This document shows positions 1 to 64,000 of a stretch of DNA of 64,000 nucleotides, one piece after another. The notes under the pieces are model-generated. The model saw nothing but the letters and a program-made list of their open reading frames with translations. It ran no database searches and was not told the DNA's origin. The DNA is from Moorella humiferrea (GTDB lineage Bacteria; Bacillota; DSM-521; Neomoorellales; Neomoorellaceae): assembly GCF_039233145.1 (NCBI RefSeq), contig NZ_CP136419.1, positions 1,648,001 through 1,712,000 of the forward strand, written 5' to 3'. The number at the start of each line of letters is the position of its first letter. The first letter of the stretch is position 1. The translations under genes and the position numbers were made by a program.

Positions 1-928
1 GGGTCAACATCCAACGACCGTCAATTTTCTTTAAACGTGCGATAATAATGCCTTTATAACCACTCTCATTTTCTATTTTGCAAACGGCGTAAGCGATAGC
101 ATTATGTTTTTCAGCCACTTTGGTTTCGTCAATTTTACCCTGATAATTTTTCCTCCCATCATTTCGGTTGTCATACATAAACCTCCGTGCGCCCTCAAAG
201 TAAGCCCTGGTCACCCGTTTGTAGGGCAGCTTATCATAAAAACTCAAATCTACATTACGCCGGGCTTCAAAGTCTGCTATATCAGCGTTAACGTCTCCTA
301 TAGCTTCCATCATCGCCTGCTTCAACTCATCGTCACTCGGCAAATTATTATCCACGCTCTTAGCCACCCTGAGCAGCAGGACCGCCGCTTCGCCCCTGAG
401 CAGGTTCTGGTCGGCACCCAGGACGCCAGGGCTGATACCCTTCATTAGCCCGGTTTTGTTTGCGTAAATGGCGTCCGCGTCGGAGGTGTCGCTGAAAGTC
501 GCGCCCTGGTCCTTCACCGCCACCTGGTAGACTTTAGCCAGGCGGCCCAGCCACTGCGCCGCCTCCAGCCGGGTAATAGCGGCATCCCAATTCCCGCTTT
601 TGTCGGGGATCACCCCGGCCTTCACTAGGCCGTCTACGGCCCCGTCGTACCAGTTCGGCCCGGGAGTACCGCCCGCGTCCACTATGCGGTTCAATACGGC
701 CGCGAACTCCGCCCGGGTCATGTTGTTGTTGAGCCCCAGGGTGTGATCCGGATAACCGGCGTAAAGCTCAAAGTCGATGGCTTCAATGATGTCGTCCTGG
801 CCCCAGGAAAAGTCTTTCGTGATGGTATCCTTATCGCTGAAACGGTACTCCATCTCGGCATGGGCTGGAACGATAAAGGAGAACAGCATTACCACTAGGG
901 CGGCAAAAAAGGCCAGCTTCTTGAACAT
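1..928 (-). CDS. S-layer homology (SLH) domain protein, 3' end beyond window
   Basis: An open frame starts at ATG 928 behind an AAAGGAG ribosome binding site and runs off the left edge, so only about 309 residues are visible. Residues 1-24 form a clear Sec signal peptide (basic MFKK, hydrophobic core, cleavage after AHA). SLH-type repeats follow at roughly residues 45-200, with phrases such as ITRLEAAQWLGRLAK, MTRAEFAAVLNRI and LRGEAAVLLLRVAK. SLH modules normally anchor exported proteins to secondary cell-wall polymer. The visible part after about residue 205 is charged and not recognised. The gene follows a small ORF by five bases. It lies downstream of the pilus genes, but a terminator after the pilin argues that it is a separate unit. 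Confidence 0.85.
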   Translation of the reverse strand, partial: MFKKLAFFAALVVMLFSFIVPAHAEMEYRFSDKDTITKDFSWGQDDIIEAIDFELYAGYPDHTLGLNNNMTRAEFAAVLNRIVDAGGTPGPNWYDGAVDGLVKAGVIPDKSGNWDAAITRLEAAQWLGRLAKVYQVAVKDQGATFSDTSDADAIYANKTGLMKGISPGVLGADQNLLRGEAAVLLLRVAKSVDNNLPSDDELKQAMMEAIGDVNADIADFEARRNVDLSFYDKLPYKRVTRAYFEGARRFMYDNRNDGRKNYQGKIDETKVAEKHNAIAYAVCKIENESGYKGIIIARLKKIDGRWMLT

Positions 929-933
929 GGAAA

Positions 934-1059
934 TCAACTCCTTTTAGTTATTTTAGATGGATTTTGGGGCATATTTGTTCCCTCGCCGAACCTTTTATTT
1001 ACTTCCCGCAAAATTTCTTCCACTTCTTCCGACGTCAGAACTTCTTTTTGCAAAAACAT
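934..1059 (-). CDS. small hypothetical protein (41 aa)
   Basis: A short frame runs from ATG 1059 to TGA, with its stop five bases before the start of the SLH protein gene; the SLH gene's ribosome binding site lies in its last codons. The peptide is charged and helix-prone (core LTSEEVEEILREVNKRFGEG) with no membrane segment. The G-rich tract GGGGGGTG sits directly before the ATG, so the spacing is poor. A TTG three codons later would be better spaced. No family is recognised. The tight spacing suggests a real leader gene, but the evidence is thin. Confidence 0.35.
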   Translation of the reverse strand: MFLQKEVLTSEEVEEILREVNKRFGEGTNMPQNPSKITKRS

Positions 1060-1240
1060 CACCCCCCATGTAAATAAAAAAACCGGCCTGCAACCGGATT
1101 GCTTTCTACGATTGCTGCCGTACCAATAATTTTTGCGAAACATCCTTGACTAAGATGACCCAATTGAGGATAATCTTTAGTAGAAGGGGAACAAAAATAA
1201 CCGGAGTGACCTTCAGGGAGCCCCACCAACCGGGGTTCAT

Positions 1241-1282
1241 CTACAACCCTTGAAGCTGCGGCAACAGCCTCAAGGGTTTTCA
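1241..1282 (-). other. hairpin after the micropeptide gene
   Basis: The minus strand carries AACCCTTGA and TCAAGGGTT as complementary 9-bp arms separated by about 15 bases, just after the TAA stop of the 29-aa ORF. No run of T follows, so this is not a classic intrinsic terminator. It may stabilise the short mRNA. Confidence 0.5.
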
Positions 1283-1283
1283 A

Positions 1284-1373
1284 TTACTTCCGCAGCATGG
1301 TGATAGCCACCATCAGGGTCAGAAGAGACAGCAGAGTTCCGATGATTTGAAGCATCTCGGATACTGTAATCAC
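1284..1373 (-). CDS. 29-aa membrane micropeptide, holin-like toxin type
   Basis: A GTG start at 1373 has a strong AAGGGAGGT ribosome binding site eight bases upstream and opens a 29-residue frame. The peptide is a single hydrophobic helix (LQIIGTLLSLLTLMVAITML) with a polar N-terminus and a basic RK tail. Size and plan resemble the small holin-like toxins of type I toxin-antitoxin systems in Firmicutes (TxpA/BsrG or Hol_Tox-like), but no antisense antitoxin RNA can be proven by eye. A hairpin with 9-bp arms follows the stop. It could equally be a harmless small membrane protein. Confidence 0.45.
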   Translation of the reverse strand: MITVSEMLQIIGTLLSLLTLMVAITMLRK

Positions 1374-1531
1374 CGGCCCCACCTCCCTTCGGGAAAATAT
1401 CCCCCGGCAGGTAGGGCCTTTTTTTCTCCGGTTTATCGTTCCCCTCGAACAGTATTCTACCTTATGTAACACATCTTGCCAATATTTTTCTCTCCTTCCT
1501 TTTGCGCTGTTCTGCACACCCCTTCCAACCA

Positions 1532-1567
1532 AAAAGAAAAACCCGGCAGTATTGACCCGCCGGGCAA
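1532..1567 (-). terminator. intrinsic terminator after the Flp pilin gene
   Basis: On the minus strand CCCGGC pairs with GCCGGG across an 11-base loop, followed by TTTTTCTTTTT. It lies 10 bases after the pilin stop codon, as expected for an abundant pilin transcript. Confidence 0.75.
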
Positions 1568-1576
1568 AAAAACCGC

Positions 1577-1744
1577 TCAGTGCCCAAGTTTACCTTTGAT
1601 ATCATTGAAAACATTGCCGACGCTAACACCTAATGCCTGGGTTATACCCCAGATTGCAAGAAGTACCAGCACTGCCATACCAGCATATTCTAATATAGTA
1701 GGGCCGCGCTGGTCAAAATACAGCCGCTTCAAGATGTTTCGCAT
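1577..1744 (-). CDS. flp: Flp/Fap-type pilin subunit
   Basis: A 55-residue frame starts at ATG 1744 behind a consensus GGAGGT (1753-1758). The layout is that of a Flp prepilin: a short basic leader with FDQRG, then the PTILEYAGMAVLVLLAIWGI hydrophobic helix. This contains the Glu-Tyr pair (E19-Y20) typical of the processed pilin N-terminus. In Flp pilins the leader is cut after a Gly by a TadV-type prepilin peptidase; here the Gly is in QRG. No peptidase gene is visible. The gene is preceded by tadC, tadB and cpaF and is followed by a terminator, so it closes the Tad operon. Pilin subunits polymerise into the surface fibre. Confidence 0.85.
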   Translation of the reverse strand: MRNILKRLYFDQRGPTILEYAGMAVLVLLAIWGITQALGVSVGNVFNDIKGKLGH

Positions 1745-1788
1745 AAGCTATTACCTCCATCCTTAAAATTTTGCTTTTAAATTTAAGG

Positions 1789-2703
1789 TCATCGTAATAT
1801 CTGGCTAAATTGGACTGCCGCCGGAAAAATCAACAAAAAAAGCAAGGGGCCTATAATAAACACCAGCAAAGGTAAAGTCATCTTAACCACGGCTTCGCCT
1901 GCCTGTTTTTCGGCGGCGTATCGCCTCAAAACCCGCATCTGGGCGGCATGCTCGCTGATCGCCTCGGCTATAGGCGTTCCGTAGCGGTCAGCCTGGATAA
2001 TAACCTGAACTAACTGCGACAGTTCATCAACGCCGCACCTTTCAGCCATCTTCAGCAAGGCGTCAGCCCTCCGCGAGCCGGAGGCCATATCGTGGGCGGC
2101 AAGCATCACCTCCTTGCCCAGGACGCCGCCGAACCATCTCCCTACCTGCTGGAGGGCCCCGTAGACATCACCTCCTCCCGCGCGGATAACGGTGGCCAGA
2201 AGGGTGGAAAACTCCAGCATATCCCTGCGTATTTCCTTCTGGCGGGTGGAAATCCTGCCCTGCAGCCAGTAATCAGGGGCGACATACCCGAACACGCCCA
2301 GGAGCAGAAACCAGAAATAAGGAATATTAAAAAGCAGGCTTAAAGCCCCGCCGCCAACCAAAGCCCCTATAGCCACCGCGAGTTTAACCGTCAGGAACTC
2401 CAGGGCGTTGAGGTTCTCAATGCCTGCCCAAACCAGCTTTTTTTCCGTCGTCTCCCTCACGTCATCAGGGTAAGCGGCCAAAACGACTGGCAAAAGGGCG
2501 CCAGTTATCTGCTCCTTCACGCCTGCCTGTCCCATCCCGGCGGCCGCGCTGCGGCCCATTTCGGCGAAGATGGAAAACCTGCCCCGGCGCTTCAGGTCCA
2601 GGTAAACGGCAAAAAACAGCACGGCGACGCCGGTAAAAAAACCTACCGGCAGCGCCGGTACAGCAGCGTTAATCGCCATCACCTCCAGAACGTTAATATT
2701 CAA
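1789..2703 (-). CDS. tadC: TadC-like pilus inner-membrane platform protein
   Basis: The 304-residue protein has an N-terminal membrane segment, a soluble middle with the T2SF/GspF-type region at about residues 140-270 (DMLEFSTLLATVIRAGG, then a PIAEAI-type motif), and a C-terminal hydrophobic pair. This matches TadC, which with TadB forms the membrane platform on which the Flp fibre is assembled. It overlaps tadB by 11 bases. The TTG start at 2703 has no convincing ribosome binding site. An ATG at 2679, just behind GGAGGTG, is an alternative but its spacing is only two bases. Family assignment is firm; the start is not. Confidence 0.85.
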   Translation of the reverse strand: MNINVLEVMAINAAVPALPVGFFTGVAVLFFAVYLDLKRRGRFSIFAEMGRSAAAGMGQAGVKEQITGALLPVVLAAYPDDVRETTEKKLVWAGIENLNALEFLTVKLAVAIGALVGGGALSLLFNIPYFWFLLLGVFGYVAPDYWLQGRISTRQKEIRRDMLEFSTLLATVIRAGGGDVYGALQQVGRWFGGVLGKEVMLAAHDMASGSRRADALLKMAERCGVDELSQLVQVIIQADRYGTPIAEAISEHAAQMRVLRRYAAEKQAGEAVVKMTLPLLVFIIGPLLFLLIFPAAVQFSQILR

Positions 2704-3583
2704 TTGAGATTATCTTCTTAATGACCAGCCAGCCCACCAGTATCAAACCCGATGCGGCAAACAGAAGCACCAACCCCGTGGTGGTGTTAAAAAGCGGGGC
2801 CATGTAATCCGGCTGGAGGACACGCATACCACCTACGGCGACAAAGGGCAGGACGGCCAGGATGTTGGCCGTCAGCCTCCCTTCAGAAGTTATTGAGCCA
2901 AGCTGGGCTCTAAAAGCCCTCCTATCCCGGATGCCGTCCGCTATCTGATCATAGACCAGGGCCAGGTCGCCGCCGACCTGCATATGCAGTCCCGTGGCCG
3001 CCGCTATAACCTCCAGGTCGCGCGACTTGATGCTCTGCCCGGCCTTTTCAATGGCGGTCATAGTGTTGTCGCCGCTGCGAAGATTGTGGACGATCTTGCC
3101 CAGGACTTCCCTGGCCGGCGGGACGGAGGACAGAGCCGCCTGTTCAATCGCTTGCTGGACAGACTGCCCGGCCCGGAGAGAAGCCGCCATCTGCCCCAGG
3201 ATTATTTCCAGCTGCTCCTCGAACAGCAGGGCGCGTCCCCGGATGCGGCGTTCCACCCAGGCCCGGGGAGCATATATGCCCGCCAGCAGCCCAAAAAGAC
3301 CTAAAAGGGGCTTCCCGGTCAGCGCCAGGACCGCCACAGCTCCTCCGAGGGCTCCCACCAAGGCGGCAATCGCTATATGCGACGCGGGGATATCGAATCC
3401 CGCCTGGGCCGCTTTTTTCTGGAGAGAGCTCTTCCAACCTTCTTCTCTACCAGCTTCCTGGTGGGAACGCAGCCTGGCTTCCAGCCAGGAGGAATGTGCT
3501 TTAACCTTCCTGATGCCCAGCGCAAAAAGCAGCACGGCCGCAAACACGGCCGCGCCGACCAAAAAACCGAAGTCCGTCGCCAA
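2693..3583 (-). CDS. tadB: TadB-like pilus inner-membrane platform protein
   Basis: This 296-residue T2SF-family protein has an N-terminal helix, two central hydrophobic segments (about residues 68-100), a GspF-type domain with QLEIILGQMAASLRAGQSV and LQVGGDLALVYDQIADGIRDR, and C-terminal membrane helices. TadB partners TadC in the platform of the Tad pilus machine and works with the CpaF ATPase. The likely start is a TTG at 3583 following GGGAGGG. It lies between cpaF and tadC in the same operon, with a 27-base gap from cpaF. Confidence 0.87.
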   Translation of the reverse strand: MATDFGFLVGAAVFAAVLLFALGIRKVKAHSSWLEARLRSHQEAGREEGWKSSLQKKAAQAGFDIPASHIAIAALVGALGGAVAVLALTGKPLLGLFGLLAGIYAPRAWVERRIRGRALLFEEQLEIILGQMAASLRAGQSVQQAIEQAALSSVPPAREVLGKIVHNLRSGDNTMTAIEKAGQSIKSRDLEVIAAATGLHMQVGGDLALVYDQIADGIRDRRAFRAQLGSITSEGRLTANILAVLPFVAVGGMRVLQPDYMAPLFNTTTGLVLLFAASGLILVGWLVIKKIISIEY

Positions 3584-3610
3584 TCCCTCCCTTCATCATC
3601 GAACTCCGGA

Positions 3611-4978
3611 TCAATTCACGCCCGGCGGCAGTTCCACCCCATACAAAGCCAGGCGGTCCGTCTTGGTAAACTTCTCCTTCGTCCTTTCCCAATCACCTTT
3701 TTCTGGGTTCCAGGTATAGATTTTTTTGATCCCCACCGCCAGCCCGGTGTCCCTTTTCTCCAGGCCGGTCACTTCGCAGATATGGTCAACCCTCCTCCTG
3801 CCGGTCCTGTCTTTCAAAAGCTGCACCACCAGGTCAACCGACCCGGCGATCATCCCCAGAATGGCTTCGTAGGGCAGACCCATGTCGGCCATCTGAATCA
3901 TGTTCACCAGCCGCCGGTTGACGGCCTCTTCGGCGCTGTTGGCGTGCAGGGTGGTCATCGAACCGTCGTGGCCCGTCCCCATGGCCTGCATCATGTCGAA
4001 GGCCTCGCCCCTGCGGCACTCGCCGACGATTATCCTCTTCGGCGCCATTCTCAGGGCGTCGGCCACCAGGTCGCGCTGGGTTATCTCCCCCTGGCCTTCG
4101 ACGTTGGCCGGCCGGGCTTCAAGGCGCCGCACGTTGGAATGCTGAAGCCGCAGCTCCGCCGGGTCTTCGATGGTGATGATGCTTTCGTCCTCCGGGATAT
4201 ACGATGCCAGCACGTTGAGGAACGTGCTCTTGCCGGAAGAAGTGCCGCCGGACACAATAATGTTCAACCTGCCCTTTACGCAGGCGGCCAGGAAGTCGGC
4301 CATTTCCCGGTTTAAAGTCCCGTACTCCAGGAACTTATCCATGGTCATATCCATGCGGAACCGCCTGATGCTCATTGTCGTCCCCTCGACGGCCACTGGC
4401 GGGATGTGAGCCATGAGCCTGGAGCCGTCCGGCAGCCTGGCCGACACTCGCGGACTAGACAGGTCTACCCGGCGGCCCGTTGGGGCCAGCATCTTCTCCA
4501 GCACGTCCCGGCAGTGCTGCTCATCGCGGAATTTTACCGGCCTGCCGTTCTCATCGGTGGCAATCATCTCTTTACCGTCGATTTCAATGCGGATCAGGTC
4601 CCAGCGCAACACCTTTATTTCCGTGACCCTCTGGGCCATTTCCCCGGTAAAGAAGGGCTCCAGGGGCCCGTAGCCTAAAAGGTCATTCACCAGTTCTTCC
4701 GCCAGGTTGATAAGCGTAGGCTTGGGAAGATTAATCCAGGAGCCCTCGACCATTTCCAGAACGACCGCCCGCACCTTCTGGCGCAAAACGGGAGAATGGC
4801 GGTCGGCAAGTTCCTGAAGGGTAAACCTGGTTTGGATCTGCTTCTGGGCCTGGGGCCGGATCTGGTTGAAAAACTCTTCTTTGTTAAAAATGCCAACAGC
4901 CTCTTGGTAATCTCTCCCTTCCCTGCTGGCATAAAGCCGTTCCTGCAGGCCGCTCATGGGCCGGTTGCCCAAAGGCAT
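3611..4978 (-). CDS. cpaF: CpaF/TadA-type pilus assembly ATPase
   Basis: A 455-residue secretion ATPase. The Walker A motif is GGTSSGKST at about residues 243-251, followed by an acidic box (IITIEDPAELRL), a Walker B-type region (MAPKRIIVGECRRGEAFDMMQAM) and a His-box (GSMTTLHANS). The N-terminal half has the CpaF-type leader domain (LLGYGPLEPF). It should energise Flp pilus assembly at the membrane with TadB and TadC. I choose the ATG at 4978 because GGGAGGGAGA lies just upstream; longer versions place this site inside the gene. It ends 27 bases before tadB and starts 29 bases after cpaE. Confidence 0.93.
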   Translation of the reverse strand: MPLGNRPMSGLQERLYASREGRDYQEAVGIFNKEEFFNQIRPQAQKQIQTRFTLQELADRHSPVLRQKVRAVVLEMVEGSWINLPKPTLINLAEELVNDLLGYGPLEPFFTGEMAQRVTEIKVLRWDLIRIEIDGKEMIATDENGRPVKFRDEQHCRDVLEKMLAPTGRRVDLSSPRVSARLPDGSRLMAHIPPVAVEGTTMSIRRFRMDMTMDKFLEYGTLNREMADFLAACVKGRLNIIVSGGTSSGKSTFLNVLASYIPEDESIITIEDPAELRLQHSNVRRLEARPANVEGQGEITQRDLVADALRMAPKRIIVGECRRGEAFDMMQAMGTGHDGSMTTLHANSAEEAVNRRLVNMIQMADMGLPYEAILGMIAGSVDLVVQLLKDRTGRRRVDHICEVTGLEKRDTGLAVGIKKIYTWNPEKGDWERTKEKFTKTDRLALYGVELPPGVN

Positions 4979-5007
4979 AAGCACTCTCCCTCCCAATACC
5001 TCTTAAA

Positions 5008-6333
5008 TCATGCAAAGCGTTTCTTAAACAGCCCAAGGAACCCCCCTTTTCTTTTCGATGTCCCCTGTAGGCTCTCTACAAAGACCGGGAAAACCTGGTT
5101 TAAAGCCCTTTTTACCGCTAAACTGAATTCCGCCTGCGGGTGGGAAAGCACAAAGGGCTCGCCCCGCTTAATGGCCTCCATGATGCCCGGCTCGTCGGGG
5201 AAAACCCCCAGGGAAGGATAAGGAACGTAACGGTCCAGCTCGCTTATCTTCAGCCCGCCGGGGATGTTGTAGCGGTTAACTATGCGGTAGCACTTGGAGG
5301 CCACCCCAAGGGCCCTCAAGGTGGTGTTAAGCTGGTTCATGCCGGGTATTACCTGCACGTCTGGCGTGACCACCACCAGGATATGGTCCGCCGCTTCCGC
5401 CGCCGCCCAGGAGACGTCCAGCGTTATCGAAGGCGGCAAATCGATTACCACCAGGTCGAAATTATTGCGTAAAATGCTTATCACCTTAGTGATCAGGGCC
5501 TGGTTGACTTCCGCTATTTTTTCCGGCAGGGGCACAGCCGGCACTACCCAGACTCCGGAAACGTGCCGGAACATGAACTCCTGCACTTCCTCCGGGGAGG
5601 GGTTGTTAGATATATACTGCCAGTTAAGGATGTTCCTGTAGCCCATATCTCCAGCCAGGGCTTTTTCTGGCGTGCCCATGTTCATTTGGATGGTAACGCA
5701 GCCGAACTCGTTTAGATCCACAATGGCCGCTTTCACCTTCAAACTGGCCTGGGCAGCCGCGGCACAGGCCATGTTCACGGCCGTCGTAGTTTTGCCCACG
5801 CCGCCCTTGGGCGAAGCGACGGCGATGACTTCCCGGCGCACACTCTGCACCTGGGTAAGGGCGCCCTGGCCGCCAAAACGGCCCAAAGGCCCGCTGCCCG
5901 GGGCCACCAGGGGCAGCTTCTCCGCCTGTCGCCGCATCTCTTCCCTTATGGCGTCCACTTCCTGCTCAATCATCCCGGCAATATCGGCGGCCGTCATGTT
6001 TTTCGTGAACACCTGCCGGACGCCCAACGCCATGGCCCGCCGGTACAAATCCATGGAAGGATTGTCAGTAGCAATAAAAACCACCGTGCCCGGCGACACC
6101 CTGGCTACCTGTTCAGCCACATCCAGGCCACTCATATCCACCAGTCCCAGGTCTATCAAAGCGGCATCCGGCGCGCCGTCCCGCGCCATACCGATGGCGT
6201 CGCGACCGGACTGAGCCAGGGCCGTAACCCGTATGCGCGGGTGACCTTCAAAGGCCCGGCGTATGCGGTCTCTGTATTCAGAGTCATCATCCGCCACCAG
6301 CAGCCGGATGAGGTTGTCCGCTTCAAAATACAC
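5008..6333 (-). CDS. cpaE: CpaE/TadZ-like protein: receiver-like domain plus MinD-type ATPase
   Basis: The 441-residue protein has two parts. Residues about 8-125 resemble a response-regulator receiver (LLVADDDSEYRDRI, an aspartate in AALIDLGLVDMSG, and a lysine in FTKNM). Residues about 160-420 form a MinD/ParA-type ATPase with the deviant Walker A ASPKGGVGKTT and the box DLVVIDLPPSI. TadZ/CpaE proteins place the pilus machine at a cell pole. The receiver keeps DDD and the putative phospho-acceptor, so it may be a true phosphorylation input, although many TadZ receivers are degenerate. The start is GTG 6333 behind GGGAG. It is followed by cpaF and preceded by cpaB. Confidence 0.88.
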   Translation of the reverse strand: MYFEADNLIRLLVADDDSEYRDRIRRAFEGHPRIRVTALAQSGRDAIGMARDGAPDAALIDLGLVDMSGLDVAEQVARVSPGTVVFIATDNPSMDLYRRAMALGVRQVFTKNMTAADIAGMIEQEVDAIREEMRRQAEKLPLVAPGSGPLGRFGGQGALTQVQSVRREVIAVASPKGGVGKTTTAVNMACAAAAQASLKVKAAIVDLNEFGCVTIQMNMGTPEKALAGDMGYRNILNWQYISNNPSPEEVQEFMFRHVSGVWVVPAVPLPEKIAEVNQALITKVISILRNNFDLVVIDLPPSITLDVSWAAAEAADHILVVVTPDVQVIPGMNQLNTTLRALGVASKCYRIVNRYNIPGGLKISELDRYVPYPSLGVFPDEPGIMEAIKRGEPFVLSHPQAEFSLAVKRALNQVFPVFVESLQGTSKRKGGFLGLFKKRFA

Positions 6334-6370
6334 TCCTCTTCTCTCCCTTCCGCATCTACCTCTTCATTTT

Positions 6371-7009
6371 TTACTCTACCGGCCGCAGGGCCGCCAGCAC
6401 TTTCCCTTTTGTAATAGCAAGTACCACCTTCGGGGCTTTTTCCAGGGGCACGGCCACGACCGCGCTCCCTGGCTCGGAGTCATCTTTGGGCGGTGGTGGT
6501 ACTTCAACTACCATTACGTTATCAGCCAGGACCTCCGTAGTGACGTTGGGGCCTTCGCCCGTTACGCCAATAATATCCACCCTGTCGCCCACTTCTACCG
6601 GCAACCCTTTGGTGGCTTCAGGCGGCAGCGCTATGGCACGCCAGTTCCCCTGGCTGGTAAGGGCTAACCTGGCCGCCAGCGTTCCCCCGGCAGGCGAAAG
6701 TTCGGCGATATAACTCGTCCGTATCGGCGTTCCGGCCGCCAGGGCTGTCTTCAAGTGATACCCCACCGTTTTGTCGAAATTGTCGGCATTCACCCTGTCT
6801 TGGGGTACTGCCGCCGGAGGCAAATTAATTACCTCGATTTTATCCTCCGTCAGCCTTTCTCCAACTTTTAGGTCCGTCTTGGCCACAAGAACTGGCACCG
6901 TGGGTGCGGCCATACGCACCGCCTGCAAGGCAAAGAACCCAGCCACGGCGGCCGCCATGATAGCTCCCAAAAGGAAAAAGGAGCCGGTTCCTTTGCTAAC
7001 AAATTTCAA
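6371..7009 (-). CDS. cpaB: CpaB/RcpC-like pilus assembly protein (SAF domain)
   Basis: A 212-residue protein with one N-terminal membrane helix (about residues 10-32) and then an SAF domain (VPVLVAKTDLKVGERLTEDKIEV). A periplasm-facing beta-rich part follows with LPVEVGDRVDIIGV. Flp pilus assembly CpaB/RcpC proteins have this order. In monoderms the protein would sit on the outer face of the membrane. The start is TTG 7009, preceded by GGAGATGACGGCAAA. It is the first gene of the Tad operon, immediately downstream of the decayed intron, so the operon promoter should lie within about 7010-7080. Confidence 0.85.
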   Translation of the reverse strand: MKFVSKGTGSFFLLGAIMAAAVAGFFALQAVRMAAPTVPVLVAKTDLKVGERLTEDKIEVINLPPAAVPQDRVNADNFDKTVGYHLKTALAAGTPIRTSYIAELSPAGGTLAARLALTSQGNWRAIALPPEATKGLPVEVGDRVDIIGVTGEGPNVTTEVLADNVMVVEVPPPPKDDSEPGSAVVAVPLEKAPKVVLAITKGKVLAALRPVE

Positions 7010-7080
7010 TTTGCCGTCATCTCCTTTTTGGTAGAGTTAATAAGCAGATTTCTATCCGACTTTTTCATTTGGTTACAAGC

Positions 7081-7746
7081 TTAAATCGGCTTCCGTCGGG
7101 ATGTGTCGTCCACACCGGATGCGCCTCCGTTCTGCTCTACGCGCTTCAGCGCGGCCAGCATGTTGTTCTTTCCACCACCTGTTTCTTCTGGCCGCTATCT
7201 TGGCCTCCGCAAGGTGACGCCCCGCTTCGTGCCGGAGAAGAATTCGGCCCTCCCGCGGTCCCCTGTGGCTTCACCACTTCCTCCCGCGGGCAGGCACCTT
7301 CCGGGGTTTTCTGCTGTCTTCGCCCTTCTCGCGAACACATCGGTCTCACCTCTGACTTGATGTTCGGGCCTTCCCCTGGAGTTCATTACCTCCAGGGTAC
7401 TATGCCTTCTGCTGACTCCTGCCGGTTCAGCCGTGCCTTTCGACACGGGTTACCAGCTTTCCTTGGCTTATCCGGCAGGCCTCCGAGGGTAAGAGCGTTA
7501 ACCTTCGCCCCGCGCCCGCCCCATATACTCCGCCGTCCCTTGGCACCCTGGGATTTCGCTGTGTTTCGCCAGCTCATCCGGATGATCTAGCCTCCTATGG
7601 GGTTCTTGTTCATCGGGCCGTGGCTTTACCTCCGGCTTCCTTCGGATCCCACCTCGCGATGGGCACCCTTGCCTTTGGCTAGCAGATTCGTGCTGCCTCG
7701 CCTGCAGTGGACTTCCACCACCTAGTTAACACCCATACCGGGGCAC
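7081..7746 (-). mobile_element. group II intron remnant: ribozyme 5' part plus a broken start of its reverse transcriptase
   Basis: Read on the minus strand from GTGCCCCGG at 7746, the sequence follows the recurrent 5' sequence of bacterial chloroplast-like group II introns. It has CTAGGTGGTGGAAGTCCACT, then GCCAAAGGCAAGGG, GATGAACAAGAACCCCATA and AACGCTCTTACC. About 400 bases in, an intron-encoded protein frame begins. It reads QVVER and then, after losing one base, NNMLAALKRVEQNGGASGVD, the usual N-terminus of a group II intron reverse transcriptase. It then departs from the family and stops at 7081. The rest of the reverse transcriptase and ribozyme domains V and VI are missing, so the element is dead. 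The short ORFs here are ribozyme sequence or decayed protein. Confidence 0.85.
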
Positions 7747-7815
7747 AAAATAAGGCGCGGGTAATGCCGCGCCATCAGGGATACTTATTGAGAAATTATT
7801 TGGTTTTTGCGGGTA

Positions 7816-8505
7816 TCATGAAGTTGTATGTATATAAGCAGACTTCTCGATCCGGGAAACATAGGAGCGAGAGATGCCCATTTTCCGGGCTATATCCCTC
7901 TGGGTACGCCGCAGGCCCTGGAATAGCCCGAAACGCATGGCCAGGACTTTTTTCTCCCGCGGCGTCAATACATTCACTTTTTGCATAACCCGTTGCCTTT
8001 CGTAAGAATTTTCCACTATCTCCGCCACATCCTGATCCGACCCCAGAACATCAATCAAAGCGATTTCATTCCCTTCTTTATCAGTACCGATGGGATCATA
8101 CAGGGACACTTCGCTGCGGTTCTTCTTTGTGGCGCGCAGGTGCATAAGGATCTCATTTTCAATGCAGCGGGCGGCATAGGTGGCCAGTTTGGTGCCTTTA
8201 TTCATATTGTAAGTATTTATCGCCTTAATGAGGCCGACGGTACCGATGGAGATTAAATCGTCACTATCCTCACCGGTGTTTTCAAATTTTTTGGTTATGT
8301 GGGCCACCAGGCGCAGGTTATGTTCGATCAAAATGTTCCGGGCCTTTTGATCCCCTTGACGCCACAGTTCAAGATACTTTTGCTCTTCTTCTTCACTTAA
8401 AGGTTGGGGAAAGGCGTTGCTGGTAATGTAAGACAAAAGAAGGCTGATGCCCTTTAAAACAGAAAGGGCAAGTAGGGCGATAAAGCCGGCTTCCATATCA
8501 TCCAT
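7816..8505 (-). CDS. sigK: sporulation sigma factor SigK-like, unusual C-terminus
   Basis: The 229-residue protein has a hydrophobic pro-sequence (about residues 5-27) followed by [78 protein letters not shown] and a region 4 helix-turn-helix with [22 protein letters not shown]. This is the pattern of pro-sigma-K, the late mother-cell sigma factor processed by SpoIVFB. SigK proteins normally continue with an RAL(K/M)K helix after SRIEK; here the frame instead reads SAYIHTTS and stops. The change begins 97 bases upstream of the group II intron remnant. The protein may still work, or the 3' end may have been lost. Confidence 0.85.
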
Positions 8506-8590
8506 CCCCCCGGGTAGGATAGCGTTGCTCTTTATATTTTATGGAAGCGCGGCCGTATAGGTGTTTGTCCTAAAAAGAAAAAGCCTGTTA

Positions 8591-9361
8591 TTAGCCCTTG
8601 TAACCTAGGCGGCGCGAAATCTCCTCGCCGGCCCGGCGTACGAGCCGGCCAAGGACGGGCACCCGCTCTGGCGTAACGTTAAGGACGGGACCGGAAATGC
8701 TAATGGCTGCCACCACCTGCCCATGGTAATCAAAAATGGGGGTACCAACACAGCGAATACCTTCTTCGTTTTCTCCGTCGTCTACGGCATACCCACGTTC
8801 CCTTACCTCGGCCAGTTCTGCCTGCAAAGCTGCCATGGTGGTAATCGTCCGGGAAGTAAACCGTGGCAAACCCTTGCCGGCAATTATCTTTTCAAGTTCC
8901 CCCGGCGGGAGGAAGGCCAGTATGGCCTTGCCTACCGCCGTGGAATGGAGGGCAACCCGGCGGCCAATCTGCGAGTACATGCGGATGGTGCGGTTGCCTT
9001 CTACCTTATCAATATAAACGGCTTCCCCGCCGTCCCTGATCACCATGTGGGCCACTTCCCGGCTACTCTCTGCCAGTTCCTTGAGGTAGGGATGGGCAAC
9101 GGCCCGGACATCGAGGCGTTCCAGGAGGCTGCTACTTAGCTCCAGGATTTTAAAGCCGAGGGTGTATTTCCCTGTAACCGGTTCCTGGTCAACGTAACCA
9201 TAGGCCTTAAAGGTAGTCAACATCCTATAAACGGTACTTTTATTGAGGCCCAGCTTGCGGCTGAGTTCGCTCAAGCCTATACCCCCACCGACAGTCGCCA
9301 GTTCTTCCAATATTTTGAGTGCCTTCTCTAGGGACAGAACGTATCCTTCATTTTGTGGCAA
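8591..9361 (-). CDS. IclR-family transcriptional regulator (KdgR-like)
   Basis: This is a 256-residue IclR protein. A winged helix-turn-helix lies at residues about 8-65 (LEKALKILEELA, LSELSRKLGLNKSTVYRML), and the effector-binding domain runs from about 75 to 250 (HSTAVGKAILAFLP, VDDGENEEGIRCVGTPIFD, ISISGP). IclR-family KdgR proteins sense 2-keto-3-deoxygluconate, which fits the neighbouring uronate operon; the ligand here is inference. I place the start at TTG 9361 behind TGGAGTG. The upstream region carries a duplicated 20-bp block with extended -10 sequences. It is separated from uxaA by an intrinsic terminator, so it is its own unit. Confidence 0.88.
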   Translation of the reverse strand: MPQNEGYVLSLEKALKILEELATVGGGIGLSELSRKLGLNKSTVYRMLTTFKAYGYVDQEPVTGKYTLGFKILELSSSLLERLDVRAVAHPYLKELAESSREVAHMVIRDGGEAVYIDKVEGNRTIRMYSQIGRRVALHSTAVGKAILAFLPPGELEKIIAGKGLPRFTSRTITTMAALQAELAEVRERGYAVDDGENEEGIRCVGTPIFDYHGQVVAAISISGPVLNVTPERVPVLGRLVRRAGEEISRRLGYKG

Positions 9362-9390
9362 GGCCGTTCACTCCAGAAACAAAACATCTT

Positions 9391-9430
9391 TAGATATTAT
9401 TGTAGCACCATAGATATTATTGTAGCACCA
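9391..9430 (-). repeat. exact 20-bp tandem duplication containing extended -10 boxes
   Basis: Two abutting identical 20-bp copies (9391-9410 and 9411-9430) lie 30-70 bases upstream of the IclR start. On the minus strand each reads TGGTGCTACAATAATATCTA, containing TG-N-TACAAT, an extended -10 promoter element. The duplication would create two promoters 20 bp apart, or two operator copies. Confidence 0.75.
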
Positions 9431-9620
9431 TTTTGCTTGAGGGAGAATCTATGTTGTAAATTCGGGGCAAGGCCAAGAAGCATTGCAATGATCGTGAAAA
9501 TTACCATGGGTATCAGAAAAGAGTGGCGTTACGGGGTATGGGAGGATATCAAAAACTTGAAAAGCGCCTGTCTGGACAGGAAGAAGAAATTTTCATGTTG
9601 AAGCGGCTGAAATAAGGCAT

Positions 9621-9657
9621 AAAAAGGGGCTGCCCCAATATTTTGGGAACAGCCCTT
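9621..9657 (-). terminator. intrinsic terminator after uxaA
   Basis: On the minus strand GGGCTG and CAGCCC pair, with an inner CCCAA/TTGGG stem around TATT, and TTTTT follows. It marks the end of the long uronate operon. The stem would also work weakly in the other direction. Confidence 0.8.
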
Positions 9658-9679
9658 GATTTTGCAGCATTATTCTAAT

Positions 9680-11170
9680 TTAAAGAGTTACCCCGGACTT
9701 AAATATGGCAATCTCCCTGGAGCCCAGGGTTTCCGCCTTGGTCGGTTCTCCGGAGGCTACACGGAGAACCTGCTCCAGTAATTCTCCTGCCAGTTCCGCC
9801 ATATTCTCGCCCTCCAGGACCCTACCGGCGTTGAAGTCGAACCACCGGGGCTTTTTAGAGAAAATGCCAGTGTTGCTGGCGATTTTTAACGTGGGCACGC
9901 AGGTGCCCAGGGGGGTGCCCCGGCCGGTGGTGAAAAGGATGATCTGGCAGCCGGCCGCCGCCAAGGCCGTGGCGGATACCAGGTCGTTGCCGGGCGCGCT
10001 TAAGAGGTTGAGCCCCTGCCTGTGGCACCTTTCGCCGTATTCCAGGACGTCTACCACTGCCGCCGTGCCGCCTTTCTGCACACAGCCGAGGGACTTTTCT
10101 TCCAGGGTGGTTATACCGCCTTCTTTGTTGCCGGGTGAGGGGTTCTCGTAAACCGGCTGGCCGTGGTCGAGGTAGTATTGCTTCCAGGTGTTGATCAGCT
10201 TTACTATCTTTTGAAATACTTCTTCATCCACGGCCCGGTCCATGAGGATGGTTTCGGCGCCGAACATTTCCGGTACTTCGGTGAGTACCGCCGTGCCGCC
10301 CCCTGCTATTATCCGGTCGGCTACCATTCCCGCCAGGGGATTGGCGGTGATGCCGGAAAAGGCGTCGGAACCGCCACACTTTAACCCTATTTTTAGTTCG
10401 TTTATTGGGCAGGGTTCGCGTTCGCAGCTTGCGGCCTGTTGTGTTAGTTCTTTTATCAGCCTTAAACCTTCGCTCATCTCGTCTTCTACTTCCTGGGCCA
10501 CCAGGAATTTAATCCTCCCTGGGTCTACCTCTCCCAGCACCTGCCGGAAGGCCGGGATTTTATTGTTTTCGCAACCTAAACCCAGGACCAGGACCCCGCC
10601 GGCGTTGGGGTGGCGGCAGAGGGAGGCCAGGAGCTTCTGGGTGTTATGGTGGTCGTCACCAAGCTGGGAGCAGCCGTAGGGATGCTTGAGGGCGTATATG
10701 CCGTCTATTGCGCTTTTACCCTCCAGTTCCTTTGCGGCGTTCCGGGCCAGGTTCTCGGCCAGCTGGTTGACGCAGCCCACCGTGGGGATAATCCAGAGCT
10801 CGTTTCTTACTCCTACCTGGCCGTCTGGTCGCCGGTAGCCGCGGAAGGTCGTATTCCCTTCAAAGGCAACCGGCGTTATGGGGAGGGGGTTATAGGTGTA
10901 TTCTTCTAGCTTCCCCAGCCCGCTGTGCAAATTGTGGCTGTGCACCCACTGCCCGGCTTTCACCGGCTGGGTGGTTATCCCGATTGCATAGCCGTATTTC
11001 CTTACTTCCTGGCCGGCGGGCAAATCTGCCAGGGCAAATTTGTGGCCGGCTTTGATGTTTTCCTGTAAGGTTATCTCCCGTTCGGCTATTAATAGGGTTT
11101 CTCCTGCTTTTATGTCCGTTAAAGCAACGGCTACATTGTCACGTTCATGTAGCTGTATTGCTTTTTTCAT
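9680..11170 (-). CDS. uxaA: altronate dehydratase
   Basis: The 496-residue protein has an N-terminal SAF domain (about residues 10-85) and the UxaA/GarD catalytic region beginning GYRRPDGQVGVRNELWIIPTVGCVN. It continues with HPYGCSQLGDDHHNT, VLGLGCENN, GLKCGGSDAFSGITANPLAG and ILFTTGRGTPLGTCVPTLKIASN. UxaA dehydrates D-altronate to 2-keto-3-deoxy-D-gluconate. The usual length is about 495. The ATG at 11170 has AGAAGGAGAAGGGG upstream. It follows uxaB by 13 bases and is the last gene before a terminator. Its product would be used by KdgK and KdgA at 36-37.7 kb. Confidence 0.95.
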   Translation of the reverse strand: MKKAIQLHERDNVAVALTDIKAGETLLIAEREITLQENIKAGHKFALADLPAGQEVRKYGYAIGITTQPVKAGQWVHSHNLHSGLGKLEEYTYNPLPITPVAFEGNTTFRGYRRPDGQVGVRNELWIIPTVGCVNQLAENLARNAAKELEGKSAIDGIYALKHPYGCSQLGDDHHNTQKLLASLCRHPNAGGVLVLGLGCENNKIPAFRQVLGEVDPGRIKFLVAQEVEDEMSEGLRLIKELTQQAASCEREPCPINELKIGLKCGGSDAFSGITANPLAGMVADRIIAGGGTAVLTEVPEMFGAETILMDRAVDEEVFQKIVKLINTWKQYYLDHGQPVYENPSPGNKEGGITTLEEKSLGCVQKGGTAAVVDVLEYGERCHRQGLNLLSAPGNDLVSATALAAAGCQIILFTTGRGTPLGTCVPTLKIASNTGIFSKKPRWFDFNAGRVLEGENMAELAGELLEQVLRVASGEPTKAETLGSREIAIFKSGVTL

Positions 11171-11183
11171 ACCCCTTCTCCTT

Positions 11184-12707
11184 CTAAGCCAGCACTTTTT
11201 CCAGGGCTACCGCCGGGCCATGGGAAACAATGTCCTGGAGATAATCTCCCAGTTTCTCTGCCAGGCCGGGAACGTTGTTTAAGTCCCGGCCCCAGATGGC
11301 GCTGTTACCTAGGATATACTTTGCTGTTTCCTGCGCGCTCTCCGCTGTTCCTTGATACTGCTGCCAGGCTGCCTGCCAGAAGGCCAGGGCCCCAGGATCG
11401 TCTTCGATAATGAAATCTCCCTGGGGCCCCTTCCCCTGGAACTGCCGGCCGTTAACCCGACCGTCTTTAAACAGGGCCGCCATGGCGGCCAGGGAGAAGG
11501 TGAGCTTTGCCGGTACGGCCTTGTTCTTTGCCGCGTAGTCCAGTAATGACGGCAGCACCCGCGTCTTGTATTTGGAGGTGGTGTTGAGCAAAATGCTCTG
11601 CCAGCGGTGAACGATATAGGGATTGCGGAAGCGCTGTAGCACTTCCCCGGCAAATTCGGTTAGCATTCTTTTATCCAAGTCGGTGACGGATATGACTTCG
11701 TTATAGATTAATTCTTCCATAAAGGGGCCGATCCGGGGATGCTCTACCGCTTCCCGCACCGTGTCGACGCCGCTTAGGAAGGCTAGGGCTGCCGTGGCGG
11801 TATGGGCGCCGTTTAGGATGCGTACCTTGCGGGTGCGGTACGGGGTTAAGTCGTCCGTCCAGATGACGTTAAGGCCGGCTGCATGGAAGGGGAGCTTTTC
11901 TTTAAGGTGCGTAGGGCCTTCGATTACCCACAGGTGGAACAATTCGCCGGTATCCAGCAGGGCGTCTTCATATCCTAGCTCCCTGGCCAGTTGCTCTGCT
12001 TCTTCGCGGGGGTAACCCGGTACTACCCGGTCCACCAGGGTGTTAAGGAACAGGTTGGCTTCTTTTAGCCACTGCTGGAACCCTTCCGGTAATCCCCACT
12101 CTCCGGCCAGCCTTAAGGTGATGGCTTTGAGGTTGTCGCCGTTTCTGTCGATGAGTTCGCAGGAAAGAATGAGCATTCCCTTATCCGGGTCGCCTTTAAA
12201 ATGGTTATAGCGGTGGTAGAGGTAGGCCGTGAGCTTCCCAGGGAAGGACTGCGGCGGGGCGGCCGTGATGCTGTCTTCAGGGTCGTAAATGATGCCAGCT
12301 TCGGTGGTGTTGGAGATGACGATGTCGATTTGCGGGTCTTCGGCACAGCGCAGTACGGCCTGCCAGTCTTCGTAAGGGTTTATACCCCTGCTGATGGAAG
12401 TGATAATCTCCCGCTTTTCTACAACCTGGCCGTCCTGGTAGCCGCGCAGGATCAAGGTATACAGGCCGTCCTGCCGGTTTAATTGGTCGACCAGGCCATG
12501 GGCCAGGGGCTGCACCACCACCACCCGGCCCTGGAACAATCCTTTTTTGTTTAGCTGATGGATCATCCAGTCGACAAAGGCGCGCAGGAAGTTACCTTCC
12601 CCGAACTGGAGGACCCGCTCCGGTAAGTTATCCGGGTAGGGCCCGGCCTCCAGGTTGGGCGGGAAGCTGAATTGGCCGGTGAGCAGGGTTTTATTTAAAG
12701 TTCGCAA
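11184..12707 (-). CDS. uxaB: tagaturonate reductase (altronate oxidoreductase)
   Basis: A 507-residue member of the mannitol-dehydrogenase family. The N-terminal nucleotide-binding part has RVLQFGEGNFLRAFVDWMI. The C-terminal part has VRILNGAHTATAALAFLSGVDTV, with the catalytic-type Lys/Asn/His region of the family. UxaB reduces D-tagaturonate to D-altronate with NADH in galacturonate breakdown. The start is TTG 12707 behind GGAGGAGATGAG. It lies between the IolB-like gene and uxaA. No uronate isomerase (uxaC) is seen in this window, so the step that makes tagaturonate must be encoded elsewhere or done by another isomerase. Confidence 0.94.
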   Translation of the reverse strand: MRTLNKTLLTGQFSFPPNLEAGPYPDNLPERVLQFGEGNFLRAFVDWMIHQLNKKGLFQGRVVVVQPLAHGLVDQLNRQDGLYTLILRGYQDGQVVEKREIITSISRGINPYEDWQAVLRCAEDPQIDIVISNTTEAGIIYDPEDSITAAPPQSFPGKLTAYLYHRYNHFKGDPDKGMLILSCELIDRNGDNLKAITLRLAGEWGLPEGFQQWLKEANLFLNTLVDRVVPGYPREEAEQLARELGYEDALLDTGELFHLWVIEGPTHLKEKLPFHAAGLNVIWTDDLTPYRTRKVRILNGAHTATAALAFLSGVDTVREAVEHPRIGPFMEELIYNEVISVTDLDKRMLTEFAGEVLQRFRNPYIVHRWQSILLNTTSKYKTRVLPSLLDYAAKNKAVPAKLTFSLAAMAALFKDGRVNGRQFQGKGPQGDFIIEDDPGALAFWQAAWQQYQGTAESAQETAKYILGNSAIWGRDLNNVPGLAEKLGDYLQDIVSHGPAVALEKVLA

Positions 12708-12754
12708 CTCATCTCCTCCTCTTCATTTATTGTATCTTTATCCTAAGAAAAGCG

Positions 12755-13561
12755 TCAGGTTGTCTCCAATTTTCTTAAATCGCTAAAGGCCGGGTCATCG
12801 TAAGGTATCATCTGCCGGCCGTGGGGTCCGGCCAAGAACCAAAGATAATAAAGCCGGACACCCGGCGGGGCGACAACGGGGTGATAACCGTAAGGTATTT
12901 TGAAAGTATCCCCATTCCTGATCATAAAGGCCTGGTTTACTTTACCGTCTTCAGTATAAAGTAGCTGGACACCAAAAAGATTGGCAGGTTCTATACGATA
13001 GTGGTAGATCTCCACCAGCTCTGTTTCTTCTGGTGGCTGATGACGATCATGCTTATGGGAGGGAAAACTTGACCAGTTACCAGAAGCACTGTACGTCTCT
13101 CCTACAACAATTCTGTCAACCCTTCCGTCACCATTTTCAACAATAATATCGTGGACTTCCCGTTGCCAGAGATGGGCACCGCGGTGGTTGACGACCACTT
13201 CCTCCGGCCGAACAACAAAAGGTATATACTTTTTATCAGCTCGCACCTGACAAAGGGCAGCCTCAAAATTATCACTCAATGCATGAATTTCATAACTGCT
13301 TTCCCGGGGAATATATACCGCCGTAGCCCTACCAGAGAAAACATCAGCCCGCTGACCCAGGTTGTTAAACTGAAATCCATCTATATTTACACTCGCTATG
13401 CCTCCCAAAATAACAATGGCAACTTCATAATCACCTGATTGGCTGGTATATATAGTTTTATTTGTTAATTTAAGTAAACTAAAAGCCATAATATCCTTTT
13501 CAGCCGGTTTAATGATATCCTGACAACCGTGATGTTTTTCATACGGGTAATATAACTGCAT
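12755..13561 (-). CDS. IolB-like 5-deoxy-glucuronate isomerase family protein
   Basis: The 268-residue protein has the double-cupin plan of IolB. An N-terminal cupin (about residues 20-110) is followed by a C-terminal cupin with GNWSSFPSHKHD, a glutamate in EETELVEIYHYRIEP, and GDTFKIPYGYHPVVAPPGVRLYYLWFLAGP. The His/Glu set of the second cupin, which binds the metal, is present. IolB acts in inositol breakdown, but no other iol gene is here. In this uronate operon the protein more likely isomerises a related uronate, as KduI does; that is inference. Its composition is more AT-rich than that of uxaB. Confidence 0.8.
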   Translation of the reverse strand: MQLYYPYEKHHGCQDIIKPAEKDIMAFSLLKLTNKTIYTSQSGDYEVAIVILGGIASVNIDGFQFNNLGQRADVFSGRATAVYIPRESSYEIHALSDNFEAALCQVRADKKYIPFVVRPEEVVVNHRGAHLWQREVHDIIVENGDGRVDRIVVGETYSASGNWSSFPSHKHDRHQPPEETELVEIYHYRIEPANLFGVQLLYTEDGKVNQAFMIRNGDTFKIPYGYHPVVAPPGVRLYYLWFLAGPHGRQMIPYDDPAFSDLRKLETT

Positions 13562-13635
13562 TAAAACTTCCCCCAGATCCTAAATAAGGCAGACTTGAAT
13601 TTTGAACTTTATTTCATAAATTAATCCAATACTTG

Positions 13636-15048
13636 CTATAAAATTTTTTGATTACGCTTAAGTACCACTCCCTGTTTTAAAAGGAGCTGTTGTAGTTCAT
13701 CAATTGCAATATTTCGTGGTTCAACTTTTTTCTGTGTCGCTAGGGCAGCAGCAGTACCAGCAGCATGTCCGGTGACCATGCAAACTGCCTGTCCTCTTAC
13801 CGAGCCAGCAGCCTCATGGGTTACAGATATAGCCCTTCCGGCTACCAGAAGGCCATTAGTATATTTTGGTACAAGACAACGGTAGGGAATCGCGTAGGAC
13901 TTTTTGATTACCCATAAAGTTACACCGCCACCACCTACCCTTTGATTTAACACTACCTCATTGGCGCCTGGATCATGAATATCCAAGGGGTAGGCACCGC
14001 GACCAATTCCATCTTTAAAATCCCTTCCCGTCAATATATCTTCCTTGTTGAGGATATATTCACCAATAACATGCCTCGTTTCCCTGACACCTACCTGATA
14101 CGGAGCATTAGCAAGTTTGGCTTTTTCAAACCCGGGGACATATTTAACAAGAAGTCGGTAAGCTTGAATTACTTGCTGTTGTAATTCTACCTCCGCACGG
14201 GAAAGATCCTCTGAATTAGTACCATCTACACCATGTATTCTGGTAACATTGATAGTGACTTCATTGCGACCTCTCATTGTGTCAATACCTATGCGATCGC
14301 GGGGAATCGTATAATCACCTGCTTCACGCGCCCGACTAATTATCCTGGTTAATCCCTCAAAATTAAACCCTGGCGTTTTACGCATATGCTCTGGGGTCCA
14401 GCGGCTCCCACTCCAACCTTCAGGAACACCCATTTCATCGGGGTTGGCTTCCAGATAAGCAAACAACTTTTCAACATCAACATTTGTAACCCTGAACATC
14501 CGCGTCATGGGCTGCATTTTACCGTCTTCAGGGCGACCTTTAATAAATTCAGCTCCAGCCAAAGCGGCAACGTCGGCATCCCCCGTCGCATCAATTACAA
14601 CCTTTGATGGTATAATCTCGCGGCCGGACTTTGTCTGTACAACAAGGCCTTTTACCGTGCGGTCATGAACTAGTACATCTGAAATATAGGCATGGAACAG
14701 GAAGTTAACCCCAGCTTCTACCGCCATTTCCAAAAGCAAATAACGTAACATTTCAGGGTCGTGAGTTGTAATTGAACCAAATAGGGGATCGAGGCTGTAA
14801 TCTGTGATAGCTCCTTCTTTTTTAAGCCTTGCGAGTAATTCACCTCCTATGCCACCAAGTGCCAGATAACCCTCACCATCAGTAACTCCTTTAAAACCCA
14901 TGCCGCAGTTTAGCATTCCTCCTAGATCTCCATATTGTTCAACCAGTAACGTATAGGCCCCTGTCCTGGCAGCAGCTATAGCTGCAATACTCCCGGCCGT
15001 ACCACCACCCGCTACAACGACGTCATATTCATGATGGAGCTTATACAT
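13636..15048 (-). CDS. FAD-dependent oxidoreductase (FAD_oxidored family)
   Basis: A 470-residue flavoprotein. The N-terminus has the dinucleotide-binding GGGTAGSIAAIAAARTG (residues 14-30) and the E-x-Y-GDLGGMLNCG region seen in the FAD_oxidored family (PF12831 type). A second FAD contact, VVIDATGDADVAALAGAEF, lies near residue 150. The C-terminus has LLVAGRAISVTHEAAGSVRGQAVCMVTGHAAGTAAALA. Members oxidise sugar-like or carboxylic substrates, but the substrate here cannot be read from sequence. It sits between tctC and iolB, separated from tctC by a strong hairpin. Confidence 0.8.
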   Translation of the reverse strand: MYKLHHEYDVVVAGGGTAGSIAAIAAARTGAYTLLVEQYGDLGGMLNCGMGFKGVTDGEGYLALGGIGGELLARLKKEGAITDYSLDPLFGSITTHDPEMLRYLLLEMAVEAGVNFLFHAYISDVLVHDRTVKGLVVQTKSGREIIPSKVVIDATGDADVAALAGAEFIKGRPEDGKMQPMTRMFRVTNVDVEKLFAYLEANPDEMGVPEGWSGSRWTPEHMRKTPGFNFEGLTRIISRAREAGDYTIPRDRIGIDTMRGRNEVTINVTRIHGVDGTNSEDLSRAEVELQQQVIQAYRLLVKYVPGFEKAKLANAPYQVGVRETRHVIGEYILNKEDILTGRDFKDGIGRGAYPLDIHDPGANEVVLNQRVGGGGVTLWVIKKSYAIPYRCLVPKYTNGLLVAGRAISVTHEAAGSVRGQAVCMVTGHAAGTAAALATQKKVEPRNIAIDELQQLLLKQGVVLKRNQKIL

Positions 15049-15098
15049 TTTTTATTACCTCCCTGGAAACAAAAGAAAATCTCTCATGATCGTAACGA

Positions 15099-15142
15099 AA
15101 ATTATGCAGCTGGACTTTTATTTTTGTCCAGCCGCATAATTT
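15099..15142 (-). terminator. strong hairpin between tctC and the FAD oxidoreductase gene
   Basis: A 17-bp stem with one mismatch (AATTATGCAGCTGGAC region, arms 15099-15115 and 15126-15142) has an A/T-rich loop. A weak T-rich tail follows on the minus strand. It may act as a partial terminator that raises the level of the binding-protein mRNA over downstream genes. Confidence 0.6.
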
Positions 15143-15147
15143 AACTT

Positions 15148-16173
15148 TTATTTCTTTTGACTTGCTATCTGTTCTCCTATACCTGTCTCTTTAATTAATT
15201 TTGCAAAACGCTCGCTTTCGGATTTCCATTTGGCTCCAAATTCTTGAGGACTTAAATAATCAACGATCATACCCTGGTCAGTTACTACCTTTTTAAACTC
15301 CGGGTCATTGATTATATTCTTAAATCCTTCCGCAAGCTTAGTTTTAACATCTTCTGGCAAGCCTTTGGGTCCCCCTACGCCCAGCCAAATTGAGAGCACA
15401 ACATTTAATCCCTGTTCTTTAAAAGTAGGAACATCCTTAAAGTCTGGATACCTTTTTTCATCAGCAACTCCCAGTATCCTTATTTTACCGTCGTTAAAAT
15501 ATGATTTTATTTCTGGAGGATTTGCAAATAATGCTTGTACATGGCCTCCTAAAAAAGCAGTAAGAGCTTCCGAACCTCCCTGAAAAGGCACTTGCTGTAT
15601 TTTAATCCCTGCTTCTTTTGCAAACATCTCAGCAGCAACATGCGTTGAAGTCCCAATTCCTGCATGGCCATACTTTATTTCTCCAGGGTGGCTTTTGGCA
15701 TACTCAATAAATTCCTTAACATTTTTCCACGGGCTATCAGCTCTTACAGCTAATACAACTGGGATCGAAGCGGCCTGGGCAATAGGTTCTAAATCTTGTG
15801 GGTAGTTGTACTTCGTTCCACCATAAAGGGGCTGTAAAACAATACTGATATTTGTAATGCCTATGGTATAGCCATCAGGTTTAGAAGAAGCTAGTTCATT
15901 CCATCCAATAGTAGCTGAGCCACCAGGTTTATTTACGACTACTAATGACTGTCCTAAATACTTTGCAGAAACTTTTTCCATTGCTCTGGCTATCATATCT
16001 GAACTTCCACCGGCAGAAAACGGTACTATTAAGGTAATAGGTTTAGTTGGGTATTTTTCTGAAACAGCACCTTTATTAACATTGTTGCCTTCTTTTTGCC
16101 CACACCCTGCAATTAATAAGGAAATAATTGATAATAATAGTAGAAATGTAACCCAAACTAGTTTTCTTTTCAT
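15148..16173 (-). CDS. tctC: tripartite tricarboxylate transporter substrate-binding lipoprotein (TctC/Bug)
   Basis: A 341-residue exported protein. The N-terminus is a lipoprotein signal with lipobox LLIAGCGQ (Cys about residue 24). The mature part is a Bug-type binding protein with YPTKPITLIVPFSAGGSSDMIARAM, VVNKPGGSATIGWNELASSKPDGYTIG and GHAGIGTSTHVAAEMF. It should bind a carboxylate outside the membrane and deliver it to TctA/TctB. Given the operon, a uronate or another sugar acid is likely, but this is inference. It is the third transporter gene, downstream of tctB and tctA. Confidence 0.92.
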   Translation of the reverse strand: MKRKLVWVTFLLLLSIISLLIAGCGQKEGNNVNKGAVSEKYPTKPITLIVPFSAGGSSDMIARAMEKVSAKYLGQSLVVVNKPGGSATIGWNELASSKPDGYTIGITNISIVLQPLYGGTKYNYPQDLEPIAQAASIPVVLAVRADSPWKNVKEFIEYAKSHPGEIKYGHAGIGTSTHVAAEMFAKEAGIKIQQVPFQGGSEALTAFLGGHVQALFANPPEIKSYFNDGKIRILGVADEKRYPDFKDVPTFKEQGLNVVLSIWLGVGGPKGLPEDVKTKLAEGFKNIINDPEFKKVVTDQGMIVDYLSPQEFGAKWKSESERFAKLIKETGIGEQIASQKK

Positions 16174-16247
16174 TGATAGTTCTACCTCCTTATTGATTAT
16201 TGTTTAACTATTTCCAGAGGATAACGTTGAGCTATGTTTACATATAT

Positions 16248-17756
16248 TTATTTCACCTCCGCAGTTCTCTTTTTTAATGTTATTCCTAGCCATCTAACGA
16301 CAATGAAACTCAAGATCAATAAAGTGATGACAAGAATTGTACCGGATATAGGTCGTATAAAGAAGTACAATAAATTACCATCTCCCATGATTAGTCCTTG
16401 TGTCAACCCCCTTTCTAAAGTAGGTCCCAAAACAAGTCCTATTGCTAAAGGTGCAGGTTCATACCCTCCTTTTTTCATAAAATATCCTGTTACTCCAAAC
16501 AGGATTAACAGCCATAAATCAAAAAGACTATTATTAACAGCATAAGCACCAGTTAAAGTTATTATAGTAATGACAGGCATCAATATTTGAATTGGCGTCT
16601 TTAAGAGTGAGGCAAAAACACCTACTAACGGCAGATTAATAATTAATAATAAGATATTGCCAATATACATACTTGCTATTAGACCCCAAAATATAGATGG
16701 ATATTGGGTTATTAATGTTGGTCCTGGAGTGATACCATGAATTATAAAACCTGTCAGTAATAGCGCTGAAGGAGGAGCAAAGGGTAAACCTAATGATAGA
16801 AGAGGGATCATTGTAGCCGATGTGGCTGCATTATTAGCAGACTCCGGTCCCGCTACACCTTCCACAGCACCTTTTCCAAATTCTTCAGGGTGTTTGCTCC
16901 ATCTTTTTTCTAAAGCATAGGACAGAAAGGTAGAGATAGTGGCTGATGGTCCGGGTATTAAACCGCAAAGAAAGCCAACTACTCCCCCACGGAACATTGG
17001 AGCTAATGAGCGTTTTATTTCTTCTTTATTTGGATAAAGCTCCCGAAATCTCACTTTCTGAATGATGGCGTCCTGAGATGGCTCAGTAATTGCAGAAATA
17101 ACTTCCGGTATTCCAAAAATGCCCATTGCTAAAACAGCAAAGTCTATTCCTCTTTGTAATTCGTCTATATTGAAAGTAAATCGATTAACCCCGGCAATTG
17201 TATCTGTCCCGATTGTTCCTAGCATTATCCCTACGAACACCATTAAAATAGATTTTAAAACCGATGTTCCAGTTAAATTACTAAGTATTATTAGCCCTAA
17301 TATTGCTATAGCAAAAAATTCAGGTGGTCCGAAAGCCAGAGCTGCTTTAGCTAGTGGAGGGGCAAAAAGGGTTAAGCCAATGAGCCCTAAAGTCCCTGCC
17401 ACAAAGGAACCAATCGCAGCAATAGCCAAAGCTGCTCCCGCCCGGCCTTTTTTCGCCATGGCATGTCCATCGATAGCAGTAATAACCGAAGCTGCTTCTC
17501 CAGGTAAATTAACGAGAATAGAAGTGGTCGATCCTCCATACATAGCTCCATAATAAATACCTGCAAACATGATTAAGGCAGACGTTGCATCCATACCATA
17601 ACTAAGAGGCAAAAGTAAAGCTATTGCACCCGTAACTCCCAGACCGGGAAGAACTCCTGTCAAGGTGCCAATAATTACACCAATTATACATGCTATGAGA
17701 TTTTGGATAGTCAAGCTAACACTGAATCCATGGGCTATCATTGATAAAGTCGACAA
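16248..17756 (-). CDS. tctA: tripartite tricarboxylate transporter large membrane subunit (TctA)
   Basis: The protein is about 502 residues with many membrane helices and the TctA signatures GVLPGLGVTGAIALLLPLSYGMDATSALIMFAGIYYGAMYGGSTTSIL near the N-terminus and GLIPGPSATISTFLSYALEK in the middle. It is the carboxylate channel subunit driven by ion gradients. The longer frame begins at 17789 and overlaps tctB by 17 bases. I prefer TTG 17756, which has AAGGGGG at the right distance and gives the usual family length. Base composition is low in G+C compared with the regions on both sides. Confidence 0.92.
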   Translation of the reverse strand: MSTLSMIAHGFSVSLTIQNLIACIIGVIIGTLTGVLPGLGVTGAIALLLPLSYGMDATSALIMFAGIYYGAMYGGSTTSILVNLPGEAASVITAIDGHAMAKKGRAGAALAIAAIGSFVAGTLGLIGLTLFAPPLAKAALAFGPPEFFAIAILGLIILSNLTGTSVLKSILMVFVGIMLGTIGTDTIAGVNRFTFNIDELQRGIDFAVLAMGIFGIPEVISAITEPSQDAIIQKVRFRELYPNKEEIKRSLAPMFRGGVVGFLCGLIPGPSATISTFLSYALEKRWSKHPEEFGKGAVEGVAGPESANNAATSATMIPLLSLGLPFAPPSALLLTGFIIHGITPGPTLITQYPSIFWGLIASMYIGNILLLIINLPLVGVFASLLKTPIQILMPVITIITLTGAYAVNNSLFDLWLLILFGVTGYFMKKGGYEPAPLAIGLVLGPTLERGLTQGLIMGDGNLLYFFIRPISGTILVITLLILSFIVVRWLGITLKKRTAEVK

Positions 17757-17772
17757 GATATCGCCCCCTTCA

Positions 17773-18210
17773 TCAAGGTAAAGTAACACCTAATAAAGTT
17801 GAGAAAATGTAATAGAACCCAAAAGAAATTCCCAGGGCAATAACTACTGGTGCAACCCATCCCTTCACACCGCATACTTTAAACAAGTACAGCATTATGG
17901 CAAATGTCGCAATCTCATAACCTAAAATCTTTAAAGCAAATACATAAATAATTAAACCGGCAAAAAAGGCACCAAATTTTTTCCAATTTATGTCAATATG
18001 TGTGTCTTTTCTTGCAAGGTTTTCTTTAAGTCTAGATACCAGGATAATAAAAGATGTTATTGCAGCACCACTACCCGCAATAAGCGGTAAAAAGCCTGAC
18101 CCCGGGTGGGTTAATGTGCCTATCTTTAAATCCCTAGTCATAAACAAATAAATTATACTAAGCACTAAAATTACCATCGTAAATATTGTGTCTACCAATG
18201 TGTTCACCAC
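17773..18210 (-). CDS. tctB: tripartite tricarboxylate transporter small membrane subunit (TctB)
   Basis: A 145-residue membrane protein with four predicted helices (about residues 5-22, 38-58, 78-95 and 105-142). The spacing and FLPLIAGSGAAITSFIIL element are those of TctB, the small partner of TctA. It is preceded by the glycosidase-like gene and followed by tctA. The GTG at 18210 follows AAAGGTG closely, so the exact start is uncertain by a few codons. Confidence 0.85.
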   Translation of the reverse strand: MVNTLVDTIFTMVILVLSIIYLFMTRDLKIGTLTHPGSGFLPLIAGSGAAITSFIILVSRLKENLARKDTHIDINWKKFGAFFAGLIIYVFALKILGYEIATFAIMLYLFKVCGVKGWVAPVVIALGISFGFYYIFSTLLGVTLP

Positions 18211-18222
18211 CTTTCATTAAAT

Positions 18223-19938
18223 TTAATGAGCTTTAATGAGGTATTCATTTTTGATCCTGGAAGATACATCTTCAAAAAACACAATGGCCCTTTCTGGATT
18301 AAGCAACGCGAAAACCGGATAAGAAACTGTTTCTCTATTATTAAAATCTATAAGTTGGTTAATATAGAGTTTCAGTTGGTGCAAATTTTCAACAAGCATA
18401 GTATGGGCATGATTATAAAATAATTCATCTTTATTTCCAGGGTGACTAAGATAACGGGTTAAAATCGCGATTTTCCCCATAAGTTGAAAGCCCCTTATAT
18501 ACAAACCATAAATCTCAAACTCCCTTTTTAATTTTTCATAGATATTATTCACCAACCCCCTGTTTGCAAGAAACAATTGTTCCTTAATCTTTTCATATTG
18601 CTTCCAAGCTTCATCTTTTTCATCTAATATTTTTTGGACATTCTCTTTTGTGGGATTTAGAGCCTCAGCTTTAGTAATATCCCAATCGCGCAGGCTATTC
18701 TTTTCCTCAGCAAGCCAAAAAGCATGTTCTATACTTACTGGAAAAGTACTGCTGTCACTAAAAACACAATCGTTTATAAAAAGGGTCTTCCGGACAATGT
18801 CCCATGTTGATTCAAAAATCCCCATAATCCAATCCATACATATCTCTTCTTGTTCTGCAGACAGTTTTTCTTCTAGGAAACCTTGATCAATTAGCCAGCG
18901 ATAATATACGTCTTTGATCCTCGTGGAAATATTTTCGGAAAACATGGCTGCCGCATATAAATTAATTATGTTAGCCGTATCGAAACAAGAATGTCCGGGA
19001 AGACCCTCCCAATCAGTACGTATCAAAATACCACTGGCCCCTTTTTCCCGGCCGTAAGCCAGTCTTCGAGCGATATCCCGTACCATAATACTAGGGGCTA
19101 TGCCCCAGCCAAAATACTGGCCCATTACATCGTATTCAATCCATATTTTTTGCCTCTTTATTCGTCCTAACTGGGGGTTATTGGGAAATGTAGGATAAAA
19201 ATCATGTGGTGTATTTTTTAAAGAAAAGATTATGTCCTCCGGTAACCGTTCCATCGCCTCAGCTAAACTGGCATGAGACTGGGGATCAAATACAAAATCG
19301 CGAACAACAAGCTCTTTACCGGCATTTTTTGTAGGTTCGTAAATACTCATTATAAGGTTATAGTACCATTCGGAAGCGTTTAGATTTTGACATCTTTTAC
19401 ATGTACAGCGATTACTACTTATCGATAGCTTGCTTTCTCTGCTCCCAGGAGATGTAATAATACCATCTAACCCCGAAAGGTCAGCAAATAATTCTTCATA
19501 TTTAGTACGCAGGAATTCCCACCAAAACATTTCACTGCAGCATAGATAACCTTTTTTCCTTAATTCAGGATGAATTGTCTCAACAATATCCGGAAACCAA
19601 AGTTCTTTATTTTCCAGATATACCTTGATACCCCTTCCTTTTGCTTTACTAATAACCCATCGTAAAAAATCACGCCGTTGAAGGGGCATATAACGTCTTC
19701 GAGCGGAATATCTATACAACTCTTTAAAAATTATCCTGTAATTCTCATATAAGTTACCGGGTGTTTTAACACCGTAATATCTAGCTGGCCATACTACTTC
19801 ATCAATTATGTTATTAGCGTGTAAGACTAGAACGTTGAGATTGTTACGGCTCATAAAATTTAGGACTTCTTTTATGTGTTCTTGATCCCATACACGATCA
19901 TGGATTTCTAATGCGCGCACGTTATAATGAGCAACCAT
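18223..19938 (-). CDS. uncharacterised protein, TIM-barrel glycosidase-like (possibly alpha-glucuronidase related)
   Basis: I do not recognise this 571-residue protein with certainty. It has no signal peptide, so it should be cytosolic. The first 370 residues look like a TIM barrel: LVLHANNIIDE, IKVYLENKELWFPD, LDGIITSPGSRESK, ELVVRDFVF, IIFSLKNTPHDFYPTFPNNP, KIWIEYDVMGQYFGWG and GILIRTDWEG form strand-like acidic ends. The KNTPHDFYP...EYDVMGQYFGWG part recalls the GH67 alpha-glucuronidase barrel, which would suit a uronate operon. A CTCKRCQ pair suggests a small metal site. The C-terminal 200 residues are helical. It lies between the ROK regulator and tctB. Confidence 0.5.
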   Translation of the reverse strand: MVAHYNVRALEIHDRVWDQEHIKEVLNFMSRNNLNVLVLHANNIIDEVVWPARYYGVKTPGNLYENYRIIFKELYRYSARRRYMPLQRRDFLRWVISKAKGRGIKVYLENKELWFPDIVETIHPELRKKGYLCCSEMFWWEFLRTKYEELFADLSGLDGIITSPGSRESKLSISSNRCTCKRCQNLNASEWYYNLIMSIYEPTKNAGKELVVRDFVFDPQSHASLAEAMERLPEDIIFSLKNTPHDFYPTFPNNPQLGRIKRQKIWIEYDVMGQYFGWGIAPSIMVRDIARRLAYGREKGASGILIRTDWEGLPGHSCFDTANIINLYAAAMFSENISTRIKDVYYRWLIDQGFLEEKLSAEQEEICMDWIMGIFESTWDIVRKTLFINDCVFSDSSTFPVSIEHAFWLAEEKNSLRDWDITKAEALNPTKENVQKILDEKDEAWKQYEKIKEQLFLANRGLVNNIYEKLKREFEIYGLYIRGFQLMGKIAILTRYLSHPGNKDELFYNHAHTMLVENLHQLKLYINQLIDFNNRETVSYPVFALLNPERAIVFFEDVSSRIKNEYLIKAH

Positions 19939-19978
19939 TTATTTACCCCTCCAACAAGATAAATCCTAAAACAATTCC

Positions 19979-21211
19979 CTAGCGGTTCAATATCTCCGCC
20001 CTTTCGACATCAAACAATTGCTTTATTGCCCCCAGGCAGGCACCGTAAAAAGCTGCGTCGCTACCGAGGTCGGATATCTCAATTCGTGTAGCCCGGGCTA
20101 TAGCCGGAAAGGCATGGCGGTAAACACTTTCTAAAAGTGACTCCATAAGGACCTCTTTGGCCCCTGCCAAAATACCACCAAGGTAAATGGCCTCTGGGTT
20201 ATAAAAATTTATGGCACATGCAATACCAATACCGATGTACCATCCTGCCTGCCTTATTAGCTGCCAGGCATAAGAACCAGCTTCACGGACGCAGGCCATT
20301 ATATCTTTAATATTTACTTCGCCTTTTTCGAGCCAAATTTGTTTCAAGGGGTCTTTATCTGGACAAAGATATAGTTCATTATTGGCTTTACGCACTATGG
20401 CCGGTACTGCATACAAACTTTCCAGACAACCCCGGTTGCCACAATTACATAGAGGTCCGTCTTCCATTATCACTAAATGTCCCATCTCGCCGGCATGACC
20501 GCTATAACCGTAAATAATCTCTCCATTCATAATGATTCCCGCACTGAAACCTTCGCCCAAATTAATATATAACAAATTATGGTTATTTTTCCCTCTACCT
20601 AAAGTATGTTCGGCCAATGCGGCAGCATTGGAGTTGTGTTCTACAAAAAGCGGGACATGGAAGTATTTCTCTAACGTTGCCTGTACCGGGATATTATGCC
20701 ATTGCTCACCAAGATTGGGAGAACGCTTAACAATCTTGGTACGGGTATCAAGAAGGCCCGGAACGGCAAAACCGGCTGCCAATATTTTACCTTCCGGAAT
20801 ACCTGTTGTTCTAATCAACTGCTCAATTTCTTTCGCCAAAGTGGCTAATCCTGTTTCAGGTTCAGTCATATCAATTTGAGCCTCATTTACTACAACCGGT
20901 TTTGCCTGCAAATCAACTATTCCCATGGTAGTTTTTTTACGCGTAATTTCTGCACCCACCACATATCCTGCTTCTGGATTAAACTGCAATTTAACCGGGC
21001 GGCGTCCACCGCTGGACTTGCCTAGACCCGTTTCTTGAATAAATCCCATTGCTACAAGTTCCCGTACGATACCACTAATCGCTGCAGGAGTAAGACCGGT
21101 AAGTTTGGCCAACTGCTGCCGAGAAACACTTTTATTTTCTCGAATAATATTTAAGACGTTGACGCGGTTCAATCTTTTTACGTACTCGAGATTGCCTGTC
21201 TCTCTGTTCAC
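19979..21211 (-). CDS. ROK-family transcriptional regulator (NagC/XylR type)
   Basis: A 410-residue ROK protein with an N-terminal helix-turn-helix (residues about 15-60: VLNIIRENKSVSRQQLAKLTGLTPAAISGIVRELV). A sugar-kinase-like fold follows, with FAVPGLLDTR, LFVEHNSNAAALAEHTLGRG, INLGEGFSAGIIMNGEIIYGYSGHAGEMGHL and the ROK zinc-site motif CNCGNRGCLESL. The helix-turn-helix marks it as a repressor rather than a kinase. It is the first gene of the AT-rich uronate operon and probably controls it, with a sugar or sugar acid as inducer. Two exact 11-bp tandem repeats lie 66-87 bases upstream of its start and may be its operator. Confidence 0.9.
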   Translation of the reverse strand: MNRETGNLEYVKRLNRVNVLNIIRENKSVSRQQLAKLTGLTPAAISGIVRELVAMGFIQETGLGKSSGGRRPVKLQFNPEAGYVVGAEITRKKTTMGIVDLQAKPVVVNEAQIDMTEPETGLATLAKEIEQLIRTTGIPEGKILAAGFAVPGLLDTRTKIVKRSPNLGEQWHNIPVQATLEKYFHVPLFVEHNSNAAALAEHTLGRGKNNHNLLYINLGEGFSAGIIMNGEIIYGYSGHAGEMGHLVIMEDGPLCNCGNRGCLESLYAVPAIVRKANNELYLCPDKDPLKQIWLEKGEVNIKDIMACVREAGSYAWQLIRQAGWYIGIGIACAINFYNPEAIYLGGILAGAKEVLMESLLESVYRHAFPAIARATRIEISDLGSDAAFYGACLGAIKQLFDVERAEILNR

Positions 21212-21276
21212 AAGTGGTACCTCGTTCCTAGCCTTTATTAAGCTTTTTAATTTTTATAGGGATTTTTGGGCTTTTA

Positions 21277-21298
21277 TATCCCGATATTATCCCGATAT
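21277..21298 (-). promoter_or_regulatory. two abutting exact 11-bp repeats upstream of the ROK gene
   Basis: TATCCCGATAT occurs twice without a gap (21277-21287 and 21288-21298). The 11-bp period is one helical turn. Its position upstream of the ROK start suits an autoregulatory operator. Confidence 0.5.
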
Positions 21299-21422
21299 AC
21301 ATTGTTATTATAACTTACTTTTTTAACTCGTTTTATTAAGTTCGACGCTAATTTTTATTTTCCTGCTTACTAAAAAAATTTTTAGCTTTACCCAACAGTT
21401 TTGAGAGTATAAGGTCCGTCAT

Positions 21423-21454
21423 TAAAAAAGCGGAACTGGTAGCAGTTCCGCTTT
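21423..21454 (-). terminator. intrinsic terminator after the OYE-type gene
   Basis: AGCGGAACTG and CAGTTCCGCT pair around a CTAC loop and TTTTTT follows on the minus strand. It ends the LacI/Liv cluster and isolates it from the ROK-led operon. Confidence 0.85.
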
Positions 21455-21486
21455 AATATAAATAGATGCTCTCGACCTATCTTTAT

Positions 21487-22836
21487 TTATGAAGCAGAAG
21501 ATAATTCTTTATAAATCGTCATATATACCTCCCCATCCCTTACGACGCAGCCGGTCCTGCCGCCGTCGCGCATAATCTGGGTGCAGCGGCTGCAGGCAAT
21601 GCAGACCCGGCGCTCATCCAGCTGACCATTGGTGAGCAGGTCCCGGGCGAAATCGGGATAGGCAAAGGCAAGCCTGCCGGCACCGGCCAGGGTTGCCGCG
21701 CCGCGGGCGATATTGGCGGCCGCCGCGTGGCCGAAAAACTGCCGCAGCCAGCTGTAGCCGCTGCCGACCACGGCCAGTCCCGGTTCGGCTTCCTGTATCT
21801 CCCGGGTAATCTTAAAAAGCCGAGCGACGCTCTCCAGGGGATGCTCCGCCGGCAGGCCCGCCCCCTTGGGCGGAGTATCAAAGGGGCGGGTGACTTCCGG
21901 GTTTGTATAATACGGATTGCCGGCAGAAATGCTGACCAGTGTTACCCCCTTCTCCTTGAGGAGGCGCACAAGCCGGATGGGTTCGGAAAGGTCGGCGCGG
22001 GTATAATCTTCAGGATCAACGCCCCAGCCGTAGGGATAGGGATGGGCGTCGTAGGCGTTTAACCTAACGGCCAGGATAAAGTCATTGCCTGTTCTGGCCC
22101 GTACCTTTTCAATTGTTTCCAGGAGAAAACGCGTGCGGTTGTTAAAATCGCCGCCATACCTGCCTGCGCGGGTATGAGCGGCCAGCAGTTCCGACAAAAG
22201 GTAGCGGTGGCAGGACTTGATGTCTACCCCGTCAAAGCCGGCCTCTTGCGCCAGCAGGGCTGCTTCCACATATTTATCCTGCAGCTGTTCCAGTTCAGCG
22301 TCGGTAATTGCTTCCTGGTCAGGAGAAACCCCGGCCCTGGCGTCTAAATGAGGGTCATGGTAAGCGATTACCGGCTGCGGCTTGCCGTAAGGCTTGCTGT
22401 AGCGGCCGGAATGGGTTAACTGCAGGATGCACAGGGGACGGTGGCCGGCCCCCATGCTGTCTCCAGCTTCCCGCCGGGCCGTTTCCAGGAGCTCCTTAAA
22501 GGTATGGACGTTGCTGCGGTTGATATAAAGCTGCCGCGGGTTGGCACGGCCCTCTGGGACGACGGCGGTAGCCTCGAACCAGAGTAAACCCGCTCCCCCC
22601 CGGGCAAAGCGCCGGTAGCGGCGGAATGTCAGTTCGGACGGGCTGCCGTCTTCGCTGCCGTCACATCCTTCCATAGGATGGACGGCCAGGGAATTGGGCA
22701 ACTCCCGGCCGCCGATCTTTGCCCGTCGGGCCAGGGGACGCAAATCTTCGGTGAGTTCTATATCCAGATTTAGTTCGGCTATCTTTTCTTTTAACTGCAT
22801 AAGGTTTTTGAAGTTAAATTTACTGAAAGGAGCCAT
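21487..22836 (-). CDS. OYE-family flavin oxidoreductase with C-terminal Fe-S cysteines
   Basis: A 449-residue flavoenzyme of the NADH:flavin oxidoreductase / old yellow enzyme family. Motifs include the FMN barrel elements NSLAVHPMEGCDG, RYRRFARGGAGLLWFEATAV, LCILQLTHSGRYS, GFDGVDIKSCHRYLLSELL and LAVRLNAYD. The C-terminal cysteines (CIACSRCTQIM, then a Cys about 10 residues on) match the [4Fe-4S] site of 2,4-dienoyl-CoA-reductase-like members, but the third domain (FAD/NAD) is missing. The ATG at 22836 has AAGGAGATGG upstream. It is the last gene of the Liv cluster, 282 bp after the fumarate-reductase-like gene. Confidence 0.85.
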   Translation of the reverse strand: MAPFSKFNFKNLMQLKEKIAELNLDIELTEDLRPLARRAKIGGRELPNSLAVHPMEGCDGSEDGSPSELTFRRYRRFARGGAGLLWFEATAVVPEGRANPRQLYINRSNVHTFKELLETARREAGDSMGAGHRPLCILQLTHSGRYSKPYGKPQPVIAYHDPHLDARAGVSPDQEAITDAELEQLQDKYVEAALLAQEAGFDGVDIKSCHRYLLSELLAAHTRAGRYGGDFNNRTRFLLETIEKVRARTGNDFILAVRLNAYDAHPYPYGWGVDPEDYTRADLSEPIRLVRLLKEKGVTLVSISAGNPYYTNPEVTRPFDTPPKGAGLPAEHPLESVARLFKITREIQEAEPGLAVVGSGYSWLRQFFGHAAAANIARGAATLAGAGRLAFAYPDFARDLLTNGQLDERRVCIACSRCTQIMRDGGRTGCVVRDGEVYMTIYKELSSAS

Positions 22837-23118
22837 AAAGCCATCTCCTTATTATGAATCAGGTTCTTCTTGTTTCGTTTGGATGGAACAGGATCGTGTT
22901 GCGACCGCCATTGATAATGAAGCGCTTCGCTCAGGTGATCCAAACAAAGACAATTGGAGAGGCGGTTAAATATGACTTAAGTAGTTAACCGGACCATCTC
23001 CATACCCACTCCGATCCCACTCCGTCTTATGAACTATAGTTTAGTAAAGTATAATTTAATGGCACATCCTGGTAATTATGAATCCCTGCCGGCAGGCAAA
23101 AGCAGGGTAAATTTTTTC
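22837..23118 (-). other. 282-bp intergenic region with inverted repeats upstream of the OYE-type gene
   Basis: The region holds a 12-bp perfect palindrome CCTGCCGGCAGG (23085-23096). It also has -10-like sequences on the minus strand (TATACT, TATAGT, about 23030-23055). GTTTGGAT and ATCCAAAC arms about 60 bases apart (around 22874-22946) could fold a leader RNA. I see no coding frame. A separate promoter for the OYE-type gene is likely. Confidence 0.4.
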
Positions 23119-24942
23119 CTAAGGCCGCACTGGCTCGCGCACTGTCAACACCATTTGCCCGTCCTTACGGCTGATGACCAGGTAGCGCTGCCATTCCGGG
23201 TCCCGGCGGGATACCGGGGTAACATCGGTTGCTTTAAGAAAACGCAGATGGGGGCCGCGGCTCTCATCCCGCTGCAGGGCCGTCCGCAGGATCATTTCCG
23301 CCACCAGCAGCATGTTTTCGTTCTCCAGGGCGTAGGCCAGGCCGTGCTCGTCGACCCGCTGCGCCATTTTCTGCAGCGCGGATAGCTTTTCCAGGCCCAG
23401 CCGCAGCCCCTCCTCTGTCCTCACCACGCTGGCCGCCCGGTTCATCAGATCCTGCAACCTCCGCCGCAACTCCCCGGCCGGTATGTCGCCTTTATCAAGC
23501 ATATTCTGCATCCGGGCAAGAAATCCCTCAATCTCGGCCGCCGGCACTTCTACAGGGGGTACGCTGACGGCTTCTCTGGCAGCCTCTTCCCCGGCCAGGC
23601 GCCCGAAGACCTGGCCGTCCAGCAGGGCGTTGCCCCCCGGCCTGTTGGCCCCGTGCTGGCCGCCGGCCACCTCGCCGGCGGCATACAGGCCGGCAACAGC
23701 CGTCCTGCCGGCCTGACTGATTTTCACCCCGCCCTGGAAGTGCTGGATGCAGGGCGCCACCTCAATCATGACGCCGGCTTCCAGGGCCAGCCCTCGCTCC
23801 TTTAGCCAGGCGATACTTTCGGGATTAATTTCCTTCAAGCGCTGTAAAGGGCTGGCCAGGCGCCTTTCCGTCCCCAGGTCGACCGTAATTTCGCTATAAT
23901 AACGCCGGCGATTTTCTTCCACCAGTTCGTCCCATTGGAATCCGGCCGGGTTCCGGCTGTAGTCCAGGTAGACCCTACGCCCGGCAGCGATTTCCTGGTA
24001 GACGGCCACATCAATGATGTGGGTGGGATGCTCGTAGGTAACCGGCCAGCTTGCTCCCTTGCGGAATAGCAGGTTCATTACCACCCTGGGCGGGGTACCC
24101 GGCGGGAAATAGCGTCCCAGGAATTCTTCGCCCCGGTCGTTAACCAGGCGGGGCAGGGCGCGCAGCATGCTTCCCGAACAATTTAATTTTGTCTTCAGGG
24201 AGGCCAGGCCGATCTGGATAAATTCCATGTTGACAAGTTCGGCGCCGGCGGCGTAGGCCAGGGCGTAGCCGTCACCGGTCATGCCGCCGGGAAAAACATT
24301 GGTCCGGTAAACCTGGCCCGCACCGCCGGTGGCCAGGATGACCGTCCTTGCGGAGATAACTTTCAGGGCGGCAGTCGGGTCATGGTGCTGGCGGGTATCC
24401 AGGGCCAGGGCGCCGGTTACCCTTCCCTGGCTGGTAATTAACCGGGCGACCATGGTAAAATTCAGGACCTGTACCGGCAACTGGCGCAAACGCTCCACCA
24501 GGGCTTCTTCAATATGAATAGCCGTCTTGGGGCCAGTATAGCAGGCCCGGGGGAAGTCGGAGCCATCGGTTACAAACTGGCGGGCCTTTCCCCCTTCTTT
24601 CACGAAAGGAACACCCAGGGCATCAAGGTAGTTAAATGCAGCTTCAGCTTCCCGGGCTAACGTTACGGCCAGATCCCAGTCGGAGACCAGGCCGCCGAGG
24701 CGGTAAATATCTTCGGCATGGTAGCGCCACGCGTCTGGCCCCCCCGGCGGGGTATGGGGTAAGGTTGCGTGGAAGGCCATGCGATCGGAGCAGGCCGTGG
24801 CCGTCACCCCGCTCCTGCCCAGCCTCCCCTTTGTGGCCAGGACTACCTTTAAATCAGGGTTATACTCCTGGGCGGCGATGGCCGCCCGCAGGGCTGCCCC
24901 GCCGCCGCCGATAACCAGGACATCGCAATTATAATGTTCCAT
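23119..24942 (-). CDS. fumarate reductase/succinate dehydrogenase-type flavoprotein
   Basis: A 607-residue FAD protein. Residues 7-22 hold GGGGAALRAAIAA, followed by ATKGRLGRSGVTATACSD, GLVSDWDLAVTLAREA, ILATGGAGQVYRTN, GDGYALAYAAGAELVNMEFIQIG and GLYAAGEVAGGQHGANRPGGNALLDGQVFGRLAG. A C-terminal helical domain follows (about residues 440-600). The plan is that of FrdA, SdhA and AprA proteins, but no iron-sulfur or membrane subunit gene accompanies it. It may therefore be a soluble reductase or oxidase for a cluster-specific acid. It follows the alcohol dehydrogenase gene by 32 bases. Confidence 0.85.
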   Translation of the reverse strand: MEHYNCDVLVIGGGGAALRAAIAAQEYNPDLKVVLATKGRLGRSGVTATACSDRMAFHATLPHTPPGGPDAWRYHAEDIYRLGGLVSDWDLAVTLAREAEAAFNYLDALGVPFVKEGGKARQFVTDGSDFPRACYTGPKTAIHIEEALVERLRQLPVQVLNFTMVARLITSQGRVTGALALDTRQHHDPTAALKVISARTVILATGGAGQVYRTNVFPGGMTGDGYALAYAAGAELVNMEFIQIGLASLKTKLNCSGSMLRALPRLVNDRGEEFLGRYFPPGTPPRVVMNLLFRKGASWPVTYEHPTHIIDVAVYQEIAAGRRVYLDYSRNPAGFQWDELVEENRRRYYSEITVDLGTERRLASPLQRLKEINPESIAWLKERGLALEAGVMIEVAPCIQHFQGGVKISQAGRTAVAGLYAAGEVAGGQHGANRPGGNALLDGQVFGRLAGEEAAREAVSVPPVEVPAAEIEGFLARMQNMLDKGDIPAGELRRRLQDLMNRAASVVRTEEGLRLGLEKLSALQKMAQRVDEHGLAYALENENMLLVAEMILRTALQRDESRGPHLRFLKATDVTPVSRRDPEWQRYLVISRKDGQMVLTVREPVRP

Positions 24943-24974
24943 CTTATTCCTGCTCCTAACTACAAGGTCAATAT

Positions 24975-26063
24975 TTATGGCATAAGTACTGCTTTCACGG
25001 CTTCTTTACAGGCCATCACCTCTAATGCTTCATTAACCCGGGCCAGCGGGAAACGGTGGGTAATCATCCGGGCAAAAAGTTCAGGCTGCGCCAGGATCAT
25101 GGCCATGGCCCGGTAAACATGGCGGGTGTCGCTGACCCACACCCCCTGTAAACGGATATTGCGCCGGGCCAGGTGCTGGTAACCGTCAAAGGCGAAGGTC
25201 CCTCCCGGCTGGCCAAAACCCATGCTAAGGACCGCCCCCCCAGGTCGCACCAGGGTAATGGCTTCCAGCAAAGCTGCAGCATTGCCCGCAGCCTCGACGA
25301 CCAGATCGGCGCCGCGGCCGTGGGTCAGGTCCAGGATTACCTGCCGCCGCTCCTCATCCTGAACTTCATGGCGGTCCAGGGTAACAGTGGCCCCGAATTG
25401 CTGTCCCATTTCCAGGCGTGTTTTAGAGCCACCGCTCACGATGACTGTAGTTGCTCCATAGGCCCGGGCAAAGGCTACGGCAAACAGGCCTAAAGGCCCG
25501 GGTCCGATAACAACCACCGTGTCGCCAGGTTCGGGTCGCACCAGGTCGAAGCCGTGGGCCGCTGTAGCCCCTGAACAGGAGGCCGCCACCAGCACCGCGG
25601 GGTCAACCCCCACCGGCACCCGGAATATGTCCGCGCCGGGTTGCAGAATGATATATTCGGCATAACATCCGTTTAAATACGGCGGTTCGGTAGTGGCAAT
25701 ATTAATCCCCTGGACGACCCGGTTGGGGCATAAAGACGGTTCCCGCAACACGGCGCAGTAGTAGCAGTGGCCGCAGGAAACACCCCGGTTCCAGAAAATA
25801 AGGTCGCCCTCCTTCAGTTCTTCACCTTCTACCGTTAGCTTTTTTCCTTTAATGGCGGCCACCTCGCCAACGCCTTCGTGGCCCAAAATCATAGGTAACT
25901 TGACGCGCGGGTCCTCTCCCTGCCAGATGTGCAGGTCAGAGCCGCAGATACCGGCGGCTTTTATTTTTACCAGCACCTGCCCCGGCTCCAGGTTGGGAAT
26001 GTTTATTTCCCGTGCCGTCAGAGGTTCATTAAACGCTTCTAAAACATAGGCTTGAGCTTTCAT
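24975..26063 (-). CDS. zinc-dependent alcohol/polyol dehydrogenase
   Basis: A medium-chain dehydrogenase of 362 residues. The catalytic zinc site has CGSDLHIW and GHEGVGEV. The structural zinc site has four cysteines in CGHCYYCAVLREPSLC. The NAD(P) fold has VIGPGPLGLFAVAFA. Members oxidise secondary alcohols, polyols or sugar acids. The ATG at 26063 overlaps the TGA of the upstream gene (ATGA), so translation is coupled to the UroD-type gene. A longer reading from 26156 would cover 90 bases of that gene and is not needed. Confidence 0.9.
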   Translation of the reverse strand: MKAQAYVLEAFNEPLTAREINIPNLEPGQVLVKIKAAGICGSDLHIWQGEDPRVKLPMILGHEGVGEVAAIKGKKLTVEGEELKEGDLIFWNRGVSCGHCYYCAVLREPSLCPNRVVQGINIATTEPPYLNGCYAEYIILQPGADIFRVPVGVDPAVLVAASCSGATAAHGFDLVRPEPGDTVVVIGPGPLGLFAVAFARAYGATTVIVSGGSKTRLEMGQQFGATVTLDRHEVQDEERRQVILDLTHGRGADLVVEAAGNAAALLEAITLVRPGGAVLSMGFGQPGGTFAFDGYQHLARRNIRLQGVWVSDTRHVYRAMAMILAQPELFARMITHRFPLARVNEALEVMACKEAVKAVLMP

Positions 26064-27073
26064 GCTATTCCCCCGTGTTCTGCCATGTATGCTGCCAGTA
26101 CTTGTTTCAGGTAGAGCACGTTTTCCGGCGGGGCTCCGTAGGGGACAACGCCGCATCCCAGGATAAACCCGCCGCCAGGTGCTCCTTTAGCCAGGACTTC
26201 CCTGGCCTGAGCAGCAATCAGCTCTTTGGGACCTGTTTCCACTACCCGTGCCTGGATGCTGCCCCGCAGGACGATACCTGCCGCCCGGGCCTTTGCTTTA
26301 TAGGCCACCAGGTCGGTGCCGTAGTCGGCCATGAGAATGGAGGAACCTGTCTGCACCAGCCAGTCGACAATGGGGGTAGTGTTGCCGCCGCTAATTAAAC
26401 CAACGCTGGCGGCCCCGGCGGCCTTTAAGGAAGCAATTAACCCTTTTTCCCGGGGAAAAGCAAAGCGCTGGTAGAGTTCCGGCGAAAGCAAAGGCGGCGT
26501 GATCCAGGATTCGTTAATCGATATACTTAGCCCCCGTTTAATCATGGCCGTGCCTACTGCCAGGCCTACTTCGGCGGCAAAATCCAGCAGGGCGCCGGCA
26601 AAGTCCGGTGCGGTCAACAAATCTAATATAAAGTTTTCATAACCCCGGAGCAGGGCGGCCAGGGTAAATGGTCCCACCATAGCGGCGCCTACGGCCACCT
26701 CACTGCCGATAACCTCCCTCACCCGGCTGGCGGCGTCCAGGAGTAAAGGCAGGCGACCGTCATGTTCCGGATCGGGTACCCTCAGGCGGGCCAGGTCGGC
26801 TGGGCAGGAAACGATGGGGCCGGCAATGGCCGGAATGGCTTCGTCGTCGAAATACTGCACCGGGCAGCCCAGGGCTTCGGCTTCGACGTTATAGATATCT
26901 ATGCCGACCGTAATCAGGTCATGGCCGTACAGCTCATAAGCCCTGAGCTGTCCTTTCACGATCAGTTCCGCGCTCCTGGCCATTTTTGAAGGCGTTACCC
27001 CGATTAAGGCGGCGGCATGTTCATACACCACAGGGACGAAAGGAATTTTATCCCTGTTAAAAAATCCACCCAC
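26060..27073 (-). CDS. uroporphyrinogen decarboxylase / MtaA-CmuA family protein
   Basis: A 337-residue protein of the URO-D barrel family in its MtaA/CmuA-like branch: FFNRDKIPFVPVVYEHAAALIG, YELYGHDLITVGIDIYNVEAEALGCPVQYFDD, GPFTLAALLRGYENFILDL, INESWITPPLLSPELYQRFAFP, GLISGGNTTPIVDWLVQTG and a C-terminal FILGCGVVPYGAPPENV. Related proteins move methyl groups between corrinoid proteins and thiols. No corrinoid protein or partner methyltransferase is encoded nearby, so a methyl-transfer role is unproven. A zinc-type Cys is present in LGCGVVP. It lies between livF and the alcohol dehydrogenase gene. Confidence 0.8.
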   Translation of the reverse strand: MGGFFNRDKIPFVPVVYEHAAALIGVTPSKMARSAELIVKGQLRAYELYGHDLITVGIDIYNVEAEALGCPVQYFDDEAIPAIAGPIVSCPADLARLRVPDPEHDGRLPLLLDAASRVREVIGSEVAVGAAMVGPFTLAALLRGYENFILDLLTAPDFAGALLDFAAEVGLAVGTAMIKRGLSISINESWITPPLLSPELYQRFAFPREKGLIASLKAAGAASVGLISGGNTTPIVDWLVQTGSSILMADYGTDLVAYKAKARAAGIVLRGSIQARVVETGPKELIAAQAREVLAKGAPGGGFILGCGVVPYGAPPENVLYLKQVLAAYMAEHGGIA

Positions 27074-27088
27074 AATTACTCCCTTCTT

Positions 27089-27823
27089 TCATCTGCTCCT
27101 CTTGCTGTCCACCCGGGGCTCTACCCGCTCGCCCAGATAAGCATTGCGAATACGGGGATCGGCCAGCAATTCCCTGCCCGGCCCGTTCATGGTAATCCTG
27201 CCGTTTTCTAAAACATAGGCGTGATCGCATAGGGCCAGGGCTTTGCGGGCATTTTGCTCCACCAGCAGGACGGTAACCCCTTCCTCCCGGATACGGCTGA
27301 TAATATTAAAAATGGTGTTGACCACCAGTGGGGCCAGGCCCAGGGAAGGTTCATCAAAAAGCATAACTTTGGGGTTGGACATCAAGCCCCGCCCTACGGC
27401 CAGCATCTGCTGTTCGCCGCCGCTTAAAGTGCCGGCGTACTGGTTTTGGCGTTCTTTGAGGACCGGAAACAAAGTAAATATATGTTCTAAATTCCTGGCC
27501 GCTTCCCGGCCGTTAAGCCGGTAACCGCCCATCAGCAGGTTTTCCTTCACCGTCAGGCCGGCGAAGACTTTTCTGCCTTCCGGCACCTGGACTATCCCCC
27601 GCCTGACCACCAGGTGGGGCTGCCGCGGCAACTCTTCCCCCATAAAAAGGATCGAACCCCGGCGCGGTCGCACCAGACCGGCAATGGTATTTAAAAGGGT
27701 GCTTTTGCCGGCGCCGTTGGCCCCGATTATACTGACAATCTGACCCTGCTTAACTTCAAGGTTGACCTCGTGCAGGGCCATAATCGCCCCGTAGCCGGCG
27801 CTCAAGTTTTTAATCGTCAACAT
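27089..27823 (-). CDS. livF: branched-chain-type ABC transporter ATP-binding protein LivF
   Basis: A 244-residue ABC ATPase: Walker A GANGAGKSTL (about residues 35-44), Q-loop VPEGRKVFAGLTVKENLLMG (LivF type), signature LSGGEQQMLAVGRGLM, Walker B VMLFDEPSLGLAP and a switch histidine region. It pairs with LivG to power an importer of the branched-chain amino acid / HAAT type. The ATG at 27823 is one base after the livG stop; longer frames run back into livG. It is the last transporter gene, followed by the UroD-type enzyme. Confidence 0.94.
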   Translation of the reverse strand: MLTIKNLSAGYGAIMALHEVNLEVKQGQIVSIIGANGAGKSTLLNTIAGLVRPRRGSILFMGEELPRQPHLVVRRGIVQVPEGRKVFAGLTVKENLLMGGYRLNGREAARNLEHIFTLFPVLKERQNQYAGTLSGGEQQMLAVGRGLMSNPKVMLFDEPSLGLAPLVVNTIFNIISRIREEGVTVLLVEQNARKALALCDHAYVLENGRITMNGPGRELLADPRIRNAYLGERVEPRVDSKRSR

Positions 27824-27824
27824 C

Positions 27825-28589
27825 TCATTCCTCGTCCCCCAGGTAGGCCTTGATGACCTCTTCATTGCATTGAATGGCAGCCGGTGGCCCGCTGGCCAGG
27901 GTCCTACCGAAATTCTGGACATAAATGTACTGGCAGAGCTGCATTACTACCTCCATCCGGTGTTCAATCAGGAGGATGGCCAGACCTAAATCCCTATTAA
28001 GCCTGGCGATGAGCTCAATCAGATCGATAACTTCTTTGGGATTCAATCCTGCCGCTGGCTCATCCAACAGCAATACTCTGGGACCGGTCGCCAGGGCCCG
28101 GGCAATCTCCAGGCGACGCTGGAGGCCGTAAGGTAGGTTCTCCGGCCGCCAGTCTTTGTAAGCAATTAAATCCACCACTTCCAGGTAGTGTAAGGCTTTT
28201 TCACGGGCTTCCCGCTCGGCACGAAATTTCCCCGGCAGCGACAGGAGGGCGGAAAAAATATTATACTTCGTCAGGGGGTCGATAGCTGTCATGACGTTTT
28301 CCGCCACGCTCAGGCCGCGGAAGAGGCGGATGTTTTGAAAAGTGCGGCCCAGCCCGGCTTCGGCTATTCTATGCTGTTCCAGATTGGTAATATCCCGGCC
28401 CGCCAGCAGCACCCGGCCGCTATCGGCCTTATAAACGCCGGAGATAACATTAAAAATCGTCGTCTTGCCGGCCCCGTTGGGCCCGATAATGCCTACGATA
28501 CCCTTTTCCGGCAGGTCGAGGTAAAAATCCGCAACCGCCTGGACGCCGCCGAACCTTTTGTTAAGCCCTTTGACTTCTAAAATATTCAC
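27825..28589 (-). CDS. livG: branched-chain-type ABC transporter ATP-binding protein LivG
   Basis: A 254-residue ABC ATPase with Walker A GPNGAGKTTIFNVISGVYKAD, the LivG-type insert GRTFQNIRLFRGLSVAENVM, the signature-like LPYGLQRRLEIARALATGP, Walker B VLLLDEPAAGLNP and the D-loop/His part LLIEHRMEVVM. The signature is YGLQR rather than LSGGQ, which is normal in LivG. The start is a GTG at 28589 that overlaps the TGA of livM (GTGA). Confidence 0.94.
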   Translation of the reverse strand: MNILEVKGLNKRFGGVQAVADFYLDLPEKGIVGIIGPNGAGKTTIFNVISGVYKADSGRVLLAGRDITNLEQHRIAEAGLGRTFQNIRLFRGLSVAENVMTAIDPLTKYNIFSALLSLPGKFRAEREAREKALHYLEVVDLIAYKDWRPENLPYGLQRRLEIARALATGPRVLLLDEPAAGLNPKEVIDLIELIARLNRDLGLAILLIEHRMEVVMQLCQYIYVQNFGRTLASGPPAAIQCNEEVIKAYLGDEE

Positions 28590-29455
28590 GACCCCTCACC
28601 CTCCCTTATCCTGTTTCCCCGGCGCCGTAGCAGGGACAGGAGGGAGATTTCATACTCACCGAATAAACCGGTAGGTTTAAAGTTCAGGATTAATAAGACA
28701 ATCACGCAGTAGGCGACGATGCGCCACTCGGCTGCGGCCCGTAAGATTTCCGGCAAACCTGTAAGCAGGGCGCTGGCGACGACGGCCCCGGTCAGGCTGT
28801 TGATGCCGCCGAAAAACACCATAATAATCCATTCGGCCGATTTGGTCCAGCCGAACATCACCGGCTCGACATAGGTCGTATAAAATCCATAAAGGACGCC
28901 GGCATAGGTTGTAATAGCCGCCGATAAAAGGAAGGCCACCATTTTTACCTGGTTGACATTGATGCCCATGGACCTGGCCGCCAGTTCATCACTTCGTAAG
29001 GCCAGGCACTGGCGGCCGTAGCGCGAACATTTAAAACCCCAGACCAGGAACAGGCAGATCACGGCTGAAGTTACTGCTAAGAGAAGCGTCGTCTGCTTGG
29101 GAATGCCGGAGAGTCCCATGGCGCCGCCGGTAATATTTACTGACTGGTTGAGGAGGGCGGCTATGGCTTCGCCAAAGCCGAAGGTTACCAGGGAGATGTA
29201 GTCCCGGCGTAACCTGATGGTTGGCAAGCCAACTATCACGGCTGCTATCAGGCCAACAACAACGGCTCCGCCTGCCGCCAAAGGAAAGGAAAAATTATAT
29301 TTCACAGCCATCAACCCGGCCACATAGGCGCCAATACCCATAAAAGCCCCCTGGCCCAAAGAAAAGAGGCCGGTTAACCCTGTAAGAATGAAGACGCCGG
29401 TCACGGCTACTACATTGATAGCTGTAAAGGTTAGCACTGAAGCTAAAAGTTCCAT
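28586..29455 (-). CDS. livM: branched-chain-type ABC transporter permease LivM
   Basis: A 289-residue permease with about eight helices and the LivM signature GLTGLFSLGQGAFMGIGAYVAG near the N-terminus. The central loop contains LRSDELAARSMGINVNQVK. I place the start at ATG 29455, seven bases after AGGGG; an ATG at 29461 is too close to that site. It forms the transmembrane pore with LivH. It overlaps livG by four bases and follows livH closely. Confidence 0.92.
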   Translation of the reverse strand: MELLASVLTFTAINVVAVTGVFILTGLTGLFSLGQGAFMGIGAYVAGLMAVKYNFSFPLAAGGAVVVGLIAAVIVGLPTIRLRRDYISLVTFGFGEAIAALLNQSVNITGGAMGLSGIPKQTTLLLAVTSAVICLFLVWGFKCSRYGRQCLALRSDELAARSMGINVNQVKMVAFLLSAAITTYAGVLYGFYTTYVEPVMFGWTKSAEWIIMVFFGGINSLTGAVVASALLTGLPEILRAAAEWRIVAYCVIVLLILNFKPTGLFGEYEISLLSLLRRRGNRIREGEGS

Positions 29456-29468
29456 GGCCATACCCCTA

Positions 29469-30341
29469 TCAAGCTTTTTCCTGGATATGGCTGCCAGCAA
29501 TACCCCGCGGCCGCACCAGGAGAAAAAGTAGCATAATGACGAAGATGAACACGGGTGATATACCCGAACCGACCAGCCGGATAAGTAAAATCTCAATTAT
29601 TCCTAAAAGAAAGGCGCCGATAACCGCCCCGGGCAGACTGCCCAGGCCACCAATCACTGATGCGATAAAACCCTTGACCACCAATTGGCCGAGTTGGGGA
29701 TAGAGGGTATAACTGATGCCTAAAAAGACGCCGCTGATTCCGCCGAGGAAACCCGCCAGGAAAAAAGCCAGCTGGATAATTCTGAGGACATTGATACCCA
29801 TCAAACCGGAAGTATCGACGTCATAGGAAACGGAACGCAGGGCGGTTCCCAGCTTGGTCCTGTAAATCAGCACCGCCAGGATTATCAAGGCTAAGGATGA
29901 GATGCAGAACATGATAAGTTCCGGGACACCCAGCAGTAGCCGACCCACTTTCACTGTGGCCACAGGGAAGAAATTAGGATAAGCATAAAAGTTGGTGCTG
30001 AAAAAGATAGTCATCAGGTTCTCCAGCAGCATGCCCAGGGTGATAGAAGATACGAAATAGTAGATCACAGGACCTTTATTATTGCGAATACGGCGGAAGG
30101 CAACTAATTCTGCTATAATCCCCAGCATCCCCCCTGCCAGGGAAGCGATAAGCAGGGTCCAGAGCAGCGATGTATGCCAGAACCTTGTGGCCAGGAAACC
30201 TACGTAGGCTGTTACGGTCATGAAACCACCGTGGGCGAAATTGCTGAACTTCAATATATTGAATATTATGGCAAACCCCACGGCGATCAAAGCATATACC
30301 GCACCCAGGGAAATGCCGTTAATTATCAATTGTGCCGTCAT
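29469..30341 (-). CDS. livH: branched-chain-type ABC transporter permease LivH
   Basis: A 290-residue permease with the LivH N-terminus INGISLGAVYALIAVGFAIIFNILKFSNFAHGGFMTV, several helices, a GINVLRIIQLAFFLAGFLGGISG loop and the C-terminal GGLGSLPGAVIGAFLLGIIE. It pairs with LivM in the membrane. A GC-rich hairpin separates it from livK, which probably lowers its expression relative to the binding protein. Confidence 0.94.
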   Translation of the reverse strand: MTAQLIINGISLGAVYALIAVGFAIIFNILKFSNFAHGGFMTVTAYVGFLATRFWHTSLLWTLLIASLAGGMLGIIAELVAFRRIRNNKGPVIYYFVSSITLGMLLENLMTIFFSTNFYAYPNFFPVATVKVGRLLLGVPELIMFCISSLALIILAVLIYRTKLGTALRSVSYDVDTSGLMGINVLRIIQLAFFLAGFLGGISGVFLGISYTLYPQLGQLVVKGFIASVIGGLGSLPGAVIGAFLLGIIEILLIRLVGSGISPVFIFVIMLLFLLVRPRGIAGSHIQEKA

Positions 30342-30369
30342 AATTTGCCGCTCCTTTAAGATCCTTTAC

Positions 30370-30416
30370 GGGATGGCCGGGACGGCTCCGCAGACCTATA
30401 CCCGTCCCGGCATCCC
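30370..30416 (-). terminator. attenuator-like hairpin between livK and livH
   Basis: Arms GGGATGGCCGGGACGG and CCGTCCCGGCATCCC (30370-30385 and 30402-30416) form a stem of about 15 bp with one bulge. No T run follows on the minus strand. Such stems behind binding-protein genes often protect mRNA ends or cause partial termination. Confidence 0.6.
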
Positions 30417-30422
30417 TCCATA

Positions 30423-31631
30423 TTATTGCTGCTGCTGTTCCTTGGTAATATAACGCTCTTTGGTGATATACTGGCCCTTTTCAATTTTAATCATCACCAT
30501 AGAAAGGCCATAGGGACGATGGGTATTGGGAGATATGCTGATATTGCCCGTTGTTCCCTTGACGTCCTTTGTCTGTTCCATGGCGTCCCGTACCTTGACC
30601 GGGTCAGGTGCACCGGCCCGCTTAATGGCGTCGGCAATGACCAGGATGCTGTCATAGCCGATGAAAACCTTATTCAGAGGTTCGTCATTATAGGCTGTCT
30701 TGTAAGCGGCCGCCACCTCCTTGATCTGCGGATCTTCCGCGGCGATATTGTTGGGGAAATAAATGTCATTGGCGGCCTCGCCGGCCAGGCTGGCAAAGGG
30801 CGGGGCAAAATCCAGGCCGCCGGTTATGGGGACGTTGATGCCTATCTGCCGTGCCTGCTGTACTGCCAGGACGTCTTCCTGGATATAGTTGGGGATATAA
30901 ATAGTTTCGGCCCCGGCCGCTTGAATTGCCGCCAGCTGGGTTTTGAAATCTTTATCACCCGTCTTGTACATTTGTTCGGATACTATCTGCCCGCCATGGC
31001 TCTTAATGTAGTCAATAAAAGGTTTGGCAAGAGATACAGAATATGCATTGGCCTGGTTGTACAGAACCCCTACTTTTTTCAAATTCAGTTTTTCCAAGGT
31101 ATAACTGGCGACTATCTCGGCCTGTTGGACGCTACTAGGCTGGATCAAGAAATTATAGGCCCATGGTTTACCGTCGTTTTTCGTTGTCGCCCTCTCGTCA
31201 ATAAAACTTCCGAGAATAGCCACTTTAGCGTTTTCGGCAATAGGTGCCAGGGCAATTCCAATATTGCTGACCGGCGGGCCGATTATGGCCACGGCTTTAT
31301 CCTGGGTAGCCAGGCGGTTGTAGGCGTTGATTGCCTCCTGGACGTCATTTTTGGTATCATAGGTAACAAGCTTCAGTTTTTTACCATTGATGCCGCCCTC
31401 TTTATTGATCTTGTCGATGGCCAGCTGGGCACCATTGGTAACCATCTTGCCCCAGACCGAGGTGGTAGAACTTAAATCCTGCAGGTTGCCGATGACAATT
31501 ACCTCACTGGAACTTGCCTGGTTTTCTCCGCCGCCTGCCTGGCTCTTGCCCTTGGCAGAAGTGCCCTGGCCGCAGGCAGTCACCAAGAAAACCAGGACAA
31601 GAACCATGAAAGACAAGACTAACTTTTTCAT
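30423..31631 (-). CDS. livK: branched-chain-type ABC transporter substrate-binding lipoprotein LivK
   Basis: A 402-residue lipoprotein. The signal peptide has lipobox LVTACGQG. The mature part is a periplasmic-binding-protein type I fold: VIVIGNLQDLSSTTSVWGKMVTNGAQLAIDKINKEGGINGKKLKLV, AVAIIGPPVSNIGIALAPIAE, VGVLYNQANAYSVSLAKPF. Members bind amino acids, amides or aromatic acids. The binding pocket cannot be read reliably here, so the ligand is unknown. The ATG at 31631 has GGAGGT nine bases upstream. It follows the lacI-type gene by 144 bp. Confidence 0.92.
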   Translation of the reverse strand: MKKLVLSFMVLVLVFLVTACGQGTSAKGKSQAGGGENQASSSEVIVIGNLQDLSSTTSVWGKMVTNGAQLAIDKINKEGGINGKKLKLVTYDTKNDVQEAINAYNRLATQDKAVAIIGPPVSNIGIALAPIAENAKVAILGSFIDERATTKNDGKPWAYNFLIQPSSVQQAEIVASYTLEKLNLKKVGVLYNQANAYSVSLAKPFIDYIKSHGGQIVSEQMYKTGDKDFKTQLAAIQAAGAETIYIPNYIQEDVLAVQQARQIGINVPITGGLDFAPPFASLAGEAANDIYFPNNIAAEDPQIKEVAAAYKTAYNDEPLNKVFIGYDSILVIADAIKRAGAPDPVKVRDAMEQTKDVKGTTGNISISPNTHRPYGLSMVMIKIEKGQYITKERYITKEQQQQ

Positions 31632-31775
31632 GCCTTCAGTACCTCCATTTTTTTCTTTTTGCTTTTGGTTTTCATGCATTATCCGAGAAAATACCTTCAG
31701 ATTGGCTGTCTCCCTACTTACACCCCCTTTCAAAGCCACACCTATACTCCAGCATTCACAGAGAGGATGGCTGTG

Positions 31776-32804
31776 TTATTTGCCAGTAGCAATAACCTGG
31801 CCGGCCAGTCCATAATCTACCGAAGATCGCACCAGTAATTGGGCTGGTAGCCTTTCAACCACAGGTTTATTTTTCCGCTTGCTGTTAATCAACTTGATCA
31901 ACCGCTCCGCCGCCCTCTGGCCAACCTCGTAAAAGGGCTGGGCCATCGTGGTTAGGGGAGGGTCCATTAGTTCTGACATGTCCAGGTTGTCATAACCCAT
32001 GACGGCAATATCGTCCGGTACCCGCAGACCCTTTGCCTTTAGAGCTTTGATAACCCCCAGGGCCTTGGGATCGCTGGCGGCAAATACGGCATCCGGCCGC
32101 TGGCCCCGCTCCAGGATAGTGAGAATGGCCCGGTAACCATCTTCCCAGTCCCGAGTACCGTGAACAACCAGGTCCTCGTTATAGGCTATACCGGCCTCCG
32201 CAAGGGCCGCCTGGTATCCGGCGAAACGCTGGCGGTAAAGGTCCAGCTCTAAAGTGCCGTTGACAAAAGCGATACGCCGGTAACCGCGCTCGATGAGGAA
32301 TTTAGTGGCTTCATAGCCGCCCCGGAAGTTGTCGACTATGACGGCATCCACCTTGTCTTCCAGGTGGCGGATCATGAGTACTACCGGAAAACCCTGCTCT
32401 TTGAGTTCCAAAATGTGGGTGCTGGCGGCCGTGGCTGTGGAAAAGATCAGGCCGTCGACCAGCCTCTTGCGCAGGTTGTCGACATAGGCCTTCTCTGTTT
32501 CTATATCTTCGTCGGTATTGCACAGGATAACGGTATAGCCATACTTTTTGGCCACATCGGTTATCCCTTTGATGGCCGCCGGGAAAACCAAATTCCGTAC
32601 ATTGGGAATGATCAGGCCGATGGTCCTGGAGCGCCCTTCTTTCAAACCCTTGGCCAGGGCATTAGGCTGGTAGTTAAGCTCACGTACGGCGCGCATGACT
32701 TTTTCTTTCGTTTCCGGGCTGACCGCCACCCGGCCGCTTAAGGCCCGGGAAACGGTGCTGGGCGAAACCCCGGCCCTCTCGGCAACTTCTTTGATATTGA
32801 CCAT
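31776..32804 (-). CDS. LacI-family transcriptional regulator
   Basis: A 342-residue LacI protein. The helix-turn-helix is at residues 2-25 (NIKEVAERAGVSPSTVSRALSGR) with the hinge ELNYQPNALAKGLK. The ligand-binding fold contains IGLIIPNVRNLVFPAAIKGI, VDAVIVDNFRGGYEATKFLIERGYRRIAFVNG and AVMGYDNLDMSELMDPPLTTMAQP. It should repress the downstream livKHMGF and enzyme cluster until a sugar-like ligand binds. The ATG at 32804 is preceded by AAAGGAAG. A sigma-H-like promoter and 12-bp repeats of ATTGTGCAAT lie upstream, suggesting autoregulation. Confidence 0.92.
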   Translation of the reverse strand: MVNIKEVAERAGVSPSTVSRALSGRVAVSPETKEKVMRAVRELNYQPNALAKGLKEGRSRTIGLIIPNVRNLVFPAAIKGITDVAKKYGYTVILCNTDEDIETEKAYVDNLRKRLVDGLIFSTATAASTHILELKEQGFPVVLMIRHLEDKVDAVIVDNFRGGYEATKFLIERGYRRIAFVNGTLELDLYRQRFAGYQAALAEAGIAYNEDLVVHGTRDWEDGYRAILTILERGQRPDAVFAASDPKALGVIKALKAKGLRVPDDIAVMGYDNLDMSELMDPPLTTMAQPFYEVGQRAAERLIKLINSKRKNKPVVERLPAQLLVRSSVDYGLAGQVIATGK

Positions 32805-32830
32805 GCTCGAGCTTCCTTTGCTGCAAACCT

Positions 32831-32852
32831 TTGTGCAATCCATTGTGCAATC
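32831..32852. promoter_or_regulatory. tandem TTGTGCAATC repeats, candidate LacI-family operator
   Basis: TTGTGCAATC occurs at 32831-32840 and 32843-32852, a 12-bp period; a weaker third copy continues toward the gene. Each unit is nearly palindromic (ATTG..CAAT). The site lies between the promoter element and the ATG of the LacI-type gene. Confidence 0.5.
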
Positions 32853-32867
32853 GTTTGTAGATTCTAT

Positions 32868-32893
32868 TTCGCCGTTTTTTGTATAATTCCTGC
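32868..32893 (-). promoter_or_regulatory. sigma-H-like promoter element upstream of the lacI-type gene
   Basis: On the minus strand GCAGGAATT is followed, after 11 bases, by GGCGAAA. The sigma-H consensus is RNAGGAWWW, 11-12 bases, RNNGAAT, so all but the last -10 base fits. The start codon is about 60 bases further on. Confidence 0.55.
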
Positions 32894-33092
32894 TATAACC
32901 CTAAAAAGTTTTTAAGTTTAGGACATACATACCCGCGCAAAGTTCATAAGTTTAACAAAGACTAAAATAGCCTTCAATTAGATCATCAGCCCCGGGAATG
33001 CTAATAAGCAATGCCCAGGGCTGTATTTATCAGACCATAAGCTAGGCCACTCCTGTAGGATGTCGCGGCCTGTTTATATAATCATGTCCTCT

Positions 33093-33866
33093 TTAATTTT
33101 CTTGGTTTTGTAAGACTACTTTGTTAACCAAAGTACCGATTCCTTCAATGCTGGCCTCTACTATAACACCAGGCTGCAAAAGGCCGGCTCCGGGAGGTGT
33201 TCCTGTAATAATTACATCGCCGGGCATCAGAGTCATGATATTTGAAACGTAGGCAATAATGTCGGTAACTTTAAAAACCATATCATTGGTATTGGCATCT
33301 TGAGTTATTTTTCCATTAACGCGCATCATAATGTGTAAATTATCCGGATCTAACCCTGACACAATCCATGGTCCAAGGGGCAAAAAGGTATCATAACTTT
33401 TTGCTTTGGTCCATGGTCCTCCAGTCATAAAATCTTTAGCGGTAATATCATTGGCTATTGTATAACCCAGTACATGGTTTAATGCTTCTTCGGCACGTAT
33501 AGCTTTTACCTTGTCTTTTATTACCACTGCCAATTCAACCTCATACCCCAGCTTTTCCACCCCACCAGGGTAAATAATTTCTTCTCCGGGGCCGATAATA
33601 GCAGATGGGGGCTTAAGGAAAATGACCGGTTCCGGCGGAACGGCCTGCCCTTTTGCGGCCAGAACGGACCGATAATTGGTTCCTACACAGATAACTTTAC
33701 TCGGAATACATGGTGCTAAAATTTTTATAGCATCGAGAGGTAAGCCCTGTTTACCAATTGTCCAACGGGTATAAATATCGCCCTCTATAGGGAATACCCT
33801 GTCATCTTCTAATATCCCCTGGTATATTTGGTCTTCACTCACCTTGAACCTTAAAAAAGTGCCCAT
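33093..33866 (-). CDS. fumarylacetoacetate hydrolase (FAH) family protein
   Basis: A 257-residue FAH-family enzyme. Metal and active-site elements are VICVGTNYRSVLAAKGQAVPPEPVIFLKPPSAIIGPGEEI, LGYEVELAVVI (the E-x-E metal ligands), GYTIANDITAKDFM, KSYDTFLPLGPWIV and PGDVIITGTPPGAGLL. Bacterial members of this size hydrolyse or decarboxylate 2-oxo acids from aromatic or sugar-acid breakdown. It lies 46 bases after hppA, so it may share that transcript. It could serve the LacI-controlled cluster or the KDG branch; the sequence does not decide. Confidence 0.85.
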   Translation of the reverse strand: MGTFLRFKVSEDQIYQGILEDDRVFPIEGDIYTRWTIGKQGLPLDAIKILAPCIPSKVICVGTNYRSVLAAKGQAVPPEPVIFLKPPSAIIGPGEEIIYPGGVEKLGYEVELAVVIKDKVKAIRAEEALNHVLGYTIANDITAKDFMTGGPWTKAKSYDTFLPLGPWIVSGLDPDNLHIMMRVNGKITQDANTNDMVFKVTDIIAYVSNIMTLMPGDVIITGTPPGAGLLQPGVIVEASIEGIGTLVNKVVLQNQEN

Positions 33867-33912
33867 TTTTTCTCTCTCCTTTATGGGTAGATTAACACAC
33901 TTTAAATAAACT

Positions 33913-35961
33913 TTAAATAAACAAGCGTGCCAGGACCAGGGTGATGGTACTGATAAGTTTTACCAGGACGTGCAGGGACGGCCCAGCGGTATCTTTAAAG
34001 GGATCACCAACGGTGTCGCCGACAACCCCAGCTTTATGGGCCTCCGAACCCTTGCCGCCGTAGTTGCCCAGCTCGATGTACTTCTTGGCATTATCCCAGG
34101 CGCCGCCGCCGTTGTTCAGGAAGAGGGCCACGATGACGCCGGTGATGGTCCCTACCATGAGAAAGGCAGCGGCAGCCTCGGCCTTCAGCACCAGGCCGAC
34201 AATAATAGGAGTAATGACGACTATCAGGCCCGGCAGGACCATTTCCTTCAGGGCTCCCCTGGTGACTATGTCCACGCAGGCGCCATACTCCGGCTTGGCC
34301 GTACCTTCCATAATACCCGGAATCTCTTTAAACTGGCGCCGGACTTCCAGGATGACGTACTGGGCGGCGTTGCCAACAGCACGGATGGCGGTTGAGCTGA
34401 ACAGCAGGACCATCATGGCGGCGATGAAGGCGCCGACAAAGACTTCGGGTTTGCCGATATCCACGGGGAAATTGCCTTTGATATTCAGGGCTATTTTGAC
34501 TTCGTCGATATAGGCCGAGAAGAGGAGGAAGGTCGCCAGGGCGGCACTGCCGATGGCATAACCCTTGGTCAGGGCCTTGGTGGTATTGCCGGAGGCATCC
34601 AGACGGTCGGTGCGCAGCCGGACTTCTTCCGGAGCGCCGGACATTTCGACAATGCCGCCGGCGTTATCGGTAATGGGACCATAGGTATCCATGGCCAGGA
34701 TGTAGGCCGCCGTGCTGAGCATACCCATGGTTGCCACGGCGGTGCCATAGAGGCCGCCACCGGGAAGGCCGCTTTTCAGTCCCAGCCAGTAAGCACCCAG
34801 GATGGCCAGGGAAATAAAGACGACGGGCAGCGCCGTACTCTCAAAGCCCACAGCTACACCGGAGATGATGTTCGTCGCCGGGCCGGTTATAGAGGCACGG
34901 GCGATCTCCTTGACCGGACGGTAGTCGTAGGAAGTATAGTACTGGGTAATGAGGACAAAGATGAAGCTCAAAACAATTCCGATGATCCCGGCGCCGTAAA
35001 AATAGATGAAGTTAACCCCCGGGCCACTCAACATATAGCGACTGATAGGATAGAGAAAGATTATAGCCAGGATACTGGTAACGATATAACCCCGGTTTAA
35101 AGCGGCCATGGGGTCCTGGTTTTCTTCGGCCCTGACGAAAAACATGCCGATTATAGAGGCAATAATCCCTGCCGCGCGGGCTACCAGGGGAAAGATAATG
35201 CCTTTGACCCCGAAGACCGGCACCAGGGCGATGCCCAGGATCATGGCTCCTATATTTTCTGCCGCCGTAGATTCAAACAGGTCGGCACCACGGCCGGCGC
35301 AGTCACCGACGTTGTCACCCACCAGGTCAGCGATGACGGCCGGATTGCGCGGATCGTCTTCGGGTATGCCGGCTTCTACTTTACCCACTAAATCGGCCCC
35401 TACGTCGGCAGCCTTGGTGTAAATACCACCGCCCAGCTGGGCAAAAAGGGCGACAAAGCTGGCACCAAAGCCAAAGCCGACAATATCGAGGGGAGCCCGG
35501 GTGGGATTGGTGGCCCCACCAAAGGCGTAGAAGAGGGAGGTGACCCCCAGGAGGGAAAGGGCGGTAACGGCCAGACCCGTAACGGCACCGCCGCGGAAGG
35601 CAACAGTCAGGGCTTTATTGAGGCTATTACGCGCCCCGGCGGCCACCCGCAGGTTGGCGTTGACTGCCACGTACATGCCGATATAACCTGATAAGGCCGA
35701 GGCAAAGGCTCCGGTAATAAAGGCGACGGCTGTGTGGTACTGGCGTGTGAGGAGGGCCAGGAGCACGGCTACGATAAGGGCCAGGCCCGCAATGGTGCGA
35801 TACTGGCGGTTCAAGAAAGCCATGGCCCCTTCCCTGATGGCCGCGGCAATGGCCTGCATTTCCCTGGGTCCGGTGTCTTCTTTTAAAACACTTCCGGTCA
35901 TGTAGAGGGCTACCAGCAGGGCCAGGATCCCGCCTGCCGGTATAATGGGGAATAATTCCAT
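33913..35961 (-). CDS. hppA: membrane-bound H+-translocating pyrophosphatase, K+-independent type
   Basis: A 682-residue polytopic protein with the PPase motifs GGGIYTKAADVGADLVGKVE, DDPRNPAVIADLVGDNVGDCAGRGADLFES and, near the C-terminus, GDTVGDPFKDTAGPSLHVLVKL. The motif GNTTKALTKGYAIGSAALA has Lys and Thr at the positions (460/463 in common numbering) that mark K+-independent H+-PPases; K+-dependent ones have Ala there. The enzyme couples PPi hydrolysis to proton export, which saves energy in anaerobes. The start is ATG 35961. Length and motifs are complete. Confidence 0.96.
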   Translation of the reverse strand: MELFPIIPAGGILALLVALYMTGSVLKEDTGPREMQAIAAAIREGAMAFLNRQYRTIAGLALIVAVLLALLTRQYHTAVAFITGAFASALSGYIGMYVAVNANLRVAAGARNSLNKALTVAFRGGAVTGLAVTALSLLGVTSLFYAFGGATNPTRAPLDIVGFGFGASFVALFAQLGGGIYTKAADVGADLVGKVEAGIPEDDPRNPAVIADLVGDNVGDCAGRGADLFESTAAENIGAMILGIALVPVFGVKGIIFPLVARAAGIIASIIGMFFVRAEENQDPMAALNRGYIVTSILAIIFLYPISRYMLSGPGVNFIYFYGAGIIGIVLSFIFVLITQYYTSYDYRPVKEIARASITGPATNIISGVAVGFESTALPVVFISLAILGAYWLGLKSGLPGGGLYGTAVATMGMLSTAAYILAMDTYGPITDNAGGIVEMSGAPEEVRLRTDRLDASGNTTKALTKGYAIGSAALATFLLFSAYIDEVKIALNIKGNFPVDIGKPEVFVGAFIAAMMVLLFSSTAIRAVGNAAQYVILEVRRQFKEIPGIMEGTAKPEYGACVDIVTRGALKEMVLPGLIVVITPIIVGLVLKAEAAAAFLMVGTITGVIVALFLNNGGGAWDNAKKYIELGNYGGKGSEAHKAGVVGDTVGDPFKDTAGPSLHVLVKLISTITLVLARLFI

Positions 35962-35989
35962 TCTTATTTCCTCCCCTGAAAGCTAAATA

Positions 35990-36027
35990 AAATTAAAACA
36001 TACCCTGGAGCTTTAAAAACTCCAGGG
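35990..36027 (-). terminator. intrinsic terminator after kdgK
   Basis: CCCTGGAG and CTCCAGGG (36003-36010 and 36020-36027) pair, and a T-rich stretch with TTTTAATTTTATT follows on the minus strand. It ends the kdgA-kdgK operon before hppA. Confidence 0.75.
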
Positions 36028-36035
36028 ATTTCTGC

Positions 36036-37058
36036 TCACCGCTGCACCCTGCCGGAGGCGTCGCCGCGCATGAGGGTCATTACTTCCTCCTTGGTAACAT
36101 GGTTGAAGTCGCCGGGGATGGTATGTTTCAGACAGGAGGCGGCCACGGCAAATTCCAGGGCTTCCCCCGGACCGAAGCCTTCAGTGAGGGCGTATATTAA
36201 ACCGCCCGCAAAGGCGTCGCCACCGCCGACACGATCGACGATATGGATCTGATAGCGCCGCGAGCGATAAAATTCCCGGCCGTCATAGAGAAGGGCCGAC
36301 CAGCCGTTGTCGAAGGCGGAGAAGCTCTCCCTTAGGGTTATGGCGACCTTCTGGAGGTTGAAGCGAGTTAACAGCTCCCGGGCCACCTGCCGGTAACCTT
36401 CTTCGTTGATTTCTCCTTTGGTAACGTCCGAGGCTGCCGCTTTTATGCCGAAAACCTTTTCCGCGTCTTCTTCGTTGCCGATGGCAATATCGACATAATC
36501 CATTAATTGCGTCATGGTTTCCCGAGCCTTCTCCGGCGCCCACAGGTTCTTGCGGTAATTGAGATCGCAGCTCACGGTGAGGCCCATCTCTTTCGCCGTC
36601 CGGGCGGCTTCCAGGGTGACGGCGGCCACATTTTCTCCTAAAGCGGGGGTAATCCCGGTAAAGTGGAACCAGGAAGCACCGGAAAAAATCCCCGCCCAGT
36701 CAAATTCGCCCGGCTGCACCCCGGCAATGCTGGCGTATTTACGGTCATAGACCACCTTTGAAGGTCGCTGGGAGGCACCGGTTTCCAGGAAATAGATCCC
36801 CAAGCGCTCGCCGCCCCGGAGGATATGGGTGGTGTCCACTCCATAACGGCGCAGGTGGTTGACGGCCGCCTGACCCAGGGGATTGGCCGGAACTTTGGTG
36901 ACGAAAACGGCTTCCGCACCGTAATTGGCCAGGGAGCAGGCGACGTTAGCCTCCCCCCCGCCGTAAGTAACGTCAAAGGAATCCGCCTGGACGATGCGCT
37001 GATAACCCGGTGTCGACAGGCGCAGCATAATCTCGCCGAAGGTAACTACTTTTGCCAC
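36036..37058 (-). CDS. kdgK: 2-keto-3-deoxygluconate kinase (PfkB family)
   Basis: A 340-residue PfkB-type sugar kinase. It has the N-terminal VTFGEIMLRLSTPGYQRI, YGGGEANVACSLANYGAEAVFVTKV, and the C-terminal PfkB signature RVGGGDAFAGGLIYAL with the catalytic Asp. KdgK phosphorylates 2-keto-3-deoxy-D-gluconate to KDPG. It follows kdgA by 21 bases, and a terminator follows it. Together with the altronate enzymes at 9.7-12.7 kb it completes the lower galacturonate route. Confidence 0.93.
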   Translation of the reverse strand: MAKVVTFGEIMLRLSTPGYQRIVQADSFDVTYGGGEANVACSLANYGAEAVFVTKVPANPLGQAAVNHLRRYGVDTTHILRGGERLGIYFLETGASQRPSKVVYDRKYASIAGVQPGEFDWAGIFSGASWFHFTGITPALGENVAAVTLEAARTAKEMGLTVSCDLNYRKNLWAPEKARETMTQLMDYVDIAIGNEEDAEKVFGIKAAASDVTKGEINEEGYRQVARELLTRFNLQKVAITLRESFSAFDNGWSALLYDGREFYRSRRYQIHIVDRVGGGDAFAGGLIYALTEGFGPGEALEFAVAASCLKHTIPGDFNHVTKEEVMTLMRGDASGRVQR

Positions 37059-37079
37059 ACGAAAAACTCCCTTCTATAT

Positions 37080-37724
37080 TTAATTGCGCCGGGCAGCCCG
37101 GATGGCGGCTACGAACTGACGAGCCGTTTCTTCTACCAGTTGGTAGTCGCCGGTTTTGGCCCCTTTGGTCAGTTCACCGCCGACCCCTACTGCTTCACAG
37201 CCGGCTTTGATCCATTGGCCTACGTTTTCCAAGCTCACTCCGCCGGTAGGAATAATCGGCGCCTGGGGCAAGGGCCCTTTAATGGCTTTTACCATTTCCG
37301 GCCCGAAGGCGCTGCCCGGGAATAGTTTGACGAAGTCGCTGCCAGCTTCCATTACTTCAACTATTTCGCGAACGGACATGGCACCTGCCATGCAGACCTT
37401 CTGGTAGCGATTGCAGGTCTTCACCATCTCCACGTCCAGACAGGGGCTGACAAGGAATTCGGCCCCGGCTAATATCGCCATCCTGGCCGTAACGGCATCC
37501 AGAACCGTCCCGGCGCCTATAAGAATCTCTCCCCGGCGATACGTCGCCGCCAGTTCCTTAATAACGTCTAGGGCTCCCGGTACGGTAAGGGTGATCTCGA
37601 TGGCCTCCACTCCCCCCGCTTTTACCGCTTCAGCAATCTTTATGGCCTGTTCCGGGTTTTCCGCGCGAACTACGGCCACAATTCCACAGTCGATAATTCG
37701 CTGCATTACCTTTAGCTTCTGCAT
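37080..37724 (-). CDS. kdgA: KDPG / 2-keto-4-hydroxyglutarate aldolase
   Basis: A 214-residue class I aldolase. Motifs are CGIVAVVRAENPEQAI, GGVEAIEITLTVPGAL (catalytic Glu), LIGAGTVLDAVTARMAILAGAEFLVSPCLD, and the Schiff-base lysine in SDFVKLFPGSAFGPEMVKAIKGPLP. It splits KDPG to pyruvate and glyceraldehyde-3-phosphate. The ATG at 37724 has CCGGAGGTGGG upstream; a longer reading to 37757 is unneeded. A sigma-H-like element lies about 50 bases upstream. Confidence 0.93.
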   Translation of the reverse strand: MQKLKVMQRIIDCGIVAVVRAENPEQAIKIAEAVKAGGVEAIEITLTVPGALDVIKELAATYRRGEILIGAGTVLDAVTARMAILAGAEFLVSPCLDVEMVKTCNRYQKVCMAGAMSVREIVEVMEAGSDFVKLFPGSAFGPEMVKAIKGPLPQAPIIPTGGVSLENVGQWIKAGCEAVGVGGELTKGAKTGDYQLVEETARQFVAAIRAARRN

Positions 37725-37776
37725 ACCGACCCACCTCCGGTTCATATTATGAAACAATGGTTTACAATAATAAATA

Positions 37777-37802
37777 TTCGCCGCGGTAAATTGAAATCCT
37801 GC
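37777..37802 (-). promoter_or_regulatory. sigma-H-like promoter element upstream of kdgA
   Basis: The minus strand has GCAGGATTT, an 11-base spacer, and GGCGAAT. This is a full match to the sigma-H consensus RNAGGAWWW / RNNGAAT. The -10 end is 53 bases upstream of the kdgA start. Confidence 0.6.
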
Positions 37803-37887
37803 CGCATCAATTAAATCTTTTTTGTGGCACTAAACACGGCTTCTCAGCATACAATACTCTGCAGGATTTTGCGAGGAGGTTTTCTAT

Positions 37888-38709
37888 ATGCGTTTTGGCC
37901 TCGCCCTGGGTGGAGGGGGCTTGAAGGGTGCCGCCCACCTGGGGGTTTTACGCGTACTGGAGGAAAACAATATTAGACCCGACATCGTCGTCGGCACCAG
38001 CGCCGGTTCAATTGCCGCCGCCCTTTATGGTGCGGGCCTGCTGCCCGCCGTAACTGCCATGGGTAACCTCCCCCTCGCCAACATATTTACATTTGAAAAC
38101 TACCGCTTTACCGGATTACCCTTGGGGTTGATTAACGGCGGTACCGTTGAAATAATGCTGAAACGCGCCCTGGGTAACCGCCTACTTTCAGAACTCCAGC
38201 CACTTACGGCTGCCGTAGCCTGCGATTTAAATAGCGGTGAAACAGTAGTCTATACTGCTGTCAGACCGATTAAACCTTTACCTTCTGATATTGTAATTGG
38301 CGGCGACGTGCCTGCCTGGCAGGCGGTGCGGGCCAGTATCTCCATCCCCGGCCTTTTTGCGCCCTATAAAATCGGCTCCCGTCTATTGGTCGACGGCGGC
38401 CTGACCGATAATGTACCGGTCGATATTGCCCGCTACCTGGGGGCCGACATAGTAGTGGCCGTCGATCTCGACTGCGATAGTCCCCGGCGCAATTTCCGGC
38501 ATGTCGGGGAAGTTCTCCTTCAGTGTCTGGAAATTATCGGCCGGCGAAATACTTCCCTTACCCTCCGGCTCTATGCCGATCTGGTTATTAAACCCATTAA
38601 AAAACCCGTCGCCTCCTGGGACGTCGGCCAATTCGCCAATTTAATAGCCGCAGGTGTTGAAGAAACGAGGAACAATTTGCCCCAAATCCGCCGCCTGCTC
38701 GGGCAATAA
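37888..38709 (+). CDS. patatin-like phospholipase / serine esterase
   Basis: A 273-residue patatin-fold protein: the oxyanion loop GLALGGGGLKGAAHLGVLRVLEE, nucleophile motif GTSAGS (Ser in G-x-S-x-G, about residue 40) and catalytic Asp in DGGLTDNVPVDIARYLGAD. There is no signal peptide, and the protein is probably cytosolic or membrane-peripheral. Such enzymes (RssA/YlbK-like) hydrolyse acyl esters; the substrate is unknown. The ATG at 37888 has GAGGAGG upstream. It is the only plus-strand gene in the left half of the window and converges on the ClC gene across a shared terminator. Confidence 0.9.
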   Translation: MRFGLALGGGGLKGAAHLGVLRVLEENNIRPDIVVGTSAGSIAAALYGAGLLPAVTAMGNLPLANIFTFENYRFTGLPLGLINGGTVEIMLKRALGNRLLSELQPLTAAVACDLNSGETVVYTAVRPIKPLPSDIVIGGDVPAWQAVRASISIPGLFAPYKIGSRLLVDGGLTDNVPVDIARYLGADIVVAVDLDCDSPRRNFRHVGEVLLQCLEIIGRRNTSLTLRLYADLVIKPIKKPVASWDVGQFANLIAAGVEETRNNLPQIRRLLGQ

Positions 38710-38740
38710 AAAAGCCGGCTCACGTAAAAGGCCGGCTCTA
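38705..38740. terminator. bidirectional terminator between the patatin and ClC genes
   Basis: AGCCGGC and GCCGGCT (38713-38719, 38731-38737) pair across an 11-base loop. On the minus strand TTTTTT follows; on the plus strand CTATTAGTTT follows. It serves both convergent genes, better on the minus side. Confidence 0.8.
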
Positions 38741-38745
38741 TTAGT

Positions 38746-40395
38746 TTAAATCCTGCAACGAGTGGCTTTAATCAGGGCTTCGTTTATCGCTGCCGCCTTA
38801 TATTCCGGTGCGATGACCGTTATATGATCGCCTTCAATAAGCTTGGTATTGCCCCGGGGTATAAGTTCCCTGCTCCCCCTGCGTATGGCAACCACCAAAC
38901 AATCATCGGGTAAATTTAGGTCTTTAACCCGAAGGCCACAGGCCCGGGCCATACTTTCCACGGCGACTTCAAAGGCCACCATCTCTTTACTTTCTGTCGC
39001 AAGGCTTTTTCCTTCTTCCTTTGCCAAATCCCTTTCCAACAGCATTTCATAAACCGGCAAACATCCCAGGGCCTCAGCGACCAAATAAGAAATCATACAA
39101 GTTAAAAGTAAAGGTAATATATGTTGGTAGCTGCCTGTCATTTCAATGATAAGAACGATACCGGTAAGAGGTGAACGAACTATGGCTACAAAGTAAGAGG
39201 CCATGCCGACAACGGCGAAAGCAGGGCCTAGTCCTTGGTACCAAGGAACAAAAAGGCCGCCCACTTGACCCACCAGAGAGCCTAATAAAGCCCCAAGAAC
39301 CAGAAGAGGCAGAAAGATGCCGCCCGGTACGCCAACGCTGTAACTGAACATAGTTAGCAAAAACTTAACGACAAAGAGAAGGGGAATAATATTCACCGGG
39401 ACACGGCCCCAGAGTACTTCTTCCGCCAGCTGATGTCCGCCGCCAAGGACCTGGGGTAAAAAATAGCCAACGATACCCGCCATGAAAGCCAGTACAGCGG
39501 CCTTTAACCATCGGGGCAATTTTAGCCGGTCCGCCGCAGCAAGGGATCCTTTAAGGGTACGATTAAACAAAACGCCAAATATTCCCGTCAAAATCCCCAA
39601 TATCACAAATAGCGGTAGTGTATTTAAAGGGACGGGCAGCAATTCCTTTAAACGAAAGGTAGGAAGGGGACCGAGAATTTTCTGGGATATTAGATCGGCG
39701 GTAATGCTGGCAGCGAAAGCCCCACCGAGTACGTATGGTGAAAAATTGCGCCGCAGTTCTTCCAAGACGAAAATTACCCCTGCCAGGGGGGCGTTAAAGG
39801 CCGCCGCCAGGCCGGCCCCTGCGCCGCAGGCAATTAAATTTAGTGCTTCCGTTTTAGAACGACTGCAATATTTGCTTATCAATTGGCCGGCGGCAGCACC
39901 CATTTGTACCGTCGGCCCCTCCCGGCCCAGGGAAAGTCCCGCTCCAATAGCCAGGGCCCCGGCTATAAATTTTACCGGGATTACCCGCCACCATACTAAC
40001 TCCCTTCGACCTATAAGTACCGCTTCTACGTGGGGTATACCACTTCCGGCAGCTTCTGGCGCCAAACCCGTCAACCAACCGGCAAAAGCCCCGGCAACGG
40101 CCCCCAACCATGGTAAGACCAGCCATCCCCAAAGGGGTACGCTTCGCGCCCAAGTTAAAAGGCCGTTGCGCCACATATCCCCTTCCGTCAGCACAAGACG
40201 GAAGGCCACGCCTACCATTCCGGCAACTATGCCCGATAAAATCCCTTTAAGAAGGAAACGTAAATAATAGTCATACCGTGTTATGGCCAGATTATCATAT
40301 AGAGAATGTTTTTTAACCAAGGCGATTTCGTTGCGCACTTTTTCCCTTGCCTCCACATGCCCATTCCGTTCCTTTCCATTATACCACTCCTTCAC
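38746..40395 (-). CDS. ClC-family chloride channel/antiporter with TrkA-C domain
   Basis: A 549-residue ClC protein. Selectivity motifs are GSGIPHVEA, GREGPTVQMGAAAG (with the gating Glu kept) and GVPGGIFLPLLVLGALLG. The C-terminal about 80 residues form a TrkA-C (RCK-C) domain ending GDHITVIAPEYKAAAINEAL. The retained gating glutamate suits a Cl-/H+ antiporter, but distinguishing antiporter from channel also needs the second proton glutamate, which I did not assign. The start is GTG 40395, with GGGAGGG 12 bases upstream. A GTG at 40356 is an alternative. Confidence 0.92.
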   Translation of the reverse strand: MKEWYNGKERNGHVEAREKVRNEIALVKKHSLYDNLAITRYDYYLRFLLKGILSGIVAGMVGVAFRLVLTEGDMWRNGLLTWARSVPLWGWLVLPWLGAVAGAFAGWLTGLAPEAAGSGIPHVEAVLIGRRELVWWRVIPVKFIAGALAIGAGLSLGREGPTVQMGAAAGQLISKYCSRSKTEALNLIACGAGAGLAAAFNAPLAGVIFVLEELRRNFSPYVLGGAFAASITADLISQKILGPLPTFRLKELLPVPLNTLPLFVILGILTGIFGVLFNRTLKGSLAAADRLKLPRWLKAAVLAFMAGIVGYFLPQVLGGGHQLAEEVLWGRVPVNIIPLLFVVKFLLTMFSYSVGVPGGIFLPLLVLGALLGSLVGQVGGLFVPWYQGLGPAFAVVGMASYFVAIVRSPLTGIVLIIEMTGSYQHILPLLLTCMISYLVAEALGCLPVYEMLLERDLAKEEGKSLATESKEMVAFEVAVESMARACGLRVKDLNLPDDCLVVAIRRGSRELIPRGNTKLIEGDHITVIAPEYKAAAINEALIKATRCRI

Positions 40396-40421
40396 ATAAA
40401 TTTTTACCCTCCCTTTCTAAA

Positions 40422-41360
40422 TTAGCCGCCCTCCTTTTCTCTAACTTTGTTAATACAGGCAATCAAGGCCTTGCTAAAGGCCTGTCGCCCCCTTTCTCCG
40501 GTGTCGTTTGGCCGGTAATTCAGCTCCCGGGCGGCCTTTTCCCAGCTGAGGTCCCATACTTCGTTTAAAAAGGCCGGTCCCGTCCATTCATCTGCAGAAA
40601 TTATCTGTACTTCTGAAGAGGAACCCGCCATTTGCACTAGCATGCCGGTTATTTCTTCCCAGGTCAAATAAAGACTTCCCAGGTTATATATCTGTCCTGC
40701 TGAATCTTTTGTGCTTATAGCCAGGCGGCAGGCCCGGGCCAGATCGGCCATGCTCACAAAAGTACCGCCCGCCCCGGCCGGCACCTGAATAGTTTCGCCG
40801 CGCAGGGCAGTCCGTACCAGGTTACGCAGATGCCGACCTCCTATTTCCTCGCCGAATGCCCACCAGAAGCGAAAAATTGTGATCGGCAGTCCTCGTTCCC
40901 GAAAATAGTGATGGCACAATTTTTCAGCCGCAAACTTTCCCAAAGCATAAAGGGGTTTACGGGCTTCTTCAATAAGGCATGGGTGGTCTTCTTTTACCGG
41001 GCGGGTAGTAGCCCTCCCATAAACGGTAGCCGTACTGGTATAGATAAAGTGGCCGACCCCTGCTTTAATGGATTCTTCCAATAAATTTATATGACCGACC
41101 AGGTCACCACCAAAAACGTCCATGGGCTCGTCACTGAAACTCCAGGCAAGGTGGATAACCGCCTCGACACCTTCTACTGCCTTGGCCACCAGGTTTCTAT
41201 CCCGCAGATCGCCGCCATAAAGATTTACCTGTCCTCCGGCAAGAACATCAAGAAAACTTAAGGCTCGGTCCAGAACCCGCACATGATGCCCGTGATAGCA
41301 TAAATCCTGGACCAGGTAGCGCCCGACATCGCCCGCGCCTCCGGCCACTAGAATTTGCAT
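40422..41360 (-). CDS. NAD-dependent epimerase/dehydratase (extended SDR)
   Basis: A 312-residue extended short-chain dehydrogenase. Residues 4-14 hold the NAD motif GGAGDVGRYLV, followed by GGDLRDRNLVAKAVEGVEAVIHLAW, IYTSTATVYG (catalytic Ser/Thr) and a YALGKFAAEKL motif, the Y-x3-K pair. Members change sugar nucleotides or related substrates; the substrate is not evident. The ATG at 41360 is followed by the ClC gene after a 26-base gap. Confidence 0.88.
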   Translation of the reverse strand: MQILVAGGAGDVGRYLVQDLCYHGHHVRVLDRALSFLDVLAGGQVNLYGGDLRDRNLVAKAVEGVEAVIHLAWSFSDEPMDVFGGDLVGHINLLEESIKAGVGHFIYTSTATVYGRATTRPVKEDHPCLIEEARKPLYALGKFAAEKLCHHYFRERGLPITIFRFWWAFGEEIGGRHLRNLVRTALRGETIQVPAGAGGTFVSMADLARACRLAISTKDSAGQIYNLGSLYLTWEEITGMLVQMAGSSSEVQIISADEWTGPAFLNEVWDLSWEKAARELNYRPNDTGERGRQAFSKALIACINKVREKEGG

Positions 41361-41383
41361 GGTGCTTTCCTCCTATTTTAGAT

Positions 41384-41427
41384 AATATTTAATCGGGCGA
41401 TATTTAAATATCGCCCGATTAAATATT
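41384..41427 (-). terminator. 44-bp perfect palindrome after the small membrane protein gene
   Basis: Two 22-bp arms (41384-41405 and 41406-41427) are perfectly complementary, with CGGGCGATATTTAAATATCGCCCG at the core. The palindrome abuts the TAA of the 60-aa gene. As RNA it would fold a long hairpin with A/T-rich ends, and it probably terminates the oxalate-locus transcript. As DNA it could extrude a cruciform. Confidence 0.75.
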
Positions 41428-41610
41428 TTAATTTAACAAAGGTATTAACATCGCTCCTATCAGGATTATATAACCTAAGATTTCTAACCCCGGGTTACCC
41501 TTTGCACCTGGATACAACAACACAGGCGGTGCCAGAAGCATTAATAGCAGTGAGGTACTGTTCCACCATAATTTTTTGCTTTTTTTGGCACTCGCTTTGG
41601 TTTCTGCCAT
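41428..41610 (-). CDS. small membrane protein (60 aa) downstream of the permease
   Basis: A 60-residue protein with a basic N-terminus (AETKASAKKSKKLW) and two hydrophobic helices (about residues 17-34 and 42-59) joined by YPGAKGNPG. Its ATG lies 14 bases after the permease stop, with GGGAGTG upstream, so the two are probably cotranslated. A permease accessory subunit is a reasonable guess, as small helices accompany several carboxylate carriers. No family is recognised. Confidence 0.65.
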   Translation of the reverse strand: MAETKASAKKSKKLWWNSTSLLLMLLAPPVLLYPGAKGNPGLEILGYIILIGAMLIPLLN

Positions 41611-41624
41611 GTTTTCTCACTCCC

Positions 41625-43235
41625 TTAGTAAATGTGGCGGAAGAAGATAAAGAGCATTAACCAGGCTAAAATGCCCAAAAGCAGGGCTAGAATTACACAA
41701 TATTTTAGAGTCTTACCAATAACTTCACCTTCTCGACCCGTTAGTCCCATAGTTGAAGTACCGACAATAACTTTCGCCGGTGCCAGCATACTGCCTATGG
41801 AACCCCCTGCAGTTTGGGCAGCAGCCATAATCAAAGTGCTAACTCCCAGGAGTTTGGCCACCTGTGTCTGGAAGGCGCCAAACATTACATTGGAGTTGGT
41901 ATTGCTTCCGGTCATAAAGGCTCCCAGCACACCCACCAAGGGAGTTAGAATCGGATAGATCATCCCCAATGTATTAGCTACACCTTTGGCCAGGGTGAAG
42001 GTCATTCCTGACTCTACCATCATAAAAGCCATTAATACCATGGAAGTAGTGGCTATACTGGAATTAACACCATCTTTGACAACTTTGTTGAGAACTTTGC
42101 CCAGGTGTTCACCTTTCCAAACACCCGCAGCAGCGTAAATAATAATCCCGACAATTCCGGCATAAATTAGCAAAGCGCCGGGATGTCCAAACAGGGCTAC
42201 AGAAGTTGAACTACCAGCCTGAGTTACCCAATTGTATCCAGTAGCATACTTGTCAAATTTTAGGACTAAAGTGGGTAAACGCTTCAAAAAGTGGCTTAAA
42301 GGTGAAATAAATTCTACAGCCGCAACTATGATTATCAATGCATAATAAGCGGCAAAAGCCAAATTAAAACCCATTTTAGCTGTTACCGTTTTTCCTACCG
42401 GCGCTTCTGCGGTAGTTGCCGCTTCTCCTGCATACTGCATTTCAGGCGTATTGTACATTGGCAGCTTGGCGATAACAGCAGTTACAATCATGCCAACAAT
42501 ACCGGCAATAAAGGTCGCCAGCGTCGGTTCCCATAAAGCGACTAAAAATTGGGTAATGGACATGGACAAGGCAATTATGAAGATACCCAGCCAGTTTTGT
42601 TTTATGGCCTTAAATCCACCGAAACAATGAACTGCAAAAAAGGCGCCGAAAAGCCCGGCAAGACCGGTGAAAGTTGCCGCCCATGGCGCCAGATCAGCGC
42701 CGTTCAATCCCGTTGCTTTCTGGATAGAAGCAAAGGACGAAGCCATATCGCCAAAGGTTACCGACCAGGAATGGCCGATTAACGGTACGGCGACGGCGAT
42801 GACTGGATCGAATCCCAAACTGGCTAATAGGGGTGCGCCAACGGCCACTGGTACACCGAAACCAGCAACGCCCTGAAGGAAAGTTACAAAAGCGACGCCG
42901 ATCATCATGAGCTGGAAGACACGATTGCGGGTCATATGCATAAAAGTAGCCCCTATAGTTTCAATGCCGCCGACCTCATCAACTACATGATAAATAAATA
43001 ATGCACCCCAGATGATGTATAACACATAAAAAGCCATAACCATGCCTTTGGCATTAGAAAAGGCAAGTAGTTTGAAATCGGCCTTAAATACGGCAATACT
43101 GACAATTAGCGCCACAAACCACGAAACAGGCCCAGCTTTAGCCGCGCTCCATTTATAACCTACCATAAGTATTAAAATAACTAAAATTGGCGTTAAAGCC
43201 AGAATCCATGTAAAAAAATTGACCGGGATTTCCAT
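41625..43235 (-). CDS. L-lactate/glycolate permease family (LctP)
   Basis: A 536-residue carrier with about 12-14 helices and LctP signatures FLQGVAGFGVPVAVGAPLLASLGFDPVIAVAVPLIGHSWSVTFGDMASS and, near the C-terminus, GVLGAFMTGSNTNSNVMFGAFQTQVAKLLG, ending with APAKVIVGTSTMGLTGREGEV. The family takes up lactate or glycolate with protons. Next to oxalate oxidoreductase a C2 acid such as glycolate, glyoxylate or oxalate is an attractive substrate; this is inference. It follows oorB after 291 bp that contain a 16-bp hairpin. Confidence 0.88.
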   Translation of the reverse strand: MEIPVNFFTWILALTPILVILILMVGYKWSAAKAGPVSWFVALIVSIAVFKADFKLLAFSNAKGMVMAFYVLYIIWGALFIYHVVDEVGGIETIGATFMHMTRNRVFQLMMIGVAFVTFLQGVAGFGVPVAVGAPLLASLGFDPVIAVAVPLIGHSWSVTFGDMASSFASIQKATGLNGADLAPWAATFTGLAGLFGAFFAVHCFGGFKAIKQNWLGIFIIALSMSITQFLVALWEPTLATFIAGIVGMIVTAVIAKLPMYNTPEMQYAGEAATTAEAPVGKTVTAKMGFNLAFAAYYALIIIVAAVEFISPLSHFLKRLPTLVLKFDKYATGYNWVTQAGSSTSVALFGHPGALLIYAGIVGIIIYAAAGVWKGEHLGKVLNKVVKDGVNSSIATTSMVLMAFMMVESGMTFTLAKGVANTLGMIYPILTPLVGVLGAFMTGSNTNSNVMFGAFQTQVAKLLGVSTLIMAAAQTAGGSIGSMLAPAKVIVGTSTMGLTGREGEVIGKTLKYCVILALLLGILAWLMLFIFFRHIY

Positions 43236-43526
43236 TCTTCCTTCCCCCTTGGTTTATTTTTTTAACGGGGGCACCAACGTGTGGCTGCTCTTATTGGTGA
43301 TATAACTCCTGGTGTCGGTAAATTGTGTTCTTTACGTGCAGCAAGGAAGATATCTCTGACATCCGCGGCCATAATGTTCGATATTATTATAGCTATATTT
43401 ATTGACTTATAATTTGTCTAAATTTAGCTCTGTAGATATATAAACGTTTCTGCAATTCCGTTGGTGTCGACCTCGTTTGAATTATCCCGGTGTCCCGTAA
43501 AATGGGACACCGGGATAATATCTTCT
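43236..43526 (-). other. 291-bp region between oorB and the permease gene
   Basis: Besides the hairpin at 43481-43519 there is an AT-rich patch (about 43380-43440) with TATAAT-like sequence on the minus strand. This would allow an own promoter for the permease. I see no coding frame or recognisable riboswitch. Confidence 0.4.
43481..43519 (-). terminator. 16-bp perfect hairpin after oorB
   Basis: Arms 43481-43496 and 43504-43519 (ATTATCCCGGTGTCCC and its complement) enclose a 7-base loop, seven bases after the oorB stop. No T run follows, so it may be an mRNA stability or partial-termination element rather than a full terminator. Confidence 0.65.
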
Positions 43527-45684
<2,158 letters not shown>

Positions 45685-45705
45685 TTTATTCACCTCCTGA
45701 AAAGA

Positions 45706-46653
45706 TTAATTTTTAAAATCTAATTCGGGTACCCTGGATATGGCACCGCTGGGACATACCGCCGTGCACAGGCCGCAACCCTTGCAATATTTGAGATTAA
45801 AGGTCGGCCCATCGTCGGTCATGGTAATGCAGGAATCGGGACAAGAAATCCAGCAGGTCCAACACTGGGTACAAGCTTCCTGGTTGAGGACGGGTCGCTG
45901 GATGCGCCAGTTACCAGTAACCATCCCTTCATTTTCAACCTGGGGCGAAGGAACGGTTCCGGCAAAGGGCATTTGCTTCAAGAGCTCCCTGGCCGTTACA
46001 GCTACTTCTTCTACTACTTCATGGGCCGGCAGCTCCCTTATCTGGGCTTCTTCATAACCCCGGCGCATGGCTGTGGGATTTTTAACGACGGACGATAGGT
46101 TTTCAATGTCAACAATACCGGTCGCTTTGACTACGGCGCCGGCGATGGGCGCTGCAATCCCGGCACCGATACCAGTGGCGTCGGTGGCGCCTTCAGCACC
46201 CGATAAAGTCATTACCGCTTCGGCCATGCTGTTGGCATCCACAGTCACGATCTTGGCTAGATTGCCGGTGTCGCCCAAAAATTCCAAGATGGTGTCGATG
46301 CTGCGCCTGGTATTTACCACCAAAGTGCTTCCAGGCTTAATGCCTTTCAGAATAGGAACGCCTTTCACCAGTGTTTCTTCTACAACGACGACGATGTCGG
46401 GGTTTTCGTTTTCGTATACATATTTGCTTTCAATAGGATCGCTGCTTATACGGGCATACGCGCGAACGGGAACGTATATGCGGTCGGGAAGGTCGACGTA
46501 ATTTTCCCATGCCTGTACATATTTACCTTCTTTGGCGGCGGCTTCAGTTAACGCTACCACGATGTCGCGGGCGTCCTTATTCATCACGACGCCGCGGGCC
46601 CATACTGTAATCTGAATTAAATTGGGCTCGGCAAAAAGTTCATGGGTGGACAA
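45706..46653 (-). CDS. oorD: oxalate oxidoreductase fused gamma-delta subunit
   Basis: A 315-residue protein. Residues 1-190 are the gamma domain (ITVWARGVVMNKDARDIVVALTEAA, VVVVEETLVKGVPILKGIKPG, GAGIAAPIAGAVVKATG). Residues about 245-315 are a delta domain with two [4Fe-4S] motifs, CTQCWTCWISCPDSC and CKGCGLCTAVCPSGAI. The fused gamma-delta form and length match the Moorella oxalate oxidoreductase. The start is TTG 46653 with GGAGGAACG upstream. The gene follows the CDC48-type ATPase gene by 88 bases. Confidence 0.93.
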   Translation of the reverse strand: MSTHELFAEPNLIQITVWARGVVMNKDARDIVVALTEAAAKEGKYVQAWENYVDLPDRIYVPVRAYARISSDPIESKYVYENENPDIVVVVEETLVKGVPILKGIKPGSTLVVNTRRSIDTILEFLGDTGNLAKIVTVDANSMAEAVMTLSGAEGATDATGIGAGIAAPIAGAVVKATGIVDIENLSSVVKNPTAMRRGYEEAQIRELPAHEVVEEVAVTARELLKQMPFAGTVPSPQVENEGMVTGNWRIQRPVLNQEACTQCWTCWISCPDSCITMTDDGPTFNLKYCKGCGLCTAVCPSGAISRVPELDFKN

Positions 46654-46741
46654 GTGACGTTCCTCCTTTCTCGCCTTTTCAAAGTCCCTTGATTTTAACC
46701 AGCGTATTCCATGGTATTTTATTGGTATTACGCTTTTTATA

Positions 46742-48946
46742 TCACCTCCCCATTCGGCTTATTGCACCAGAAACAACATTATTGCGGACGGGACGGTTGG
46801 GCACATTGTCCGCCCCGATCCTTGACTGCTCCTTTTCTTGCTGGATTTCCGCCAGGGCCTGTTCTAAATGACGGGCTTTAATAGCGCCGTTGTTTCCTTC
46901 AATTTCTCCATTATGTTTCACAATTTCGGCGACGGCCAACAGCGCCGCCCTTTTACACACAGCCTCAATCTCCGAACCTACAAGGCCTTCGGCCGCCCGG
47001 GCCAAGTGGTCCAAATTTACGCCTCGTTCCACCGGACGTGAACGGAGATATATTGCAAAGATCTCTTTGCGCGCTTCTTGATCCGGGTAGGGAAATTCGA
47101 GAATTTGATCAAAGCGTCCCGGGCGCAAAACCGCCGGATCTAAGATATCTATTCTATTGGTTGCTCCCAGGACGATTACTTCGCGCAGATCTTCCAGCCC
47201 GTCCATTTCCATTAAAAACTGGGATACCAGGCGGCTGCCCATATTACTTCCTTCGCCGCTTCTGCGCGCAGGTAGAAGAGCATCTATTTCGTCAAAAAAT
47301 AGCAGGCAGGGAGAGGCTTGTCGCGCCTTACGGAAAATTTCATGTAAGGTTTTTTCCGCCTCCCCCCACCAGTGGGAAAAGAGGAGGGAACTGTTAACAG
47401 GAATAAAGTTGATCCCGCTTTCCCGGGCCAGTGCCCTGGCGACCAGGGTTTTGCCCGTTCCCGGCGGTCCAGAAAGGAGTATACCCTTAGGGGCTGGTAG
47501 ATCAAATTTGCGGAAAAGATCGGGGTACTGTAAAGGCCACTGGACCATTGCTTGCAGGCGTTCTTTAATATCTTTCAATCCGCCGACGTCGTCCCAACCG
47601 GTAGTCGGCAGTTCCATGGCAAATTCGCGGGTGGCCGACGGTTCTATTTCCGCCAGGGCATCCAGGAAGTCGCGCATCGTAACTTTTAACTGCAGATCGT
47701 CGTCAACAAAACCTTCACTTAATTGATAATTGGCCAATCCACGGCGGAGGGCATACATACCGGCTTCCCGGCAGAGAGCAGCCAGATCGGCACCTACAAA
47801 ACCGTGGGTAATAGCCGCCAAACGATCAAGGGAAACATCGGGAGCAAGGGACATGCCCCGGGTGTGGATCTGCAAAATCTCCCTCCTGCCGCGCTGATCG
47901 GGGGCGTTGATAGCGATTTCGCGGTCAAAACGTCCCGGCCGCCGCAGTGCAGGATCTACTAAATCGGGAATATTGGTGGCGGCAATTACGATAACATTGC
48001 CCCGGGACTCCAGACCGTCCATTAAGGCTAACAACTGCGCAACGACACGCTTTTCGACATCGCCGTGGACGTCGGCCCGGCGGGGGGCTATGGCATCGAT
48101 CTCGTCCAGGAAAATAATGCTCGGCGCCTTTTTCCTGGCCTCATCGAAAACCTGCCGCAGACGGGCTTCACTCTCACCGTAGTATTTATGCATTATTTCC
48201 GGGCCGTTGACGTGGATGAAGTGGGCGTCAGTTTCCGAAGCAACAGCGCGGGCGATAAGGGTTTTACCCGTACCAGGCGCGCCGTACATCAAGATTCCTT
48301 TAGGTGCTTCTACGCCCAACCGGTGAAACAGCTGCGGGTATTTTAAAGGCAATTCTATTATTTCACGAACACGCTGTACTTCTTTGGCCAGCCCGCCGAT
48401 ATCTTCATAAGTAACCCGCTGGCCCCGCCTTTCCGTGTCTTCACCGCCTTTAAAACGGACGGCGGTGTCGCGCGTAATGACTACTGCACCTTTGGGGGCC
48501 ACCCCTTCTACAGTAAAAGCTTCATCACCGCCGGTAAATTGAGGAATGGTCACCTGATCGCCGGGCACTACCGGACGGCCGATTAAGTGTTTTTTCAAAT
48601 AAACTATTTCGTGTTCTCCGGGCAGTGTCCAACCCGGAAGAACCGGTGCCAGAATGACCGTACGTGCGGGCTGCCATTCCTGTTTAACAACGGTAACGCC
48701 TTCGCCGATACCGACACCGGCATTTTGCCTTACTATTCCATCCATTTGGATATTCCCGGGCGGGCAGACATTTTGAAAGGCAGGCATAACCCGCGCCACC
48801 GTCGTTCTTTTACCGGTTATGGCCACTACATCGTTGGGCTGAAGTTCCAATACTTCCATTACATCAGATAACACCCTGACTATACCTTTGCGGGCGTCTT
48901 CCACCATGCCCTCTGAAACCCGGAGTTTAATACCTTCCACCGGCAT
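46742..48946 (-). CDS. CDC48/VCP-type double AAA+ ATPase
   Basis: A 734-residue ATPase in the archaeal CDC48/VAT layout. An N-terminal double-psi-barrel type domain spans about residues 1-180 (LRVSEGMVEDARKGIVRVL, VAITGKRTTVARVMP). The D1 AAA domain has GAPGTGKT and IIFLDEIDAIAP. The D2 domain has GPPGTGKT and LLFFDEIDALLP, with RPGRFD arginine-finger regions in both. Such unfoldases extract or remodel proteins. Here it is the first gene of the oxalate oxidoreductase operon, which suggests a role in assembly or turnover of those Fe-S subunits. That link is inference. The ATG at 48946 has GAGGGAAG upstream. Confidence 0.93.
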   Translation of the reverse strand: MPVEGIKLRVSEGMVEDARKGIVRVLSDVMEVLELQPNDVVAITGKRTTVARVMPAFQNVCPPGNIQMDGIVRQNAGVGIGEGVTVVKQEWQPARTVILAPVLPGWTLPGEHEIVYLKKHLIGRPVVPGDQVTIPQFTGGDEAFTVEGVAPKGAVVITRDTAVRFKGGEDTERRGQRVTYEDIGGLAKEVQRVREIIELPLKYPQLFHRLGVEAPKGILMYGAPGTGKTLIARAVASETDAHFIHVNGPEIMHKYYGESEARLRQVFDEARKKAPSIIFLDEIDAIAPRRADVHGDVEKRVVAQLLALMDGLESRGNVIVIAATNIPDLVDPALRRPGRFDREIAINAPDQRGRREILQIHTRGMSLAPDVSLDRLAAITHGFVGADLAALCREAGMYALRRGLANYQLSEGFVDDDLQLKVTMRDFLDALAEIEPSATREFAMELPTTGWDDVGGLKDIKERLQAMVQWPLQYPDLFRKFDLPAPKGILLSGPPGTGKTLVARALARESGINFIPVNSSLLFSHWWGEAEKTLHEIFRKARQASPCLLFFDEIDALLPARRSGEGSNMGSRLVSQFLMEMDGLEDLREVIVLGATNRIDILDPAVLRPGRFDQILEFPYPDQEARKEIFAIYLRSRPVERGVNLDHLARAAEGLVGSEIEAVCKRAALLAVAEIVKHNGEIEGNNGAIKARHLEQALAEIQQEKEQSRIGADNVPNRPVRNNVVSGAISRMGR

Positions 48947-48973
48947 ATGCTTCCCTCGCCGTTCTTTTATTCT

Positions 48974-48988
48974 GGTATACGGTATGCC
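48974..48988. promoter_or_regulatory. palindromic operator candidate A upstream of cdc48/oor
   Basis: GGTATACGGTATGCC has arms GGTAT and ATGCC around five bases, close to the site in front of the GntR gene. It lies between the promoter element and the cdc48 start, fitting a GntR/FadR-family operator. The centre is 23 bp from candidate B. Confidence 0.55.
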
Positions 48989-48996
48989 TTTTTTAT

Positions 48997-49011
48997 GGTA
49001 TACGGTATGCT
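48997..49011. promoter_or_regulatory. palindromic operator candidate B upstream of cdc48/oor
   Basis: GGTATACGGTATGCT repeats candidate A with one change, 23 bp away (about two helical turns). The two sites would suit cooperative dimer binding. Confidence 0.5.
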
Positions 49012-49144
49012 TTCAGGAAGCTGAATAGAACCTCTTGCAACACCGTCATTACTAAATATATGTCGAATTTTATAGAACTTTGGGAGGTAAAGCGTTTTGA
49101 TTATAAGTTCTTTTTGGTATACCTTTTGGTTTCGTTTTAAATTA

Positions 49145-49170
49145 TTCGACGTTTCTTTGGAGACTCCTGC
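49145..49170 (-). promoter_or_regulatory. sigma-H-like promoter element upstream of cdc48
   Basis: The minus strand has GCAGGAGTC, an 11-base spacer and GTCGAAT. The -10 fits RNNGAAT fully; the -35 differs from RNAGGAWWW at two A/T positions. The operators A and B lie 130-170 bases downstream, before the coding start. Confidence 0.5.
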
Positions 49171-49191
49171 TGGTTGTAAAATTCTTTTACG

Positions 49192-49887
49192 TTAAATATT
49201 GGTATTTTTTTGATCCCTTAATGCCAGCTGCATAAAATACGCCTGGCGGGAGTTTTCTATATGCTGCCGGGCTATTTTTTCTGCCTTTTCGCCGTCGCCG
49301 TTCATGAGGGCTTCTAATAACTCCCTGTGTTCCCTGGTGGCGGCCCGTGTGCGCCCGGGAACGCTGTAGCCGATTTTTGTAAATCCAACTATATAATCTA
49401 CCAGGTTGTCAATCATCTGATGCAGGCGTGGGCTTTCAGCAGCTTTGCAAATGATGCTGTTAAACTCTAGATGCAATTCCTGTAGTTTGACATAATCCTC
49501 CTCATCGCAGGCCTTTTCCATGGCGCTCACCAGCTCGTTTAACTTCTTTAATTGCATTGGATTGATTCTCTCTGCCGCCAGCCGGGCGGCCAGGCCCTCT
49601 AAAACGGCCCGAATACTGTAAACTTCCCAGGCCTCCCGCACAGACATGCGGGCAACCACCACTCCCCGCCGCGGGAGATGCTCCACCAGCCCTTCCAGCT
49701 CCAGCTTGCGAATAGCCTCCCGAACCGGTGTCCGGCTTACCCCCAGCTGTTTGGCAATTTTCCTTTCCACCAGACGGGTTCCCGGTTCAAGGCGGCCGGT
49801 GAGGATGGCTTCCCGCAGGGCGTTATAGGCTTCCTGACGCACGGGTTGGTAATTCTGCAGATCAATTGGTTCAAGGATGCTTTCCAT
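49192..49887 (-). CDS. GntR-family (FadR/FCD subfamily) transcriptional regulator
   Basis: A 231-residue regulator. A winged helix-turn-helix spans residues about 10-75 (REAILTGRLEPGTRLVERKIAKQLGVSRTPVREAIRKLELEGLVEHLPRRGVVVA). The FCD domain follows (about 85-220), with ISR-type SIRAVLEGLAARLAA, DYVKLQELHLEFNSIICKAAESPRL and REHRELLEALMNGDGEKAEKIARQHI; its His/Asp residues would bind metal and a small carboxylate. The ATG at 49887 follows AGGTGG. It is divergent in function, not orientation: it lies just upstream of the cdc48-oor operon, and both have GGTAT-N5-ATRCC-type sites upstream. Oxalate, glyoxylate or lactate are plausible inducers. Confidence 0.9.
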   Translation of the reverse strand: MESILEPIDLQNYQPVRQEAYNALREAILTGRLEPGTRLVERKIAKQLGVSRTPVREAIRKLELEGLVEHLPRRGVVVARMSVREAWEVYSIRAVLEGLAARLAAERINPMQLKKLNELVSAMEKACDEEDYVKLQELHLEFNSIICKAAESPRLHQMIDNLVDYIVGFTKIGYSVPGRTRAATREHRELLEALMNGDGEKAEKIARQHIENSRQAYFMQLALRDQKNTNI

Positions 49888-49945
49888 ATAAAGTGCCACC
49901 TCGCTCTTTCAATTGTTTAGTTTAATTGATGACGCTCCCTTCTTT

Positions 49946-49960
49946 GGTATATGGGATACC
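49946..49960. promoter_or_regulatory. palindromic operator candidate upstream of the GntR gene
   Basis: GGTATATGGGATACC has perfect 5-bp arms GGTAT/ATACC around five bases. It lies about 60 bases upstream of the GntR start and matches candidates A and B, suggesting autoregulation. Confidence 0.55.
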
Positions 49961-49984
49961 TTAACAAAAAATTAACATATATTT

Positions 49985-50027
49985 TAATAAAATACAAGGG
50001 GTGCAAGGGAATTTCCTTACACCCCTT
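49985..50027 (-). terminator. intrinsic terminator after dsrM
   Basis: Arms 49996-50008 and 50015-50027 (AAGGGGTGYAAGG type) form a 13-bp stem with one wobble pair, then GTATTTTATT on the minus strand. It closes the dsrKJOPM operon. Confidence 0.85.
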
Positions 50028-50032
50028 TATTT

Positions 50033-51025
50033 TCAGGGCTTTTCTACAGGTAAGCCGGCCATTTTCATCTTATCGCGAAATTCCTCTTCGTATTCCTCGT
50101 AGGTGTGAACCTTCACCGGATAGTTCCAGGGATTGATATGTCTGCGGGCCCGACTGTCATTGGGTAGATTTCTTGTCGGGCTCAGGAAAATACCGCCCAT
50201 ATGGACCAGCTTGCTGAAGGGGAAATAAATCCCCAAAACGCATACTAAAAACAGGTGGACGTAAAACAACACGCCTACATTGGCCGGTATGATTGGATGG
50301 AAGGTTATAAGGCCCATGGCCAGCTCCTTCACGGCCATAACATCAATCCGGTAAAAGTAACGCATGAGTACGCCCGTCCCTGCTATTCCCATGAGCAAAA
50401 AGAGGGGGAAATAATCGGCAGGGAGGGAGATGTAACGCACCTGGGGTATAATAACCCGCCTAAGGAAGAGATAGGTAATGCCCACCAAAATCAATACATC
50501 GGTAATATAGAGACCCTGCAGACCTATGCGGAAGAAGCCGTCGACGCCCTCCAGCCATGATACAAAGGCTGGTACCGGTTCAGTAAAATAGCGTAGATGG
50601 CGCAGAAGGATCACCACAAGTGACCAGTGAAACGTGAGGCCCCCCAGCCAGAGCCATTTCTCCCAGTGATAGGCCAGCCGTGGCCCTTTGTGCATTTCCA
50701 TCCGCGTGTTGCGCAGGAGAGAACGGAAGAATAGCACCTCCAGGGCCATCCTGCCGATGACGCCGGCAGTGCTTGAGGGGTTTTCCAAAGGACTGGCCTT
50801 TATCCACGGCAGGGACTTCTGCTGGCCTGCCGTCGTCGGAATTCTAAAGGGCACAGGCGCTCGTGCCCACTTCAGTATCCGATAGGCCATCCCCAGCAAA
50901 AAAATCGCGAAGGCTATATAAGGAACTATAATCCCAAAAAGGTACTGCAGGCCTGCAACTTCCACGCCTAAAACGACCAGGGCTATAAAGATGACGACCA
51001 TGAAAAAGGAGAATGCCAAACCCAT
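50033..51025 (-). CDS. dsrM: DsrM: NarI-like b-type cytochrome membrane subunit
   Basis: A 330-residue membrane protein with N-terminal helices and a NarI-like core of about five helices. Histidines in WHWEKWLW-like context (YHWEKWLWLGGLTFHWSLVVILLRHLRYF), plus FYVHLFLVCVLGIYFPFSKLVHMGGI, would bind haem b. The C-terminal tail ends in a charged helix. DsrM passes electrons from menaquinol to the HdrD-like DsrK. The usual gene order is M-K-J-O-P; here dsrM is last, after dsrP, with an 18-base gap. The start is ATG or GTG at 51025 after AGGAAAAG. Confidence 0.88.
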   Translation of the reverse strand: MGLAFSFFMVVIFIALVVLGVEVAGLQYLFGIIVPYIAFAIFLLGMAYRILKWARAPVPFRIPTTAGQQKSLPWIKASPLENPSSTAGVIGRMALEVLFFRSLLRNTRMEMHKGPRLAYHWEKWLWLGGLTFHWSLVVILLRHLRYFTEPVPAFVSWLEGVDGFFRIGLQGLYITDVLILVGITYLFLRRVIIPQVRYISLPADYFPLFLLMGIAGTGVLMRYFYRIDVMAVKELAMGLITFHPIIPANVGVLFYVHLFLVCVLGIYFPFSKLVHMGGIFLSPTRNLPNDSRARRHINPWNYPVKVHTYEEYEEEFRDKMKMAGLPVEKP

Positions 51026-51043
51026 CCCTTTTCCCTCTTTTCC

Positions 51044-52201
51044 TTATGCCGCTTTTTCCTTGACGCTGACGGCAATTTTATAAAGTAGAGTAAGCACCAG
51101 AAGGCCCACCGCCCATACGCCCAAGGCTATCATAATTTCCGGTAAAGTAGGTACGTACTCCACGACCCTTTCAAAGGGGTTGGGTATGAAACCACCGATA
51201 ACTAAACCTATTCCTTTTTCGATCCACATGGCGATAAAGACCGCCGCGCAGGCCAGCTGGAGCAGCCCATCCTTTCTGCGAGTAGACGAATTTAGTAAAA
51301 TAACTAAAGCTGCAATGATCAGGAGAACGAAGGTCCACATGAACGGCACCAGCCTGCCGTGCCCTTCCAGCCCGACGAAGAGGTATTTTAGGGTGTATAT
51401 ACCATGGGCAGGTACCTGGCTGTAAAAGGCGGTAAAGAATTCTAGCCCGATGAAAAAGGCGCTTACTATGGTGGCATAGGTCACTATGGCCGCCAGCTTC
51501 TGTATGGCTTCGCGGCCGGGATCGAAGCGGCTGAAACGCCTGATGATGTAACACAAAAGAATTAGTAGGGCGGGTCCGGAAGCAAAGGCCGACGCCAGGA
51601 AACGGGCCGCCATAATGGCCGTCAGCCAGTAGTGCCTGCCCGGCAGGCCGGCGTAGAGGAAAGCCGTGACCGTATGGATGCTGACCGCCCACGGAATGGA
51701 AATGTAAACTAATATTTTCGTCCATGCTGGAGGCGGAACGTCTTTATACTCCGCTTCCAGGGCGTGCCAGCCGGCGATGATATTTAAAAGGAGGTAGCCG
51801 TTTAAAGCGATCATATCCCAGAAAAACATGGAACGGGGGGTGGGATAAAAAATCATATTAAGAATGCGCATAGGTTTACCGACGTCAACTATTACAAACA
51901 ACAGGCACATAATCAGGGCGGCAACGGCCAAGAATTCTCCCAGTACGGTAATTCTGCCGAAATCTTTGACGTTGTGCAGGTAGTAGGGCAGTACTACCAT
52001 AACCGCCGATGCCGCCACACCTACGAGAAATGTGAACTGGCTGATGTAAAGCCCCCAGGAAACGTCCCTGCTTAAGCCCGTAATGGTTAGGCCCTTATTT
52101 AGCTGCCAGAGGTAACAGCTAAATCCGCTTCCGATTATAAGCAATAGAAAGATGAGCCATGCCCAATATTTTTTGCTTCCAGTTATCGCCTTGACCAGCA
52201 T
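51044..52201 (-). CDS. dsrP: DsrP: NrfD-family membrane quinone-interacting subunit
   Basis: A 385-residue protein with about ten helices and an NrfD/PsrC layout (YLWQLNKGLTITGLSRDVSWGLYISQFTFLVGVAASAVMVVLPYYLH at the N-terminus). It is expected to exchange electrons with menaquinone and DsrO at the outer face of the membrane. The ATG at 52201 follows GGAGGAAG. It lies between dsrO (43-base gap) and dsrM. Confidence 0.9.
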   Translation of the reverse strand: MLVKAITGSKKYWAWLIFLLLIIGSGFSCYLWQLNKGLTITGLSRDVSWGLYISQFTFLVGVAASAVMVVLPYYLHNVKDFGRITVLGEFLAVAALIMCLLFVIVDVGKPMRILNMIFYPTPRSMFFWDMIALNGYLLLNIIAGWHALEAEYKDVPPPAWTKILVYISIPWAVSIHTVTAFLYAGLPGRHYWLTAIMAARFLASAFASGPALLILLCYIIRRFSRFDPGREAIQKLAAIVTYATIVSAFFIGLEFFTAFYSQVPAHGIYTLKYLFVGLEGHGRLVPFMWTFVLLIIAALVILLNSSTRRKDGLLQLACAAVFIAMWIEKGIGLVIGGFIPNPFERVVEYVPTLPEIMIALGVWAVGLLVLTLLYKIAVSVKEKAA

Positions 52202-52244
52202 ATTCTTACTTCCTCCACCTCAGTTTTTTCACCACTTTACTTGT

Positions 52245-53021
52245 TTATATGAGGTAAAAGACACTGGGGTGGGTCCCAAGTTCCGGTTTGCGCCGGATGG
52301 TATAGCGTTCAGCCAGTATCCTTCTTACCTCTGAACCTGGATCATTGAGATCGCCAAAAATAAGGGCTCCGCCGGGGCACGCGGCAACGCACGCCGGCGT
52401 CTCACCCCTATCTATTCTCTCGACACAGAAATTGCATTTTTCCACCACGCCCTTTTCCCGGGTGGGGAAGTCGGCATTCGGTTCCTTTATATACGGCCGC
52501 GGATCGCAAAAATTAAAGCTCCTGGCGCCATAAGGACAGGCGGCCATGCAATATCGACAACCGATGCAGCGGTGATAATCCATCATGACAATGCCGTCCT
52601 GACGTTTAAAGGTAGCCTTTGTGGGGCAGACCCTTACGCAGGGCGGGTTTTCGCAATGGTTGCAGAGGACAATAAAGGGTTTATCTTTAATACCGGCGGT
52701 AATGTATTCATTTTCCTGTTCAGGAAAGGCGTTGACAAAGGGTTCTGTCCAAATCCATTTAATTTCTTCTTCTTTATTGGGAATGGCCGGTATGTTGTGG
52801 GCCTTCTGGCAAGCCGCGAAGCACTGCCGGCATCCTTCTTGATATCGGGGCCAGCATTTCTTCATATCGATGACTAAACCCCATTTTTTATCCGCGTCTG
52901 CCCCCGGGGCAATTTTTAAGTCATTATTGCCCCCGGCAAAGGTTTTAACTGCGGGCCAGATGGTAAGCCCCACCAGCAGGACGCCGCCTGCTTTTATGAA
53001 ATTTCTCCTGCTCGTCTTCAT
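52245..53021 (-). CDS. dsrO: DsrO: periplasmic-type ferredoxin subunit with Tat signal
   Basis: A 258-residue exported iron-sulfur protein. Residues 1-30 have a twin-arginine signal, SRRNFIK, and a hydrophobic stretch ending in AGG. Several four-Cys clusters follow, including CRQCFAACQKAH, CNHCENPPCVRVCPTKATF, CIGCRYCMAACPYGA and CNFCVERIDRGETPACVAACPGGAL. DsrO carries electrons between DsrJ and DsrP outside the membrane. It starts three bases after the dsrJ stop. Confidence 0.92.
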   Translation of the reverse strand: MKTSRRNFIKAGGVLLVGLTIWPAVKTFAGGNNDLKIAPGADADKKWGLVIDMKKCWPRYQEGCRQCFAACQKAHNIPAIPNKEEEIKWIWTEPFVNAFPEQENEYITAGIKDKPFIVLCNHCENPPCVRVCPTKATFKRQDGIVMMDYHRCIGCRYCMAACPYGARSFNFCDPRPYIKEPNADFPTREKGVVEKCNFCVERIDRGETPACVAACPGGALIFGDLNDPGSEVRRILAERYTIRRKPELGTHPSVFYLI

Positions 53022-53024
53022 GGC

Positions 53025-53423
53025 TTATATCCCCTTCGGTTCAATATGGCAGGTCCAGCAATCGGGTTGGACGTCCAGATAGTTATGACACTGATCGCAA
53101 AACTCGGCCTTGTTGGAATGGCATTGAAAACACGTTTTCTCCAGGCTCATCTCGTAAACTTTACCGTTGCTGGCAACATAGGTCCTGTTGCCGTCTCTAA
53201 CCACCTGGTTGCGCCAGTCTTCCAGCAGCTTCATGTGGTTGGCCCGCATATATTCCGTATCTTCTATGCACTCTTTTTGAGGCAAAGCCTGTATTGCCGG
53301 CGTATCAAGGCTGGGGGTTGGCAGGGAAGCCGCCTTCCCCGCCCTGGCCCAAAAGGGCAGGGTCACCAGCACCACAAAGACGATTAAACCGGTGAGGATG
53401 TAACGAAAATCATTCACCGCCAT
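53025..53423 (-). CDS. dsrJ: DsrJ: triheme cytochrome c
   Basis: A 132-residue protein with an uncleaved or cleavable N-terminal helix (about residues 9-30) and three haem c motifs, CFQCH, CDQCH and CWTCH, all in the last 40 residues. This matches DsrJ, the triheme subunit of the DsrMKJOP complex. Attachment of haem needs the CcsB/CcsA system, which is encoded nearby. It overlaps the dsrK end by 14 bases. The start at ATG 53423 has GAGGAG upstream inside dsrK. Confidence 0.93.
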   Translation of the reverse strand: MAVNDFRYILTGLIVFVVLVTLPFWARAGKAASLPTPSLDTPAIQALPQKECIEDTEYMRANHMKLLEDWRNQVVRDGNRTYVASNGKVYEMSLEKTCFQCHSNKAEFCDQCHNYLDVQPDCWTCHIEPKGI

Positions 53424-55032
53424 TCTCCTCCTTTTCCGTTAGAGGCAAAGGTTCCCCCCGCAGACTCGTTTCCCTTGGCTTTTCTCCGGTCATTACCAGG
53501 GCGTTGCCGACCAATTCGTGGACGCCGGCCACTTCAACCCCTGGCACCCAATAGCTCATAAGGGCCGGGAAGACGGCGCGATCGACGGCGCAGATGCAAG
53601 CTAAAAGGTTTACGCCGTATTTGTCACGTACGTATTTAACCGCATTGGCCCGGGGAAACCCGCCGCGCATCCGCATCTCCATGTACTCGTCGGAATTCAG
53701 GCCGGCCCCGCTGCCGCAGCAGAAGGTTTGTTCACGGATGGTGTTTTCCGGCATCTCATAAAAGTTGCGGCAGACGTTTTTGATGATATAGCGTGGTTCC
53801 TCAAAAAGGCCCATGGCCCGGGCGGGGTTGCAAGAATCATGGAAGGTTACCTTTAAATGGTCGTTGCGGCTGGGATCCAGCTTGATTTTGTTATGCCGAA
53901 TAAGGTCGGCCGTAAATTCGACTATATGCACCATTTTTGTCGATTTGGCATTCTCAAACTTGGTGCCGGTTATGGGTGACACCGGTTCTTCCAGAAAATC
54001 GGCCGGACCATTCATCGTGTCCATGTACTGGTTGATGACCCGCCACATGTGGCCACATTCACCACCCAGTATCCATTTGACCCCCAGCCTCTTCGCTTCG
54101 GCATACATTTTGGCATTAAGCCTTTTCATCATTTCATGGGAAGTGAACATGCCGAAATTGCCGCCTTCGGAGGCGTAGGTGCTGAAGGTGTAATCAAGGC
54201 CGATTTCATGGAAGAGCATGAGGTATCCCATCAAAGTGTAAGTACCAGGATCGGCGAAAACGTCGCCCGACGGCGCGATGAAAAGGATTTCGGCCCCCTT
54301 ACGGTTGAAGGTCGGTTCCACCCTGATGCCGGTAATATTTTCAATTTCGTCGACACAAAACTCCACCATATCTTTAAAGGCGTGGGGTTCTATGCCGACG
54401 TGGTTTCCGGTACGGTAACAGTTGGCCACCGGTGCGGCAATCCAGTCGATGTTGCAGCCGACCAGATTTAAGAGTTCCCGGGCGATCATGGTAATTTCCG
54501 CAGTGTCGATGCCAAAGGGGCAAAAAATGGAACAACGCCGGCATTCGGTACACTGGAAGTAATAATAATACCATTCCTTGAGAACATCTATAGTCAGTTC
54601 CCTGGCGCCAAAAAGTTTGCCCAAGAGCTTTCCGGCGGTGGTAAAATCCTTACGGTAAACCGAGCGGAGGAGTTCGGCCCTTAAAACCGGCATATTTTTG
54701 GGATCGCCTGTTCCAATGAAGAAATGGCATTTGTCGGCACAGGCACCACAGCGCACGCAGGCATCCATAAAAATCTGTAAAGATCGAAAGCGTCCCAGGC
54801 GTTCCCTAAGGCCTTCCAGGATGATCTCCCGCCAGTTCTCGGGGAGCTTCCAGTCCTCGTCTTCCGGTGCCCATTCCCTGGGGTTGGGAAGGCCGACGGC
54901 TTCCAAATTTTTGGGCTTGGCGCCGTAAAGATAAGTCCCGCGCCGGAAATTCACGGGGGTGTCCATCCATCCCGTTCGCGGGGGGGTGTAATTAATTTTT
55001 AATAGCTCCTCAGGTTTTGGTAACGAGGCCAT
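53410..55032 (-). CDS. dsrK: DsrK: HdrD-like Fe-S catalytic subunit
   Basis: A 540-residue cytoplasmic Fe-S protein. Two [4Fe-4S] motifs (CVRCGACADKCHFF and CTECRRCSIFCPFGID) lie in the first 200 residues. The C-terminal half has an HdrD-type CCG site, with HDSCNPAR and FCCGSGAG. The CCG pair would hold the non-cubane catalytic cluster that reduces DsrC-type trisulfide or another disulfide. No dsrC gene is seen in the window. The ATG at 55032 is preceded by AAGGTGGG. It follows the RsbRD_N gene by 17 bases. Confidence 0.93.
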   Translation of the reverse strand: MASLPKPEELLKINYTPPRTGWMDTPVNFRRGTYLYGAKPKNLEAVGLPNPREWAPEDEDWKLPENWREIILEGLRERLGRFRSLQIFMDACVRCGACADKCHFFIGTGDPKNMPVLRAELLRSVYRKDFTTAGKLLGKLFGARELTIDVLKEWYYYYFQCTECRRCSIFCPFGIDTAEITMIARELLNLVGCNIDWIAAPVANCYRTGNHVGIEPHAFKDMVEFCVDEIENITGIRVEPTFNRKGAEILFIAPSGDVFADPGTYTLMGYLMLFHEIGLDYTFSTYASEGGNFGMFTSHEMMKRLNAKMYAEAKRLGVKWILGGECGHMWRVINQYMDTMNGPADFLEEPVSPITGTKFENAKSTKMVHIVEFTADLIRHNKIKLDPSRNDHLKVTFHDSCNPARAMGLFEEPRYIIKNVCRNFYEMPENTIREQTFCCGSGAGLNSDEYMEMRMRGGFPRANAVKYVRDKYGVNLLACICAVDRAVFPALMSYWVPGVEVAGVHELVGNALVMTGEKPRETSLRGEPLPLTEKEENGGE

Positions 55033-55049
55033 TTTCCCACCTTCTCACC

Positions 55050-55577
55050 TTAAGGTAAACTTATATTCAGGTTTGCCCTTTGTAGCAACCTGGCCGTCCT
55101 GTTTTTAAACTCCTCTACCCGTATTTTCCACAACTGTTCCCGACACTGCATATAAACGTCAAAGGCAAGGAGGGCTACCGTTTCCAGACGCGCCTCCAAT
55201 TCCTTTAATGCATCGTTTTTACCGGAATAGGCATGCAGCTCCTCCTCCAGGATGGGTTTCAACTGGAATATAAAGGCAAGGGCCTGGGAAGGCAAAAATT
55301 CCTGGACTGCCCGGATTCTTATAATTTCATCGAGACAGGCTTTTAACCTTTCACCCTCTATTTCTCCCACAACTGCCTCGTAAAGCTCCGTCAATCCTTC
55401 ATAAATCGTATTCCCCACGGGGTTGGCAAAGGGATCCTTTTCTTCCCGTAAAAAGCGCGCCGTTTCCGCCGGGTAAGAGGCTAAAACTGCTTGATACCAT
55501 TTTTGCACAATTTCCCTTTTCCTGTTGCGTAAAACCGCCATGCCTTCTGGTGCCATAGCGTTTCTGCCGCCTTTCAC
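55050..55577 (-). CDS. RsbRD N-terminal-domain protein heading the dsr operon
   Basis: A 175-residue, all-helical protein of the RsbRD_N type (NRKREIVQKWYQAVLASYPAETARFLREEKDPFANPVGNTIYEGLTELYEAV). The domain is known in stressosome proteins, where it senses signals; here it stands alone, without STAS or kinase parts. I choose GTG 55577 because AGGAGG lies five bases upstream; a longer frame from 55607 lacks a site. It is the first gene of dsrKJOPM. It may sense redox or a haem-type ligand and tune the complex; that is inference. Confidence 0.75.
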   Translation of the reverse strand: MKGGRNAMAPEGMAVLRNRKREIVQKWYQAVLASYPAETARFLREEKDPFANPVGNTIYEGLTELYEAVVGEIEGERLKACLDEIIRIRAVQEFLPSQALAFIFQLKPILEEELHAYSGKNDALKELEARLETVALLAFDVYMQCREQLWKIRVEEFKNRTARLLQRANLNISLP

Positions 55578-55614
55578 AAAATCCTCCTGTAACCCTTCGT
55601 TAATCACAGTACTT

Positions 55615-55663
55615 CTTTTGATATTTATAAATTTAGTTCGCTATTTCTCTCAAAATTCCTGCC
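55615..55663 (-). promoter_or_regulatory. shared dsr promoter block, copy 1 (upstream of the dsrK operon)
   Basis: The 49-bp block matches 62773-62821 at 47 of 49 positions. Its core (55637-55662) reads GCAGGAATT, 11 bases, AGCGAAC on the minus strand, a near sigma-H promoter. The -10 end is about 60 bases upstream of the chosen start of the RsbRD_N gene. Confidence 0.6.
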
Positions 55664-55689
55664 GTCGGCGTAAATATTTTTACCTCAAG

Positions 55690-55719
55690 TTGACCGCCTT
55701 ACCGCAGGTATTGTATACT
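55690..55719 (+). promoter_or_regulatory. sigma-A promoter of ccsB-ccsA
   Basis: TTGACC (55690-55695), an 18-base spacer and TATACT (55714-55719) precede the ccsB ATG by 21 bases. It is divergent from the dsr promoter block 27 bases away. Confidence 0.7.
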
Positions 55720-55740
55720 CGTTTTAACTGAGGTGATTCC

Positions 55741-56748
55741 ATGCCTACTGAAAGCCGCAAACCCTCGTTCTTTTCAGGATTATCGTCCATGAAACTTGGC
55801 CTTTTGTTGCTGCTCATATTGGGCGGAATGGCATCCTTAGGAAGCTTGGTTCCCCAGGCTCAACCGCCGCAGTTTTACCAGGCCTACTACGGCGCACTTT
55901 CTGGAAGGATAATAACTTTTATCGGCCTCGATCATGTATACCGAAGCTGGTGGTTCATTGTCACAGGCGCCCTTTTGACCGTCAACCTTTTAACCTGCTC
56001 CATAAAGCGGATTAAAAAGGTGCCCGGCCTGCAGGGATGGGGCTCCATAATCCTGCACTTGAGCATCCTGGTAATTCTCGCCGGAGCCTTTATTTCCGGC
56101 CTGCTGGGGCGCTCCAATTATATCGAAATCGGTAACGGAGACGTCATTGATCTCGGCGCCTACGGTTTCCCGGGCTATAGTCTTCAGTTAAAGGGTTTCA
56201 GAATAGAATATTACGAAAACATGCAGCCTAAACAATATATCAGCGCCATCTCCTTCATCACGGCCAAAGGCGACGAATTTGCCCGAGAAATCATGGTGAA
56301 CCGGCCCTTAAAGGTCGGTGACCTGAAAATTTATCAAACCAGCTACGGCTGGCTGGTCCGGGGACAAGTCTTAGTAAAGGACAATTGGCAGCCCTTCGAT
56401 CTAAAAAGCGGCCGGGCCTTTGTCGTCGACCCCAATAAGAACGAAAGACTTGTTTTTTACTTTATTCCCGATGGGATACATCCGTCCTCGCCCCTGCCCA
56501 GCAACCCTCAATTGATCGTCACCCTTTTCCGGGAGCAACAAGTACTGGCCCGGGAAATACTGGCGGAAAAGGAGACAAAAAATGTCGGCGGATATGCAGT
56601 TACCTTTTTCGACTATCGTTATTACAGTGGTTTGACGTTAAAAAAGGATCCCGGCATTGGTGTGCTTTACGTCGGTTTTATCGTCCTTCTGGTGGGGCTG
56701 ATTTTAAGATACTTAAGCCCTGAAAAAAGACAGGGAGTGGATAAATAA
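55741..56748 (+). CDS. resB: ResB/CcsB-like cytochrome c biogenesis protein
   Basis: A 335-residue protein with three N-terminal helices (FFSGLSSMKLGLLLLLILGGMASLGSLVPQ, WWFIVTGALLTVNLLTCSIKR, ILHLSILVILAGAFISGLLG), a large outer loop and a last C-terminal helix (LYVGFIVLLVGLILRY). This is the ResB layout, shorter than some members at about 450. ResB and CcsA attach haem to apocytochrome c on the outer face. DsrJ is the obvious client. The ATG at 55741 has GAGGTGATTCC upstream, and it abuts ccsA. Confidence 0.9.
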   Translation: MPTESRKPSFFSGLSSMKLGLLLLLILGGMASLGSLVPQAQPPQFYQAYYGALSGRIITFIGLDHVYRSWWFIVTGALLTVNLLTCSIKRIKKVPGLQGWGSIILHLSILVILAGAFISGLLGRSNYIEIGNGDVIDLGAYGFPGYSLQLKGFRIEYYENMQPKQYISAISFITAKGDEFAREIMVNRPLKVGDLKIYQTSYGWLVRGQVLVKDNWQPFDLKSGRAFVVDPNKNERLVFYFIPDGIHPSSPLPSNPQLIVTLFREQQVLAREILAEKETKNVGGYAVTFFDYRYYSGLTLKKDPGIGVLYVGFIVLLVGLILRYLSPEKRQGVDK

Positions 56749-57549
56749 ATGGAAGGCAGTTTACTCTTTATAACTTATATTTTCTTAATAGCGGCCGTTT
56801 TATTGGGCCTTTTTTCCCTGTGGCGGTTAAATAAACTTCTTTCTTACTCGATCCACGCCTTCCTATTCCTGGCCTTTGTTACCATGACCGCAGCTTTAAT
56901 AATGCGCAGCGTCGCCGCCGGAAGGCTCCCCTTCGCCAACTTATATGAATTTTCCCTTCTGTTTACGTGGGGTATATTGCTGTCCCATTTTATTTCCTTT
57001 AGGTTTATCAAATCGGAAATGGCGATGGTTATCATAACCCTCCTGGCGACCTTCATCCTTTCCTTCAGCCGCTCCTTAATTTCCGACCCACGGCCCCTTT
57101 TACCGGCCCTGCAGAGCATTTGGCTGCAAATTCATGTTTTTACGGCCGTCATTGCCTACGGCGCCTTCGCTTTATCCTTCTGCCTGGGGCTTATCTACAT
57201 CCTAAAAGAAAAGGGATTTACAGGTCTGGGAGAAACCGCCCTCCCTCAGGCTAAAATCGACAATCTCCTTTACCGCGTGGTAGCTATAGGATTTTTCTTT
57301 ATGACCCTGGTGCTGATCACGGGAGCCATTTGGGCCGAGGAGGTATGGGGCCGGTGGTGGGGTTGGGACCCAAAGGAAACCTGGGCGTTGATAACCTGGT
57401 TGATTTATGCCGCCTATCTCCACGCCCGCAAAACCCACGGGTGGCGGGGTAGAAGGGCGGCTATTATGGCCGTCGTAGGCTTCCTGGCAGTTCTGTTTAC
57501 CCTTTTTGGCGTTTCACTCCTCCTTCCCGGCGTACACAGCTATATTTAA
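56749..57549 (+). CDS. ccsA: CcsA/ResC cytochrome c assembly protein
   Basis: A 266-residue membrane protein with about eight helices and the tryptophan-rich haem motif WGRWWGWDPKETWALITWLIYAAYLH (WWD domain). Outer-loop histidines lie in LQIHVFTAVIAYGAF and the C-terminal TRKTHGW context. It presents haem for attachment to cytochrome c together with ResB. Its ATG follows the resB stop directly. Confidence 0.93.
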   Translation: MEGSLLFITYIFLIAAVLLGLFSLWRLNKLLSYSIHAFLFLAFVTMTAALIMRSVAAGRLPFANLYEFSLLFTWGILLSHFISFRFIKSEMAMVIITLLATFILSFSRSLISDPRPLLPALQSIWLQIHVFTAVIAYGAFALSFCLGLIYILKEKGFTGLGETALPQAKIDNLLYRVVAIGFFFMTLVLITGAIWAEEVWGRWWGWDPKETWALITWLIYAAYLHARKTHGWRGRRAAIMAVVGFLAVLFTLFGVSLLLPGVHSYI

Positions 57550-57557
57550 ACGTGCTG

Positions 57558-57600
57558 TTGACGTCAAGGGGCGGAGATTGTTACAATAATAACAGTTATT
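57558..57600 (+). promoter_or_regulatory. promoter and palindrome upstream of the FmdB-type gene
   Basis: TTGACG (57558-57563), 18 bases and TACAAT (57582-57587) form a sigma-A promoter. The palindrome AATAACAGTTATT (57588-57600) follows directly and could be an operator at the start site. Confidence 0.6.
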
Positions 57601-57616
57601 CCGGGGAGGAAATAGC

Positions 57617-57862
57617 GTGCCTATTTATGAATTTCGCTGTTTAGCCTGTGGTAAACTTTTTGAAAGGCATTTTGCCAGCTATCAAGAAAAGGTTGACCTT
57701 GAATGCCCCGCTTGCCGTTCCCAATCTCTGGAAAGGGTAATCAGCCGTGTTAATTTTATCAGCCGCTCGGGTGCAGGCGTAAAGAAACCGACCCTAACCA
57801 CTAAATCTTGCAGCCCCGGCACCAGCTGCATGACCCTGGACATCCCCGGTCCGGAAGATTAA
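57617..57862 (+). CDS. FmdB-family zinc ribbon protein
   Basis: An 81-residue protein that starts PIYEFRCLACGKLFE and continues with CPACRSQSLERVIS, the C-x2-C...C-x2-C zinc ribbon of the FmdB family of putative regulators. The C-terminus has KSCSPGTSCMTLD, with further cysteines. The start is GTG 57617, with GGGGAGG upstream. Its TAA overlaps the next ATG (TAATG), so the pair is translationally coupled. Confidence 0.88.
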   Translation: MPIYEFRCLACGKLFERHFASYQEKVDLECPACRSQSLERVISRVNFISRSGAGVKKPTLTTKSCSPGTSCMTLDIPGPED

Positions 57863-59046
57863 TGGCAGATCGCCCACTTACCCTGACACCCACCTGCCCC
57901 TTCTGCGGCTTACCCATCGCCAGGCCTAAGGAGCAGACCGTCCACCGCCCCAACGAAATGCCCGTTGGCTCTTGTCCCTGCGGTGCCGTCTACGCATGCG
58001 ACCTAACGGGCCACAACCTGGGAGCGGCCTTTATCGAAGCCCTGGTCTATAGCTGTAACATGGATTGGGATCTGGCGTGGGGGCTTTTACCGGAAGAAGA
58101 TTATCAAGAAAAAGTGATTGAAAAATATGATTTTGATACCCATCTAATAGTACCCGGGGGATTCTATGAAGGAAGAAAAGTCAGCGGCGCCCTTTATTTT
58201 ATTAAACTGCAGCCCGACATCCTCGAAGTAACTTTAAACGGGAAGCGACAAAAAAAGACGCAGGCCTTACCCCCAGAAGCAAGATTTGCGGGAACTATTG
58301 AGGCCACTCGGCCCGCAAGGAAATATACCAACAAAGAGATCGAAGAGCTGGTGCGGGAATTTCGTGTAGAGGCGTTGTTGGACATAGCCCGAACCGATCT
58401 GCAAATAATCAGGCGTCTGCAACGGCTGCTCTACAGCAGTGACGCTCTAATGCGCTTTCGGGCCGCCGATATACTGGGTAAAGCGGCGGCCGTAATTGCC
58501 GTCCGTGATGCCCAAATTATCACCGGTCTCTTGCAACGGCTTTTAAATGCCGTTACCGATCCCGGAGCCTGCGGATGGGGGGCAATAGATGCCGCCGGTG
58601 CTATCATCGCCCATCTCCCCCACACCTTTGCCGGTTACATTCCCTTTCTGTACCAGCTACTTCTCGATGCCGGTCTCCGCTCCCAAACATTACGCGCCCT
58701 GGGCACCATTGCGGAAGCACGGCCCGACCCCATCCGCCCGGCGGCTTTGCGTTTCCTCCCCTTTCTTGAAGATGCCGATCCGGCAACTCGGGGATACGCC
58801 GCCCGGCTCCTGGGCAACCTTGGTACGACGGCCGCCAGGGATAAACTCCTCGCTTTGCGTACTGACGCCCATCCCGTCGTTCTGTACGCAAACGGCTCCC
58901 TGCAATACACGACGGTAGGTGAGCTGGCTTCTGCAGCCCTGGCCAAACTGCAGGTTTTTAATCCCTGCGGTGGGGCGCCAGTTTTTCAAGAAAATCCGGA
59001 TGCACCTCAAAACCAAGGGCCAGGGCGCGATCGACATGGGCAATAG
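57862..59046 (+). CDS. HEAT-repeat protein with N-terminal zinc ribbon (DVU0298-like)
   Basis: A 394-residue protein. Residues about 8-50 contain CPFCG and CPCG pairs, a likely zinc ribbon. The rest is mainly helical with HEAT/PBS-lyase-like repeats (LMRFRAADILGKAAAVIA, GAIDAAGAIIAHLP, TRGYAARLLGNLGTTAARDKLLAL). It resembles the DVU0298 family found with sulfite and sulfate reduction genes. The exact function is unknown. The ATG at 57862 is preferred over the longer frame from 57808 because it is coupled to the FmdB-type stop. The last 89 bases overlap the TPR gene on the other strand. Confidence 0.75.
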   Translation: MADRPLTLTPTCPFCGLPIARPKEQTVHRPNEMPVGSCPCGAVYACDLTGHNLGAAFIEALVYSCNMDWDLAWGLLPEEDYQEKVIEKYDFDTHLIVPGGFYEGRKVSGALYFIKLQPDILEVTLNGKRQKKTQALPPEARFAGTIEATRPARKYTNKEIEELVREFRVEALLDIARTDLQIIRRLQRLLYSSDALMRFRAADILGKAAAVIAVRDAQIITGLLQRLLNAVTDPGACGWGAIDAAGAIIAHLPHTFAGYIPFLYQLLLDAGLRSQTLRALGTIAEARPDPIRPAALRFLPFLEDADPATRGYAARLLGNLGTTAARDKLLALRTDAHPVVLYANGSLQYTTVGELASAALAKLQVFNPCGGAPVFQENPDAPQNQGPGRDRHGQ

Positions 59047-59584
59047 CCCTGGCAAAGTCCCCCTTTAAATAATAGGCATAGGCCAGGTTGTTGTGGCCCA
59101 GGCCAAAGTCGGGCGCTATTTCCAGCATTTTCTGGCCGGTGGCGATGGCCCTGTCGACGTCCCCCTGCTGCAGATAACAATTGGCCAGGTTGTTCCATGC
59201 CTGTACCATTCTGGGGTTAAGTTCAATGGCCTTTTCCAAGTTGGCAATGGCCTCCTCTGTCCGCCCCATTTGGGAATAGGCAAAACCCAGGTTGGCGTAA
59301 CCGCGGGCATAGCGCGGTTCAATGGCGATGGCCTTTTTATTGGCGGCTATTACCTTTTCCATCTCACCCCGCTGCCAGTAAATATAGCCTAAATTTACAT
59401 AAGCTTCAAACATGCGGCCGCTGTTGGCAATGGCTTCTTCAAAGGCGGCTATGGCCTCATCCCATTTGCCCTGCTGCATATAGGAAACCCCCAGGTTGTA
59501 GAGGGCCGTGGCGCATTCGGGATTTTCCGCCAGCATTCGTTTTTGCTCGGCAATAAAGGCTTCAAAATCGCGAGGTTCCGCCAT
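58958..59584 (-). CDS. TPR-repeat protein
   Basis: A 208-residue protein with about five tetratricopeptide repeats (ALYNLGVSYMQQGKWDEAIAAFEEAI, AYVNLGYIYWQRGEMEKVIAANKKAI, GYANLGFAYSQMGRTEEAIANLEKAI, AWNNLANCYLQQGDVDRAIATGQKML, GHNNLAYAYYLKGDFARAIAHVDRAL). There is no signal peptide. The repeats should hold a partner protein. ATG 59584 has GGGGAGATG upstream. It lies downstream of dsrD across a 13-bp hairpin and converges with the HEAT gene, with 89 bp of overlap. Confidence 0.88.
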   Translation of the reverse strand: MAEPRDFEAFIAEQKRMLAENPECATALYNLGVSYMQQGKWDEAIAAFEEAIANSGRMFEAYVNLGYIYWQRGEMEKVIAANKKAIAIEPRYARGYANLGFAYSQMGRTEEAIANLEKAIELNPRMVQAWNNLANCYLQQGDVDRAIATGQKMLEIAPDFGLGHNNLAYAYYLKGDFARAIAHVDRALALGFEVHPDFLEKLAPHRRD

Positions 59585-59616
59585 AATCTCATCTCCCCAC
59601 ATACGGCAATTAAGAC

Positions 59617-59654
59617 AAGGAGGGACTGCTGTTTGCTACCGGCAGCCCCTCCTT
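59617..59654 (-). terminator. hairpin between dsrD and the TPR gene
   Basis: Arms 59617-59629 and 59642-59654 (AAGGAGGGACTGC type) form a 13-bp stem with one wobble pair. The downstream tract on the minus strand is only weakly T-rich, so it likely gives partial termination after dsrABD. Confidence 0.65.
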
Positions 59655-59662
59655 TAACCTTT

Positions 59663-59899
59663 CTACTGGTCTTCTGTTATGCCCCTTCCTTTTAAGCCGT
59701 ACATAGTTGTGCTTCCAGTCGAGAAATAAATCAATTTCTCTTCGTTCACCAGTTCCGTGGCAGCCTTTTTAATGTCCCTCATTTTAGCCTCGGGTATTTT
59801 GGCCTGCACAGCCTTTTCCAAATCCTTGAAATAAAACTTGCTCTTTTTACTGGTTTCGGCAAATTCAAGGATGGCCTTTTTTATTTCCTCCATCATCAA
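59663..59899 (-). CDS. dsrD: DsrD: winged-helix activator of dissimilatory sulfite reductase
   Basis: A 78-residue protein that matches DsrD in length and plan: helices AILEFAETSKKSKFYFKDLEKAVQA and MRDIKKAATELVNEEKL, then a short beta wing YFSTGSTTMYGLKG. DsrD is characteristic of organisms that reduce sulfite or sulfate and stimulates DsrAB activity. Its presence argues for the reductive direction. It lies 44 bases after dsrB. Confidence 0.93.
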   Translation of the reverse strand: MMMEEIKKAILEFAETSKKSKFYFKDLEKAVQAKIPEAKMRDIKKAATELVNEEKLIYFSTGSTTMYGLKGRGITEDQ

Positions 59900-59943
59900 T
59901 AACCTACCCCCTTCCCTCGTACGGTTTTTACTACAGGTCGTTT

Positions 59944-61131
59944 TTACTCGTCGATACCCCCGGCAGCTTTAGATACCTCCCAGGCCGCCCTGGTGTATTT
60001 GAATTGGGTGCTGGTGCGGTAGGTATCGTAAGCCAGGCGATAATCGTCAATCAGGTGCTCGGTAAATGGCAGATCGCATTTCTCAAAGAATTTTTCCCAG
60101 CCTATTCTCTCCGCCCAGTCGCCGATACGTTCATATTTCCTGGCCTCACTGGCGTATACTTCAATGATCTTTTTCACCGTAGCCACTACTTCCGGGAAGC
60201 GGGGGAAATTGTTGGGCAGCCACGGTACTATGACCTTGGAAAATTTGGGTTCGCTGATGCGGTTGGAAATTTTTCCTCCCGCCAGAACGGCAACGCCGTC
60301 ACCGAGCTTGTCGGCAATGGGCAGAGCGGGACACATGGTATAGCAGTTGCCGCAGAACATACAGCGTTCTTCTTTAACTTTTATGGTCTTCCTGCCGTCT
60401 TCCGTTTTACCCGGTGACAAGGCCCCCACCGGACAGGCGGCTATGGCCAGGGGAATTTCACAGACGGAATCGATATTGTCGTCGACAATGGGCGGTTTGC
60501 GGTGAATTCCAAGCAGGGCGATGTCTGAGCAATGGACGGCCCCGCACATGTTCAAACAGCAGGCTACCGAAATTCTAACGTGGGCCGGCAGGGTCATACC
60601 CGTAAAATAATCCATAAGCTCGTCCATGAGGGCTTTCACCATAGAGGAAGCGTCGGTAGCCGGGGTATGACAGTGAATATAGCCCTGGGTGTGGACGATA
60701 TTGGTTACGCCGGCGCCCGTACCACCGATGGGGTACTTATAACTTCCCGTAATATATTTCCGGCTTAAAAGGTCCTGTTTTAATGCCTGCAGTTTCTCGT
60801 AGCTGGTCACCATAAATTCGATGTTATTACGGGTGGTAAAGCGGACGTAGCCGTCGCAGTACTTGTCGGCGATATCGCAGATCTCCCGAATGTTTTCGGC
60901 CGTCATGAACCGGGCACCGCCGCATCTAACGGTAAAAACCTTGTCTCCCGTTTCAGAGACGTGGACCATGATCCCCGGTTCCAGGATGTCGTGGTACAGC
61001 CATTTCCCATAGTTCTTTTGAATAACAGGGGGGAAGAAATCCCAGAAATGCCGGGGTCCGATGTCGGTTATGCGGTTTTCCGTCGGTTTCTCCGGATTAT
61101 ACTTGCCAAGGCGTTCTTGTGATAAAGCCAT
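59944..61131 (-). CDS. dsrB: dissimilatory sulfite reductase beta subunit
   Basis: A 395-residue siroheme protein. It has the sirohaem/[4Fe-4S] cysteine set in [22 protein letters not shown] and a ferredoxin insert [23 protein letters not shown]. The N-terminal [25 protein letters not shown] and [15 protein letters not shown] are as in DsrB. With DsrA it forms the alpha2-beta2 enzyme that reduces sulfite. The ATG at 61131 has GGAGGATG upstream. It follows dsrA by 15 bases. Confidence 0.96.
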
Positions 61132-61146
61132 GTCAACATCCTCCTT

Positions 61147-62565
61147 TTAGCGTTTATGCCGCTGCCGGTATTCTTTGATATCCCGTTTCCAGCCGCCGGG
61201 GACGTCTTCTTCCTTCCAGAATATATAAGGGTTGGTACGCGGCATTTTAACCATCTGCGGCGCGGCCGGTACGCCGAGGACTTCGAGGAATTTAGGTAGT
61301 CCCTTCCGCTGGATTAGCTCACCCAAGCGTTCACGGTTTTTACCTTCCTCAATCCACCAATCCCAGACCTTTTCGAGGAGCTCTTTAATGTTGTCGTAAG
61401 GGGGTTCGGCCTTCATGAAGGGGATGGTCAATACAGATAGCTGGGCGCCTTCTAAAATAGGCGCTTTGGCACCGAAAAGCACGCTAACGCCCGTATCGAC
61501 GCCGGGCCTTAAAGCCCTGGGCATGACGTTAATACAGTGCATGCAGCGGTTGCATTCTTCATTGTTGATTACTAGTTTGCCGTCCTCCATAGCCATACAG
61601 CCAGTGGGGCAAAGATCTATAACTTCCTTCTGGATGTCAAACGGGCCCCAATCGCGGCCGCTGTGGGCACCGCCGTTGGGCTGGATTTCCCCTCTGATAT
61701 AGGCCTGAACCGCTTCCTGGTCGATACGAATTTCGTCCCGCCAGGTGCCGATCAAAGACATATCCGAACGAGCGATGGAAGCCACACAACCGTTGGGACA
61801 GCCGTCAATCTTAATTTTAAATTTATACGGGAAGGCCGGGCGGTGCAACTCGTCCTGGTAATGGGTGGTCAGCTCGTAGCACAAATTCTGGGTGTCAATG
61901 CAGGCAAACTCGCAGCGAGCCTTGCCGATGCAACAAGAAGGCGTGCGCAGGTTGGAGCCCGAGCCACCCAGGTCCTGATCGAGCTCATGGGTCAAATCAT
62001 AAAAGATGGGTTCCAGCTGTTCGGTGGTGGTACCTAAAAGAATAATGTCGCCCGTAGACCCATGCATATTAAAGAGACCGCTGCCCCGGAACTCCCAGAG
62101 ATCGCATAGGGCCCTGAGAAAATCAGTTTTATAGAATTTGCTGGCCGGTTGATTTACCCGTATGGTATGGAAATGGGCCACCGAAGGATATTTTTCCGGC
62201 ACGTCGGAATAACGCCCGATTACACCACCGCCGTATCCGAATACGCCGACGATACCTCCATGTTTCCAATGGGTTTCCCCGTCTTCAAAAGACAATTCCA
62301 GTTGCCCCAGGAGGTCGTCCACTACATCCTGGTCAAGCATGAGGCGGTCCTTGGGGAGCTTTTTGCGCCGCAGCGCCTCGCGTTTGGCATCGGTGACAAA
62401 GCTCGGCCAAGGCCCCTTCTCTAATTCTTCCAACATAGGTATACTGTGTTTGATCTTAAAATCCTTTAACTCTTCTTCGCTATAATTATGCAATTCTTCG
62501 TCGGTGTAAATACGCAGTTCTTCATACTTTATTTCCTTTTGCGGTCGCTTGGGTTTAAATTCCAT
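61147..62565 (-). CDS. dsrA: dissimilatory sulfite reductase alpha subunit
   Basis: A 472-residue protein. Key parts are HFHTIRVNQPASKFYKTDFLRALCDLWEFRGSGLFNMHGSTGD, the cluster site CCIGKARCEFACIDT with CPNGCVASIARSDMSLIGTWRD, and a ferredoxin domain with DLCPTGCMAM and CNRCMHCINVMPRAL. DsrA contributes the catalytic sirohaem and [4Fe-4S] pair. It is rather longer than typical members (about 420-440), mostly in the N-terminal and C-terminal extensions. The ATG at 62565 has AAAGGGGGT upstream. Confidence 0.96.
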   Translation of the reverse strand: MEFKPKRPQKEIKYEELRIYTDEELHNYSEEELKDFKIKHSIPMLEELEKGPWPSFVTDAKREALRRKKLPKDRLMLDQDVVDDLLGQLELSFEDGETHWKHGGIVGVFGYGGGVIGRYSDVPEKYPSVAHFHTIRVNQPASKFYKTDFLRALCDLWEFRGSGLFNMHGSTGDIILLGTTTEQLEPIFYDLTHELDQDLGGSGSNLRTPSCCIGKARCEFACIDTQNLCYELTTHYQDELHRPAFPYKFKIKIDGCPNGCVASIARSDMSLIGTWRDEIRIDQEAVQAYIRGEIQPNGGAHSGRDWGPFDIQKEVIDLCPTGCMAMEDGKLVINNEECNRCMHCINVMPRALRPGVDTGVSVLFGAKAPILEGAQLSVLTIPFMKAEPPYDNIKELLEKVWDWWIEEGKNRERLGELIQRKGLPKFLEVLGVPAAPQMVKMPRTNPYIFWKEEDVPGGWKRDIKEYRQRHKR

Positions 62566-62772
62566 GGCAATACCCCCTTTTATTTTTTAATTATCCACCC
62601 GCTCCCGTAACGAGGAAGTAAAGGAATTTTGCGTTTGGCAGCTCTCTAACCTCGCCCCCTTTCTGAAAGGCAACAAATTAAACAAGGAATAGTTAACACA
62701 ATCCCAAAGCGATTTTTTAATTCCCTCTCCCTTCTTCACAATAGGCCGACTTTTATCTTGTCGAAGGGAACA

Positions 62773-62821
62773 CTTTTGCTATTTATAAATTTAGTTCGCT
62801 ATTTCTCTTAAAATTCCTGCC
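62773..62821 (-). promoter_or_regulatory. shared dsr promoter block, copy 2 (upstream of dsrA)
   Basis: The block is 47/49 identical to that upstream of the dsrK operon. The core (62795-62820) reads GCAGGAATT, 11 bases, AGCGAAC on the minus strand. The dsrA start lies 230 bases downstream. Confidence 0.6.
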
Positions 62822-62865
62822 AGCCCTCAAATTTTTTTCTATAAACCTTTATGATAAAGGCTAAA

Positions 62866-62889
62866 GACGGCAGCCGTAAAGCTGCCGCC
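62866..62889 (-). terminator. hairpin after selD
   Basis: ACGGCAGC (62867-62874) pairs with GCTGCCGC (62881-62888) with one wobble or mismatch, around a GTAAA-type loop. TTTAGCCTTTAT follows on the minus strand. It is a weak intrinsic terminator candidate. Confidence 0.6.
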
Positions 62890-62899
62890 TCAAGTCTAT

Positions 62900-63949
62900 T
62901 TATGGTAGGACAACTATCTCACCCGAACCGTGGTCTACTTCACCGATAACCGCGGCCGCCGTAACTCCCCTTTCTTTTAAAGCCGCCAGTAAGGCTTTCG
63001 TTTTTTCTTCCGCCACGGCGATTAATAAGCCCCCGGATGTCTGGGGATCGCAGAGGATGTCAAAAAGGTCCTCGGGGACGCCGGCCCCCACCTTTACATC
63101 CTTTTCAATGTGACGGCGGTTGTTATAAGCCCCACCTGGTATCAGGCCCATGGCGGCAAACTCCCGGGCTTGGGGAAAGACGGGAATGGCTCCTGCATGG
63201 AACACCAGGTTCACGCCGCTTCCTTTGGCCATTTCCAGTCCATGACCCAAAAGCCCGAAGCCGGTAATGTCCGTGCAGGCATGGACGCCGACGGCCACCA
63301 TGGCCGCAGACGCATCACGGTTTAAGGTGGCCATCCATCGACTGACTTCCTGTTCCAGTTCGGGCGTTGCCATTTCGGCTTTGATGGCCGTAGTTATAAT
63401 ACCCGTACCCAGCGGTTTAGTAAGAATCAGCCGGTCGCCCGGCCGGGCTCCGCAGTTCGTTACTATTTTCTCAGGATGAACGATGCCGGTTACGGCCAGT
63501 CCATATTTCGGTTCTTCATCTTCGATGCTGTGACCGCCGACTAAAACGGCGCCGGCTTCTAGGACCTTTTCAGCCCCGCCCTTAAGGATCTCCCCCAGCA
63601 CATTTATATCAACCTTCTTGGTGGGAAAGGCTACGATATTCATGGCCGTCAGGGGCGTACCGCCCATGGCGTAGACATCGCTTAATGAGTTGGCCGCTGC
63701 TATCTGGCCGTAAAGGTAGGGATCGTCGACAATGGGCGTAAAAAAATCCACCGTTTGAATAATGGCCAGGTCGTCCGTGAGGCGGTACACGCCGGCATCG
63801 TCAACGCTGTTCATGCCTACCAGGAGATCGGGATGCTCCATTGCCGGAAGGTACTGGAGTATCTGATTCAGGGTCCCCGGACCCACCTTGGCCGCTCACC
63901 CGGAGCTGCATGAAAGCTGGGTTAGTTTAGGTTTATCGGCTTGTCCCAT
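62900..63949 (-). CDS. selD: selenide, water dikinase, itself a selenocysteine protein (in-frame TGA at 63896-63898)
   Basis: The frame from ATG 63949 (after AGGAGGTGG) is 349 residues, with an in-frame TGA as codon 18. The N-terminus reads LTQLSCSSG-TGA-AAKVGPGTL. SelD proteins have Cys or Sec at exactly this place (LTxxSxxxG[C/U]xxK), so the TGA encodes selenocysteine and is the catalytic residue. The rest has SelD signatures: VQTVDFFTPIVDDPYLYGQIAAANSLSDVYAMGG, GGHSIEDEEPKYGLAVTG, TDITGFGLLGHGLEMAKGSG and CDPQTSGGLLIAV. A reading from GTG 63886 would drop the active site. SelD makes selenophosphate for Sec-tRNA. A short stem (GGGTC/GACCC) 12 bases after the TGA is a SECIS candidate. Confidence 0.93.
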
Positions 63950-64000
63950 TTTTGCCACCTCCTTTTTCATTTATTTTACCAGTCCCTATCTATCCCATGT

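Follow-up and report, generated by a model that had tools for sequence, protein, structure and literature searches.

A LacI-associated flavoprotein and dehydrogenase operon within a hexuronate locus of Moorella humiferrea: a candidate route for sugar-acid catabolism

Gene content and boundaries of the operon

The window, that is, the whole stretch of DNA analysed, comprises 64,000 nucleotides from Moorella humiferrea, a heat-loving, acetate-making bacterium. Ten intact open reading frames on its minus strand are arranged in the order LacI, LivK, LivH, LivM, LivG, LivF, URO-D, Zn-ADH, FRD and OYE. This is the order first described in the original prediction, whose LacI regulator, five-gene importer and four enzymes in one orientation were all recovered. 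Profile searches match the ten frames to LacI, LivK/H/M/G/F, URO-D, Zn-ADH, FAD_binding_2 plus Succ_DH_flav_C, and Oxidored_FMN, and the Liv-type ABC importer is complete, with two ATPases, two permeases and one binding protein.

21427..21454 (-), rho-independent terminator after OYE: 12-bp stem, loop of 4, T run; -18.6 kcal/mol, z -5.86
21487..22836 (-), OYE-type FMN/4Fe-4S protein, 449 aa (PF00724, E 2e-31)
23119..24942 (-), FRD-type flavoprotein, 607 aa (PF00890 and PF02910; non-covalent FAD predicted)
24975..26063 (-), Zn-dependent alcohol dehydrogenase (ADH) of the MDR family (PF08240 and PF00107); likely start ATG at 26063, overlapping the UroD stop
26060..27073 (-), UroD/MtaA-fold protein (PF01208, E 3e-50); ISGGNTT where the zinc motif HxCG is expected
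27089..27823 (-), LivF-type ATPase (profile matches); likely start 27823
27825..28589 (-), LivG-type ATPase (PF00005 and PF12399)
28586..29596 (-), LivM-type permease (PF02653); true start probably at about 29455-29461
29469..30341 (-), LivH-type permease (PF02653)
30423..31631 (-), LivK-type lipoprotein binding protein (PF13458, E 6e-63); likely start 31631
31776..32804 (-), LacI-family regulator (PF00356 and PF13377)
32848..32857 (-), LacI operator core CAAACGATTG, the same in five loci of the genus

The overlapping starts noticed earlier are present at LivM/LivG (GTGA, 28586-28589) and UroD/ADH (ATGA, 26060-26063), and the sole loose spacing singled out within the operon is a gap of 282 bp between FRD and OYE. 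The terminator claimed at the same time is a strong one and lies 33 bp past OYE. The promoter element did not hold up, since the region contains ten sigma-70-like sites against 8.8 expected, no excess over chance. The predicted LacI-type operator core is situated approximately 44-53 bp upstream of the LacI start, and a predicted operator also precedes LacI or OYE in several other genera; the putative LacI target on the DNA is also given as ACAAACGATTGCACAA. An Rfam scan returned group II intron pieces only, a tRNA scan detected none, and tblastn against plasmids yielded nothing beyond weak UroD relatives.

The four enzymes compared with known families

The OYE-type protein is readily placed in its family by its FMN TIM-barrel domain (PF00724, 110 bits; cut-off 27), which it shares, together with a CxxCxxC-x11-C motif, with the OYEs of the 2,4-dienoyl-CoA reductase, BaiCD and trimethylamine dehydrogenase type. 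The motif (C412-x2-C415-x2-C418-x11-C430) and the residues E56, K207, H210 and Y212 are invariant in an alignment of 16 homologues. It differs from these enzymes in its altered active site (E56, K207) and in the absence of the C-terminal FAD/NAD(P)H half, the sequence stopping after the Fe-S motif; its scores are 79 bits for BaiCD (cut-off 825) and 107 bits for the mycofactocin OYE (cut-off 793). Candidate stretches encoding a relative of this OYE type number at least 568 in a single genome collection and come from the Bacillota, Chloroflexota, Verrucomicrobiota, Acidobacteriota, Planctomycetota and others; our literature search brought up no paper that gives the family a reaction.

The FRD-type protein resembles the flavoprotein of fumarate reductase and succinate dehydrogenase (FrdA/SdhA) in its domains and in an H355/R390-type carboxylate site. 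In contrast to FrdA/SdhA, it lacks the covalent-FAD histidine (His44 of FrdA, replaced by G45) and three dicarboxylate residues (H232, T244 and E245). H355 and R390 are kept as H401 and R434, and R287 is aligned with R261; one carboxylate-binding half (H401, R434) is retained, while the other half is gone. Given these losses, we reject a reading as a respiratory fumarate reductase. No adjacent Fe-S or membrane subunits (FrdB, FrdC) are encoded among the neighbouring genes; the earlier statement that the Frd-type protein has no electron-transfer subunits is right as far as FrdB is concerned; the OYE encoded next to it, however, has a motif for an Fe-S cluster. The ADH scores far under the cut-off of every NCBIfam equivalog.

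The AlphaFold model of the UroD-like protein (pLDDT 92.7) has the fold of the MtaA/MtbA/CmuA methyltransferases, its closest structure being 4ay7 (Z 39.1, rmsd 1.9 over 317 residues). It departs from these enzymes in having lost two of the three zinc ligands (HxC...C), with H replaced by I, the first C by G, and the last C kept; close homologues share this loss (ISGG[ND]TT). As originally claimed, a corrinoid partner is missing as well: there is no B12-binding gene among the operon's ten. With the corrinoid partner and two zinc ligands absent, the demethylation that had been considered is unproven for this protein, and the lost zinc motif is the reason why we do not accept it as a corrinoid methyltransferase.

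Hexuronate setting and conservation of the module

The first reading overlooked that the block sits within a hexuronate locus. One flank encodes an IclR protein, altronate dehydratase, tagaturonate reductase, an IolB/KduI-type isomerase, a carboxylate transporter and a protein of uronidase-like fold; the other encodes KDG kinase and KDPG aldolase.

9680..11170 (-), altronate-dehydratase-type protein, UxaA (PF20629, PF04295 and SAF; under the galactarate dehydratase cut-off), assigned from domain and context only
11184..12707 (-), tagaturonate reductase, UxaB (NF002969, 658 bits; cut-off 359)
12755..13561 (-), IolB/KduI-family isomerase, candidate hexuronate isomerase (PF04962; TIGR04378, 223 bits; cut-off 205)
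15148..17789 (-), TctC and TctA of a tripartite carboxylate transporter (profile search)
18223..19938 (-), 571-aa protein of uronidase-like fold (GH138/GH67; Foldseek 6hze 6e-10, 1gqi 4e-8), a hint only, given its low-confidence AlphaFold model (pLDDT 63.6)
19979..21211 (-), ROK-family regulator of the next operon, family named from sequence; homologues 60-63% identical at the same locus in sister strains G098 and G237
36036..37058 (-), KDG kinase, KdgK, lower pathway (profile search)
37080..37757 (-), KDPG aldolase, Eda, lower pathway (PRK06552, 297 bits; cut-off 238)

The original prediction could name no pathway for the enzymes. This stands for the set itself, which looks undescribed: our literature search found neither a pathway nor a description containing all of its enzymes. 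It does not stand for the lower pathway, which can be named because the surrounding locus is one of hexuronate/KDG catabolism, with UxaB, UxaA, KdgK and Eda flanking the block. These four proteins are shared with the hexuronate isomerase pathway (UxaC-UxaB-UxaA, UxuB-UxuA, KdgK, Eda) and probably take the operon's product. The locus differs from that pathway in that the OYE, FRD, UroD and Liv genes are foreign to it and in that UxaC is missing, PF02614 being found nowhere in the whole genome (a control was positive in 7/14 genomes).

The gene set recurs in unrelated genera, which makes it more than a chance neighbourhood, and ADH, FRD and OYE stay together across genera rather than being found apart. 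As no known pathway holding all the enzymes came up in the literature search either, neither of the two findings that would have refuted the original prediction was made. Flavoenzymes and a dehydrogenase form a conserved module: of the 70 OYE loci that have neighbours on the same strand, 39 have FRD beside OYE, 32 an SDR and 21 an ADH, and the same-strand run includes Eda in 12, IlvD in 9 and KdgK in 7. The pairwise distances of OYE correlate with those of FRD, SDR and ADH (Mantel r 0.45, 0.85 and 0.74, respectively). The importer beside the same enzymes varies (Liv, TRAP, TctA, GltS, sugar ABC); carboxylate types predominate, and several loci have sugar importers instead. A carried-in acid, as suggested earlier, is the likely substrate class. 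OYE is not always present: the cluster of G162 has none, and in G298 FRD occurs with ADH and no OYE.

Sister strains differ in the lower arm found at this locus. A UxaA-UxaB-IolB-like group is found next to LacI in G237, genes resembling mannonate dehydratase and fructuronate reductase, named by eye, lie beside the block in G098, and KdgK-Eda occupies the same locus in G299 and G302. In G086, UxaB-like and UxaA-like genes lie directly upstream of its LacI. As G098 has the cluster and no tagaturonate reductase match, the exit point of the route is not fixed. Genome-wide, an altronate/galactarate dehydratase domain or UxaC is present in 19/26 module genomes versus 79/273 others (Fisher 1.3e-5, a value that ignores kinship and so treats related genomes as independent samples); 7/26 module genomes have neither.

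A published reconstruction of Caldicellulosiruptor metabolism indicates missing galacturonate steps and uncharacterised clusters, and its main text proposes 'hem' and 'uxa' clusters for tagaturonate utilisation in genomes that encode UxaC and yet lack the conventional steps following it (PMC8579813). Compared with that description rather than with a gene list, our genus g131 is similar, as it has UxaC and no altronate dehydratase domain; its pectin locus contains FRD-ADH-DHODH-Gfo, and it differs from the operon in that no OYE of the operon type was found.

A proposed route and its alternatives

An OYE without its NAD(P)H-FAD half next to an FRD without an Fe-S subunit could be two parts of one system, and the Fe-S motif of OYE suggests that it is the partner of FRD. 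From their sequences, the two proteins may work as a pair. FRD is near 38/49 short OYEs versus 2/16 OYEs with a fused reductase half of their own. Three fused proteins that do have FRD nearby weaken the idea that FRD is a mere stand-in for that half, and FRD would thus not simply be a replacement electron donor. A known analogue is the PreA-PreT dihydropyrimidine dehydrogenase, in which an FMN/Fe-S barrel likewise needs a second, FAD-bearing protein. In related loci a PreA-like protein takes the place of OYE; in pectin loci of another genus the replacement is a DHODH-like FMN/Fe-S protein, and FRD and ADH remain the same. Some OYEs are fused to a PreT/GltD-like half. In contrast to PreT, the counterpart proposed for OYE is of the FRD type, which has no NAD(P)H site.

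We lean towards reading the locus as a LacI-controlled catabolic operon for sugar-acid import, redox remodelling and entry into hexonate/KDG catabolism. LacI would control the genes, and the Liv importer would take up an unusual sugar acid, apparently of plant origin and most likely a hexuronic acid derivative. In an order of steps that we infer, ADH would interconvert a secondary alcohol and a ketone, and FRD and OYE would each carry out one oxidation-reduction at a C=C bond (or an adjacent C-H). The two flavoproteins probably share electrons as a pair, with the OYE 4Fe-4S cluster serving in place of FrdB and the FRD FAD in place of the reductase half that OYE lacks. What results, be it a hexuronate, a ketohexonate or a hexonate, would be converted to KDG by UxaB/UxaA (UxuB/UxuA in a sister strain), and KdgK and Eda would then yield pyruvate and glyceraldehyde-3-phosphate. 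Counting against this reading are the absence of OYE in G162 and G298, the sugar importers of several loci, the seven module genomes with neither an altronate-type dehydratase nor UxaC, and an M. sulfitireducens operon described below.

An unlikely alternative, yet the strongest of three, is that the operon serves a methylated uronic acid such as the 4-O-methyl-glucuronate of xylan or arabinogalactan, demethylated by a UroD-type methyltransferase or by oxidation-elimination through ADH, FRD and OYE, with the freed hexuronate passing to KDG. Acetogens can use methyl groups, UroD-fold proteins recur with the module, and related loci contain xylan, rhamnogalacturonan or uronidase-like genes; moreover, three UroDs of G086 and one of L048 retain HxCG, and L048 encodes a corrinoid protein directly upstream of OYE. 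Against this stand the zinc-ligand losses in the operon UroD and its close orthologues, the lack of a corrinoid gene, and the fact that a UroD of the operon type occurs in only 4/70 module loci.

We consider it less probable still that a cyclitol or an L-hexonate is the substrate, with ADH forming a keto-acid or diketo-ring, an epimerase-type step, and flavoproteins acting on the enone that results; by analogy with the inositol pathway of Thermotoga or the L-gluconate pathway, entry would be at either tagaturonate or fructuronate. Scyllo-inosose 3-dehydrogenase (IolM) is among the better matches of ADH and its counterparts, although every equivalog cut-off is missed by far, and IolO/psicose-3-epimerase-like genes occur in 5/70 loci. 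The route from L-gluconate via tagaturonate to altronate is proven in another system (PMC12632266); however, neither known route needs two flavoproteins, and a separate locus in the same genome resembles the Thermotoga inositol set.

Reduction of activated C=C bonds is a common activity of OYEs and of Frd-type flavoproteins, and an operon of M. sulfitireducens that joins FRD and OYE to UbiD, a molybdopterin enzyme and one more FRD hints at non-sugar substrates; but ene-reductases for electron disposal or detoxification of unsaturated or aromatic acids, placed in a uronate locus incidentally, are improbable given the repeated linkage to KDG-route genes and LacI across genera and the genome-wide association with hexuronate genes.

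Returning to sugar-acid import and entry into KDG catabolism, we tentatively raise a broader possibility, held with less assurance than the reading of the operon itself: a widespread, undescribed entry to the KDG pathway through a two-component flavin system, in which a sugar acid would be remodelled by an FRD-type FAD protein sharing electrons with an FMN/Fe-S barrel that can be either OYE or PreA-like, together with an ADH or SDR. Uronic acids and their derivatives make up a large share of plant biomass and of gut-available glycans. The set comprises few genes, comes with a LacI regulator of its own, and occurs in strains that are in culture. If the proposal is true, it would add a third path by which unusual uronic acids reach KDG, next to those through UxaABC/UxuAB and through KduID, and the FRD-OYE complex would be of a new kind.

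The gene block and its uronate surroundings

The block of ten genes at 21487-32804 is a real and conserved catabolic module tied to hexuronate/KDG metabolism, and its host, with a genome of 2.67 Mb in one contig, is a Moorella-type acetogen. The window spans G000:C1:1648001-1712000 of this contig. ORF calls and domain matches recovered intact, on the minus strand and in the predicted order, the genes for the LacI regulator, the LivK/H/M/G/F importer, the UroD/MtaA-fold protein (UroD), the Zn-dependent alcohol dehydrogenase (ADH), the 607-aa Frd-type flavoprotein (FRD) and the 449-aa FMN/4Fe-4S protein (OYE), with preferred starts at 32804 (LacI), 31631 (LivK), 27823 (LivF) and 26063 (ADH). The proposed overlapping starts are present as GTGA at LivM/LivG and ATGA at UroD/ADH, and the expected terminator, a strong one, lies 3' of OYE. 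The FRD-OYE gap (22837-23118) measures 282 bp in the window, 26 bp in sister strain G237 and 175 bp in sister strain G098.

The original prediction could name no pathway for these enzymes; it overlooked that the flanking genes are those of a hexuronate-to-KDG pathway. KDG kinase and KDPG aldolase are encoded on the upstream side. Found 3' of OYE are genes for a ROK regulator, a protein of 571 aa, a carboxylate transporter of the Tct type, an FAD protein (PF12831), an IolB/KduI-family isomerase, tagaturonate reductase, a protein of the altronate dehydratase type and an IclR regulator. Since UxaC was not found anywhere in the host genome, the IolB/KduI-type isomerase may fill its place; conversion of galacturonate and glucuronate has been reported for the KduI protein of E. 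coli (PMC3578941).

Features of the window outside the ten-gene block
7367-7663, minus strand: two group II intron D1-D4 matches, adjoining a pilus-type RcpC/CpaB gene
18223-19938, minus strand: 571-aa protein, no Pfam match above the cut-off, low-confidence structure model
33093-35961, between LacI and the KDG kinase: FAH-family hydrolase and long membrane-pyrophosphatase-like membrane protein

The 571-aa protein is tentatively read as uronidase-like: for its low-confidence model, the top Foldseek matches are a rhamnogalacturonan II enzyme of family GH138 and alpha-glucuronidases of family GH67, whereas VIA-align put GH20 enzymes at the top. A homologue (32-34% identical) adjoins TctABC and ROK in G098. 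The G+C content is 38% at 16001-20000 versus about 52-58% at the OYE block, and this drop suggests that the Tct/571-aa part was acquired recently. A second UxaA-UxaB copy, 89-94% identical, occurs elsewhere in the host (G000:C1:1536000-1555999, locus L156), in a setting that resembles the Thermotoga inositol set with IolG/M/N/O-like proteins (named by eye), a sugar ABC importer and another UroD-type protein.

Strain distribution and regulation

OYE is present in six of 11 genomes of the host genus. The G098 cluster is 98-99% identical and adjoins mannonate-dehydratase-like and fructuronate-reductase-like genes; G237 retains most of the cluster at 77-91% identity, with UxaA-UxaB-IolB-like genes 5' of LacI. 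In sister strain G299, OYE carries three stops and the bulk of the cluster is lost; LacI, ADH, FRD and fragments remain in G302. The cluster is thus accessory and decaying in some strains, and its lower arm alternates between the altronate and the mannonate type. In M. sulfitireducens (loci L030/L047), FRD and OYE share an operon with UbiD, a molybdopterin oxidoreductase, a ferredoxin-type Fe-S protein, another FRD and a TRAP importer of the TAXI type; a truncated mannonate-dehydratase-lookalike gene lies 3' of this OYE.

The core CAAACGATTG precedes LacI in five host-genus loci; in other genera, including Peptococcaceae CEB3, Faecalispora, Marasmitruncus and Caldicoprobacter, it lies 5' of OYE or LacI. 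For a looser core, 13 of 27 LacI-containing loci show a site within the 260 bp scanned next to OYE or LacI, against a background expectation of about 0.007 per 260 bp. The motif has a shape generic to the LacI family and is not in itself a unique signature; it speaks for direct regulation by the LacI of the same locus, and the module is probably LacI-regulated.

Flavoproteins and the UroD-fold protein

OYE keeps the CxxCxxC-x11-C motif and stops there, while 21 longer homologues (710-962 aa) carry an extra part, which Pfam identified as a PreT/GltD-like NAD(P)H-FAD half in the two examined. An FRD is encoded no farther than 6 kb away for 38 of 49 short OYEs, versus two of 16 long ones with 3 kb or more of flanking sequence (Fisher 6e-6, kinship ignored), proximity counts that fit a model with FRD as electron donor or acceptor for short OYEs. 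Three long OYEs have FRD too, and FRD therefore probably has a substrate role of its own. Its H401 and R434 align to the carboxylate-binding H355 and R390 of FrdA, and both are kept; FrdA-type H232, T244, E245 and the covalent-FAD His44 are missing. In the simplest reading, the FRD substrate would be a mono-carboxylate with a polar remainder. The OYE active-site positions E56 and K207 deviate from the family and are invariant in 16 homologues.

The UroD structure model has a methyltransferase fold (Z 39.1 to 4ay7), with ISGGNTT, common to close orthologues, in place of the methyltransferase HxCG; its best six phylum-sample matches all come from genomes with FRD or OYE. HxCG is kept in other module-adjacent UroD-fold proteins (genome G086, locus L048). 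In L048 of Peptococcaceae CEB3 (8329-13935), OYE, LacI, UroD and ADH are preceded by a corrinoid protein, two more proteins of the UroD type and an RbsABC-type importer. A methyl step is possible in some module members and more speculative for the UroD of the ten-gene block. Four loci with long Verrucomicrobia OYEs (L059, L077, L085, L091; 902-962 aa) have a UroD-type gene with an HCCG motif nearby.

Conservation of the module

OYEs of this type were found in 19 of 299 phylum-sample genomes; a genome collection yielded at least 568 candidate stretches, from many phyla. Neighbour clustering gave two common arrangements: in one, OYE is accompanied by an SDR of the PRK12745 type and an FRD of 669 aa; in the other, as in the window, by ADH and the 607-aa FRD. 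Same-strand neighbours at 70 OYE loci were FRD (39), SDR (32), ADH (21), LacI (20), Eda (12), IlvD (9), KdgK (7), IolO/psicose-epimerase-like (5) and UroD (4), and gene distances correlated with those of OYE for SDR, ADH and FRD (Mantel r 0.85, 0.74 and 0.45). The adjoining importer varies (Liv, TRAP, TctA, GltS, MFS or sugar ABC), the majority being carboxylate carriers (several assigned by eye from their sequences). Among genomes that carry OYE or the 607-aa FRD, 19 of 26 have an altronate/galactarate dehydratase domain or UxaC, versus 79 of 273 others (kinship ignored); counted by genus, the figure is 11 of 17. At locus L037 (7165-13746), ADH-FRD-OYE-Gfo is followed on its 3' side by three related proteins of 660-720 aa that may form a new carbohydrate-active family; Pfam matched nothing in the first.

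FRDs of the 607-aa type (51% identity or more) are also present in genomes without an OYE of the window type. In genus g131 and genomes G229 and G032, its neighbour is instead a PreA-like, DHODH-like protein with Fe-S domains, followed in g131 and G229 by ADH and a Gfo/Idh protein. The g131 loci variously hold PL11 rhamnogalacturonan lyase, PcRGLX, GH88, GH106, GH95 and GH2. In each of the four g131 genomes UxaC is present and no altronate dehydratase domain is found. From gene content, g131 would be Caldicellulosiruptor. A Caldicellulosiruptor reconstruction reports this gap and proposes two uncharacterised clusters, hem and uxa, as the probable means of using tagaturonate (PMC8579813).

Most likely, the module imports an unusual sugar acid and remodels it by redox steps; its substrate, reaction order and electron flow are inferred.
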